This document shows positions 1-64,000 of a DNA stretch of 64,000 bases, one piece after another; within the stretch, counting starts at the first letter, position 1, and every line of letters begins with the position of its first letter. The position numbers and the translations under genes are program-made. Where the stretch lies: NCBI RefSeq assembly GCF_037975245.1, contig NC_092579.1:1238501-1302500 (forward strand), given 5' to 3'. The notes under the pieces are model-generated. The model ran no database searches. It was not told where the DNA came from and saw nothing but the letters and a program-made list of their open reading frames with translations. The DNA comes from Apostichopus japonicus. Its lineage: Eukaryota > Echinodermata > Holothuroidea > Aspidochirotida > Stichopodidae.

Positions 1-640
1 AAGCTAAGTGTGCCAAAAATATAGATGAATTTAAAAAACTAGTCAAAACCTTTCTATTTAGATCTGCATTCCATTAACTGTGTTTTCTATACTATTTATT
101 GTCACATTATTACTACGCATTTTCCATTTTGCGTTTTTGCGTTTATAGCGCTTTTAAATTTAAAATTGTTGTCAGATTTATATATATTTTAAATTTTAAG
201 AATTTGTTTGTATCATTTTCGCTTTTACATTTGCAGTTTTTATACAATTTATTGTCAGTTGGTATTTAACAAATTTTCTACCTTTTTTATACCTTACATT
301 ATCGATTTATATATTTGTATATCATGATTGTTTGTATTTTACTGTAAAGCGCCTTAGAGCAATTTCTGATTGGATAAGGCGCTATAGAAATTTTGTATAA
401 TAAATTTTGTATAATAAATTTCCTTTTTCCTGGCGGCCATCTTGGATTTTGGCCGCCATCTTGAAAAATCGGAACTGATAAAGTGGGTTCCACGGATAAA
501 ATCGATAGATAGGTCGGAAAGAAACTCCATGCCAAATTTAGTACTTTTGTCCGGCCGGTAACGTTAAAGTTGCTAAGCCACCTGACTACTAGCAATAGGT
601 CTCAAAGCTATAGGCTAAATTCTAACAGCCAGAGTAAGCA
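1..640. other. Gene-free left flank with a LINE 3' tail
   Basis: No coding exon is recognisable here. The sequence is AT-rich. At about 350-384 there is a perfect 9-bp stem (AGCGCCTTA / TAAGGCGCT) followed by a duplicated TTTGTATAATAAA motif. That combination is typical of the 3' end of CR1/L2-type LINEs, whose last bases resemble a GCGCTATA-plus-AT repeat. At 432-465 there is an inverted pair of GGCGGCCATCTTG-like blocks, a motif that also recurs in the terminal repeats at 21,560 and 52,230-52,580. The LINE call is from the tail only, since no RT reading frame is present. Confidence 0.4.
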
Positions 641-1047
641 AGGCATTGAAGACTCGCCCCAAACCGCGGGCCGCGCTCTGAAAAAGTTAACTTTCCGTTG
701 CTTGCAAGTGAAGTTTTCTGCTTGTCGCTACAAAATACAGACAGTAATGAAACGTGATACCTTGTTATCTTTAGCTGGACCTTAGATGTCCACCGCTGTA
801 TCATTTGTACACTGTGCTGTGGGTATTGACCGCATGGCTGTATGTACTGACTGTACACTAGTGTCTAATCAGGGAGCTGCTACTCTAACTTAGAGTAGCA
901 GCTCCCTGGTCTAATTACCGAAGTTAGCAAGCTGTGTGCGTATTTTCTGGGATCGATGGTGGTGTCTGACACTTCTGTTACACCTCATTCGAAACTAGGT
1001 CAGATTACCGGCATTAGACGTTTATTTTGCGCGAGTCTTCACACCCT
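641..1047. mobile_element. TTAAAGG-type MITE (T2/Kolobok-like), copy A
   Basis: The ends are inverted: AGGCATTGAAGACTCGC on the left and GCGAGTCTTCACACCCT on the right. The right end is followed by TTAA (1048-1051), but the left TTAA has been lost (AGCA). It is over 80% alike by eye to copies at 11,148-11,488 and 12,416-12,770. It has no reading frame of its own. TTAA duplication with TTAAAGG ends is the known signature of the Xenopus T2 MITEs, placed in the Kolobok superfamily. This copy alone carries an extra 39-nt perfect hairpin at 870-908. Confidence 0.7.
870..908. repeat. Perfect 39-nt hairpin inserted in MITE copy A
   Basis: Two 19-nt arms (CAGGGAGCTGCTACTCTAA and its exact reverse complement) are separated by one base. 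The hairpin is flanked by the 7-bp direct repeat GTCTAAT (863-869 and 909-915). The two sister MITEs have a single GTCTAAT at this spot and no hairpin, so the sequence shows directly that this was an insertion with target duplication. Confidence 0.85.
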
Positions 1048-2160
1048 TTAAATAAGAGTTGTATGCATATTCAGTCGTTTTGAGGATATTAAGGTATACT
1101 ATGAGTGTTTTAGAAAACCTTCGGGGATGTCTGGTCACCTTAATTATTATATAGGTTTACTTGACTTATATATATGTTAGAATTTCAACAAACTACACAC
1201 TACATGAAAGAGACGCAGTCAAACTGACACCGTCTATGGTGGTAGTGTGGGAGGGGGGGGGGCACATTTCCGACCGAGCGGCTCTGGTTGCGACACTGGT
1301 CTACTTCTTAAATCATACAGTTTATTTGATTGGCTGATGTTAATGCAAAATATTTAATAACATTTTATAGCGTTTTGTGTTGTATTTTCAGATGAAAATG
1401 CGCTCTACCTCTCTTAGCACAATCATTTAGTTATAGTACGCCCAGTTTTCTCCTTAAAACTGGTGCTGTTTTAAATATTGATACTGATCAATCATTGCAT
1501 TTGTGTCATCGAAAAATATATATTCCCGCATCCCCAGTGCATGATCCTTCTGGCAGTGATCCACCTTACATACATGTGCGGATCTTAGTTTTGATGAGGT
1601 CTTGGTTTTGCAGTTTGTGAGGGGGGGGGGGGGTGGTCTTAGTTTTGCGGCTGAGGCTTAGATTTGTAGCTCGTTGGCTGTTAATGTGCAGCGGGTCTTT
1701 AATCTTAGGTTTGTAGACACCCAGTTTTATTGCATCTGTTTAATACTTCTTTTTCATTTAGATGCGTATATTCAACTACCACTTTGGAAAGTTGCAAACA
1801 TCAAACAACACAGTATACTACTAATTGAAATGAACATATAGGCATTTGTTCGACGGAATAGACTACCAGAATGATAATAGAATACCATGGGTATGACTAA
1901 CCGCTTATATCATTCAAAAGATCACTTTTCACTTTCCTTTCCCACAATTCCAAATAATCTGCAATTTCTGCGTTTTTCATTCCTCTCTCATTAAACCCCT
2001 CAATTTATTTCATATTTCGTCGGACATTCTCGAATATAATACCATTGCCGTAAGAAATCCTCTCGTGAACTTATCCGCAATTCGTGCGCGGAAACAACGG
2101 CAACGACCATATTTAGTTCGAAACGTATACGGGGGCTCTGGCTCAAATCAGACCCGCTTA
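1048..2160. other. Non-coding spacer with G-runs
   Basis: No exon, RNA gene or clear element is visible. Two runs of G (near 1251-1262 and 1620-1633) stand out, and the rest is AT-rich unique-looking sequence. Confidence 0.4.
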
Positions 2161-2164
2161 TTCG

Positions 2165-2400
2165 GAGCCAGGATTTTTCTCAGTGGGGGGGCGCTGGGGG
2201 GGGGCTTGAACATTTCCTGGGGGGTTTGACCATTTTTTGTTACTATCTAAGCGGAGCGCCACCATGCGTTGGCGCGCAGCGTACAGAAATTTTTTGGCTA
2301 AAAAGGCCTCCTAGATCGTTGGAAATAGCACTTCCCAGGCCTTCTAAGCTGCTCTAAAGTTTTCTCAACATCCTTTATTTTGAGATCCCATGTTTTGATA
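2165..2400. mobile_element. hAT-like MITE fragment with the GCGGAGCGCC module
   Basis: It starts with a degraded GGAGCCAGGATTTTT end and a G-rich block, then carries the conserved module (2242-2290) followed by the usual downstream stretch (AGATCGTTGGAAATAGCACTT). The right end could not be found, and no target duplication is visible. Confidence 0.4.
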
Positions 2401-2657
2401 TGGTCATCAAATAGTTTAGTGAAATAGAAAATAAAAAACAATCTTGTAAGTTACTTTGAAATATCATGACATATCTTTTGTGAGTTTGACACCGGCATTG
2501 ACATTTTTCGACAAATCTGCAAATTGCGTTTGGAAAATAAAGAAAGATTGACTGGGCTTTCAAGCAATGTAACATATTGAAATGACCGAACTATATGTCA
2601 AACTCACATCAAAGATTGCGTCTGAAATACTATTAGGGTGATAGACTGATTGGCCGG

Positions 2658-3237
2658 CAGTGGCGCAGCTAGGGATTTTGGTCAGGGGGGCGAGAATGGC
2701 CTGTAGGGGCGCTTTCGACACTATCTAAGCGGGGCGCCACCACAGGTTGGCGCGGAGCGTACAGAATTTTTTTGAGTAAAGATATTCCCTAGATCGCCGG
2801 TAATGACCCTTTCCGGGCCTTGCTAATTTGCAGATAAACGAAGAATAAATATGTGTCATCGCTATTTGTGACAAGTCGGAAGTTTATATGGGTGTTGAAA
2901 GTACATGCGCTTCATCACAATCTCTGTGGTATCTTTGTGAGTGTTCATGTTTTCGAAAAAAATAGATCGAAAACCCCGTACAGTTCTTGGAAAGAGTTTC
3001 GTACAACAGAATTAAGTGCCGATAAATTAAATACCGCCGTACGTTAGAGTATTTTGTCAGTAAACTACACCAAACAAAATGTGACAAATGTCAATAGGTA
3101 GATGAGAGTGCAATAAAAAAGTCAATAATCGCGAATAAGTAAAAACTGCTAACAAGCTGAAAAGGGCGCCAACAGTCCATTTGAGTCCGTCGGGGGGGGG
3201 GGCATCCGCCCCTGACTGTTTGGACGCTCCGCCACTG
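2658..3237. mobile_element. hAT-like MITE, 580 bp, 8-bp TSD TTGGCCGG
   Basis: The left end is CAGTGGCGCAGCTAGG and the right end is GACGCTCCGCCACTG. Both sides carry the perfect 8-bp duplication TTGGCCGG (2650-2657 and 3238-3245), the hAT signature. The conserved module is at 2719-2766. The element at 15,311-15,680 is the same family with about 205 bp deleted from the middle. No transposase is encoded. Confidence 0.85.
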
Positions 3238-3618
3238 TTGGCCGGTAGTTCTCAGCGATAGTGTTGTCTCCTTTCTTGAAAATTTGGTTTTTAGCGGTTT
3301 TAAGAGCATCAGGGTACGTCACAGAAGTGAAAACCCGATTGAAAATGTAACAGGGTATCGAGGCAATGACGCGAGCAATGATGTGAGAAACATGTGTATG
3401 ATGGTAGCATTTTTTACCTTTTAACATCTTCTTTGGCATTCAAGTACCTGGAAACCACCTTTCTATAAGGATATAGTATTGCTCACTAGCTTGTTTAATC
3501 AGTTAATGTGCACTGGTTACAAGATACCGATTGGCTGTTTGTATTAGTATTTATTTGTATGTTAGGGATTATGGATATTTAAAAAAGAGAGACAAAGGCA
3601 AAGTTTGCCCGAACAGTC

Positions 3619-3830
3619 CAGTGGCGGATCCAGGATTTCGCCGAAGGGGGGCCCAGATGGGAAATGCCTAATCGTCGGCCTGGGGGAGGGGTCTAAGGGG
3701 AGTGGGTGCCCCCTCCCCTTTGGAAAATTTCACAAAATATGGAGGTCCTCGACTCCTCGGTGCAATCTTGTGCTACTTTTCGTAAAAGTTTGGAGTAAAA
3801 TTTATTTCCAATAAATCATGTATTCATGGT
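3619..3830. mobile_element. hAT-like MITE fragment, left end only
   Basis: It begins with the CAGTGGCGGATCCAGGATTT end. It shares the block with GGCCTGGGGGAGG and GTGCCCCCTCCCCTTTGG with the elements at 29,636-30,001, 38,889-39,491 (inverted) and 61,454-61,767 (inverted). The right boundary is uncertain. Confidence 0.45.
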
Positions 3831-4646
3831 TTGCCGGGCATATATTTGCAATTTCGAGCAATGAGCTGGGATTTACGTCTTTGGGGAGTAGGTGGTGATG
3901 CAAACTACTTTTTACCAGGCTACTCCAGGCCATTTCAGCTTGGATGCCCCTTCCAGATGGAGACTATCGATGCAGTCAGAGTGCCCCTCTCACCTTCACT
4001 TTATCAGAATGATGGTGTACTCTTTTTGCAAATGTATTTTTCCAAAAACTACACGCACAGTGGCGTAGCTAGGATTTTTTGAGTGGGGGGGCAATGGGGG
4101 GCTGTTCTTTCTTGTGGGGTGGGGGGGCCGGAGGTTACTATCTAAGCGGAGCGCCACCTTGGTTGGCGCGGAGCGTACAGAGAAAATTTGAGATTTCAGC
4201 ACCCCCCAGATCGCAGGAGATGGCACCTGTGAGGCAAAATAGCAACCAAAAAGATGTGCAACTTTGGTGACAGAAATGCAAAAAAAAGATTTTTCTCTTT
4301 CATGCTGACTGGCCTTGCCAACTCAGCCAGACTTAACTTGAGGGAAGTTGGCATCATTTGTCGTTTCAAGCTGTCAAGGCCTTTCTCCCAACTCAAACCC
4401 CTCTGGGCTACCGGTAGGTTTGCAGGATATGCCCACATGTGGACTTAAATAGCATTAGAGGAAGGGGATGGAAGACTAACACGTATCGATGTTTCGGTAA
4501 TGGTCCACATTGGTGGCTCGGTGCTAATTTGGCCATTTATTGGGTTTCTTGAGGCAGCTGTCATCAGAATCTGGGTTTTTGTGCCAATCGATGACCGATA
4601 ACATGTATTGGTATGTAAATTTCTTCTTCATATATCTAGCAACACT

Positions 4647-4853
4647 CTAAAAACAAATGAGTGGATTTCATTCCATTGGAGTGATCACTCGGCGCACTTC
4701 AAATTAAGAGTGAAATTTATTGGAGTTAACCCTCACTCCTAATATGAGTGAATATAACTCTACTTGGAGTTAAGATTTACTCCAATGGAGTGGAAATTCA
4801 CTCTTATACCGGAATGTGCTCAGTGATCACTCCCATGGAGTGAAATTCACCTA
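4647..4853. repeat. Inverted-repeat (hairpin) element rich in GGAGTGATCACTC
   Basis: The two halves are imperfect reverse complements: the left starts AAAAACAAATGAGTGGATTT and the right ends with the complement of AAAAACATAGGTGAATTTCA. Both contain the palindrome GGAGTGATCACTC or a close variant. The whole could fold as one long stem. No convincing target duplication was found, so the transposon class is open. Confidence 0.5.
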
Positions 4854-5112
4854 TGTTTTTATCAGTACAGTACAGTGCATATCATCATAGACGTACGTAC
4901 GTACGTACTACTTACGTTCGTATATCAGACGCACTCGATACCCACGATACGATACGGTCCTGGAGAAACTATTTCCACTCATCATTTTTTAAGGCGATAC
5001 AGTAGTGAGTATCGAACAGGCACAGCCGCATGTTTGTAGGAATTTCAGAATTCCCAATATTTTATATCTCGTGGGCATAAAAAGTTGTTTTGTGGAATAT
5101 TCAATGACATAT

Positions 5113-5450
5113 CAGGGGCGGATGCAGGATTTGTGACAGGGGGGGTGGTCTGACTGGTCCAGCCGCGCCTGAACGTAAGACTATCTAAGCGGAGCGCCAT
5201 GCATCGGTTGGCGCGGAGCGTACAAGAAAATTTTTGGCTTTACAAACCCCCCAGATGGCCGGAAACGGCACTTCCCGAGTATTCTAAGCAGCATGTACCT
5301 AGCCTGAAAATATGGATCTCATGTCTGCAATTTCTCAATTGATGAGAAAAAACAATCTATGAAATATGGTATTACATATCAGATGAGATGAGATGATACA
5401 AAAATCATAATGCCTTTAGCCCCCAATACTCCTCCCGTTCCGTCACCACT
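5113..5450. mobile_element. hAT-like MITE fragment with the module
   Basis: It has a CAGGGGCGGATGCAGGATTT left end, a G-rich block and the conserved module at 5181-5230. The likely right end is near 5450 (CACCACTG), but the 8-bp flanks do not match, so the boundary is uncertain. Confidence 0.4.
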
Positions 5451-6301
5451 GTTTGATGCAGGGCCGGATCCAGGATTCTGGAAGGGTGAGGGGTTTGCTC
5501 ATGAAAAATTCGTTAGCGCATCCTAGCAGCCTACCGCTCTGTAACCTCACCGCCCAAAAAAATTCGAACACCACCTCAATTTTGAAACTTTTCGGTCTGA
5601 AAATTGAGATCGTAAGGCATATTTGGCACGTGTAGCACGCGTGCACACTATTGTTCATTGGACGGAAAAGACACACCTGGATGACTTGTGAGGATAACCG
5701 CTTTTCTGACGTCCTACATATTTAAAATTGGCGTTTAATTTAATTATTTTTTTCTCTATTTTTTTCTCTCTCTTTTTTATTTTTGGCCAAGAGCAGGGGG
5801 GTCCGGACCCCCTGGACCCCCCCTGGATCCGCGCCTGCATATATTCATTTGACTCGAGGCAATATATGAAAACCTGATACCTCGGCTCAGTACAAACGGA
5901 GCCAATCTTTTGATAGATTGTTGCGCTAGGTGGAAGCACTGAACATATTTTCAGCAGATATCGATATCGCGCAGCACAACAAGGTTCGTGGTGTGTGGTC
6001 GCAATTGTCGCATCGACCATTGCCATGCCATGCTGTGTGACCATTCTCATGATTACTACAGATATTGTATTATTCTTATTCTGCCAGATGCAGACGAGAT
6101 AATTGTGTAACTCTATTTCCCAAATTATTGAACAAAAAATATAAGTGAATCGCACTTATTTTTATTTTTTTACAACATTTATTTTACAACATTCCCAGTG
6201 GGGGGGCCAGTGGGAGGCCAGCCTATTTCATGGGGGCCTAGGCCCCCAGGCCCCCCGTAGCTACGCCACTGATCACGCATGGGGCCCTTTCCCTCGAACG
6301 C

Positions 6302-6304
<3 letters not shown>

Positions 6305-6361
<57 letters not shown>
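6305..6361 (+). repeat. Poly(A) run of about 57
   Basis: A pure A tract is followed by a G/C-rich hAT-like right end (GGATCCGCCCCTG ending at 6420). It may be the remnant of a retroposed poly(A) tail or a slippage-expanded tract. Its exact length is sensitive to sequencing error. Confidence 0.6.
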
Positions 6362-6364
<3 letters not shown>

Positions 6365-6599
6365 GGATTTTCAAAAAGGGGGGGCCCGGGCCCCCCGGGA
6401 CCCCCCTGGATCCGCCCCTGCAGTCGAACACACAGATTCAGTAGTAAACATTATGTGTGTTGTAGTCTTGTAGAGCAGGAATTATATTATTCGACGGTCG
6501 TTAACATGCGTTTTCAGTACAGTGCGACTACTGTAGACTTCTCGGCCTATGCGCTGTCACGTCAGGTTTTGCAGCAACTATAGCCTACTGCCGGTCCGC

Positions 6600-6802
6600 G
6601 GTCGAAGGGTCGTTCATGAGTGGTTCATGGAATTTCGTTTATGAGTCGTTCATGGAATTTCGAGACCATTCAGACCAATGATATATTTTTCGCACATGTA
6701 ATTTTTTTTCGACACCCAAAATCCCAGTGGGGGGGGCGACTGGGGGGCGACAAGCTTTCATTGGGGGCTGTCGCCCCCCACGCCCCCCGTAGCTACGCCA
6801 CT
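6600..6802. mobile_element. hAT-like MITE fragment ending CTACGCCACTG
   Basis: It ends with GTAGCTACGCCACTG. It shares its body (GAGACCATTCAGACCAATG, TTTTTCGACACCCAAA, GACAAGCTTTCAT) with 19,204-19,378 in the P450 intron 8. No left end or target duplication was found. Confidence 0.45.
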
Positions 6803-7212
6803 GAGTTCAAAAAGCCATCACTTTCGTTGCATGATATAACGTTGTCACATGAATTCATGCCGTTGGATTAAAAGTTGTTGTTTGAAAAGCCACATGCGAT
6901 TTACCCGTCAATAAAATAATTAACGATGACATTACAGAAGAAAATGAAGTTGTCATACTGAAATATGATGTTAATGTATATTTTTGCGTCATTGTTATAC
7001 TATTTTACGTAGCTGCTGTATACATTTATGTTGTTATTGCACATAAGTATAACATCATTACATCAAATCACGTCGTCGTCATTTGAATTTATATAGTCAT
7101 CAATGTAATAAATGTTATTGTTGTTTGATTTTCCCTTTTTGCGTACTTACGCAACATGGTGAAGTTATCCTACGTGTATCACTGACCTCTACCAAAGGTC
7201 AGTGACGTGTAT

Positions 7213-8307
7213 CAGGCGCGTATCCAGGGGGGCGTTTGGGGCGCGCGCCCCCCGGGTAAGAAAAAGAGGAGAGAAAAAAAATTGAAGAAAAAAGGGAAAA
7301 AGAGGGGGAAACAGAGGAGGAGGAGAGGAAGGAAGGGAAAAGAAAAAGAAGAAAGAGAGAAAAAGGAGAAAAGGAGGGAGAAAAGAAAAACGCCAAGACA
7401 CCGGGAAGAGAAAGAGGAACAGTGACATCATTACAGCGCTGATCCCTATTATGTACACAGGGTAGCTAGTGACGGATCAAGGATTTCGAAAGGGGCGTGT
7501 GCCTCACCCTACCCCTTACACCGACAACTCCATTTTTGACGTTTCCATTTTCCTCTCTCACTCATGATCTATATATATACTATATATGGTCTACCATAAC
7601 GCGTGTGTGTGTATATACGCCTTAAACAATTGTAGAATTGTGCTATGAAACCAACTGTGGCTGTTCTCGTCGGGGAACATGACGCAATTCGGGAAGGGGG
7701 CGACCGCCCCCCCCCCTTCCCTTCAGCGTATTTTGTTTATGATATTGCTAGTAATTTCAAAATAGAAAGTGCTCAGATGCAACTTACAAGGCCTGGGAAG
7801 TGTCATTTCCAGCGATCTGGGAGGCATTTTCGGCCAAAATTTGCTTGTACGCTGGATGGAGGTTTTTCTATATTGGTTGTCCATAGGTGACATTTTGTGC
7901 GACATTATGGGTATATTTTGAAGTGAGTTTATTCACGAAAATGTGAATTTTCAAATTCTTAACAAATAATGGGCTTAAAACCTTGAAAAGTGGGGCTGAC
8001 GGATATTGTGGGCCGCGACGTAGAATCACCTACAAAAGCAATGATCCACAGGTCGTGCGATGAGGTCGAACATGATTTGTGACTGGTGACAATCTTCAAA
8101 AAGGTTATGGATGAAAAAAAAACTATTGGGAAATACTTGGTTCTCAGGCAAAAAGTGTACATCTGGTTGGTCATTTTCAAGGCCGAGAAGTACCTGGGTG
8201 GTATCAAAACCATAAATTTTCTTGTACGCTGCGCGCCAACCGATGGTGGCGCTCCGCTTAGACAGTAATTCGCGCCCCCGCATTAGAAAATCCTGGATAC
8301 GCCCCTG
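7213..8307 (-). mobile_element. CAGGCGCGTATCCAGG element with polypurine tract, 1.1 kb
   Basis: The ends are CAGGCGCGTATCCAGG and CCTGGATACGCCCCTG. Bases 7,258-7,415 are almost pure purine, and the module lies inverted at 8,221-8,268. The same element, in the opposite orientation and with two later insertions, makes up 35,288-38,589. Relative to that copy this one lacks an internal segment of roughly 800 bp and one of the two modules. The 8-bp flanks do not match. A 5-bp TGTAT match appears only if one end is shifted by one base. Confidence 0.6.
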
Positions 8308-9338
8308 CTGTATACCCGCACGTCAGCAACAAAAGTTCCCGATTGACCTTGTAGTAAACAGTTTTGAATTGATGACGTATCTCAAATGCCCAGGTACTGG
8401 ATTACGTAAACCATAATTATGTAGACACTGACAGTCTCATCGAATTTGTCACCACAAATATCATCTATCAATCCAGGATAATCAGTTCTTTGTCCTCATC
8501 AATACTGGCAGACGTTATTCGTATAATCCTGCACTGATTATCCAAATTGTGAAAGTTCTGAGCAGCAATATTTCCAAGGGGTGACTCTGAAACGGATTAG
8601 CATAGGCCTAACTAACGGTAACTAGTACTGTAGTACTGCCTATAGTATACTGTATACTAACTAGGTCCTATAGAACTTTAGATCCTTGCTACATTCGCGT
8701 AAGCAATTAGACTAGCCATGAGTTATATACGCTATATATTTCAGGGCTATTTTTCCTGTGTTTGTTGGTAAAATCACAATCGCTTTCATAATTTTAATAA
8801 GCTATTTCATACAATATTTACTACAAAAATACAAGTAGCCTAGGCTAGGCCTATACTGTGGATTACCCTGTTAGTGCATCAACTTGTGTCTGACTCTACA
8901 GGTAGCTCTGAGTCTGAGGGCTTCCTAAGTTTAACATTACGTTAGCGCAGTAGCAGTAAGGGCTAAAAATATGGACATTGTGTCAGTAGTCCTGGCCAAG
9001 GCCAACTTTGTTACAGTGCTCAAGGTACAGTAGTAGCCAACATTGTGTGAAAGCTTGCAGGGCCCAATTTTTATTCAGAGAATTAAAGTTGATTTAACGC
9101 TTACATTGATAGGCCTACAGGTAGAGGAGGACTTTTTGTGACATCATATATGCCTATATGTAGGCTATCGCTGGGTTTATCAGGTGCAATGTGATCTTTA
9201 AAATTAGGCAGGATGATGAATTAAATGGTAAGGACATGGCTGTTTTCTAAAGGTGATTAATAGTTACGAAAGAGTCAAAGATGTATTATTTTTCTTCTGT
9301 CACTATAGTGAACTGCTCAGGATCCATAAACTAGCAGC
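8308..9338. promoter_or_regulatory. Upstream region of the P450 gene
   Basis: No exon or transposon end is recognised in this kilobase, which lies directly 5' of the P450 start codon and should hold its promoter and 5' UTR. No TATA box at a convincing position was seen. The palindrome-like TAGGCCTA recurs several times (for example near 8606, 8837, 9110), but it is common across the window. Confidence 0.3.
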
Positions 9339-12300
9339 ATGGCTTTTGAGTCTAGTGCAGTGGTAGTTAATTCCACATCTCTAACTCTGGTTACCATAAC
9401 AACAGTATTGGCTGGAATGTGGATATGGAGTCAACAAAAGCCAACTAAGAACTTTCCACCTGGACCAAAGGGATGGCCTCTCATTGGCAATATTCTGGGT
9501 AAGGGTAGATAAAGGTGTCAGCTAATCCCAATGCTGCCTGTGTTTAACATACTATATAGCCTGAAACATCAAAAGTGAGTAGAGATAGGAGACTGTCACT
9601 GAAGGATCCGTACTTGTATTTAACTAATGATAGTAACAGTCTTAGTTTCATCCAAGGCAATGTACTGTAAATGATATAGAAATAAATATGCGTGTCTGTA
9701 TATTATGTTAATTATTAATGTGTAAAGAAATAATTATGATGAGCCAAGCTTGCTCAGTCAGAAAACTCACTGTTTTTTCTCCATTCTCGAAGAGGTGCTG
9801 TTTGAAAAAAAGCTCTTTCAAAGTATCCATTTATTTTTCATATGAATCAATACCATCACAGTTGCTCATGCTTTTAAAGATGGTCAGGTATTCTGATAGC
9901 AGAAGTTGCTTGTTTGCAGTCAAATTTACTGTTAATTTTCTGTACCACTAACTGCAATTGTTTGGTAAATTGTAACATGTTGTCTACTTTACATACTGTA
10001 CATAGTAGGCCTAATCTACTCGCTGTACCACCTCAAATCATTTGCTATTTAAGTATGTTCGATTTCTCACAGAGCTTGCACGTAATGAGAAGCCTGCCTT
10101 TGTTGTCTTCACGGAGTATGCTAAGGAGTATGGAGATATATTTTCCATAAGAGTAGGTCAGAGGTGGGCTGTAGTCCTGAATGGCGCTGCTACAATAAAG
10201 GAAGCTCTCCTGAAGAAGGGTGTGGAGTTTGCTAACAGACCAACAAGCTTCACAAGTAAGCCTGCTGTTTAGCATGCAAATTGTTTCATTTTTGTTTTGG
10301 TTGTTGGGGTGGGGGCGATGAAATCGATGATAGTTATGACGGTAACATCTCCTATGGCTTCTGTATACTTCCTATGTAGGTGTTGTTACTCTGTCAATCA
10401 TTGACTCACATATTTACTGTTCATTTTTGGTTGAGGACTTGTTAAAGAAATTAACATTTAAAAGTAACAGTTGAAAAAGATTTGATACATTGAGATGTAC
10501 AAATTATACAGAACTTTGTTATGAAAGAATATATTCAATTGATGAAAATTGTTTTTCTCTTTTTAGTTGACTTATTCACTGAAGGTGGGCAGGATATTGT
10601 CTTTGGTCAGTATTCTCCTTCTTGGAAGCTACACAGAAAGCTGGCCTTTTCTGCTTTCAGGTAATGTTATTTAGAACCTAATGTTTTTACTTATTTGCTA
10701 ACATCTTTCAACATTTCATTTCATTTCATTTTATTTGTTTCTTTACAACATTATTTAACATATAACATATATACAAGAAAATAGCATTGGTACAGAAAAT
10801 TTACAATCATATAAATATAAGGAAAAATTAGAATGAATAATATTGTGAACTAGTGTTGTACAAAAACTCTGGAGAGCTTTACAGGGTACAACACTCCCCG
10901 ATACAAATAATGATATAAAATTAACATATTAGATTAACCGTACTAAATAACAAAGTAACAGAAACTTGTGGGAAGTGCCAAACATACATATGTGCACTTT
11001 GGGGTTAGAGTAAAAGTTTTAGAAAATTATACCATCACAATAAATCAAACTAACATTGCATTTTGTCTAAGATTGGGCTAATATGGGATCATATACCTGT
11101 CATCACATGTATAGCTACAGGATGTGCCTTCACATGTATTACTTTAAAGGCATTGAAGACTCGCCCCAAACCGCGTGCGGCCATCTGAAAAAGTTAACTT
11201 TCTGTTGCTTGCAGACATGCAGACAGTTATGAAACGTGATACCTTAATTGTTATCTTTAGCTGGACCTGAGATGTCCATCGCTGTATCGTTTGTATACTG
11301 TGCTGTGGGTATATTGACCGCAGCTGTATGTACTGACTGTACACTAGTGTCTAATTGCCGACGGTAGCAAGCTATGTGTGTATTTTCTGGGATCGATGGT
11401 GGTGTTTAACACTTCTGTTACACCTCATTCGAAACTAGTTCAAATTACCGGCATTAGATGTTTCCTTTTGCGCGAGTCTTCACACCCTTTAAGTACTGCT
11501 GTTGAGGAGGAGTGTTGGTATAACTGTAGAGAAAGGAATGTTGGAAGAATTAAGGAAGAGGAAGTTGAGAAAGTATGATCACTGGAGGAGAAGAGGCAAC
11601 AGCTTAATTTTGGCAACGATTCAGGGAGAGGTGTGCGCAAGAGGAAGACGAGGAAGAAGAAAGAAAGGTTGGCTTGATAACATCAAAGAGTAGAGAGGAA
11701 GTTTGGTAGAAGCAAGTGAGGCAGCTTTTGAGAGAATAGTCTACAGCCCTTATAACAGGGCTAGGGCAAACTGAACTGAACTGCTGTTGAGAAATGCCTC
11801 CACAGCTGTACGTAGCTCTCTACGACGTTGAAATGGTATCCTTATCTTAGTGGCATAAATTTGTAGACATTTATAGCTATGTGCCTACACATATATTACA
11901 TTGACAAAGATATTCTGTTCGCTGAAGTAGATTGCTCAGCAAAATTGCCTGAATTAACTGAACCTTCCAGACGAAAACCACAGCCTCGTAGCGTTTTGTA
12001 TCGCGAAATTTGTCAAATTTTTGTGATATTTTGTAAATGCATCTGGCAACAGTAGAATGGATGATGTTATCGGGGCACCTCAGTCGAAAATGTCTTTGTT
12101 TTTTTTCTTTACAATTTGTCGAACCATTTATCCACAGTGGAAACGAATATTTGCACAAAACTATACATTTTGATGGAATTTTGAAGTACAGATAGGTTTG
12201 ACAGGGAATCAAAAATTCTAAATTTACCCTACTGTGAGCCAACAACTTCCTGCCAGAGTATTTGAAAGTTAAGCAGTTCAAAATAGGTTTCGATTCAATG

Positions 12301-15300
12301 GCCATATCTATAGTTAGGAGTAAGATATTGAGATTGGCTTTCAATTGTCTGCCACTGGAATATCGTTTGCATGTGCCAGGTGTTGAACATACTGTTACCT
12401 CTATACCTGTGTTAAAGGCATTGAAGACTCGCCCCAAACCGGGTGCGGCGCTCTGAATAAGTTAACTTTCTGTTGCTTGCAAGTGACGATTTGTTCGCTA
12501 CAAAATGCAAACAGTAATGAAACGTGAAACCTTGTCATCTTTAGCTGGACCTGAGATGTCCATCCCTGTATCGTTTATACACTGTGTTGTGGGTATTGAC
12601 CGTAGCTGTATGTATTGACTGTACACTAGTGTCTAATTACCGACGGTTGCAAGCTGTGTGTGTATTTTCTGGTATCGATGGTGGTGTCTAACACTTCTGT
12701 TACACCTCATTCGAAACTAGGTCAGATTACCGGCATTAGACATTTCTTTTTGCGCGAGTCTTCACACCCTTTAAAGAGGGAGCTGTTTTCCAGCTTCCTG
12801 GTATTATAAGTATTATAAGTTGTATTAGTGGATGATGAAATCATCACACACATACATATGTACCAATGAAGGTATTCAATTACTATTCTATGTTTGAAGA
12901 TTGTGTAAGTTTGCAATTATTACCTGATAGTACAGAAAAGTTTAATTTATTTTTAGTTACTTTATATTTAATATATTGAATGAAAAGTTCACTTTCAATA
13001 ACCTTTTCTATGTTTCAGGAAGTTGGCTACTGGTGACAACAAGAGATTTGAAAAGCTGGTTTATTCCATCATTCCTTTCCTTACAGCAAACTTGGACTCC
13101 AAAGGGTCAGAACCATTTGACTCACGAACAGTTCTTGCATCATCCATATATAATATCTTGGCAAGTTTGTGCTTTGGCAAACAGTAAGTTTAGAATTTGC
13201 AGTTGTATCTAATGTAGAAATGTTTCTCTGTAGAGAAGGAAGCAGTTGCCACCAATGTAGTGCTTCTGTCAGTAAAGTTTTCATTAGGTTGCATACAAAG
13301 ACTTTATTTTCTCTTCTACACCTCATGCTAATACCCCCGCCCCCTCCCCCGATGTGTTCTTAACTTTTGCTTTTAGTTATGTATCATTTCTTCAAAGTAA
13401 GCAACTGTGTGGATGTTTACTGTGACATATTTTAAGTGATAACTGGAAATGTCCGTGCAAATAAGTATTAAAGTTACTAATGCTTTTATATGTATAAGTA
13501 AAATAATTTGCCAAATAACATATCAAGTATTACGCAGTGGCAATATAAACTAGTAGGTGACTGAAACCCTGTTTCTTTTTAGTATAGATAGGAAAATCAT
13601 ATCATTGGTGATAATATTCTCTGGACTAGAAAATGAACAAAGGCATTGAGGTGAAAAACAACCAAAAAAGCTGCAGAAGGTTGTGTTAACACTTAGAGTA
13701 TCACCAGCACTACATTCATGAATATAGAGTCTCAAATGAACTTTGACCTTGTATAATTATCATCTCATAACCTCAGATTTCGGTTTCGATGAAAATCTTA
13801 ACCTTTACATTGATGATGGCATCAGTGTGTTTGTGACCCCCAACTTGAGTACAAGAAGCATATTGTTTTTGTGGAGGTCAAAGGTCATTTGGGGTTACCA
13901 GGGGTCAAATTGTAAAAACCTTGTAAACATGATATCTCAAGGAGGTAAGCTTGGGCAGATCTCATATCTAATATGTATATGAATGACATTGAGTGCAAAT
14001 AGCCTATAGTTTTCAGTGGAGTTAAAAGGTCACCAGGGGTCAAAATTTTGAAAAACTTTGTAAACAGGATATCTCAAGAAGAGAAGCTTGGGCAGACCTC
14101 ATATTTATTGTGTAAAAGTACCACATTGAGTACATGAAGCCTATAGTTTTTTGTGGAGGTCAAAGGTCATTTGGGGTTACCAGGAGTCAAATTGTAAAAA
14201 CCTTGTAAACATGATATCTCAAGGAGGTAAGCTTGGGCAGATCTCATATCTGATATGTATATGAATGACATTGAGCGCAAATAGCATATAGTTTTCAGTG
14301 GAGTTAAAAGGTCACCAGGGGTCAAAATTTTGAAAAACTTGGTAAACAGGATATCTCAAGAAGAGAAGCTTGGGCAGACCTCATATTTATTGTGTAAAAG
14401 TACCACATTGAGTACATGAAGCCTATAGTTTTTGGTGAAGGTCAATGGTCATTTGGGGTCAACAAGAGTCAAATTGTGAAAACCTTGTAAACATGATTTT
14501 GCAAGAAGGGAAACTTTGGGCAGATTGCATATTTGGTATGTAATTGTACCACATTGAGTGTAAGAAGCCTAATGTTGTGGGTGGAGTTCAATGGTCGTTT
14601 GAGTTCAACAATGGTCAAATTGTGCATTGTACATTCTGGTTGTATTACTGACATGATTCCCACAATAAGTATGATGTACACATACTTCTTTCAAGTTTAT
14701 CATCAATAGACTAAAGGGGAATTATTAATCTGGTCTAGGATTGCAAAGGGTTACACAAAATACTTATCTTAAGGATGTCTACCTATTGTTTTTTTTGTAC
14801 ACAGAATGTTGTTTGTGTATTTTGTGGGTAAAAAAAAGTTCGTTACGAGTAAATTAGTTCCTGATTTTTTAGCATTGCCTTCCATTTATTGAAATAAACT
14901 TTCTGTGATCTTAAAGATGTCTACCAATTTCTTGTGTGCGTTGGTATCTTTTGTATTTGGTGGGTAAACACAGTTTGTAATGAGTAAATTAATTCTTGAC
15001 TTTTAGCTTTGCCTTTTCCATTTATTGCAATAAACTTTCTGTAATCTCTCGTTTACTAGGTACGAATTTGATGATCCGGAACTTACTCGCTTGATGTACC
15101 TAAGTAAAGAAGGGAATGATATTGCTGGAAGTGGTCTTCTAGCTGACTACATACCAATCTTCAAATATGTTCCTACCCCTAGGCAGACAAAACTGAAAGC
15201 TATTTTTAAAGATTTCTTTAGCTTGGTCAACAAGGAAGTGGATGAACACCATGAGAAGTATGATGGGGGTATGTATATGTTGGTGGTCACAAAAAACAGT

Positions 15301-18300
15301 GGGGTGGGAGCAGTGGCGGAGCTAGGGGTACTGGTCAAGGGGGGCGAGAATGGTCTGTAGGGGCGCTTTCGACACTATTTAAGCGGAGCGCCACCACAGG
15401 TTGGCGCGGAGCGTACAAACAATTTTGAGTAAAGATACTTCCTAGATCGCCGGAAATGACCCTTTCCTGGCCTTGCTAATTTGCAGATAAACGAAGAATA
15501 AATAGGTGTCATCGCCAACAAAATGTGACCAATGTCAATAGGTAGATGAGAGCGCAATAAAAAAAGTAAATAATCGCGAATAAGTAAAAAGTGGTAAAAG
15601 CTGAAAAGGGCGCCAGCAGTCCATTTGAGCCGTCAGGGGGGGCATTCGCCCCCCGTGACTATATGGACGCTCCGCCACTGGGTGGGAGGGCGAGGGTAGA
15701 GGAGGGGGCAGTTAGCCAAGAGAGTCATTGTACTACCAAAAGAGCCCAGTCATTACACTGACCACAATTTTGTTCTCAGTGATTCCTTGAGCCTGTTCAA
15801 ATAACATGCACAACTAATTGCTTGAGAAGGTATTATTGAACCCTTAGAATTTGTAATAAAGACAATACCATAGCTCACAAAGATGATTATAATGCACTTT
15901 ATGTTAGTTGTTTTTAATTCCCTGTTTGGCATTTTGGAATCTCTAACCCCTTCTATAATTTGATTGCTTTCAATCAAAATTCTTGATATTTATGTTACAT
16001 GATAAGGAATTATCCAGGTTGTCATGAAATGATATCTTTGTATGACTTCAAGTGTGATGTGTGTGGAGTTGAGTGATGTCTTCAAGTGTGATGTGTGTGG
16101 AGTCGAGTGATGTCTTCAAGTGTGATGTGTGTGGAGTCGAGTGATGTCTTCAAGTGTGATGTGTGTGGAGTCGTGATGACTTCAAGTGTGATGTGTGTAG
16201 AGTCGAGTGATGACTTCAAGTGTGATGTGTGTGGAGTCGAGTGATGTCTTCAAGTGTGATGTGTGTGGAGTCGAGTGATGACTTCAAGTGTGATGTGTGT
16301 AGAGTCGAGTGATGACTTCATGTGATATCTTCAAGTTAGCAAGATGTCTTCACATTTATCTTCATGTGTTGTTAATTGATATCTTCAAGTGGTACCTTCT
16401 ATTTATGAAGATGTTTTCATGTTGTCCTAATAGGATGTCTGTGGTGTAAGTGATGTCTTGAAGTGATGCATTTGGTTTGCTGTCTTTAAAGTTATTTTTC
16501 CAGTGATCTGTGTGGTGTATAGGGATGTCTTCAAGTGGTACCTTCTATTTATGAAGATGTTTTCATGTTGTCCTAATAGGATGTCTGTGGTGTAAGTGAT
16601 GTCTTGAAGTGATGTATTTGGTTTGCTGTCTTTAAAGTTATTTTTCCAGTGATCTGTGTGGTGTATAGGGATGTCTTCAAGTGGTATCTTCTAGTTGTGA
16701 AGATGTTTTCATGTTGACCTAATAGGATGTCTGCGGCGCCACGTGATGTCTTCAAGTGATGTTTTCAAGTTGACGTGATATCATCTAAGTTGTTTTTGAG
16801 GGATGTCAAATGACACATTTACATTTCTCCGATTCACACACAGGTGAACCAAAAGATTTCATAGAGATGCTCTTTCAGTCTCGACAAGAAATCAAAGATG
16901 AAGGCAAAGAAGACATGAGTTTGATAACAGAGGCTCATATCAGACAGACAGTGGTAGATATATTTGGAGGTAAGGATCTCCAATTATAAATATTTCCTTT
17001 GAAGAGTAAGAATATTCATGGAAGGACTAGGCAGAGGAGGCAGGTAGAGATTAATCTTCCAGTTGGTTTGTCTCTGTCCCCCCATCTTTCATTCTAACAT
17101 GATTGCCTTCCCTCTATCTTCATTCTCCTTCAATTTCCAACTGGGGAGGTTTCTCTTAGTCCATAGTTATGGAATAGAAACAATGTTAGCCTGCGATAAA
17201 TCTCGAATTTTTCTACAGAACAGTTGCAGTAAAAATGGTTTTGTTGAATTGTCTGAACTTTTTTAGAAATCACCATAATGTCAATCGCTTTAAACATTGC
17301 ATCCAATTGTTTTGACTCACTGAACCATGTGTGACTCCGTAGTAAGTATTTTAACTGAAAATTGGATATCTATGAAATGTGTATTTTATTTGAAAAGCAG
17401 CTGTACAGTATGGACTCAGCACTTTGTGTAAACTGTTTACCTTTTTTTAAGGGGGGGGGGGGAAGGGAAGGGGTTATATTTATGTTCTCATATTCTTAAA
17501 GTAAAACCACAAGAAACAAGAAATAACAAAAACAGAAAAATTAAAATCAATCTTTCAATTGATATTCATCATTTAGATGTTGTCAGATGCTATTTAATGT
17601 ACATAAAAATTCTTATGCAGTGAAGTAGGCAAGAGTTTTATTTAGAAATTATCTATAGATTTGGTATTTTGTGTCTTGTAAATCTTCTCAACGACTTCAT
17701 TTTCTTGACTTTTCAGCCGGTACGGATACGTCCATTTTTACCTTACAATGGTGTACTGGACTGATGGTGCAATATCCAGAGGTGCAAGCCAAAGTAGCCG
17801 CCGAAGTGGATCGTGTCGTGGGAAGAGATAGGCTGCCCTCACTTGATGACCGTGAGGAGCTAGTATACACCACAGCGACCCTGTACGAGGTTATGCGATA
17901 CAGTACCTTAGTTCCATTAGCCGTGCCGCATGCTACATCGGCAGATGTGGAGCTTGGTAAGATGTCATTGCCAATTATGTTACAACTGGATAGCGGCTTG
18001 GCAGGAGAATAAATTGATGATGATGTTGGCTCCTCAGTGCATGCCTCAATGTTATTATTAATCCATACATTCTAATAAATCAACCTAACCATGTTTAATC
18101 CTAATTTCAGTTAAAGAATTGATTGCCCTTTCGTGACCTTCCAAACCATTTGTCCTTGACAAGTTTGTAATGTAATCATGCTAAGTAGTCTAGCGGTCTT
18201 TAGCCACTTGCATTCATGAGCCTCAGATTTTTAAAGTTTCATTTCTCAAAACCTTAAAGAAGTGGTAAAAACATCCAACCTGCACTGGTAGCAGTGTTTC

Positions 18301-18773
18301 TGATGGTCTACAGCATATCAAAAATGTTATCCTTTGAAAGTTCTCGCTATGCTAATCAGGGAGTGCTTTATGCTTTCAATAGGACAGCGCAAAATGTGAT
18401 TTTATACCCTCTCAGTAAAAGATTGATTTGCTTTCAATGCATTAAAATGTTCATCAGATTTATATATGCCTTTCTACAGCAGTGACATATCTCTTCACAT
18501 TAGCACACACGCCAATGGACATAGACGTATCATATAGGCCATAGATATTTCCGTCCAAAAATCTTCACATCTGGTGACCCTTTTGGCATTCCATGCTTAC
18601 TGATTGCTTCACAGGTATATGTCTTCTGTTTTTCTGTTAATTCGTAGGTGGTTATACCATCCCTAAAGATACTTGGGTTTTGGTGAACATCTACTCCATG
18701 CACTATGATGAAAAACTCTGGGACGACCCTAAAAAATTCACACCAGGTAATTTTTGTTAGCTATATATATATT

Positions 18774-18804
<31 letters not shown>

Positions 18805-18995
18805 CTAGTATATATGTACAGAACTAGTATTGTTCGATACAGGTGACAAACGCCTACAGTGGAATGGGACCTTCCTTACCGGTTTTGAATCTCTGGACAT
18901 ACAATCAGTGTCCATAGCCTAGTGGTTAGGGCATCAGCATATAAAGCCATAGGCCTGGTTTCACTGTTCTGGATTTTCCAACTCACTACAAATTC

Positions 18996-19029
<34 letters not shown>

Positions 19030-19089
19030 GTCTGATGATTGCACAATGCGTGAAACTCTGAGTAACAACTACTAGTGTTCCACTAGTCT

Positions 19090-19155
<66 letters not shown>

Positions 19156-20048
19156 TGTAAATAAATAAAGAACAACACACCAGAAAAATTCCACTTCACG
19201 ACCGTTTTCGTCCTTTTGTTCATGAGTGGTCATCATGGAGATCCGAGACCATTCAGACCAATGATATATTTTTCACACATGTAATTTTTTTTTCGACACC
19301 CAAATTTCCAGTGGGAGGGCGACAAGCTTTCATGGGGGGCTGTCCCCCCTCCCACGCCCCCCCTTGGCTACACCACTGAGCAAGTGGTATGACAGATATA
19401 TAATAAATAAATAAAGAACAACACACCAGAAAAATTCCACTTCACGACCGGTTTCTCTGTACGAGTCTACATATGTTATGATTGTACAGAGAAACCGGTC
19501 GTGAAGTGTCGTGAAGTTGCAGCCAGTCAACATTCATACAATTATCTCTGCTTTGGACTTTTATTTGTAGAACAGGTTTTTGTCCGTCTCGTAACTAAAT
19601 TTAACATTACAGTATATAAATAATTCAAAGCTTGTTATGATGATGGCATTATGTTCATAGTATTAGTTTACAAACTGTACAGAGGTAAACAGATGTTCTA
19701 AAGTTTGGAGGAGGCAGCTTAAAGTTTCCACTCCAGACCACCCTCATGTAACATGGTATGATAAAAATATATCAACTCTTTTTTTCCCCGGCAGAACATT
19801 TCCTGGATGAGAGCGGAAAAGTTCGTCTCCACCCAGAAGGTTACATGCCTTTCTCTACCGGACGCCGTGTCTGCCTCGGTGAATCGGTTGCCAAGGCTGA
19901 GCTCTTTCTTCTCTTTGCGTGGTTATTCCAGCATTACAAGTTCAGCAAACCTATCGGGCAGGAAGAGAAAGATTTTTCAGAAGGAGATCCCCAGGCTACA
20001 GTGAATATGCTGAAGGATATAGAAGTGGTTATAGAAAAACGCTTTTAA
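9339..20048 (+). CDS. Cytochrome P450, CYP2 clan (CYP17/CYP1-like), nine exons
   Basis: Predicted membrane-bound monooxygenase of the endoplasmic reticulum, using NADPH-P450 reductase. Exons: 9339-9498, 10073-10255, 10567-10660, 13019-13183, 15060-15268, 16844-16969, 17717-17956, 18648-18746, 19795-20048. All junctions are GT..AG and the phases agree, giving an uninterrupted 509-aa frame, normal for the family. Visible landmarks: N-terminal anchor (about 13-30), proline hinge PPGPKGWP (40-47), helix C WKLHRK (134-139), I-helix AGTDTS (313-318), ExxR as EVMR (370-373), PEHF where PERF is usual, and heme loop FSTGRRVCLG with Cys452 as the heme ligand. The WKLHRK motif and the C-terminal half recall CYP17 and CYP1, and nine coding exons recall the CYP2 pattern. 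The start ATG (AGCAGCATGG) is the first in frame. All catalytic residues are intact. The substrate is unknown; steroid or xenobiotic oxidation is inference only. Confidence 0.93.
11148..11488. mobile_element. TTAAAGG-type MITE (T2/Kolobok-like), copy B
   Basis: It lies in P450 intron 3 and is bounded on both sides by TTAA (11144-11147 and 11489-11492). The inverted ends are AGGCATTGAAGACTCGC and GCGAGTCTTCACACCCT. It has no coding capacity. The uninterrupted GTCTAAT site shows the state before the hairpin insertion seen in copy A. Confidence 0.8.
11500..11775 (+). pseudogene. LINE reverse-transcriptase C-terminal fragment
   Basis: Translated pieces read YDHWRRRGNSLILATIQG, then GRRGRRKKGWLDNIKE, then AAFERIV. 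This is the order of the C-terminal tail of many non-LTR retrotransposon ORF2 proteins (GxRxRGRPRxxWxDNI followed by a DR..W-like segment). It carries an in-frame stop after NIKE, is 5'-truncated and lies between two MITEs in the P450 intron 3. The clade cannot be decided from so short a piece. Confidence 0.5.
12416..12770. mobile_element. TTAAAGG-type MITE (T2/Kolobok-like), copy C
   Basis: It is bounded by TTAA at 12412-12415 and 12771-12774, with the same inverted ends as copies A and B. It lies 0.9 kb from copy B in the same P450 intron and in the same orientation. It has no reading frame. Confidence 0.8.
13830..14620 (+). repeat. 282-bp AGGTCA-rich satellite in P450 intron 4
   Basis: About 2.8 units repeat with a period of 282 bp, each built from two diverged halves of about 141 bp. 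Shared phrases include AAGCTTGGGCAGA, GATATCTCAAG and CTTGTAAACA. Each full unit has a direct repeat of AGGTCA with one base between, at 13,875-13,887 and 14,157-14,169; at 14,439-14,451 the second half is TGGTCA. Confidence 0.8.
14767..15047 (+). repeat. Tandem duplication just upstream of P450 exon 5
   Basis: Two copies of about 140 bp (14,767-14,909 and 14,910-15,047) share GATGTCTACC, GGTAAA, GAGTAAATTA and AATAAACTTTCTGT. The second copy runs into the acceptor used for exon 5 at 15,060, so the intron end has been duplicated. Confidence 0.7.
15311..15680. mobile_element. hAT-like MITE, 370 bp, 8-bp TSD GGTGGGAG
   Basis: The ends are CAGTGGCGGAGCTAGG and GACGCTCCGCCACTG, flanked by perfect GGTGGGAG duplications (15303-15310 and 15681-15688). 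It sits 42 bp after exon 5 of the P450. It is an internally deleted relative of 2,658-3,237, with the module at 15,374-15,420. Confidence 0.9.
16037..16318 (+). repeat. 34-bp minisatellite in P450 intron 5
   Basis: About eight units follow the pattern TGATGTCTTCAAGTGTGATG then TGTGTGGAGTCGAG, with T/A and G/A variants and one unit short by two bases. Confidence 0.9.
16385..16760 (+). repeat. 146-bp tandem repeat next to the minisatellite
   Basis: About 2.6 units have GGTACCTTCT-type starts at 16,391, 16,537 and 16,683, an exact spacing of 146. The unit still contains GATGTCTTCAAGTG, so it probably grew from the same seed as the 34-bp array. Confidence 0.85.
18759..18800. repeat. (TA)n microsatellite
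   Basis: An alternating TA tract in P450 intron 8, directly 5' of a truncated SINE copy. Confidence 0.9.
18820..19030 (+). mobile_element. tRNA-like SINE, 5'-truncated copy ending in (TA)n
   Basis: It shares the body TTGTTCGATACAGGTGACAA, CCTACAGTGGAAT, TACCGGTTT and GTCCATAGCCTAGTGG (an A-box-like block) with the longer copies at 54,329 and 57,881. It ends in (TA)n and lies in P450 intron 8. Confidence 0.6.
19025..19071 (+). ncRNA. Candidate type I hammerhead ribozyme
   Basis: The order of parts fits a hammerhead: stem I 5' strand TAGTTGT (19025-19031), core CTGATGA (19032-19038), stem II region (19039-19051) with GCA/TGC pairing round a CAA loop, GAAA (19052-19055), a minimal stem III ACT-CTG-AGT (19055-19063), cleavage-site A at 19064 after GT, and stem I 3' strand ACAACTA (19065-19071). 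Flanking (TA)n tracts on both sides could lengthen stem I. Against it: the first stem II pair is U-U instead of G-C. Hammerheads with such short stem III are known from Penelope-like elements and retrozymes of animals. Confidence 0.5.
19204..19378. mobile_element. hAT-like MITE fragment in P450 intron 8
   Basis: The body matches 6,600-6,802 (GAGACCATTCAGACCAATG, GACAAGCTTTCAT) and the end is a degraded GGCTACACCACTG. It is bracketed by a direct repeat of about 48 bp (19,157-19,203 and 19,402-19,449) containing AAGAACAACACACCAGAAAA. Confidence 0.5.
19438..19508. repeat. Perfect 25-bp inverted repeat, 21-nt loop
   Basis: The arms 19,438-19,462 and 19,484-19,508 are exact reverse complements and contain GAAACCGGTC on both strands. 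That decamer resembles the GAAA plus stem III plus cleavage-site part of hammerhead ribozymes. No CTGATGA core lies at the right distance (only a degraded GTTATGA), so this is not called a ribozyme. Confidence 0.7.
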
Positions 20049-21200
20049 TTGCATGACAGCAGCAAATGTTTGTGGCTGCTATTTTGGAAATGGAAAGTCT
20101 ATATGATGATGTGGAGAACTGAATGAATTGTACCTTCAAAAATATATTTGAAGAACAGTAAATCATATTTTAAAGCTATATTAAAAAGAAAATTAATTGT
20201 GGGACATTGCATCGATTTGATTAATTTGAAAACATTTAAGAGACTCTTCATTTTGTTTTGTTTTAATTAAATAATTACCTCTCTGTTTTGAACTTTATAT
20301 ATACATTTATATTTCGGGTGAAGGGAATTTAATATTACAATGATATATTACAAAATTGTAGAAGAAACTGAAGACAAAGAAAATGACCAAATGCACTACC
20401 ATAGCTGATGCAGTGGTGACAGTACAGGTACAAATCCATAGTTGGATCAAAGGAGGGGCTCCCAAAGAGGATCCAGGGGGCCTCAGCCACCTCATTTGAC
20501 AGTTTTGTACAAAAGCGTAGCCCAATATAATTTAAGTCCAAGCAAGGTACATAGTGAAAATACTTAGCACCCATCGAGTGTGTACATTGCTATTTTTTTT
20601 ATTGATCTTTTTTCTTTATGCACCACTATTAAGTATTAATTTCAGTATCTGCCGATTCTTCTCAATACATCTCTCGGGACCCCATGGCCACTTCCCAAAA
20701 TTCTGGAACCTCAGCTGTAACAGTGGGGAACTGTGTCGATAAAATTGCTAAGTACAATTTGACAATCTGATGATGGTTTTCATCAATAGTATTAGATCAA
20801 GTCTTTGTATATGTTACGTTGTACCACTCACATATGGATTGCTCTCTGGGAATCAGGAAAATGCAGGTAAAACAATTTGGGCCTTATGTTTCAACTGCTT
20901 AAAGTTTTGATATTTTTGTATTGATTTCCTTCATAATTATGCATTTCCAACTTTAATATGGCAAAATTATATGACATTATTTTGTTTTCACTTCATAAAT
21001 TAAATGACAAATGTTGTATTTCTACTACAGACATGTTAGAGGTCATATGAGTTTGATTAATACACCTAATAAACAAGTTTAATATCAACTGTTTAGTTCT
21101 TTAATGAATAGTGGTGCCCCACATAGGAAGTCCAGTGAACCTTGCTTCTTTAACCTTAAACCAGTTATGGTTATGGTACTTAAATTTCATCATACCTCCT
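20049..21200. other. P450 3' flank and spacer
   Basis: This follows the P450 stop. ATTAAA at 20,180 and 20,266 are possible polyadenylation signals; no AATAAA was found close by. I see no further exon or clear transposon end up to about 21,200. Confidence 0.35.
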
Positions 21201-23249
21201 ATAGTCAGGTCGATATATGGAAAATACCCCCTCAACCCCCAGAAAATTGCTACAAAAGGTTTTTTGAACTCCTGGGAGCAGGAATGGCAGTGACAATTTC
21301 ATGCTCCACTCATTATTCTCTGACACCTACAGAATAGATATCTATGGTATCTGTTGGTATTCATCAAAGAAAATCATTGGATAGGGTTTCAAATGAGCTT
21401 CTGTTGGCTTGCAAGTTGTAGAAGTCAGGTCAAAATACAGTTTAACCCCCCAAAAATTGCTATAAAAGGTTTCTCAACTGATTTTGGTAGGGTTTAGTAT
21501 GCTTTATAACATACTAAAAGTTTACCAAGTAGGACCCCCGGAAAAGTGTTTTTGTTTCAAAATGGCGTCCAAGATGGCCGCCGAAACCTCTTAATGATCA
21601 TAACTATGTAACTATTAACTCAAATTTGATGATCTTGGTGTCTTTCCCTATGTTTTTGGGGGCAAAGAACAAATTAAAAATGAAAGTGGGCCATTATCTA
21701 ACAGGTTGAGGGGGGAATTTTCCATATATTGACCTGAAGAATGTGTCGAATTGGATCCAGGTAGTCTTTGAGGACCTGCCGAGATATCTTGACTGTGACA
21801 AGAGGATCGATATTTTGTGGGAAGTCTCCCTTGGCTTCAAAGAGGCAACACCGAATTGGCAGAGGATGATGCATATCTTGCATCAGGAGAGCAGCACCCT
21901 GGGCAGTCGTCAGTCAAATTCTTGCATATGATCAATATGTACTCTGGAGACAAATCGTGCATTGTGTCTACAATAGACTTTGTTTGCAACCTTGCCATGA
22001 AGCACAACCTTCCCACCATTGTAACTTTTGACCAGCCCTTGTATTGGAAGGCTGCCGAAATCCTCATTGGTGCACCACAAAGTAGTCACCTAAAAGGCAT
22101 TGTTCTGATGTTGGGGTGTTTCCATACACTTATGAACGTGATGGGGGCCATAGGAACTCTCATGCAAGGGACATACTTGAGACTGTCTATTGAGAAATTT
22201 CAGTTGTGCACATGATTACAGGGAAAGCTGTCCAGAGGGCTTTGCGAGGCCATCTTGTTGACAAGTCCCTACATAGCCAGCTTATAACGGAAATGGCCAG
22301 AGACGATCCCGAGATTCAGACACTGTTGGATCAAACCGAGGAATTGTACTCCTCCCTTCTTAGCGGAGAGACGACGCTAGGAGATGCTGCTTTTTCTGAG
22401 GTTTTGATCCAACTCGAGACAGTAATGGAGAAGAAGAAATCTGAACTTGCTCAGACCTCAAAGACCATCGAGTTGTGGCTGAATTATCAGCGTATGGTTG
22501 GCATGGCAAGAATGTTGATCAAGGCGGATCATACTGGGTCTTGGATGATGCATTTGCAGGCAGTGTCCAATTGCCTAACTGTCTTTTTTGCAGCTGGGCG
22601 CTTCAATTACCTGCGATCTGCTCATTACTACCTGCAGCAAATGAGGAACCTTGTGGAAAAGCACCCAGACGTTTATCGAAAGTTCCTTGATGGTTTTTCA
22701 CGTTGTTCATAGGAGCAATCAGTGCTGGGCAGGGCTTAGTAGTGATCTTGTCATTGAACAAACGTTGATGAGGTCTCTAAAGAGCACTGGTGGTCTAACT
22801 CGCGGCAGTGGGATGACCGAGGACATACGAAACCTTTGGACCTTATCTGCACCTGTAACATCCGAGTACAACATCAGGATGCAGGATTTCACAAACCTAA
22901 CCTATACTACAAGTCCGCAACACAAAGGCTCAACTGAGGCGCGCATCAAAAGAGATGCATCTGATTTCGAGAAAATTCAGATAAAGCTTGCAGCCTGCTC
23001 ACCCTTCACATCTGATCCTACTCTGAGAAACATTGTCAACGGGATAGTGGCTGGGCCAAATGAGATTGTACGTGACTTTGAATCGGTTGGGAACAAGATC
23101 ATTGAAGATATCATCGGAAATTCTGCATTTACTTAAAAATTCTTCTTCAAATACTTACAAATTCAAGCGGAAAGACAGAGCCCAAGCACTTGGGAATATC
23201 TCTGCTGTGAAGATTGCTCCTGATCGTACCATTGATCTTGCCCTTCTGT

Positions 23250-23522
23250 CAAGGGCGGCGGAACCGGGGGCACAGGGGGCACGTGCCCCCCCCCCCACTT
23301 TTCCTCAGGTTAAAAATGTGCCCTTTTTCTACATAAAAATTGAGGTGTCTCAAGTTAGCAAGAGGCCTGGGATTCCAGGGAACCAGAATGGGAAGGGCCG
23401 TTTCCGGCCATCTGAGGGGTTTGTAAAACCAAAAATTTTCTTGTAAGCTCCGCGCCAACCGATGGTGGCGCTCCGCTCAGATAGTCGTGCATACAACTTT
23501 GCTAATCCTGGCTATGCCCCTG
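23250..23522 (-). mobile_element. hAT-like MITE inserted in the element gene
   Basis: The ends are CAAGGGCGGCGGAACC and CCTGGCTATGCCCCTG, with the conserved module inverted at 23,441-23,486. It interrupts the broken gene right after its KRKDRAQALG segment. The 8-bp flanks do not match, so the boundaries are approximate. Confidence 0.55.
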
Positions 23523-23756
23523 ACTTTTAATGAACTTCTGTGGGTCAAACTCAAAGCAATTTCGAATGGAAAAAAAAAATTGTTAAGATATTATCAAGAA
23601 ATGAACTATAATTAGGAAGATTCTTACATTAGCAACTAGCATGATTTCACCTCATTTTGTCTCAAAAGAAAACTTGTTCCATGTTTCCCAATTTGCACAT
23701 TGGATATTGCAGTGCTAGTATGCATATTTTCCTTGAGGAGGGGGGGGGGGGCGTTG

Positions 23757-23965
23757 ATGGAGCGATTTAAATCGATGATAAGTAAAATAAATCGGTGATA
23801 TGTAGAATGAAACTGGTATATGTCGATTTAAATCGATGATATGTAGAATGAAACTGGTATATGTCGATTTAAATCGGTAGAAGTCGATTTCAGCTGCTGG
23901 AAACTGGTATAAGTCGAAGGAAACTGGTATATGTCGATTTAAATCGGTATAAGTCGATCTCCCAT
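23757..23965. repeat. Minisatellite of ATCGATTTAAATCGAT-like palindromes
   Basis: Irregular units of GTCGATTTAAATCG, GATATGTAGAATGAAACTGG and GTATATGTCGATTT repeat across about 200 bp within the decayed element. Confidence 0.75.
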
Positions 23966-25489
23966 GATTTGAGACTGATGGCCCGCCATAGAGATCATCT
24001 ATTTCCTTCCTGACGCAAACAAGCAGTCAAAAGAACACAGAGTGTATAACATTAATCTGTTGAAAAAAATTTTAGGAGACGATGTGTGCAATCAGTTGCT
24101 CTTTGTGCATGCCTACTCAGGATGTGATTCTACTTCAAGGATTTTCGGCAACGGAAAAAGTCAGCCTTCCAAAAATTAGTGACATCTGATCCTGTCATGA
24201 AGTCCTGTGCTAGTGCATGCATTCTTCAAAACAAATCTCAATAGCACATATCAGATCTTGGCGAAGACCTGATGGTTGATCTCTTTGGTGACAAGTCTAC
24301 CGACACGCTATCATCACTGCGCCATATCATTTTCACCAAAAAAGAACGGCTTCCCCCAGGATCACCTGCAACATGATTCCATAGCCAACGTGTGTACTTT
24401 CAAAGTATGGTATGGAAGGGGATGGCAAATGAAATGAACCCAACTGAATGGGGATGGAAACAGGAAAATGATCAGTTAATTCCAATTATGACCCAAAACA
24501 ATGCTACGCCTGACAAACTCTTGAAAATAATCCATTGCAACCGTTCGAGGGGACGCAAATTCTCTCGATGCAGCTGCAGACGCTATGGACTCCCCTGCAC
24601 TGATGCATGTGGCCCTTGCCAAACTGAAAACTGTGACAATCCTAACAACACTCAGGAGGTCGATACTGAGGAGGAGGAGGATGACACTCAAAACTGAACG
24701 CTCTGAAACTTATTGTATGGAAAAAGGTGTTTGTGCATTAGATGATGGTGGGCAGCTGAAGGTCATGAGTTCAATTTCATAATGATTTAACAGTTCAGTG
24801 ATATCCAAAGTTGTCTTAATGTGTTCTTTGCCCCCAAAAACATAGGGATAGACACCAAGATCATCAAATTTGAGATGATATTACATAGTTATGATCATTA
24901 AGAGGTTCCGGCGGCTATCTTGAAAAAAACTTTTCCGGGGGTCCTACTTTGGTAAACATTTAGTATGTTATAAAGTACACTAAACCCTACCAGAATCAGT
25001 TGAGAAACCTTTTGTAGCATTTTTTTTTGGGGGGGGGGGGGTGGGTAAACTGTATTTGACCTGACTACTACAACTTGCAAGCCAACAGAAGCTCATTTGA
25101 AACCCCATCCAATGATTTTCTCTGATGAATACCAACAGATACCATAGTAGGTGTTCAGAGAATAATGAGTGGAGCATGTAATTGTCACTGCTATTCCTGC
25201 TCCCTGGAGTTCCATTGAACTTCTCAATCAGATGGATGTGAGCGAAGCTATTTCTTGACAAACTTCAAGTAGCTTCTCATTTGAAATGTAGTACATATAT
25301 AATAGTTTTCACCATGAAAATCTGTACTCCCTATCCTCTTCCTGTAAAACTGTTGTCTTATATGGGACAGCAGGTAGTATTCTGCAAGTTCTAAAACACC
25401 CTCCAGGATTAATTACTTCATGTGTTTCATGTCAACACGATACACTGAAACAATAGTTTTTATTTAAGCCAAAATTAATCCCAGTAAAC

Positions 25490-26005
25490 ATTTTGACGTC
25501 GGATCGACGTCGGGTTTAGGTCCAGATGGTCGGTTTAACGTCGGTGTCCAACATAAGTACGGTAGTAGTTCAGACGTCGGATTGACGTCACAAATTTAAC
25601 CTTCCACTTTTAGACGTCCTAAGGACTGCGGATGGACGTTTGTTAATATCATAATTATATAAAGGTAGTCTTTAGGACGTCGGATGACAGCCCTTTAATA
25701 TAAGTCGCGTTTCAATGGTCCATCCGACGCCGAAATAACCTTTTATAATGAACCTATAATAAAAGGTTCGTTGGATCGAAGTCGGATGAACTACGGACAG
25801 GCGACGTCGGACTGAGAACGTCCCTCCGACGCTCAAACGACCAGTCAGAATAGACTAGTCATAAACGGTTAGTTGGATCGACGTCCGCTCAACTACGGAC
25901 AGGCGACGTCGCACTGAGAACGTCCCCCGACGCTCAAACGACCAGTCAGAATAGAATAATCATAAGCGGTTAGTTGGATCGACGTCGGATGAACCACGGA
26001 CCCCC
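25490..26005 (+). repeat. ACGTC-rich repeat with ~102-bp tandem units
   Basis: Units start GGTTxGTTGGATCGA at 25,765, 25,867 and 25,968 (spacings 102 and 101) and contain CGGACAGGCGACGTCG and CTCAAACGACCAGTCAGAAT. The 5' part (25,490-25,760) is rich in GACGTC and GGATCGACGTCGG but not clearly periodic. Confidence 0.75.
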
Positions 26006-27267
26006 TCCTCCACCCCTCATACTTGGTTAACTTTAACACTGCAATCCTTGGTGTGACTTTATCTATTTCTGGTTTGCTGCCATCTCTATTTTATCTATTT
26101 TACCTATTTTTCCGCACTGTCTTACCAAATCTAAGAAGGAACGTCCAAGTACGATCAACTATTGGTAAGTCCAAGACGTAATTGATTTCGAAGTTATCCC
26201 AAATATCAAAAGAGTACCTTCTCAAGAACAAATTAATGAAATTAATTACAAGAAATTAATATTTCATCATCAAAACTTAACAGTTGTCGAAGAGATTAGT
26301 AATGTGGAAATACCACCAATCAATTACTGCAGGTTGAAACTAATATCAATTTAATCTATGATTAAAAGAAGAATTTGCAAAATGGTAACGGTAATTTGAC
26401 AAAACAATTTGTTCCACAAAAAAAGAAAAAAAGAAAGAATATCAGCATGATTGAGGTTTATTTATTTTATTTATGTGGCATTAAATAAGTTTGATACTTG
26501 TTAGGTTTAGCGATATAGATATGCTGTGAAATGATAGCAAACAGAGGAACAGACTCCTATGGATTTTTGTTGACTCTGTTTTTTGTTCGTCAAAAGGCAA
26601 TTAATAACAGCATGAAAACTGAAAGTCCAATTAAATGGGACATTCAGCCTTTTGTTGCAATGGGAACTCTTTATCACCTACTTAAACCAGATTTTGGCTT
26701 TTAAGTGCTATGCTGTACCTCTTACCTTTACTCATGTAAAAGCTCTTCAGCGCACAAACAAAACATAGTTTTGTGTTCTCTATAATAGGTTTTTAGAAAC
26801 AGGTTAATTTAAATTAGAGTTATTATCCTGGACTGGATTTATTGTCTTTATATGTAATTTCACTTTGACTGGATTTGATATTGTCTAGTGATATGAATTT
26901 CTGTCATATAAAATGCCTATTTGAATTAGACACACACAGCTACAATGTACTTATGATACTTGCTTTCCTCTGTTGTCATTGAACAGCTACAGTTTGAGAT
27001 ATGCTTCATAAAGCTCACAACAGCTGTGTGTGTTTCATACTTTAGTCTGGTTTCATGAATTATTCAGCATTCCACTCTTGTTGCAATGAGGTCATGTTTT
27101 TACCAATCTTGACATCATTATGAAACCAAATATGAAATTATTAGGATAAGTGAATGCAATCCATAGTGTTGGATTGATTTAAATCATGTTAACCTTTTGT
27201 TTCTTTCAATTAATTATTTCTCCATATTTTCATCCCTCTGCTTTCCTCCTCCCCTTCCCCATTTTAG
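26006..27267. other. Spacer, no recognised feature
   Basis: AT-rich sequence. I looked for exons that could join the candidate terminal exon at 27,268 and found none that was convincing. Confidence 0.3.
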
Positions 27268-27387
27268 AACAACCAGTTCATCAAGCAGTCTGAATCAGAG
27301 GAGATAGATGTGGAGATATATTTTTCAGACATCATCTCCAAGATGGGCGAAATGGGTTTCTTGCCTCACTCTAAGGAGTTACCATGA
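27268..27387 (+). CDS. Candidate isolated 3'-terminal exon (39 aa)
   Basis: A good acceptor (pyrimidine-rich tract ending CCCCATTTTAG) precedes a phase-0 open frame starting NNQFIKQSESEEIDVEI and ending GFLPHSKELP before a TGA at 27,385. The composition looks protein-like, and an AATAAA lies 0.9 kb downstream at 28,306. No upstream partner exon was found and the family is not recognised. A 40-codon open frame is not rare by chance, so this is only a candidate. Confidence 0.2.
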   Translation, partial: NNQFIKQSESEEIDVEIYFSDIISKMGEMGFLPHSKELP

Positions 27388-27393
27388 AAACAG

Positions 27394-27450
27394 TCGTCTT
27401 CCTCCTCCTCCTTCTCCTCCTCCTCCTCCTCCTCCTCCTCCTCCTCCAAG
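27394..27450. repeat. TCC microsatellite
   Basis: A (TCC)n tract with a few interruptions, directly after the candidate exon at 27,268. Confidence 0.9.
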
Positions 27451-28329
27451 ATCTACGACGATGAGCAATCAGCATTTTGTACAAGACATTCTTTTGTTTT
27501 CTCTCGGATTGCATTCTTACACGTGACAGCCAAAAAGAGATGCTTTTGTAAAAGGCTCAAAAAAGTAAAAAAAGAGTAATAATAGATTCACTGTCGGCAT
27601 ATATTTCAGTTGATGAAGATCCTGCTCTCGAAAGAACTGGTAAACGGTTACAGATGGAGGCACAGTACCGCAAGGGAGAGAGAGAGAGAGAGAGAGAGAG
27701 GTGGGTGGAGAGAGAGAGACATATTGTATGGGGTACAAATCTTGCTTGTTGTCATAGTTATGAGTAATGAGATATTCTCAATATTTTAGTGAAAGGTCTG
27801 TGTGCAAGACAATGATTTTCCACTTTACAAGGCAGTCGACTATGAAATTTTATTACAGGTAAAGCTTTAGTGAATGGTCGCGCAATGCTATTCCCTTTGT
27901 AGCTGTAGTTGTGCTATGTAATTGTGAATGTTTTTCAAGTCTCGTAACATTGCCTGCAGGAAAAGCAGAGGAAAAAAATGTTGTTTTTTCCCCTCTGGCA
28001 GCAATATCCGCAGATGTTCTAACAAATCGGAGTCATCGTGTAATCTAACATTTCTTCTGCTGATCATTCGTTGAAACTCATTAAAATAAGAGAACATTAA
28101 CTACATGTTTAAATGATAAACGTGGTAATTCAAACTATAAACGATTCAGTGTTCGAATCGTGATTGGATGGTTTTTCATATTGCTGATAAATATTCATGA
28201 TGTATTATTATTTGTGTGAGTTTAGAGAATGTTACGTTGCGTCCAGCACAATAATGTGTAAGTGATTATTAAACCAATTGATAACTTAGTGAGCAAATTT
28301 GAATCAATAAAAATGATGATATGCTTTAG

Positions 28330-29580
28330 TGGTATTCCTGTTTTATAGCTTCCAGGGTGTCCTTGAAGTAGGGCAGTCCCAAGTATCCACATGATGGCTC
28401 CTAATTATCCATCAAAAATGTTCTTGTTTGTGAATGATATATACCACTGGAAAGCATCTGTTTTGTCAGTTGACAAGCTTTTCATTCAGCTATACCCTTA
28501 CATATATGGTGAATATGTGTTAGCATATATGTTTGCATATTTATGAGGCCTAGATTTTATCAGTTGGGTCATTTTTTATTCCTAGCAGAAAACGTGCACT
28601 TAAACCTCCTATAAAGGTTTCTCCCTCTGAGCTCCAAGTTGTCAACAGGTTATTTCAAATGGGCACAGACTGATCCAAAGGGTTCAAAGATTAAAAATCT
28701 CAAATGGTGGAAAACTTGGCCAATTTCTCAAAACTATTTCACAATGTATAAAAACAGTCAACCATATGTGACTATTTTGATCTTAGGTAGCAGGTTATAT
28801 CTTTGTAACCTTTAAGTTAGTTCAGAAACATGGGTGAGAATGTCATTGTTTGTTGAAGTTGGAGGAGGGGAGAATGTCATTGTTTGTTAAGTTGGGGGAG
28901 GGGAGAGGGAGAAGAGGGGAGGGGATGGGAGTTTAATTGCCTTAACATGGACAGTAGTACTTATTTTCATAACTTTCTCGATGAGGATGTATATTAACTG
29001 TCTTGTAGAATCTCAAAGGAACTTGGCCGAAATCGACAGATTTAAGATGGCAAGTGATGGGAAAAACCAAACCAAGGCTTTAAATTTGAAGATGCTGACA
29101 TTTTGATTATGTTTAAATTGTCACTAGAGAGCATATGTAGTTGCTGGGCCACGGTTTCCTCTACAATGGTTTGTTTCACATGTTCAGATGGCTTACTTCT
29201 TGCATTAAGTCTATGTTTTTATGGACCACCTTCAGTTTCTGTAAGATGTGCAGAAGAGTATGCTTATTTTTGAGGGGGGGGGGGACAGATTGATGAGGAT
29301 GAACTCCCCTCCCCAATAACTCGATACACAAGTAGGGAACTTTTGGCAAAGGGAGAGTGTGTTACGGGCAGGGTGTTGGCAGTGGATATTTCAATGTCAG
29401 ATTATAAGCGTTTTCTCAGGATATATATACTTCCGAAATCAAAGGAATCTATGCAATGGTGATGCTTGTATGTTTATTTGAACGTGCGCTTGTGTGTGAC
29501 ACTTTGGCTTGTAAACAGGAGTACTCAAGCAAGAACATGATGCATAAACGTCATATTGAGTAACAAGGAAATTAATGATA
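28330..29580. other. Spacer, no recognised feature
   Basis: No exon, RNA gene or element end is visible. Only short purine-rich runs near 28,860-28,930 and a G-run near 29,274 stand out. Confidence 0.3.
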
Positions 29581-29635
29581 TTGTTGGAGATCAAAGGTTA
29601 TTTGAGGTCAACAGAGGTCAGAGGTTGTACATACG

Positions 29636-30001
29636 CAGTGGCGTAGGAAGGTACTTTTGAGTGGGGGGCTGAAGACTGATGGCCGGCCTGGGGGAAGGTT
29701 CTAAGGGGAGGGGGTGCCCCTCCCCTTTGGAATTTTTTTGCATTTTCAGGTGGCCTCAGATGCAATTTGGTGCAATATAGCACACTTCAACACCCACTCC
29801 ATTTTGTAAATAATTTTGCATTTTCACCTGGCCTTAGATGCAATTTGGTGCTCCAAATGAGATTTTTTTCTCATTTGGAAATGAAAAAGAGGTTTTCTGA
29901 CTTGCGAAGCGGGGGGGGGGGGGGGAATGATACTTCCGCCCCACCATATTTTTCACGGGGGGGGGGCTGGCGACCCCAGCCCCCCGGTTCCTACGCCCTT
30001 G
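29636..30001. mobile_element. hAT-like MITE, 366 bp, 8-bp TSD TACATACG
   Basis: The ends are CAGTGGCGTAGGAAGG and CCTACGCCCTTG, with perfect TACATACG on both sides (29628-29635 and 30002-30009). The interior contains an imperfect stem of ATTTGGTGCTCC / CTCATTTGGAA blocks. An inverted relative lies at 61,454-61,767. Confidence 0.9.
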
Positions 30002-30112
30002 TACATACGAGAACTGCAAAAGTGGAAGTTTGGATAAACTTGATGTTCGGTATTTGGATACACAGTGTTAATTGAAGGAAAACTATACTGGAACTGGTGA
30101 AGGTCTGGTCAA

Positions 30113-30178
30113 AGGTCAACAGAGGTCAACAGAGGTCAACAGAAGTCAACAGAGGTCAACAGAGGTCAACAGAGGTCA
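30113..30178 (+). promoter_or_regulatory. Seven AGGTCA half-sites at exact 10-bp steps (DR4 array)
   Basis: AGGTCA occurs at 30113, 30123, 30133, 30153, 30163 and 30173, with the variant AAGTCA at 30143, always separated by ACAG. Direct repeats with a 4-base gap are the known DR4 type bound by some nuclear receptors. TGGTCA at 30106 adds a 1-base-spaced repeat at the 5' edge. It lies about 0.8 kb upstream of the seven-TM gene 1. The array is fact; any regulatory role is inference. Confidence 0.45.
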
Positions 30179-30180
30179 AA

Positions 30181-30934
30181 GTGAAAACCTTCCTTTAATG
30201 TTTGTTCAGCAGAAGTCTCTCTCTACTGTAAATGAGTCTTTACTTATTTTACCTATTGCAAACCCACAAAAGAAAGCCTATATATCACTTTCAAGTTTCT
30301 CAAATAACTGAATGAAACACGATAACATAAATATATTCTGCTTCCACTTTCGGTGGTTTTGTGTGTGTGAGTAAGCTATCAAGAATATGCTTGGTCATAA
30401 TTAAGTACTTTCATTTAATCCTTCCTTCAAACACAGGTAGGTGCCTTCAAACTTTCACTTTTGTCAGCTTTCAATAGACGTGTTGTTTGTTATTACTTTG
30501 GCATAGTACTAATGTATGTAATACTTCCTTAAACACAAATGTGTGCATTAGTCTCTGACTGCCTCTGGACTTCTACCGTGTCATAACATGAAGCGGTGTA
30601 ATAATATGTACTTACAGGTATGCTGCCATATTTTGACACATGCATTGTAGAGTGTAACGTATTGTACATCGATATATAGACTAATCTTACGATCTCTATG
30701 GAAAACTACAAAGAAGAATTAGGGAGCTATAACGAAGTGACTTCATACAGGAAGAATGTTTGGAATAGCTGATGATCGTCGCAGCAGACGGCTATACTTG
30801 CACGAAGATATCAAATTACGGCCTCCTATTGTCTGATTTATATTGAAGATATATGAATGAATTTCAAGAACATTGATATTTCACGAGAAGTTTGATTGAA
30901 TTAACCAATATTTGGTAGAAATCGACTTGGCATC
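30181..30934. other. Upstream region of seven-TM gene 1
   Basis: No exon was recognised. The stretch 30,700-30,870 (GCAGCAGACGGCTATA and following) resembles sequence upstream of the pseudogene at 50,167, so part of the 5' flank was duplicated along with the gene. Confidence 0.35.
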
Positions 30935-33923
30935 ATGGAAGACGGACCATGGCCACCTATCGTCTGGTTTATAATGAAGATATCAGCTATATTTTATCAT
31001 AGACAAATTGTCGGTCAGCGAAGGTGTATGTCATGTGAGAAAGAATTTTACAAGAATGCCCGACGAGTACGCGACACCGCTAGAACTGTATCTGACGGCT
31101 ATCGGCGATCCCGTAAACATGAAGACTTTGATCTAACTTCCTGCTACGAGACGGTTTATGATGATAGCAGCATAACACGGGAAGGATCATCTAGTGAATG
31201 CTTGGCATGTGAATCACTTTGGTGGGATCGTTATGGTCACGTGATGAAATACACAGAAGAATCGATTGGTAAGATATACTTAACTGTATGGAAATTGCCA
31301 CTATGGAAATATCGGCTATCTAAAAATATATTGGGATATGTAGGTCAGTATATAGAGTGCGCACGGGAAGGGAGGGGCTGAGAGATCTCCAGGTGTGCTA
31401 CCTCATGCTTGCCCCCATCTCGTATGATATTAATTTAAAAAATTCAAGGAAGAAATTAAAATAAAATATAAAATAAAAATGAGAAAGTAAATGCTAAACT
31501 GAGAAAACGAAGGTTATTTCTTTTGGCATATAGGTTTATCAATAATATATAAGATGGCATTAAATGGTCTATGACAAACGTTTTACACGTTAACGCTTTC
31601 ATATTTGCACTCCCAAGGTGTGCTTGACTGTTTAAATTTCACTTTATTCCATTCATTATTTTTCTGAACAGGTTTTATAATCGTACTGTAAATTACCGTG
31701 TAGTTACAATATAGTGATTTGCAACACGGAAAAGTTTATAAGATACAGTGTGCCGGTTGCAAGATTAAATTTGTGTGAGAAGCTGTGTAAAGTACCCTAA
31801 AGTGCTCCCAAATATATATCAATATATGAACCGGAAAAATGAGATAGAAACTAATGAACTCCGACCCACCCCAAAGTACACAACCTACATAGGATGAGAA
31901 AGTGTTCACATAGAATGGTAACGAGACACTGTCAGTAAAGGAAGTTTCATATATACTGCATAAACTTTGCTGAGTTGTTGATGCTGTTATTATGGGGATG
32001 GGCGTGGGTGGTGGGAGGTGGGTGGTGGAGTGGGTGGTTGCTGTTTGTCAAACTGGGGTTCGAGAAGGGGGCTCTGATAGAAACGTTGGCTTTTATAAAG
32101 TGATGCAGAGTACTGACTATAGGAGAACCCGTGTGAATTTGCTTGGAATTCTTGTGGCACGGACGTGTTAACCTGACCCCTACGGTTCTTTGCGAAGTCT
32201 CGTTTTGGCGATAACTGTTTGACCCTCAGTAAAAACCTGACATCATTTTGTTTCTTTTCAGGTCTCAAGTATTGGAACCACCCAGGAAGTTGGTTCGTCT
32301 CCATTCTTATTCTGACTATCATAATTATTCTTGTGACTTACGAAGCTGTCGTACTTGAAAGAAATTATTTCGCTAAACATGATCGCATCGTGAATTTGTT
32401 GTCTTACATAGCATTCTACTCTCCACTAGTCGTCTTTCCGTGTATGACTGTCTATTCGAAGGTTAGAAGTGCATTCTCTTGGAGGGGAAGAGGAATATGG
32501 GCTACAACTCTAAATGCTCGCTTTATTGTACAGCGCCTCCAGTTTTTGGATCTTGCTGTCAAAGGTAAACGCTTTATCTTCTATCTATATCTCTTTTCCC
32601 GTCCACTCCCCACCACCCCACCTCTCCACCACTGCGTTGATTTTGTTTCCGTACTGGATACTACAGGATGCTTAGTGAAATAATCGGTACTATGGAGCTC
32701 TTCATGACACAGGTATGCGTGCAGCTGTACAGCAGCATTGTTGTTCTTGCCTTAGTATGCATGTACCGGGGCTCATAGCATCTCTTCACGACACAGGTAT
32801 TCGTGCAGCTGTATAGCAGCAGTTTACTCGTGACTGAGTATGTATGTAAATGGAGCCTCTGACAAAATCTTCATGACGCAGGTATGCGTGCAGCTGTACA
32901 GCAGCAGTTTATTCTTGACTGAGTATGTCCCATACGTTTACATTTGGCACACGTGGCGTCAAAAGTTTACGAGGATTCTAGACGTAAATTAGAGATAGTT
33001 AATGATGTCACTTAAGTATCTGATTCTTCTTACAGCTGATAATCAATGTTCTTTCAAAAGAAGCGTTTTTAAGGTACCATCAAGTGTAGTATTTCAATAT
33101 ACAGACATGGTTCCTATTCTTTACATGGTAATTTGTGCAAATGAACTTATGTGCCATGCCCCCACAAATTCTCTCAATACAGTAATACCAACATTCTTTC
33201 TCTCTTACAGGAGTACCGGCGAAACATTTCCTTGTCTTATGTCTCATTTGGCCTGTTTTTGCTGCAACTTACAGAACATATATTAAGTTAGGAATTAGGA
33301 GACAGACTGACTTATCTGATAAAATTAGTTGTCTAACCGTGGCTATTGCTGAGCTTATATGGGGTTGCTTTATGTTCCAGTTATTTCTGATAAGAATATC
33401 TTTTCAAAATCATTTTCAGCTTCTTTTGAACTTTCTACACAAATTTGAAGGAGAAACAGAATTATGCCAACAAGTAATAAGACGCGTGTTGGTCGATTTT
33501 AAATGTTATCAAAAATGCGTAGCTGCATATATGTCTGTCATGATACCCGCCTGTATCTTAGGCGCTGCGACTAGCATCTCGTGGTTCTACATGGTCAACG
33601 ACATGGTCAACGATGGTAGCAGAGACCACGAGTGGTTTGTAATGGAGAAAAACGTGAATTTTATGATCTGGTCCGATGTCGCCATGTTCTTTTGTCTTGG
33701 GCCTCTGGCTATTGGAGGATTCAACGCCAACTACATATGGGAGAACTTTCAGATCAGCGTGATCTTCATGAAACGCGATGAAGAGAGGAAATTCTGGGAT
33801 GATATCATTCGTTTTCTGAAGCAAGTCCAAGATGACGTGCCACTGATCTCTTTAACCACAGTCCTAGCGATGGTGGGTCTTTACGTCACTGTGGAATTTG
33901 GAAAGCAAGTAGTTGACTTTTGA
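30935..33923 (+). CDS. Seven-TM receptor-like protein 1 (possible gustatory-receptor-like)
   Basis: Exons 30935-31268, 32262-32564 and 33211-33923, both introns in phase 1, give a 449-aa frame. The first about 111 residues are hydrophilic and rich in Cys, Arg and Ser. Seven hydrophobic segments follow: about 122-143, 155-176, 218-238, 253-275, 318-339, 361-383 and 422-443, with a charged loop (276-317, with ELCQQVIRRVLVDFKCYQKC) between segments 4 and 5. The C-terminal segment ends GLYVTVEFG. Length, inferred inside N-terminus, seven segments and a TY..QF-like last helix fit the insect gustatory-receptor superfamily, known to have members in echinoderms and hemichordates; that placement is inference. 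Against it: no diagnostic QF and the introns differ from the usual phase-0 C-terminal ones. AATAAA lies at 34,495. A close paralogue is at 43,127. Confidence 0.75.
32700..32940 (+). repeat. ~85-bp tandem repeat in intron 2 of seven-TM gene 1
   Basis: Three units share CAGGTATGCGTGCAGCTGTA and CAGCAG, starting near 32,707, 32,791 and 32,876. One diverged unit is kept in the paralogue's intron near 45,455. Confidence 0.75.
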
Positions 33924-34035
33924 AGAGGGAACGTCGGTAGAAATCTCCGAATCTAGCTTTAACTTCAACATCTGATACACGACTTATGTCACAGATATAT
34001 ACTTTTTCCCTCTGTCGAACATGACAAATGGTTAA

Positions 34036-34275
34036 GGAGTGTTAGCTCAGTGGTTAACGCCGGTGCCTTTCAATCATAGGGTCCCCGGTTCGAGTCACTC
34101 CAAGATTAATGTATGTCGTCCAGTTACATAGTTGACAATTGACAATTCATAATCATGGACGTTAAATATGAATCTAAGAGACTGACTTCGGTCAGCTTGC
34201 GGCTTTGATAAGCCAATGATGGCTTCTTCGCGAGTTCCTGCTTGCAGGAGGATCTAAAATACATACATACAAACG
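34036..34275 (+). mobile_element. tRNA-derived SINE in the 3' region of seven-TM gene 1
   Basis: A tRNA-like head has TTAGCTCAGTGGTTAACG (A box) and GGTTCGAGTC (B box), and GGAGTG can pair with CACTCC. The body contains GCGGCTTTGATAAGCC and TTCCTGCTTGCAGGAG, and the tail is ATAC repeats. The anticodon arm is degraded, so it is not a working tRNA. If the AATAAA at 34,495 is used, the SINE lies within the gene's 3' UTR. Confidence 0.7.
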
Positions 34276-34883
34276 TACTGATCATCGTGATGCTCGTTAG
34301 ATCGCTTGAGTCCAATGTGGGATATGTATTTCTTTTATTTGCAGTACCGTCTCTCTTTTGCTCATTGTCAATATGCATTTTGATTTTGGAAAATATTTTG
34401 AGTTTCTACGTAGTTCAGTGGACAAATGATATAACAACGTAGCTAAGTATTCAGTATGCAGATATTGGTATCTAAGTTTATATTTTGTGTTGTCAATAAA
34501 TCCTACGAATTTTTCGCTTTTGTTATAACTCTGGGATTACGTAATGTATGTGTAAGCGTAACATAGTAATACACGGTTGGGTCAGTTAGGTATCTAGCAA
34601 CTGGCAATCACTCAAATCCATGGAAAAGAGTACAGGATTGTCAGGGCTGGTTTAAAAGAACAATGTTATCTTACATTGTTGTATTCTGTAAGGTTGTGAA
34701 GATGAACCTACATATTAATTATATGCAAATTAGGTAAAGTATATTTACATATTTGATGCGAAGCTAGTAACATGTAGTATTGCTGTGTCCAGGGACGTCG
34801 ATAGAGGGGGTGTCTCCACCCCCCCCCAAAAAAAAAAAAAAAAAAAAAAACTTGGTAAAACTGACGATAGTTGGAAAATTAAT

Positions 34884-34914
34884 GTGCGACAGTCGGAATA
34901 TCCGACTGTCGCAC
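34884..34914. repeat. Perfect 31-nt hairpin
   Basis: Arms of 14 nt (GTGCGACAGTCGGA and its exact complement) enclose a 3-nt loop. No flanking duplication is visible. Confidence 0.8.
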
Positions 34915-35964
34915 TCTATATTACCTAGGCCTATTCCTATATTCCTGTGATTGTGAATGACCTAAAAATGAAAATTTCGGTCAAAATTGACCTTTGATCA
35001 GTCATATTTACCACGTTTTCCTTGCCACTTTGAGAAATTGTATCTCGCGATTCTTATTCTCCACCATACAAACCTTCGTATGATATTGAATACTCTAAAA
35101 AAAATGCCTAATAGAACTACTGTACAACGTTCGCCAGCTTCAATTCGGTTTATTCATGTACTAATTTTGCTATTGGGTGGGTTGACCGATTTCGCTAGCT
35201 TCAAGTAAGTTCAGTATATATATTGTCTCTATGGTATACAATTAAAATACTCAATGCTAGTCAGTAGTAGTTGTAACCGTCCGTTACCAGGCGAGTATCC
35301 AGGATTTTCTAACCCGGGGGCGCGAATTACTATCTAAGCGGAGCGCCATCATCGGTTGGCGCGGAGCGTACAAGAAAATTTCTGGTTTTGATACCCGGCC
35401 CAGATCACCGGAAATGGCACTTCTCGGGCTTGAAAATGACCAACCAGATGTACACCTTTGCCTGTGAACTAAGTATTTCCCAAAAGTTCTTTTCCATTCA
35501 TAACCTTTTTGAAGATTGTCACCAGTCGCACATCATGTTGGACCTCATTGCATGTCCTATGGATCATTGTTTTTGTAGGTGATTCTACGTCACGGCCCAC
35601 AATATCCGAAAGCCCCACTTTTCAAGGTTTTAAGCCCATTTTTTGTTGAGAATTTGAAAATTCACATTTCTCGTGAATAAAATCAATTCAAAACATACCC
35701 ATAATGTTGCACAAACTTCAATCTATGGACAACCAATATAGAAAAACCTCCTTGAACCCCTAATAGACAGGTACAAATTGCACGATTAGAGGAAAGTATG
35801 ATGAAGAATGTTGGTCAGGAAATTTTCGAAAATTCAGACACAGTTAATTTATTTGTGTAGAAATATTAAAACCTCTTATAATGGCTATTATAAAACTTGG
35901 TTGAAGGAAATGAAAAATAGTAGATATTTCCGATATCAGGTATATCGAAACCGAACACTACACA

Positions 35965-36396
35965 CATAGGCGTAGGTCCCGTAGGAGGCGGGGGCTGCAG
36001 CCCACCCCCCCCCCCCCCCGCAACCAAATTTTTTCCCATTTTTTTCGGGCACCTACTGAAAGAAAAATAAATAGCAATGAATAGCTTAAAAATGATCTCC
36101 TTGGTAATTAAAGTTCTAAGTTTGGCCGACATTACTACTGTAAAATAGAGTTTTGACATAAATGGATCTGTATGCTTTTTCTCCATCTACATAAGACATT
36201 TCGTTGTTTACATTAGCATCCGACGGAATACTGTGCAACTCTCACGGACCGTAAGGTACACGATGCCATGCAATGTAATGACCGATGCTTGCTTATATGA
36301 TATTGGCATCGATATGTTGAACGCGCGAAAATTTTTGGCTTTTTTGGGGGGCAAGTCATTACAGCCCCCAAATCCAATTGGGCTCCTACGCCTTTG
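35965..36396. mobile_element. hAT-like MITE, 432 bp, 8-bp TSD ACTACACA
   Basis: The ends are CATAGGCGTAGG and CTCCTACGCCTTTG, with perfect ACTACACA duplications (35957-35964 and 36397-36404). It is nested in the outer element at 35,288. A family member with the same ends is at 61,091-61,427. Confidence 0.85.
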
Positions 36397-37184
36397 ACTA
36401 CACACATAGACACATTTTGAGGCTGTTTATCGTGGAACATGCATTTCAATGCTCACTGATATAATGTTATATCTGCTCTTTGCTTTACAAATTCGAACAG
36501 GCGTGTAGCGAGTAATTGCCAAGGGAGGGGCGAAGCCTGTAGGCAAACTATCTAAGCGAAGCGCCACCATGAGTTGGCGCGAAGCGTACAATAAAAATTT
36601 TGGCCGAAAATGCCACCCAGATCGCTGGAAATGACACTTCCCAGGCCTTGTTAGTTGCATCTAAGCATTGTCTTGTTTGAAATTACTAGCGATGTCATAA
36701 AGAAAATTTGCTCGGGGGGGGGGGCGGTCGACCCCTTCCCGAAATGCGTCATGTTCCCCGACGACTCGGTCGAGTTCAAGACCAGCCACAGTTGGTTCCA
36801 TATAGCACAATTGTACAATTGTTTAAGGCGTCCATACACACACACGCGTTATGATAGACCATAGTATTTATATAGATACATTAGTGAGAGAGGAAAAATG
36901 GAAACGTCAAATATGGAGTTGTCGGTGTAAGGGTAGGGTGAGGCGCACACCCCTCCGTAATCCTTGATCTGTCACTGGCTACCCTGTGTATATAATAGAG
37001 ATCAGCGCTTTAACTATGACTGTTCCTCTTTCTCTTCCCGAGGTCTTGGCTCTCTTCTACTCCCTCCTTTTCTCCTTTTTCTCTCTTTTTTCTTTTCCCT
37101 TCCTTTCTCTCCTCCTTTTCTTTTTCCCCCCCTCCTTTTCCCTTTTTTCCCCTCTTTTTTCTCTCCTCTTTTCCTTACCCGGGG

Positions 37185-38542
37185 GCGAATTTGTTTTTCC
37201 CAAACAGGTTCTCAATTACGGAGTTTTCAGCCAATCAGATTGCTCGTGACGTCAGCATCAAACGCTTGCTAGTTCGAAGACATACACTGAGTTACACACT
37301 GACACTTAATAAAGTCTTGTTACGCGGTTTCCCTGCAAACGCCCTAACTTTTACTTTTAATGCTTGGATAACATGTTGACCTTACTTATGATACATACGC
37401 TACATTCTATCGGTTTCGTGTTTACGTCATCCAAGATTCGTCAGCCGTTCTATTGAAATCGGAATTCGTTTCGTGGAATGGGTAGGCCTACACCAAAATC
37501 AACTTCACGACGCGAGTTCAGCCTTGAATGAATATACGCAAAACAGTTTGGTGTATAGGCAAGGCTTCATAATTGACGCACCCCCGTAATTGACGCACCT
37601 TCAATTATTACTAGCAAACGATAGAGCAGGCCACCTAAACTTTTTGCAGTCAAGCAGAATTACATATTTCATGAGTTTGAATCCATTTCAGCTATTTGAT
37701 GACCAAATTGTGGAATTTTTAAGCTTTTAACACCCTTCCCCCGGTTTTGTACGTTTTTTTGGGCATTTGGAAATTTTGCACCCTAAAAATAACCAACATT
37801 TCCTCAATATCATGGACAACACTACTCTCTGGGACCTGATCTGTCTAAGCTTAGAGGCTCAAAGTATAGCAAACAGCATCTAAAGTCAATGGATGTATAC
37901 TAAAGCCTTCACTACAGTTAGCTTATCGACGAATGTGTCAATTTAGGGGTATATGAAAGAACTTGACACGGCAGACATTTTGTGGTCAAGTTCTGCTCAA
38001 TTGTACGTTGCATATGCACAGAACAATAAATATATTGAGATCATTACATTTCTGAGGAACCACACATATGAAAAACATACAGTTGAGTGATTTTGATTTT
38101 TCCTTGATAGAAATCGTTGATCAAATCCTTAAGTGCGTCAATTATGAGCCCACCATGCTACAGTATGATGTATTTCCGTCACACTGCACTGTGTACACAG
38201 TTATAATACATATAGGCCTATATCGCATGTGTTATGTACCCCTGTACGAAACTTTCACTGTGCGATGTTATCGATAAATGCCTTCACAGAAATCTTCGAT
38301 CAAAGTAGATCATACAATACTAGTGTGCTCATTATGTCTAAACCAATTCCAAACACATCTACATATATTTACGAAAAGCTGCGGGTAATTTTGAACGGGT
38401 ATATCTTCGTTGCAACGAATGGATGCAGACATTTTGATAACCTCGAAGTGAAGGGTTTTATTGTTATGACGTAACTTTTCCGACCAATCATGAGCGACTA
38501 TTTATACACAATTGAGAACCTGTTTGGGAAAAAAAAAATCGC
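37185..38542. mobile_element. 1.36-kb element with 9-bp TSD TACCCGGGG
   Basis: Inverted ends of about 33 bp share TTTTTCCCAAACAGGTTCTC next to a GCGA start. The flanks are perfect TACCCGGGG duplications (37176-37184 and 38543-38551). The insertion lies inside the outer element at 35,288, whose sister at 7,213 shows the intact site. A 9-bp duplication suits Mutator-like elements, but no transposase is present, so this is non-autonomous and only provisionally placed. Confidence 0.7.
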
Positions 38543-38888
38543 TACCCGGGGGGCGTGCGCCCCCAACACCCCCTCTGGATACGCGCCTGGTTACAGTACT
38601 TTACTTGTTACGTTTCACCGAATTCTTGAATCTTACCTTTGTAGAAGATAGGTTTAAGACTATTTTGGCCAAATTTAGACAAGAATATATAGAAAAAGGG
38701 CAGTGGTTATTTTTGTTCGCGGAATCGGGCCCACATAATAATGTATAGCTTAGGAGTAGACAATTATCTTCCTCAGAAGTAATGACCATAAAAAAAATGT
38801 TTGGAACAAAAGTGCAGTCGCGAAAGATGGGGTGTCTGACTGACACTGACCGTATTGTTGACGAGTAGCGCGGGGGGTACAAGGCAGC

Positions 38889-39491
38889 CAGTGGCGGCGC
38901 CAAGGGGGGCTTGGGGGGCTTTAGCCCCCCACTGAAGTAGTCAGCCCCCCATTAGCCCCCCCACCTGAAACAGGCACAAAAAAAACTCATTGAAACAATA
39001 TAGCCTACCCAAATTTTGTCAGCCATAACGCAGTGCTACAATGGTCAATGGAAATTTTGATGAATTTTGTTCTCATACGGCAATGTCGTGTGCGTTTCAC
39101 AAACAGCGTGTATACAGACTAAAACAGGAGTTGTGTCAGAGAGCGCGATATAATAATTGAGCAAAGGAATTGGATCTTTCACAGCAGGTAATATTTTAGT
39201 GATACGAAAACTGTGAATTGGTATCTTCCATTCTAATTTGACTAAAGTTACTCACAAAAAAATGCATATTTTTGGAGAAATTTTCAGGTGACAAAAGCCC
39301 CGCTAAATGCCACCATTTTGCATGTAGGCCTTTCCAGGATTGGGAAAAATTTCAAAAGGGGAGGGGCCACCCCCTCCCCTTATACCCCTCCCCCAGGACG
39401 GCGATCACTCAATCTTGTAAGCCACCAAAAAATTGGCTCAGCCCCCCCCCCCCTTAGCCTCCCCAACTAAAAATTCCTGGCGCCGCCACTG
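38889..39491. mobile_element. hAT-like MITE, 603 bp, 8-bp TSD AAGGCAGC
   Basis: The ends are CAGTGGCGGCGCCAAGG and CCTGGCGCCGCCACTG, with perfect AAGGCAGC on both sides (38881-38888 and 39492-39499). An inverted CCCCTCCCCTTATACCCC block is shared with the family at 29,636. Confidence 0.9.
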
Positions 39492-39499
39492 AAGGCAGC

Positions 39500-41082
39500 A
39501 GTCGGAACTTCTGGCTTCAAAACCCATCCAGTTGGAATTTCAGCCACTACATCTCCCCAATTATCAGGCTTTAGCTACGTCCCTGGTTGTGTCACGTGTT
39601 ATAGTGACACGTTAAGTCGTTAATTTGTTGTTAACGGAAAGTCGATATGAGCGGATCATATTTGCTATCTCTTAATGTAAAGTAATGTAATTTAAGCAAT
39701 GGTGTTTGTATTTGTTTGATATGTTAATTGCGATACAAATATCAGGATTGGTGTAACTCAGTTTCTTACAGGGTCATATTCTGTGACGTCCGCTTCAGGG
39801 ACAACCTCCTGATTTTATACTGTATCAATTGCTACATCAAGAGTCTACCGCCTTTCCAGTACAAATAGTACGACTAGACCTACACTCATTTTCACACAAG
39901 ATTATAAAATACGCGGTTAGCTGGACTTCAACCATATCGTGCCAGCCAATCATAGCTACCGACTCAGTCGCGTCATATTAGCCAGTTCAACCGCACCAGT
40001 CCCAAGAATGGCCCTATAAAGATCAATGCAATGTAAAGTAATATTCAATCTTGGTTAAGCTAAGTTATAATTCTCTGTTAATATGTGTGTATACATCCAA
40101 GAAGCATAATTAGTATATCAGAGCAACATTTCATTTAGTTCTCCTCTGTATGTTGATGACTCTTGAATTGTCTCGTGATACTTATGGTGTTTTGTTGTTT
40201 TCATTTCCTGAGGGTGAAGTGGGCAGAAAATACAACAAACTTTCACTGGGATCTTCTCCATGTAAGGCTGTTCTGTTACACTAATATGTTATCTTCTCTA
40301 ATGAGAAACCCTGTCGCCTTTATCATGAGTACCATGTTAACCCCCTCTAGCTCCCGGATATTTTGCCCTCAATATGAATCTCTGACCAGACTTGAAATCG
40401 TTGTTAGGACATTTTACGTTACTTTCAAGTTTCAAATGATTTTATATGAAACTCTGCATTTTATATTTGCATGTGCTGCTGAGGTCATGAAACATGTTAT
40501 CTGCAAGGAACATGATTTGATTAGAGTTTTTGTGCAACTTTTTATTTTTGTAATTATGTGACAACTTTGTACAAAAAACAGACATTTGAAATCAAGCACG
40601 GTCATACAAAGCATATAGTTTATATCGTGAGACTTTTGTTCTGTGCTATCGTCTACATTGTTACACCGGATTAACAGACAAAGAAAAATATTAGGATTTT
40701 CAGAGACTATATAATATACTTTGCTCATTGAAGCTGACTTCCGTTTAGAAGAGTCTGTGAGCCTTCTCCCAGAATAATCTCATATTTTACACGTCAAATG
40801 GTCCATTCTGAGGTATATATATAGATTACAATGTTGGTCTATATAAGTAGCTCTCAACGCAAGGCTTTGCTAATAAACACTTAACGTGGATAATATCATG
40901 TAGTAAGCATGTAATTAAATGTTGAAATATGTTGTGCTTGATACAGAAATTGTTAACCCCCTCCCTACATAATCAGTTCACACATCCGGAGTCTATGCAT
41001 GATAAGTTCTTCAATACCGCCCTCATTTAATATACTGGGAACATTTCATACTGTAGTTACATAGTGAGATGGAACTTTTCAC

Positions 41083-41156
<74 letters not shown>

Positions 41157-41244
41157 TATATAAAGCATATATTGTGTCACTTTCTAATTAGGATCCTAAA
41201 AGGAAAGTGTTTTTTAAATGATCTGTCATTCTCATCTGTCATTC

Positions 41245-41337
<93 letters not shown>

Positions 41338-43126
41338 CATATATTGTGTCACTTTCTAATTAGGATCCTAAAAGGAAAGTGTTTTTTAAATGATCTGTCA
41401 TTCTCCCGCATCTCATTTATGCAGTGCCAATCTGCAAAAAATATAATGATAGAATTGTAAAGTTTTTTAAGTACACGTCAAAGATTCTTCATTTAGATTA
41501 CCGATATACTGTATGAAGGAAACCGTGAATGTCTCTGTTAGAGCTGAATTTATAAGAATGGCCACCAAACATTTATGATGATCAGAATCACCTCTTGCAT
41601 ACCTCCCTATAAGGAGCCTTAACGTGTAATAAAACAGAAAGCTAAGAAATCCTAATATTTTGACAAAATACAGAGTAGCCTACAGTTGTTGAAGAATTCC
41701 TTTGTTCATAGAGCTGCAAGTTTTTGTCAATTCGATAAACTGAAATGAATTGCTCTAGTTTTTATATATTTTTTTTTCTATGAACAAACATTTTGTATAG
41801 GTTGTTTTAATATTGCATTTTCTTAAATTCTCCTTTTTATAAAATATTTGTATATTTATACTGGAATATATAAATTGATATTGAAATTGAATTGACCCCA
41901 GTGCACTCCTTTATGAGATCCTTCATTCGCCATTCCACAACAAACATTCAGCCCCCCCCCCCCCACCCACAAACACACACACACACGCACCCAGAAATGA
42001 GTTTCTAAAACGACGTTGTTTCATTCTATAACAATATCTGTTTGCAGGCAACACGTTATTATCTAGAGTACATGCATTTCCGCGCTTTCATCGATAGCAC
42101 TAGATACGGTACTGTATTGCATAATGTGTAACGTCACGTGTTACATGAAATATCACGTGATACGTGAAGTAATATATTATCATTGTTATGATTAACTCTG
42201 ATGAACAGAAATCGTTCTTTTGTGAATTTATAACAGCTGTATTTGTAAAACTCAAAACAAAGAAAACAATAGAAAAAGATTGAATCTGGTGGGGCTGATG
42301 GGCACAAACGTCGCGGGACAGTGCGGGGACATGTGAGCGTGATTTGCGGGGGTGGGGTAGGGAGGAGGAAAAAAAGTCAAAAGTCACGACAAAATGAATC
42401 CTCTGTGATTTCCTTACCAGAAATAACAGTAGCTTTATGTTTTCCAAAATATAGTATTTGTTATTATGAACATAAATCTGTTATATTTTCAATTTTACTT
42501 TTTTTTTTTAAATGAAGAGAAAATGTTAGTATAACAAACCAGAACAAAAAGACAAATTAAATCAACTAAAAATAGACAAGGGGTAGTTTTCATTGACGAA
42601 TGGGCACTTCTAATTTAAGAAATGTGGCACTTTTCAGGTTTTACTCAAAAGTGGTAGCTGTTAATGCCGTTGTTCCCCTCATGTTCCCTTCGAATTCGCC
42701 CCTGAAGTATTACTTTCAACTTTCACAAATCACTGAACGGAGCAGTTTGTGATTTAGTTGTGTTACGGTTGATTGCAATTCTAAGTTTTGTATTTCGATA
42801 TTAGTCTCAGTTCTGGTTTCTTTTTTATGCATGTTTAAACCTTTCAAAGGAACTCTTTTGTACTATTTCTTTCACATGACCGTCAATAATACTTCCTTTA
42901 AAATTCCCAGTATGAAAGACATATATAACGAAACTTGCGTTAATATTGAAATGTCATTAAACAGAGTAAGAACGTCTGTAGGACATTAGAAAAAATGACA
43001 TTTTAAATTAATTTCGAAAGCATTGATATCAAACGAGATGATTGATTGAGATAACCAATATTTGGTAGAAATCGGCTTGTTATTGGTAGAAATCGACTTG
43101 ATATTGGTAGAAATCGACTTGACATC
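39500..43126. other. Spacer upstream of seven-TM gene 2, with (TA)n tracts
   Basis: No exon is recognised. (TA)n tracts lie at 41,083-41,150 and 41,249-41,336, each followed by the same segment of about 75 bp (AGCATATATTGTGTCACTTT and on), which makes a local duplication. An open frame at 40,163-40,561 has no family features. Just before the next gene, ATTGGTAGAAATCGACTTG is repeated three times (43,062-43,123). Confidence 0.4.
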
Positions 43127-46100
43127 ATGGAAGACGGACCATGGCCTCCTATCGTCTGGTTTATAATGAAGATATCAGCTATATTTTATCATAGACAAAT
43201 TGTCGGTCAGCGAAGGTGTATGTCATGTGAGAAAGAATTTTACAAGAACACCCGACGAGTACGCGACACCGCTAGAACTGTATCTGACGGCTATCGGCGA
43301 TCCCGTAAACATGAAGACTTTGATCTCACGTCCTGCTACGAGACGGTTTATGATGATAGCAGCATAACACGGGAAGGATCATCTAGCGAATGTTTGGCAT
43401 GTGAATCACTTTGGTGGGATCGTTATGGTCACGTGATGAAATACACAGAAGAATCGATTGGTAAGATATACTTTACTATTGGTATGTAAGGAGAAACCAA
43501 TCACCATCCCTCTTTGGTGTATGTCGGCTACTGGCCACAAAGATGACGGTACGGCGGGTAAGGTGGGTCAGTGGACTCGTAAGTTTTGTAACCTGTCGCG
43601 GTCAGTGTTCAGTGTTGAATACAAAATATGTCAAGAATATCCAAGAGAAAAATGACAATTAACATGATAAATGATAAATCTAAATAGTGATATAAACGAT
43701 TTTTGTGTAAAATAGTTCAGTTATCATATCATGTCCCGGTAAAAATATAAACTCGTTCACTCTGTCATCTTTGCGCTTGCGACGCGTAGCCTTCTTGCCT
43801 ATATTTAATTGGTTGATGAAGCTTAACGGACGTGTATCGTACAATGTTGCATGGTCAGGACATGGTCAGTAAAGAATGTGACAGTTATCTGCAACATAAG
43901 GATTACATTTTGATGCTGCCTCGAAAATCAGTTTGAATTTCTGCTGCTGTCTTCCTGGGCATGGTGTCCAGTTTTTGGACGATGGTGAAGTTGCACCCTT
44001 GTGATATAACACCACCTTGTACGTAGTAGGTGAACCAAGGTATTCAATTTTCAGTGTATTTTCTAAGTGAGCATGTCTCCACAGCCAACACAGTATTATA
44101 TATAACATATTCTATACCTAATTGTAGTCAGTGCCCCAAGCCGATGAAAAAGTGAACACCTACTTTTGGAAAGAGAGTGATTCATAGCCTATGGAAACTT
44201 TGAGGTGCCATCATAATATTAAGATCTTTCTGTGAATATAGTAGCTAGGAAATGATTAACTTTTCAGATACTATGTTAACAATTGGGGCGGTGGGTGGGG
44301 GGGTGGGTGGGGGGTGCCAAATTCCTTAAATCTAATAAATGAAGAATTCAAGAGTTTTGTTGCAACATGATGAAATGATTATATTTCAAACAACATTATT
44401 TATCACTTAACATATTTCCCCAACTCAACCGCATGTTGACACAACATAATGACTTGCAGAAAATTTAGAGATAAGATCTTGAAATTTTGACGACACCTCA
44501 TGTGTGTGTGTGTGTTTGAAATGCTTCGAACACGGACATAGGAACCTGACTGGTGTAATTTACATACGTTTATAGGTGAAATAATCACATGGTGTAAATA
44601 TATACCAATGTTTTGAACCTGAATATCTATTCACCACTTCTCTCATTTTTTTATTACTTGTTGCATCATTTTCTTCTTTGCAGGTCTCAAATATTGGAAC
44701 CATCCCGGAAGTTGGTTCGTCTCCATTCTTATTCTGACTGTAATAGTGGCTATTATGATCTACGAGATAATAGTACTGGAACTAGCTTATTTCGCTAAAA
44801 AAAATCGCATCGTGAATTTGATGTCTTACTTAGCATTCTACTCTCCACTAGTTGTCTTTCCATGTATGAACGTCTGCTCGAAAGTTAGAAGTGCTATGAT
44901 GGTACCAGGAATATGGGCTACAACCCTAAATGCTCGCTTTATTGTTCAGCGCCTTCAGTTTTTGGATCTTTCTGCCAAAGGTAACGGTTATAAATCAGTT
45001 CTTATCTTCTGTCTTCTGTTGTTTGTTTGTTTCTTTTTTTTTCATGCTTTCACTTTGGTCAGTTTTTCGGTACCATGGAAAAGACTTAAACCCATCAAAT
45101 GCAGTCCACATTTGATTTAAAGGTTATCAAGGTTGCCCCCAAATATGCCAGCAGAAGTTCATTTATAATAATTGTCATCCCATAATCAAATTTCAAACCA
45201 TCATTTTTTACTGCCATTATAAACTTTGTTTTCCACGCTGAGGCTTTAAATTTTTCTAGTTTAATATTCCTGAAAACATTGTGAACATGTAATAAGAATT
45301 CAGAAGCACTAAGAACATATTGCCGGAAACGTTTATTAGTTTAGTTTCAATTCTAAGGTCAATACTGCTGATCTTTAAAATAATGAATAAAATAAAATAA
45401 TGTTGTATTGATAATGTATATGTAATGGATTCTTTAGCCGGTCTATACACGACACAGGTCTAGTTGCAGCTATACAGTAGCAACTATTATCGTGGTTGAG
45501 TGTGTACTCGTACGATGCACCATACAGATCCTTGCACAGCTCTACAGTTTTCATACACCCTATACCTGATCAATATTGCGATCTTACACTTTATATGACA
45601 CAGGGTCGTAATGCAATATTGGTCAAACGGTCAGTGACATCGCTAGACATTTGAAAGTGGTAGGCCAAAAAAGATGATGGAAACATTTGGGAGGGTGGGG
45701 CACAGAATGCGGGTATTGAAAGCTGGCGCCGAAGGTGCGAGTGCATTCAAGTTTCCATAATTATCATAGCTTATATCAGCTCCCAAATTAGCAGCATTTT
45801 GGAGGTGGACGCAAGAAAATTAGGGTCTATAGAATTTTTTAAAGAGGCCATGACATGAAAAATCCAACTAATCAAGAGTAACTTCCTCTGAATCTATGAG
45901 AAAATCTATGTTCAAAACTATCCTCATCACCTTCAAAACATCGAGGACTATTTAGAAATTAACGTTTTAATAATCGCATCCGAAAACAGACCTCTGAAAA
46001 ATGCGATTTCAAAACAAGACAACGATGACGTCATGTTAGGAACACAAGTGCCAAGCCCAGGCATGTACCGGATGCGCGACGAACATACCGTTCCACATAC

Positions 46101-48391
46101 ACGCATATTTACACTGAGAGAACAACCACTGTTTACGCTATATCGTTAGAAATTTCAAGTTTGTTTTACAACTATTGTAAACTATCCGAGAGAAATGCCT
46201 GTCCGTTGTGTTGTTGGGGGCTGCATAAATATCATAACCCATTCAATTAGCCTGCATCCTTGGCTGAAGGACGAAAAAAACACGGCGATTATGACCAAGT
46301 TAGTGCACAACACCAGCGCCGATTTCACTGGGCCTAGCCAGAATACAGCTCCGTATGTAGCGAACACTTCACGGAAGCATACTACGATCCCTCCTTTTTT
46401 ATGAAATAAAACAAATGGGCTTTAACGGGTCGACATAAACAAGTCTTTCTTCTGTCAAGTATTCCACATTAAAAACTCCGAAGACCAGATTGGAGAACAG
46501 GAAACCTCCAATGGGGCAGGTGGCGATCCTTGTACATGTATGAATACATAGCCAACACATGTACATATGGGTTGTAAGTCACCGTAACACAACGCACAAT
46601 ACGGTTTAGGGAGTTCCGCGAATTCCAACAACACATGCACAATATGGACTGGATTTTGTTTTTAAATGCTTCGTTAATGAATTCTTACCACGTTGTATGT
46701 TCCTTGCAATAGTTCCGAACGGGTTTTTTCTTCGATATGTTGTGGAGCTTCAATTTCGGCTCGTTTAACAGGCTCGAACTGATACGGTTCTAACACCTCA
46801 GGTCCACCCTCAACGTTCGGTTCAATATTGGCATGATCATCGCCTTCACTCTCTGCTTCGAATATGAGAAAGGGCACTCTAATTATAGCCCAATTTCACT
46901 GCCTGGTGAAGAACCACTATCACTTTGAACTTCGGTTGCCGCATTTGGTTCTAAATCTGACATTCCACGGGAAATTTCGATCTGATTTCGCGCCGATTTG
47001 CTATCGATTGTTTTGTGTATTTATGTACACTTGTCGTACTGTAAGTATGATATGTGTTCGGAGGAATCAGCGAGAGCCAAATCGTGTTCATATCATGACG
47101 TCATGAGATTAGGAAAATTTTCAGCCGAACGAACTTTTCAAGCCCGAAGAGGGTAAATTAAATCTCAATTTTCCAAGAGAAAAATCAAATTTTTAACTGG
47201 CAAAATGGTTGATATTTGTTGTAGAGAACATGCTTAGATGGATCCCAAAAAGACAGGACGTTGAAATTTTCGTGTCATGGCCACTTTAAAGTATTGTGTA
47301 TCGTCACGCCTGTTTTTTTTTGGTTGTTGAACATATCATTTGGGGCGGAAGGGGATTAAGCGGGAGTAGAGGAGGCACCGAATAATTTTCTAAAGGTATG
47401 GGGTATGACCAAGTGATCATATGACCAAATGTTTACGAGGGTTCTATACGTACATTAGAGATAGTTAATGATGTCACTTAAGTATCTGATTCTTCTTACA
47501 GCTGATAATCAATGTTCTTTCAAAAAGAAGCGTTTTTATGGTACAATCAAGTGTAGTATTTCAAAATCCAGACATGGTTCCTATTCCTTACATGGTAATT
47601 TGTGCAAATGACGTTATGTGTCACGCCCCCACAAATTCTGTGAATACAGTTATAATAAACATTCTTTCTCTCTTACAGGAGTACCGGCGAAACATTTTCT
47701 TGTCTTATGTCTCATTTGGCCTGTTTTTGCTGCAACTTACAGAGCATATATTAAGTTAGGAGTTAAGGGACAGACTGACTTATCTGATAAAATTAGTTGT
47801 CTAACCGTGGCTATTGCTGAGCTTTTATGGGGTTGCTTTATGTTCCAGTTATTCCTGATAAGAATATCTTTTCAAAATCATTTTCAGCTTCTCTTGAAAT
47901 TTCTACAAAAATATGAAGGAGAAACAGAACTATGCCAACAAGTAATAAGACGCGTGTTGGTCGATTTTAAATGTTATCAAAAATGCGTAGCTGCATATAT
48001 GTCTGTGATGATACCCGCCTGCATCTTAGGCGCTGCGACTAGCATCTCGTGGTTCTACATGGTCAACGACATGGTCAACGATGGTAGCAAAGACCACGAG
48101 TGGTTTGTAATGGAGAAAAACGTGAATTTTATGATCTGGTCCGATGTCACCATGTTCTTTTCTCTTGGGCCTCTGGCTGTTGGAGGATTCAACACCAACT
48201 ATATTTGGGAGAGTTTTAAGATCAACGTGATCTTCATGAATCGCGACAAAGAGAAGAAGTTTTGGGATGAAATCGACTGGTTTCTGAAGCACGTGAAATA
48301 TGACGTCCCATTGATCTCACTAAGGTCAATCTTTCTCATAACGAGCTTTTATGTAACTATGGAATTTGGAAAACAAGCCATTGACTTGTGA
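43127..48391 (+). CDS. Seven-TM receptor-like protein 2 (paralogue)
   Basis: Exons 43127-43460, 44684-44980 and 47679-48391 give 447 aa with the same phase-1 introns as the copy at 30,935. Exon 1 and exon 3 are nearly identical in length and sequence to gene 1, while exon 2 is two codons shorter (VRSAMMVPGIW against VRSAFSWRGRGIW). The same seven hydrophobic segments are present and the last ends SFYVTMEFG. Most differences lie in the first membrane segment and the last about 80 residues. The 200 bp before exon 3 are also conserved. Intron 2 is enlarged by a TTAA-flanked element (45,843-47,285). AATAAA lies at 48,662. No stop or frameshift is seen, so both copies look functional. Confidence 0.75.
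46195..46410 (+). pseudogene. THAP-domain remnant, frameshifted
   Basis: It starts MPVRCVVGGC, has LHPWLKDEK and ADFTGPS, and after a one-base shift continues SVCSEHFTEAYYDPSFF. Together these supply the C..C...C..H order of a THAP zinc finger (C2CH). The frameshift lies between the FTGPS block and the CSEH block (about 46,330-46,345). THAP domains bind DNA and are common in transposases. Confidence 0.6.
46674..46877 (-). pseudogene. Acidic protein fragment inside the TTAA element
   Basis: A minus-strand open frame contains an acidic stretch and EVLEPYQFEPVK. After LLQGTYNV it meets a possible donor GTAAGA. The PYQFEPV phrase recalls multi-copy invertebrate proteins with a P2X7-like C-terminal domain, but the domain itself is not visible here. 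Low certainty. Confidence 0.25.
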
Positions 48392-49479
48392 ACATGGAAT
48401 GTCTGAAGTAAATTGCGGTTTCAAACCTCGGCTTAAAATCTAATATCCTTTATTGACAGACATGTTCCAATCAATGGATATTAAAAGAAGATGGAAGGTG
48501 AATGAAGGTCCATATCTGAGATACGGGTAGAACGCTGTCCGAATGTGTGTGTCGGTTACATCTGCAATTTTGTGTTACAATTCCACCTAAACGACTCTGC
48601 TGATATTCTTCACACTTGTTAGAAAGGTAACCCATATTGAGACTTGTGCTTTGCAGTCTGCAATAAACGAAAAGTCAAAGGTCAGAGAAGTAAAATATCA
48701 AATTAAGCGAAAATCTACTTTTTGCAAGGAGAAACCTTCAATAGGTTACAGTTTTTCACAAATATCATGAACACGATTAGTGTAATCAAACTATGTTTTA
48801 CAGTGCATGGTAACTGCATGAGTTCAAATGTTACGAAATCAAGGTCAAATAAAAAGTTTAAGTGGACGACCAATGCCACATAGGCCTATGTCGTTTTCTA
48901 TCGCTCTGATTAAAAGAAATATATCACATATGTAAGTTTCTCGTGCTCTAATTGGACGATCATTGAAAGAAATGTCGTTCTTTTAAAGTGTAGTATAATA
49001 TGCTTAGAACTAATAGTATTATTTGATCATTTTTTCCTATTTCCACCATTAAATTGATTTCATATTGATGAATTATTACTGAAAGAACCTCTCCCCTGTT
49101 ATGAACCTATGGAAAGGGCCCCACTCTCCAGATAAAACGACTAGTTTAAAGCACAACTTTCATTCTCAGTACTAGTGTCCTAGGTATATCACGTGCATTC
49201 CTGTGCTACGCATGTCGTCACGTGACGAGTCAAGTACCGCTGTTTAATCATTGTTACTTGCTGACCTATTTTAATTATCATGGATCAGATGACCTCTCCC
49301 TATTGTGACCTTTTCATTAATTATCTGTAGTTATGGTCAATCCATAAATAATTAAGATGAATATAAATTTCTCAAATTACTGAATATAACAGAATGTGAT
49401 AAATCAAATTACCATATATTACCATATATTACCCTATATGTACTCCAAATTAAATGAACTCCTTTCATTCTTCTGTGTG

Positions 49480-49765
49480 AAAATCGCTTTTGTTGCTGCT
49501 GCTGCCCCTTCTCTGTGGAACAGCCTTCCTGAACATGTAAACCACAGTCCATCTCTTTCTTCTTTTAAACGCTCTCTCAAGACTCATCTGATGAAAACTG
49601 TTTAATGAATTGTTCACTGTTGCCAATTTTTGATTGCATTATTGTCTTGTACTATGTTTACTGAGTTTTGTTTTGCTGTCGCACTGTTTGTGAAACTGCG
49701 CCATTAGCGTCTTTTTGACGGATAATAGCGCATTATAAATGTCCATTATTTTTTATTATTCTCAC
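49480..49765 (+). pseudogene. 5'-truncated CR1/L2-like LINE 3' end
   Basis: The open frame ends APSLWNSLPEHV..SLSSFKRSLKTHLM..., a pattern typical of the C-terminus of CR1/L2-group LINE ORF2 proteins (stop at 49,603). A short 3' region ending in GCGCATTATAAAT and T/A-rich sequence follows. Everything 5' is missing. Confidence 0.65.
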
Positions 49766-50166
49766 GTTCAGTTTCTTTTCCCTTTTTCCTTGTTCTTGTC
49801 GGTTATCAAGAGATCTGCTGGTTATTATTGCTTTCATAAACTTATATTCAAAATAGGCTATCTTGCATAAACAAAAAAAGATGCACCTAAGAGACTTAAG
49901 AATGAAGCTACCTTTGTCATTACAGAGTGTTATTAAGCATTGTAATATTTCGCACCATGCAAAATGTCATAATTTGAAAAGCGTCAGAAAATGACCTATT
50001 TTTCTTACGAGAATAACGTAGCACATCACTAAACTCCGTTCACGATTTCCATGGCAAATACTACAGCGGAGAGGAAGTCATAACTCAGTGACGTCACACG
50101 AGTAGAATGATTGAATTAACCAATGTTGGCAGCAGACGGCTATATAGGGACAAACATATTAAGGAA

Positions 50167-50950
50167 ATGAGAACATGGCCTCTTATCATTTGGATTTAAA
50201 ATGAATTGTAGGTGAGCGAAGGTGTGAGTCATATGAAATGGAATATTAACAGGAAATCCTGAGAATAATCGGTAGAAGAGTAATCAATGGGTTATCAGCG
50301 ACCCCCGAATACAGGAGGACTCTGATCTTACATCCTGCTATGAGACGGTTTATGATAACAGCAGCATAACACGGGAAGGATCATCTAGTGAATGTTTGGC
50401 ATGTGTCCCACTTTGGTGGGATAATTATGGTCACGTGATGAAATACATAGAAGAATCGATTGGTAAGATATACTTTATAACAATGGTCAGGTGGAGATAT
50501 AGAATGTAGCCATCTTGTTGTGTTGTATGCATATAATTGGTTAAAAGGATGGTGGTGTATCGTCAACCCAATCATATGTCATGAACCTGGAGTTCCTTTT
50601 CTGCATTTCATTTCTGATGTGAGCTGCATCATTTTCTCCCCCCTACTTCTCGTCTCAAATATTGGAACCATGCCAGAAGTTGGTTCGTCTCCATTCTTAT
50701 TCTTACTATAACTGTGGCCATTATGATCTACGAGATAAAAATACTCATACGAGCTTATTTCGCTAAAATAAAATCTCATCGTGAATTTGTTGTCTTACAT
50801 AGCATTCTTCTCTCATCTAGTCGTTTGTTTCGTGTATGACCGTCTATTCGATGGTCAGAAGTGCATTCTCTTTGAGGGGACCAGGAATATCATGGGCTGT
50901 AAATGCTCGCTTTATTGTACAGCGCCCCCATATTTTAGGCTTGTGCCAAA
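50167..50950 (+). pseudogene. Third, broken copy of the seven-TM gene
   Basis: The exon 1-like part (50,167-50,462) keeps stretches such as GAAGGATCATCTAGTGAATG and the donor GGTAAGATATACTTTA, but has lost the start region and carries frameshifts and stops. The exon 2-like part (50,652-50,950) starts at GTCTCAAATATTGG, but the acceptor AG is replaced (TTCTCG instead of TGCAGG) and the frame is shifted. No exon 3 follows. It is a dead 3'-truncated duplicate of the genes at 30,935 and 43,127. Confidence 0.8.
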
Positions 50951-51339
50951 TATATGAGCTGTATTTTGTTTAATTTTTTTTTCAAGTAAACATCAACAAT
51001 ACTGTCTATACAGGCTATCCTATACAGTCTTTATGCTAAATCAAACGTTGTGGCTGCACAGTTTTTGTCAATGATATTTCAAACTGCTGCTATTGACTCT
51101 TTGACAGTCCAGAAGTACTAACGACCAGGAAAACATTTTAGAAGTATACCTGCAACCGCCGCCGTTGCGAGAGATCATGTATGAATCCGTATACAGTTCA
51201 GCTTGCGGGGTGATTACTGGAAATTCTGAAGTAATGGTGAAGGAAAGGCAAATCAAAAATTGAACTTGCAGGTAACTACATCGAATCCTAGTAATTATAT
51301 TATATGGGTATCAGGTTTAAATTGCCCTCTTTGGTCTAA

Positions 51340-51960
51340 CTCAAGAATACTGCACGGCGCTGCTGGCCCTACATGCTTTCACACATTGTGAACACAACCA
51401 GTGCCTTCCGAGGGAAAGGGAAAGTGAAACCAATCAAAGTGATGCAGAAGCCTCCAAAATTCCAGCCCATCCTGGCAGAGCTTGGACGTAAATGGGAGGT
51501 CACAGATGAGCTGTTTGCTGGTCTGGAAGAATTCACCTGTGCTATCTATGGTCGACCAAGATTCAAAAGCATAGATAAACTTCGGTTCACCCATATCAAA
51601 GAGTAGTGTTGCGATGATCCTAAATTGCATCTTGGTCGCAATGTGGACCTGGCGATGCTACCACCCTGCCGTGGAGTGTTGCAACAGCATATCTGTAGAG
51701 TTAACTACCAGGTCGCTATATGGAGACGTGCAGACATTCCCGTTCAAGACGTTCCATCGCCAACAGATGGACATGGATGGACTCTGAAGTCTGGTTTCCT
51801 GGAGCCATTGTGGGTGGACGGACCAATTCCTCGCCAAGCGCTAGTGGACCAAGTGGAAGTACTTGACCCAAGCTTCAGATGATGAAGATTCTGATGACCA
51901 AGACTCACTACCTGCTCCATCAGAAAGGGATGGCAGTGACAGTGAGAGTGAATTGTAGTA
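51340..51960 (+). pseudogene. Second fragment of the HAFTHC / TTSAF element gene
   Basis: Reading across frames: LLALHAFTHC, then TTSAFRGKGKVKPIKVMQK, then WEVTDELFAGLEEFTCAIYG, a TAG stop at 51,604, LAMLPPCRGVLQQHICRVNY, GHGW, LEPLWVDGPIPRQALVDQVE and an acidic end. It is the part missing from the copy at 21,743-24,697, so the two fragments together outline the C-terminal half of one protein family. Damage here: a one-base shift after HAFTHC, an in-frame stop and further frame changes. Confidence 0.6.
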
Positions 51961-52164
51961 CAGGTGGGAAGTTACATCAGGATAACTGTAAATCTAGAGA
52001 AGTACTTGTATCACATGTAAGTTCTGCATGCCAAGCAGCCATTTTGGAATTCAAGATGGTTGAGCATGTTTCCAACAAAGGGGCCCAGCATTAATATCAC
52101 TAAACCTAGTGAAATACTTGACGATAAAAACATGGCAATGTTTTATTTTGTTTTATTTTTATAA

Positions 52165-52600
52165 TGTTGTTGATCTTATTGGATTCCCTAACTCTGAAAA
52201 CATGGGTTTGTGAAAGTGAAAATAGTTCCAAATGGCGGCCATTTTGAATTTCAATATGGCTTCCTCAGCATAATCTCCCAGTGTTAATGTTGTTATTCTT
52301 ATTGGATTCCTTGACCCTGAAAACATGGGTATAGACACCAGAATTATAACTCTATGTGACTTAAAAGCTGAGTTATAGGTAAAAATAGTTCCGAATTGGC
52401 GGCCATTTTGAATTTCAAAATGGCCGCTGCAGCGCAATGATCCAATGGTTATGTCTTTGTTCTTACTGGATTCCTTGACCCAGGAAACAAGGGTATAAAC
52501 ACCAGAAATATAACTCTATGAGCCTTAGGCGCCGAGATATGGGTGAAAATAGTTCCAAATGGCGGCTATTTTGGAAAATGGCGGAAATGCAGAGTCGATC
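52165..52600 (+). repeat. Tandem repeat with AAATGGCGGCCATTTTGAA units
   Basis: About three diverged units carry TTGGATTCCTTGACCC, GAAAACATGGGTATA-GACACC, ATAGTTCC and the near-palindrome AATGGCGGCCATTTTGAATT. The phrases GACACCA..AT..TAACTATG and GGCCGCC also occur in the arms of the element at 21,265-25,215, so this is probably the subterminal repeat block of the same family. Confidence 0.7.
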
Positions 52601-54328
52601 CCAACATTATCGTGTGATATAATGTTTTAAGTACATCTGTAAATATGAGTAAACATTCCCCAACAGAATTTACAACTTGGGTTTAATTTGAAAAAGCAAA
52701 TTGTGATACCAAAAAAAAAATGAAATTGTTATCTTTCACTGTAAAATGTAGCCTATAAATTCTGTAGAGTTTGACAGTACACCAGGCTTGAAATCTCTTA
52801 CTAACAGGGCAAGAGTTTGATGATGTTAAAGAATTCCTGGTCACATGTGAGGTCATCCTTTTTACTACTTTATTTTAGCCTAATATTTTTGTTGTTATTA
52901 TTATAATTGTTTTTTTTAGGGGTGGTAGAGTCACAGTTTTATGATACATATTTATCTTTCCAACTATAAGTTTCCAATGCTAGGCCAGGAAAATATCAGG
53001 GCCTGGTACACAACACATGGATGGCTTTTGAAATTGGGCTATATATATATATCCAAGTGGTTCTTGACTTTGTAAAGATCCCTGTGTAAAGACGGATTAC
53101 CAATATGTTTTTTGCCTTTGTTGATATCACATGACTTATGATATACTTTACACCTCATACAGTATCTATGCCTAAATATTGAATTCATCAAAATAACAAT
53201 TTATTATATCAATACTACTGTATCTGAGAACTTAGAAACCCCCAGCAACAATATGATTTCCCACACACACCCGATAGTATATGTACCATGTTTGACATTT
53301 CCATACATTCTGATGTCTTGAAGAAATGACAAGTTGATGGTTTACACATCCTCTTGTATCTACTAGAAATTTTAAGTAAACCACTGTTTGAGCTTTAACC
53401 TCTTTAACCTGACTCAGTAGGACCAACACCCTTCTCATCATATAAAAGTACTGTAGCTAGTGTACAAGTATATGTAGCAGCATTGGCATAATGTCAAGAT
53501 AATGCTGTTACAATATATATCTCTGCTTGCCCTCTAATGGTAGTTGACATCCACCAAAGGACCACAGGCTTCAGCTTCTCATAAACTGGGACCGATCCCA
53601 TGTACCACAATATATAATGTAAAACTCTTTGAACTTGGCTAAGCCCAAGATGCATCTAAATAGACTGAGTTGGCTGAAGACTTATGATAAATACTTGCAC
53701 AGGGGTTCCTATCAATTAAAAACTCTATTACATTAATTATATCAAAATTAAGAAACCAATCAATCAAACAACAATGATGACCAACTAAATCCACCATGAC
53801 CAGCATATTAATGATGATCTAACACATCAATTATTAATGTAGCTGAACAAATAAATCATAACATGGTAATTACATAGTATGTTGATCAAACTAACAATGT
53901 ATAACACATGAAGTATCTTTATGCTGACTGTTGATCAAGCTAATCAATTGTGAGTAACTATCATATTATTTGTGATGTCAAACTAGTCAATCGTGTAGCT
54001 TTTCATAATAAATGATTACCAACAAGACAAATAGTGACCAAACCAATCAGACATAAACAATGTTACTTATATCACAATCAACGTATTCAATCACAATCAA
54101 CTGCTATATTAATAATAATGTAACTTATATGCAGGTAAACAATTCAATCGAAACCAGCTGATCGTCTTGGAATACAGCAAATTCCTGTTCGATATAGAGC
54201 TAAAAATGCCCCCATATTACCCAAGCACCGTGGTCAAAATTCCCAATGTTGAATATGGCCTCTGACCCCCTTCCCTCTCTTGTGATTATGATGATGTGAT
54301 TTACATATTCTACTGTGTATTTTGCAAA
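52601..54328. other. Spacer, no recognised feature
   Basis: AT-rich sequence without exon, RNA gene or element end that I can support. Confidence 0.35.
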
Positions 54329-54616
54329 GTCTGTTCAAAGTATCTCTTTCGAGATCCGGCTTTAGGAATCACAAATGACTTCGAGTTGTTTAGAATCATG
54401 TTAGATCTCTAGAGTAAGGCAAAATATGACACCAAGACAGAACTATAATTGTTCGATACAGGTGGCAACAGCCTACAGTGGAATACGACCTTCTTTACCG
54501 GTTTCGAAGCTATATACATACAATTAGTGGGTCCGCATATAAGGCGGGAGCCCGGTTCGAATCCCGGTGGAGGATGGAAGTTTTTTTCGCCGTTCTGGAT
54601 TTTCCATCTAAAACAT

Positions 54617-54684
<68 letters not shown>
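54329..54684 (+). mobile_element. tRNA-like SINE with (TA)n tail
   Basis: It begins GTCTGTTCAAAGTATCTCTT and is collinear with 57,881-58,230. The tRNA-like part keeps the B box (GGTTCGAATCCCGGTGGAGG) but lost the A-box half. It ends in a (TA)n tract of about 64 bp. Confidence 0.7.
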
Positions 54685-54689
<5 letters not shown>

Positions 54690-55304
54690 AAGAGGTCAAA
54701 CTGTGAATTCAGAGGCATATAGTTAGGCTTTAACTCAAGGTTGTGCAAGTAAATGCTTTTCAAAATGGTCCCCGACGTCAAATCATTGCTTTGCTATTAC
54801 TGTTTTAACGTGCAGGTGTGAAAAACATACTTATCTCCGTATACAGTATGATTAAGATCGAAGGAGTTTTGACAGGAAATGGTGTGGAAAACATTACACG
54901 TACGGTATTTTCCCTTTTAAATCCCTTAACTCTTTTCAAACAATCCTTGACTTTTCACGGTGGTTTCCTGTTTCCTCTTCACCGTTATTATTAGTCATGC
55001 TGAATAATGTGCGTCAGTAAAGAGCAAACACATCGATCGATTTAAATACACAGACTGGTGGTTCTGTCTTCTGTGCTTAATGTATTGACCGTCTTTCAAT
55101 AGGGTCTAAGTATTACCAGTCACTGCACTCTCAATTATTATATATTTATACCGTTATTCTATGGAGAACGAAAGTTTTTGATATCTTTGCAAATTCAACA
55201 TTCGTAGGCTTCATGCTATTGGTGACGTTGGTGATTAAAATTGAGATATTATATATGATATATAGATATATATATAATATATAACTAACTATATTCAAGA
55301 AAAT

Positions 55305-56701
55305 ATGGATGGACAAGCGATCCATTTAACCAGGTTATTTTTTATCTTCTTGGTCGGATTATCTTCCCAGGCCCAGGCCCAGTCAAGTAGTGAAAGTTGG
55401 TCCTACTACCTAGATTCAGGTAAACCTTTATAACGTTTCTTGATTTGAGTACCACAATTAACATGTGCTTAAACAAGGTGCATGGGTATATTATGACGGA
55501 CCATTGGGAGCTTTAACCAGGCCATGGGGGGGGGGGCAACAAGGCGGATTTAGGGATAAAAAGGTAGTGAGAGGACTCAGGGTTCGTTGAAGCCGACTCT
55601 TAGAGTGGGTCTTATTCGATAGCAGAAATTCTGAATTGGTGCAATGTGAGGAATGGTGTAGGCTATTAATACGGACTATAACTATAGGTTTATACGCTAC
55701 AGTTTCTGTTAGCCTAAGAACTAAGTAAGGCACGGATGTGTATCTGCCCTCCCCTTCACCCCACCTACTAGACCCCTCTTATTGGTTCTGTCAACATATA
55801 GGGTTTTCTAAACTCTATAAGGTATACGATTTACAAAGTGTTGAAACTATAGCATTCCTTATTTGTAGCGTCGTTTCCTAAATGCAGGAGTTCACTGCAT
55901 ATTTCAATAGGCAGTAATTTCGGTATTTATCGATATTATATCTCCTCTCCCGTAAATCCTGGAGCCGCCAATAAAGTACATGCTGAAATAGGCATTGAAT
56001 TAAAGTATATATTACAACTTTTCTCTTGAGGGGTTTAACATGCGGTTAAAGCTTTTAAAAGCTGTTTTGACGTTTACTCGATATGCAAGCATGTATGGAT
56101 TATGGTATATATGAATGCATTTATATCCGCATGCTCTAAATATGGAATGTATACGAAGTGTGTAAAAAAGGTTATGAAATGTGTGAAGCTTTGATACATT
56201 AAGTATAGAGTTCTACTTTTGTCTTTTGTCTTACACCTCCAGGCAGTTGACCGAGATAATACAATACCTCTGGTTTAATGGCCTTCGTATTTGTTCCACT
56301 AAGTTACATTTTTCTAATCTATATACGAGATTAATGAAGAATTGTTCACACTTGCATGTTATTATCTTGTACACCCTTCTTGTTTGTTGTTTTAGCAAGC
56401 CCTTGCTCCTTTAGGGGAGCGTTACTTCTTCATGACCAGCGTGTTAGGCTTGGTCCGTGTACTGCGTGTCGTTGTAATAATGGAACAACGAATTGCATAA
56501 TTGAAGCTTGTCCTCCTGTATCGTGTGGAGTTTGGTATCCAGACGTTTGCTGTACCTTTTGCGTATACAGTAAGATTTCGTATCACAGATTTAACATATA
56601 GGTCAATATATGAATATAAATTTGAATTCATTATTATATCTATCTATCTATCTATCATCTATCATCCATCCATCCATCCACCCACCCACCCACCCATCCA
56701 T

Positions 56702-56789
<88 letters not shown>

Positions 56790-57807
56790 ACGTTGGATTG
56801 CGAGAGGTCTCGATAATTAATTTTTGACGAGACACAAGCCTGGGTTCGTTTTTGAAAGGAACACAGACAAATTGACGAGTCTAGAGAATTTAAATGAGAA
56901 CATAAACTATATTGAACAATGGAGTTTGAACCAACAACAACAAATGGTAATTACAAATGTATAGAAAATTACTCACAAGCTTAACAAGATAGGATACACT
57001 TTAAAACACGCTGGTCTCTTCCAACGGCGATATCCCTCAGCGGCCACGACCTTGATGACGACGATTCTCGGTCCGTTGTACCGCGAAATTCACTGGTCCT
57101 CGACGAAGTTTCTCGCGATCTCAGAAACAGCAGTCACCTTCTTTCCGGCGATGCTCCAAAATAGAAGACGGACTTCCAGCCACAATCGAGTGAAGCACAA
57201 GTCGAGCTCTTCGCCGACTAAATATTACCAGAGTCAGTCCAAAATCAGCTTTATAGCCACCAACTCCTGGCGTAACGAACTTCCTCAACGGAGACAGAAA
57301 TTCTTCACCTTCTCCGAAATAACGACTGGAAAACTGTACTCTCACAGCAAAGTCCTCTTCAAACTTCTGAATGGAAGAGTAGAATCAATCTTGGTATTGA
57401 TATCTCAATCCTTCAGAAACTACTGGCAGTTGAGCACTGACGATATATAGTAGAATGGTATAATATGTGTCGTCGCTTGTATTCGTTCAGAAATTGAGAA
57501 ACTCTCCGATCTAGGCGGGTTTTTATACGATTCGCCATGTCAAGAATCATCTAGAGTGCACAGCTTACACGCGATTTCACGTAAACCGACGTTAACCCGA
57601 GACCAGCGTGTCATCGTAAGGAATATATCAGAACAATCGTGTATTATAACATTCTGACACGGTAACTCGACCTAGTTTCTCAAATATTGATTTATCACGT
57701 AGGCAATTTCAAATACTTTCTATATTATAACATTAGGTTCCTTACTAGCAGTGACTAGCGTTAGGCTACAATGGGCCCTCGTAACAATATGAATATATAT
57801 ATATATA

Positions 57808-57883
<76 letters not shown>

Positions 57884-58199
57884 GTCCAAAGTATCTCTTT
57901 CGAGATACGGCTTTAGGAATCACAAATGATTTCGAGTTGGTTAGCATCATGTTTGATCTCTAGAGTAAAGCAAAATATGTCACCAAAAGCAGAACTAGTA
58001 TTGTTCGATACAGGTGACAAATGCCTACAGTGGAATTACGATCTTCCTTACCGGTTTCGAACCTCTGGACATACAATCAGCGTCCATAGCCTAGTGGTTA
58101 GGGTGTCCGCGTACAGAGCGGAAGGCCCGTGGTTCGAATCCCGGTGGAGGCTGAACGTTTTTTCACTGTTCTGGATTTTCCAACTCATTACGATTTTCA

Positions 58200-58233
<34 letters not shown>

Positions 58234-61200
58234 TGTGTGTGTAACCTCTATACCTATATTCATGTGTTTTACATGTAGTACTCAACTCTCTACCTGTTGT
58301 CCTTTTTGTTTGTCTTTGACTTATGGTATTAAACTCTAAATATAAAGCAATATGTTTAACATATATTATTAAACTCTTTTCCTATATGTATGTCTTTGAC
58401 GTATGGTATTAAACTTTTTACATATGGGTATGTTTAACATATAATATTTACCTCTATAACAACATGGGTGTGTTTAAAATGATAGTATTAAGCTCTACAC
58501 CGATATGGATATGTTTAACATTTAGTATGAACATCTATACCTATGTGGTTGTGCTTAACGTATAGTATTTACTTGTTTACTTATAACTATAGAATTGGTC
58601 GTGAACAGTACAAATATCTTCGACGTTTCCTTCAACTTTGTTGGAGATAGCGTGAAGAGTCGATTTTCCCTGGACATATCAGTGAAAACATCGCATAGTA
58701 ATGCTGTCGTCGGCGAGAATCTTTGGAAACTCAGTGCCTGGATAAGTACCAACGCGGATGGACATGGAACGAAATATGCTTTGAATGATAACATATTCAG
58801 TGTACATCATGCAGGAAAGGAATTCAAAAAACATCGCTATCCACCTTGGAGATGGACGAACTTGTATTACAATATGACATTGAGAGGAGGCCCGTGTGAT
58901 CAATGCGAATTCATGTGTGTTGAATTTGGTCAGGCCGGTGACCTTAATTTATCTCATGACCTACCTTTTCAATTTAAACCTGTAAAATTCGAAACGGAGA
59001 GATTAGTTGACTGTGTATCTCTTCCAAAACGCGAAGGTGAGTACATAATTAATGAAATTAACTTGTAACCTCTTGTTGACTGCATGTGAATTACTTTTGT
59101 TCATGGTTTTAATGCGGTTGAAGGTATAACATTAAATCACCTAAGATGTCGTCATGCATGCAAGTATTTTTGTTGTGTTTTCTTTTTCGTAATTTGGGGA
59201 TGGGGGAGGGGGGTGGGGGTGGGGGTTGATGGTGGTAGAGATTGTTAGATGGTATGACTAAATTTTAAGAAAATTGTCATCAGGAGAGCGTTGTGGTCAA
59301 GTGGTTAAGGCAGTGGACTTGTGATCTAAGGATTACAGGTTCCAGCCCTGGCAAGGTCATCAAGGCGCTTTTATCTCCATTGCCTCTCTTCACCCAGGTG
59401 TATAAATGGGGACTTGCGAGGTAACTAAATATAGTTGCGTGCGCCGGTTTGTGGCTGCACATTATGGGAGGTCCCCCTGGGGACACGTGGTTGTGGTGCG
59501 CTGTGCACACTTTGGTGTGTAGGTGTGACAAGTTACCAATGACCAGCGTTAAGTTGTAAAAGTCGTGTGAAAGGGCCCTGGCCCTTTACAAGACTGTAAA
59601 ACTAAAATAATAAGAATAATCAAACTCAAATGAAATTGAAAAAAAATGAATAAAAGATTTGGGACAGCATCAGTGAAGTCTCATATTATTTCTTGATTAC
59701 AAAGCTCTTCTACAGTTATGGGAAAACAAAACTTAGAGGAATTGAAATGATTTTTATGTTTATTTCACAAGGAATCGAAGGTGCAGGTATTGGCTGTGCC
59801 TACGAAGGAATTTCTTTCCATGACAAAACGGTGATTCGTCCTGATAATTGTACAGAATGTATGTGTTTGAATGGTACCGTCAACTGCACCAAAGAAAACT
59901 GTGACGGAGGAACAGATGTACCAGAAGATTGTTGTCCTTCCTATAGGCCTACCCAGAGTAAGTTGAAATACCCGTTACTCATAGATTGTACGTTACTGAA
60001 CGTGTATCACCCACATAGACAGTAACTATACAGTATAGAAGTACCGTATAGTATAATGCATTAAGAAACATGGTCTTGTATAATGTGCACGATTTCTATA
60101 TCAATGAGTTTGAAACTTACAGTACGTGAATAAATGACACAGAAGTACAATAAAGAGAATGCTCGTTAAATTGATAGTGAATGATATTTTGCTTGGGTGC
60201 TTGGTTATCTTGTAAAGTCGCTTCCAGCAGCTTCATTTAATGTAAAAACAAGATTATAGCGACGGCTGAGAAGATTCTTGAATATTATGAAGCATCATTT
60301 TGCCGAATTCAATTTACCACTGTCTGGTTTAACCAAACAAAGCGTCTAAATGTCTTCAATAAAAGTAATGTATGTTCGCATGCTGTTTGCATGAAGAACG
60401 ATCAAATTTCAGGAGATTTTTTTCTCAAAAGTTTTCATCGACAATAGTGAAGAGCTATATCATGTGAACTCTGTGGAATTTCATTTTATTGAAAGGCTTA
60501 TATGTTACTAATTCACTCAAGTATACAATTTCTGTAACCAGGTACATTTATTTCTTAAATTGAGAGATATCTAAATGTAAAACACTTTCGAAAGACACTT
60601 ATATAGTATTTGCGCTGTGTGAAATAACGTCCTTTATAAAGTTTATAGAGTGACACATCGTTGTAAGGCAACTCAAAGCGAATCAGCGGTAAAGCCTATT
60701 GTGCTTGTTGGAAATTCAGTACACAGATCTTTATTATAATATGAAGTAATGGACTATACGTTTACGATCTCATCTGTTTTCTTTATAACATATATACGGT
60801 AGCGCGTCTACAGTTATGGGAAAACAAAAATTTGAACAATTGATATGATTTTTATGTTTGTTTAACAAGGAATCGAAGGTGCAGGTATTGGCTGTGCCTA
60901 CGAAGGAATTTCTTTCCATGACAAAACGGTGATTCGTCCTGATAATTGTACAGAATGTATGTGTTTGAATGGTACCGTCAACTGCACCAAAGAAAACTGT
61001 GATGGAGGAACAGATGTACCAGAAGAGTGTTGTCCTTCCTATAGGCCTACCCAGAGTAAGTTGAAACACCCGTTACTCATAGACTGTACCCATAGGCGTA
61101 GGAGCCTAATTTGATTGGGGGGGGGGCTGTACCGACTTGCCCGAAAAATATAACCAAAATTGTTCGCGCGCTCAACATGTTAATGTGCATATCATATAGG

Positions 61201-62398
61201 CATGCATCGGTTATTACATCGCATGCCAATAACATACAAATATTTGCCTTGTTATTACCTTACCATATTGGTTATCATTATTGGGGAAGGCGTTACAATA
61301 ATAATGATCATAATAATAGAAGTTTAACCATTGAAAAACACGTTGCAAGTTATTTTTCTTTCAATAGGTGCCCGAAAAATTATCATCACATTGCCCAAAT
61401 TTTCAGCCCCCGCCTCCTACGCCTATGACTGTACCTTACAGAAAGTGTACCACCAAGGGCGTAGGAAAAATATGGGGGCGGAAGTATCATTCCGCCCCCC
61501 CCCCTCCGCTCCGCGAGTCAGAAAACCCCTTTTTCATTTCCAAATGAGAAAAAAATCTCATTTGGAGCACCAAATTGCATCTATAAGGCCAGGTGAAAAT
61601 GCAAAATTATTTACAAAATGGATTGGGTGTTGAAGTGTGCTATATTGCACCAAATTGCATCTGAGGCCACCTAGAAATGCAAATGCAATGACACCCCCTC
61701 CCCTTAGACCCCTCCCCCAGGCCGGCCATCAGTCTTCAGCCCCCCACTCAAAAGTACTCAAAAGTAGACAGAAACTATACAGTATAGAAATACCGTATAG
61801 TGTACGGTGGTCACATGCGCAAGAAACATGGTCTTGTATAATGTGCACTATATTCCTATATCAATCAGTTGTGAATCTTAGAGTACGTGAATAAATGACA
61901 CAGAATTGCAATAAAGAGAATGCTCGTTAATTTGATAGTGAATGATACTTTGCTTGAGTGCTAGGATATCTTGTAAAGTCAAATAACTAAGATGTTCGTC
62001 GAAAAGTTGTAGATAAAGATTTAGACGTCTGCAAAACACTCCACGACCTACCGAAAGCTTTGGCGACCAATGATCGTGCAAGCGCATTCACTGTGCTCTA
62101 TGAACCATTTCGATCACGTAATATTTAATAAAATAATGAATTGTTGTTTATACGTTGTTTGTGATATGATTGCTTTATTTGATGAATATTTTCAGCTGAT
62201 TACATGACGACACTCTATACAGATGAAATGGAAGATGGAGATTCCACGAGGCCAACCCTCCCAACCATTGTCATCGTCATTCTCTCTCTTTCTGCCTCTC
62301 TTATCTTTGTATCAGTTATTTGTCTACTGATAAGAAGAAAACTGACCACTAATTCAGAACTAAAAGAAACGAACAATTTCGGTTTGGTGCGAAGTTGA
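55305..62398 (+). CDS. VWC-domain type I membrane protein, six exons
   Basis: Exons 55305-55419, 56396-56569, 58593-59036, 59772-59957, 60870-61055 and 62196-62398, all introns in phase 1, give a 435-aa frame. Order: signal peptide (about 1-26), VWC module (39-96, with CTACRC and PDVCCTFC), an unrecognised 148-residue domain (97-244) ending with a Cys cluster [11 protein letters not shown] module (245-306, CTECMC and PEDCCPS), a near-identical VWC module (307-368, PEECCPS), a hydrophobic segment with [20 protein letters not shown] and a short basic-start tail. VWC modules often bind BMP/TGF-beta ligands or matrix proteins; that role here is inference. Exons 4 and 5 differ at two bases, so the second is a recent duplicate. 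Phase-1 borders let the module be added without a frameshift. A possible AATAAA is at 63,642. Confidence 0.85.
56638..56785. repeat. Compound microsatellite (ATCT)n(CCAT)n(CCAC)n(TA)n
   Basis: Consecutive short tandem tracts in intron 2 of the VWC gene, ending in about 80 bp of TA at the border of the LTR-like element. Confidence 0.9.
56786..57786. mobile_element. Possible solo LTR, 1.0 kb (TGTTACG...CGTAACA)
   Basis: The segment begins TGTTACG and ends CGTAACA, the usual TG..CA form of LTRs, and is flanked by ATAT on both sides. The flank is weak evidence because it lies in TA-rich DNA. It is clearly richer in GC than its surroundings and has no protein features. It lies in intron 2 of the VWC gene. 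Confidence 0.4.
57792..57879. repeat. (TA)n microsatellite
   Basis: An alternating TA tract between the LTR-like element and the SINE. Confidence 0.9.
57881..58230 (+). mobile_element. tRNA-like SINE, most complete copy, with (TA)n tail
   Basis: A 5' part of unknown origin is followed by a tRNA-like unit at 58,080-58,152. It has an A box (TAGCCTAGTGGTTAGGG), a 5-bp anticodon stem TCCGC/GCGGA round the loop GTACAGA, and a B box (GTGGTTCGAATCC). The acceptor stem GCGTCCA/TGGAGGC has one mismatch. It lies within intron 2 of the VWC gene and is followed by TA repeats. Copies also occur at 18,820 and 54,329. Confidence 0.7.
59283..59625 (+). mobile_element. tRNA-derived SINE, second family
   Basis: The head GTTGTGGTCAAGTGGTTAAG (A box) with GGTTCCAGCC (B box-like) is followed by a tRNA-unrelated body. 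Near the end is a hairpin AAAGGGCC-CT-GGCCCTTT, and the tail is AATAATAAG-type. It lies in intron 3 of the VWC gene. Confidence 0.65.
59700..60225 (+). repeat. First copy of the VWC-exon duplication
   Basis: This covers exon 4 (59,772-59,957) with about 60 bp of upstream and 250 bp of downstream intron. It is repeated at 60,800-61,990, where two transposons interrupt the downstream part. The copy here shows the sequence before those insertions. Confidence 0.8.
61091..61427. mobile_element. hAT-like MITE, 337 bp, 8-bp TSD ACTGTACC
   Basis: The ends are CATAGGCGTAGGAG and CTCCTACGCCTATG, an exact inverted pair, with perfect ACTGTACC on both sides (61083-61090 and 61428-61435). It is inserted 36 bp after exon 5 of the VWC gene. 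The duplicate region after exon 4 (about 59,990) has the single uninterrupted target. Confidence 0.92.
61454..61767 (-). mobile_element. hAT-like MITE, truncated, related to 29,636
   Basis: It starts CAAGGGCGTAGG and runs collinear with the reverse of 29,636-30,001 (AAATGAGAAAAAAATCTC, CAAATTGCATCTGAGGCC, AGTCTTCAGCCCCCCACTC). The final CCTACGCCACTG end is missing. It is absent from the matching place after exon 4. Confidence 0.75.
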
Positions 62399-63860
62399 GG
62401 GCGTGTGAGTTCAGAAGAATAACTTTATGTGAACGACCGCAGCTGTATGTTAGCACCAATCAAGATTGATCTCATAAAAGCTTTAGTGTTTCAGCCAATC
62501 ACAAGCATTCCCTAGATATACACATACCCAAGTACGTAGACCGTGCACAATAAGTTAGGTCCTAATTATCTGGAAGAGAAACTGCAGGATTATGTATTGA
62601 AGATTTGTCTGGATTTTCCAGGTAGACCTATGTAATGTTTCTTCTCCAATTTTTTTTCAATCGAGAGGATATTATTTTGTCCTACAGCTAAAATTTCACC
62701 ACGATATTTGAGAATTATGGTAGATTGAAGACTAACTTTTGGGTCTGTTTGACTTTGAGATGTTAAAATGTAATCTACTCCACCTGTGTAATCGTAAACT
62801 CATTGAATTTTCATAAGCTACATGTTATAATAATCGTTGCAAATTTGTGATTGGCCATGTATAACATAACATTGTCTGCAAAAAGGCAGTTTTTACAGGA
62901 TACAAAAGATTATTCTTCCAAGATAAAATCTTCTCAAATCCTTGGACATGTGTGAGATGCAATGCAAATTCCAACAAGTGGAGATTTAATCCACAATGAG
63001 TAATAACCTGACTATGATTCATCATATATGTAACTTGGAGTTTCTTTACACTTAGTATGGTGATATTGGTACACCACCTATACCGGTACATGCTAATGTG
63101 TCTTGCAATTGATATCATGCGTATTTATGAGGAGGCGTGATGATATTTACTTTTGTAACCGAAGTTGGTATGTACAATAACTAGACTAGGGAATGATTGA
63201 TCAATAACAGTCTTGACAGGTGGGTGGGTGGTCCATCATAATTAGATAAACCATATTGATTTTAGTGCTCATAATGAATATTAATGAGGTCACATGGTCA
63301 AACGTTACTGTGTTATTAGTTGGTAGCCTACAAATCGATAACTATATTTATGAGGTGTGTGGCTTTGCATTACTATGTTACAAGTTTGTATAATTAATAA
63401 CTTCACAAGGCATTGATTGAACTTTCTTCATCATTACACACTTTAAGTGTTTTCTGTTCATGTACATTTATACTATTATTTTCTTTTGAAATAGAAAACA
63501 AAGAAAAGTTTGGGTCATTGTATTTCAGTTGTTGTATTTCTCTGGGGTGTTAAAGCCAGAAACAGGCCTTTTGTTCCCTCTTTTTTCTCATTTCTGGGCC
63601 TTTTGAAAATGATGTAGCCTACTCATCCTTTAAGAAAAGTTAATAAAACTACCCCAGCCGCACGGCTGGTAAAGGAGCAGTGATGTAAGATATTTGAATA
63701 GCTTGCCATCGGATTAGAGTTCAGTAGGCTGAGACGAAATATAACAACAACGAATAATTAGAACTGCATTTGGCTGCAAATATGCAGTATTTTAGTGCGC
63801 GGGAAGTGCTTGCAGTATCAGGAAGAACTCTTTTGTTGTTCATAGTGTTATTTTTTGTCG
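62399..63860. other. 3' flank of the VWC gene
   Basis: Likely 3' UTR plus spacer, with AATAAA at 63,642. No other exon or element end was recognised. Confidence 0.35.
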
Positions 63861-63865
63861 GATAA

Positions 63866-64000
63866 TACACCGGGGAGTATAGTCATGTAGGTAACTACAA
63901 AGTAAGGGCGCTGGTGATTAACGTGACAGACTCAGATAATCTGTCAACGCAGCTAGCCTCTGAAACTGCAACCATACAGAGACTATACGAAACTTTCAAA
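63866..64000 (+). CDS. Open frame at window edge, weakly caspase-like (partial)
   Basis: After a TAA the frame stays open for 45 codons to the window end: ...GNYKVRALVINVTD...LASETATIQRLYETFK. The RALVIN strand followed by a helix ending RLYETFK is placed as at the start of a caspase p20 domain (xALxINxxxF ... GTxxDxxxLxxxF). The usual GT..D spacing is not exact and the catalytic His and Cys would lie beyond the window. The exon start is unknown. Confidence 0.2.

Follow-up and report, generated by a model that had tools for sequence, protein, structure and literature searches.

A dead cut-and-paste DNA transposon in the Apostichopus japonicus genome, most likely of the AcademX lineage, with 3-bp target duplications and a probable FEN1/XPG-like nuclease region

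Target site duplications of 3 bp are typical of the PIF/Harbinger and CACTA-like groups of DNA transposons, while the Kolobok elements target TTAA and the nuclease of the AcademX elements is XPG-like. Within the Academ superfamily, AcademX elements generate duplications of either 3 or 4 bp and AcademH elements duplications of 9 or 10 bp, and the published account, as far as its general description goes, ties this difference to the nuclease that the former encode and the helicase that the latter encode (PMC10045372). The element dealt with here lies in what we refer to as the window, the whole stretch of 64,000 nucleotides that was analyzed (C19:1238501-1302500, C19 being contig NC_092579.1), within a genome of 671.6 Mb in 35 contigs. 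It is a dead cut-and-paste DNA transposon and most likely, at a probability that we put at roughly 65%, belongs to the AcademX lineage of the Academ superfamily, to which it is likened by published description. A gene that had no annotation can now be read as a transposon whose ends are proven, whose duplication length has been measured, and whose product likely includes a nuclease.

The limits of the element are given by an empty site. The copy in the window starts with TAGTCAGG at 21202 and ends with CCTGACTA at 25067, with CTA on each side. When its flanks are joined at a single CTA, they match a locus on the same contig, about 58 kb from the window copy (L012), at 92.3% over 1025 columns. 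Because this match runs without a gap through the junction, L012 represents a paralogue of the site without the insertion; the element therefore comprises the 3866 bp between the two ends, accompanied by a 3-bp target duplication. A second insertion, found on contig C9 (L010), starts with the same TAGTCAGG at 3226, stops with the same CCTGACTA at 6039, and is flanked by ACA on both sides. Duplications of 3 bp are thus present in two out of two independent insertions that have both ends, and these two are the basis for the duplication length. A chance match of three bases has a probability of 1/64 at each of them if equal base frequencies are assumed, and the evidence of the empty site is independent of that estimate. 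The copy on C12 (L011, L038) has the left end, and its right end was not found within 9.4 kb, so that no target duplication can be obtained from it. The empty site, the 3-bp duplications at two independent insertions, and the terminal inverted repeats (TIRs) that the copies have in common together lend strong support to a DNA transposon of the cut-and-paste type. The ends, the duplication, and the empty site likewise support movement by cut and paste with a stagger of 3 bp. An earlier note, made from the letters of the window, had proposed looking for common inverted ends and target duplications among the copies, and these are seen in the window copy and L010.

The region around the insertion has itself been duplicated. 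The stretches 16278-21205 and 25065-25478 take part in segmental duplications on C19, with a filled copy (L009) about 58 kb to one side and the empty copy L012 about 58 kb away on the side opposite to L009. The filled copy does not count as an insertion of its own, being a segmental duplicate whose identity of approximately 94-95% extends past both arms. A DNA search with the left end of L010 gave nine matches at no fewer than four places (C9, C12, and two on C19), and one with the gene interior gave six matches at no fewer than three places (C9 and two on C19), both copy numbers being lower bounds.

The inverted arms that first drew attention to the locus are composite structures. They span 21266-21677 and 24816-25212 and align at 85% over 427 columns (blastn). 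Around 250 bp of their 400 bp represents true TIR, and the outer 150 bp or so is host flank, of which an inverted copy sits in the left end. Past 25067, the right arm consists of flanking DNA; the reverse-oriented duplicate of this flank occupies 21263-21423 within the left end, and the arms of L010 are without these outer 150 bp. In left-end alignments, the window copy and L009 share an insert of about 210 bp within the left TIR, absent from L010 and L011, which contains the right flank 25068-25212 in inverted orientation and then, from about 21424, a second copy of the right end. The outer arm also matches other parts of the genome. A set of 15 loci (L012-L026) was chosen for this match, out of 26 such places, the remaining 7 of the 33 matches being element ends, and a TIR query matched none of the 15 at E <= 1e-3. 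The earlier note had seen inverted arms of about 400 bp on both sides of a broken gene and had inferred a mobile element; the arms, the gene, and its three motifs are real, but the ends of the element lie elsewhere, and arms of 400 bp as complete element ends are ruled out by the empty site and by L010 and L011. Long inverted arms, then, can consist in part of copied host flank. The simplest order of events would be insertion, followed by inverted copying into the left end and then duplication of the filled region, with L012 having remained empty. In the window as in its duplicate L009, the pattern is that of a right end copied together with about 150 bp of flank, in inverted orientation, into the left TIR, and a possible mechanism for this would be the repair of a break templated by the inverted right TIR.

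Table 1. Coordinates of the element, its target duplications, its gene pieces, and the locus at 51340 in the window
Feature	Position	Strand	Basis or remark
Transposon copy, 3866 bp, dead	21202..25067	+	Empty site L012
Left target site duplication, CTA	21199..21201	.	Empty site comparison
Right target site duplication, CTA	25068..25070	.	Empty site comparison
First ~61 bp of left TIR (TAGTCAGGTCGATATATGG...)	21202..21262	+	Similar in L010, L011, and L009
Inverted right-flank copy in left TIR, foreign to the original element	21263..21423	-	Window and L009 only; like reversed 25068-25212 and L012
Remaining left TIR and subterminal DNA	21430..21700	+	Matches both L010 ends, L011 left end, and window right arm
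N-terminal part with FDQPLYWKA, at least three frame pieces	21755..22286	+	tblastn to L010
Middle part, open frame piece	22194..22709	+	Open reading frame, tblastn
Middle part 2 (..LVIEQTLMRSLKSTGGLTRGSGM..)	22645..23248	+	Open reading frame, tblastn
Unrelated DNA replacing the putative nuclease core	23250..23990	.	~740 bp; interspersed repeat and short repeat array
HAYSGCDSTS piece	24021..24170	+	Likened to the FEN1 GTDY (H3TH) motif by eye only
Piece between putative nuclease and Cys-rich tail	24230..24434	+	tblastn
C-terminal piece with Cys-rich RCSCRRYGLPCTDACGPC	24377..24694	+	Open reading frame
Right TIR, ending CCTGACTA	24816..25067	-	Arm alignments, matching ends
Outer right arm, host flank	25068..25212	.	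Similar to parts of 15 other loci without TIR
"Second copy" of the earlier note, possible very distant relative	51340..51879	+	tblastn, shuffle test
164-bp tandem repeats, weak likeness to reverse-complemented TIR	52219..52573	.	Period 164

Between the arms lies a frameshifted gene with FDQPLYWKA, HAYSGCDSTS, and RCSCRRYGLPC parts (Table 1). Its middle, which would encode the nuclease core, is missing from the window copy, retained in L010, and retained in part in L009. The stretch that replaces it in the window harbors an interspersed repeat at 23389-23766 that is 91% identical to L038, and a short array of GGAAACTGGTATATGTCGATTTAAATCGG-like units is seen at 23778-23961. The open piece of L010 encompasses 207 residues (4369-4989) and contains the motifs LDGGS, VVFDGY..PSIK..RRGK, SPGDADVDI, and GKDTDLL, with HAYSGCDSTS following after a frameshift. 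The L010 and L009 copies of the gene are also broken and the copy on C12 is partial, so that none of the four copies, as they stand, is expected to yield a functional protein; for the window copy this follows from its frameshifts and the missing nuclease core.

No transposase was matched when gene pieces were searched in Pfam, and weak Pfam matches of a middle piece to UBQLN1 (E 0.013) and XPC-binding (E 0.014) fell below the cut-off and were taken as chance, as were weak PHROGs matches of the N-terminal piece (E 0.047 and 0.17). The Cys-rich tail, which has nine cysteines in the L010 stretch, found no Pfam family at E <= 1 with the window piece; a Tesmin/TSO1 CXC domain was also considered and rejected, there being neither a Pfam family nor a match among PDB sequences at E <= 1. 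A viral or prokaryotic origin of the gene was similarly set aside, as searches with single-protein queries, whose reach is that of close relatives, gave no confirmed relatives in viral or prokaryote contigs and none in phages. Since the gene pieces have no convincing Pfam or PHROGs model, annotation may overlook elements of this kind.

The second half of the gene, as seen in L010, appears to be FEN1/XPG-nuclease-like, a reading of the residues that has moderate support. The acids of FEN1 are found at positions 34, 86, 158, 160, 179, 181, and 233 in human numbering, and the L010 piece has acids at residues 42, 81, 151, 153, 175, 177, and about 234. A FEN1 profile was built from archaeal proteins (120 stretches, 80 of them used, yielding 74 usable open reading frames, of which 68 were kept), and the eight columns in which 97% or more of these proteins have one and the same acid were defined as invariant acidic columns. 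When aligned to this profile, the joined real sequence has an acid at five of the eight, with the VFDG aspartate, the SEGEA glutamates (which are aspartates here), and the QDYD aspartates in register. Out of 1000 shuffled sequences, none reached five columns or more, 1 reached four, 14 two, and 44 one, and the reversed sequence has an acid at none of the eight. The other 941 shuffles were without any acid in these columns, which means that shuffles often hardly align and that the column test in part measures how well a sequence can be aligned at all. Three columns are missed. They are the glutamate after VFDG, which is non-catalytic in FEN1, a second glutamate, and the aspartate of GTDY, and of these the second glutamate and the aspartate lie in unaligned stretches; the first FEN1 aspartate is also unaligned.

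By overall score the resemblance is weak, with 2.0 bits for the L010 piece and 1.7 for the joined sequence (HMMER E 0.034-0.04 among 7 targets), and 1.7 bits or more was attained by 5 of the 1000 shuffles. The shorter nuclease piece of L009 scores -2.1, level with unrelated pieces of the gene. The nuclease piece matched nothing in Pfam at E <= 5 or in PHROGs at E <= 1, and among PDB sequences it gave a single chance-level match, a GTPase (E 0.62). Its structure, predicted from two sequences, has a pLDDT of 32, too low for the fold to be read, there being too few relatives for structure prediction.

It can be suggested that the N-terminal half, with the FDQPLYWKA region, is a putative transposase of the DDE/D type, which would cut at the TIR ends and join them to a target staggered by 3 bp. 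The fused nuclease might then trim single-stranded flaps or remove donor strands during excision or joining, and the Cys-rich tail may bind zinc and DNA. An intact relative could reveal what a flap nuclease does during transposition.

A second copy of the gene had also been claimed at 51340-52600, together with arm-related repeats beside it. That the locus holds the same gene is not shown: at E <= 0.01, tblastn gave no match to it for any of seven element pieces, and when its C-terminal part was aligned locally, 28 of 500 shuffles did as well as the best alignment or better; a match of the 51340 piece to P53_tetramer in Pfam (E 0.23) was below the cut-off and was taken as chance. The repeats, on the other hand, are similar to the reverse-complemented TIR (79.5% over 44 bp, E 4e-5), with none of 300 shuffles as good in this orientation and 58 of 300 as good in the forward one. 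Because these adjoining repeats are TIR-like, the locus is possibly a distant relative of the element with related subterminal repeats.

The window contains a number of other features. What appear to be tandem exon copies of a gene for a multi-membrane-pass-like protein are found at 30905-31381, 32177-32683, 33186-33923, 43055-43489, 44623-45120, 47612-48391, and 50276-50509; three of these pieces found no Pfam family at the cut-off, and they look gustatory-receptor-like. A tRNA match (Rfam) at 58080-58152 lies within a repeat stretch, 57990-58221, that is related to 54437-54640 through L012, and this repeat is possibly a tRNA-derived SINE. Reading frames with QARIQGG are present at 5655-6155 in the window and at 5765-5992 in L009, in the latter at the edge of DNA that is inserted in the element, and perhaps represent another repeat family with a common end.

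Several other explanations for the locus can be considered. That a host gene fragment has come to lie by chance between inverted segmental repeats, with no transposon involved, would agree with the host origin of the outer arms and with the segmental duplication of the region, but it is close to refuted by the empty site with its single CTA and by the recurrence of the same ends at a second insertion on another contig. Another superfamily with 3-bp duplications, such as PIF/Harbinger, for which this length is given in the source consulted (PMC2213677), or a CACTA-like group, could in principle have captured a nuclease gene; the pieces searched match no Pfam transposase model and the element ends in TAGTCAGG rather than CACTA, which makes such an origin quite improbable.

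The earlier note had suggested an undescribed type of DNA transposon. The assignment to DNA transposons stands on the empty site, the 3-bp duplications, and the TIRs, whereas a new superfamily finds no support, as the nuclease half and the duplication both match the description of AcademX. A separate, undescribed superfamily with a FEN-like nuclease and a 3-bp duplication would be in keeping with the failure of every gene piece tried to reach a Pfam cut-off, and with the fact that AcademX was compared through its general published description rather than by sequence (PMC10045372). Against this, a nuclease together with a duplication of 3-4 bp is the very combination that the same description gives for AcademX, and a separate superfamily requires a difference from AcademX, of which the present data show none; we regard it as unlikely. 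The more specific form of this idea, in which a superfamily apart from Academ has one protein that joins a transposase of unclassified fold to a FEN/XPG nuclease responsible for part of the DNA cutting, seems to us equally doubtful. The AcademX lineage provides the best fit on account of the 3-bp duplication and the FEN/XPG-like nuclease that would follow a long N-terminal region.

Comparison with known systems places the element as follows. As in the FEN1/XPG nucleases, the catalytic acids would follow one another in the same order and at roughly the same distances, but here the nuclease forms part of a transposon gene, the catalytic glutamates are replaced by aspartates, and sequence similarity is very low. 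KolobokP and the nuclease-bearing Kolobok elements are also DNA transposons with an extra nuclease, and KolobokP has long terminal repeats; these repeats are direct and the nuclease is of the His-Me type (PMC9587614), in contrast to the inverted repeats, FEN-like nuclease, and 3-bp duplication seen here. AcademH would belong to the same superfamily if the Academ assignment is right, but its helicase and its 9-10 bp duplication, as generally described (PMC10045372), differ from the 3 bp of this element, and no helicase family was found in Pfam among the pieces searched. With AcademX, in the terms of its general description, the element shares its nature as a DNA transposon, a duplication that at 3 bp falls within the 3-4 bp range, and what is probably an element-encoded nuclease.
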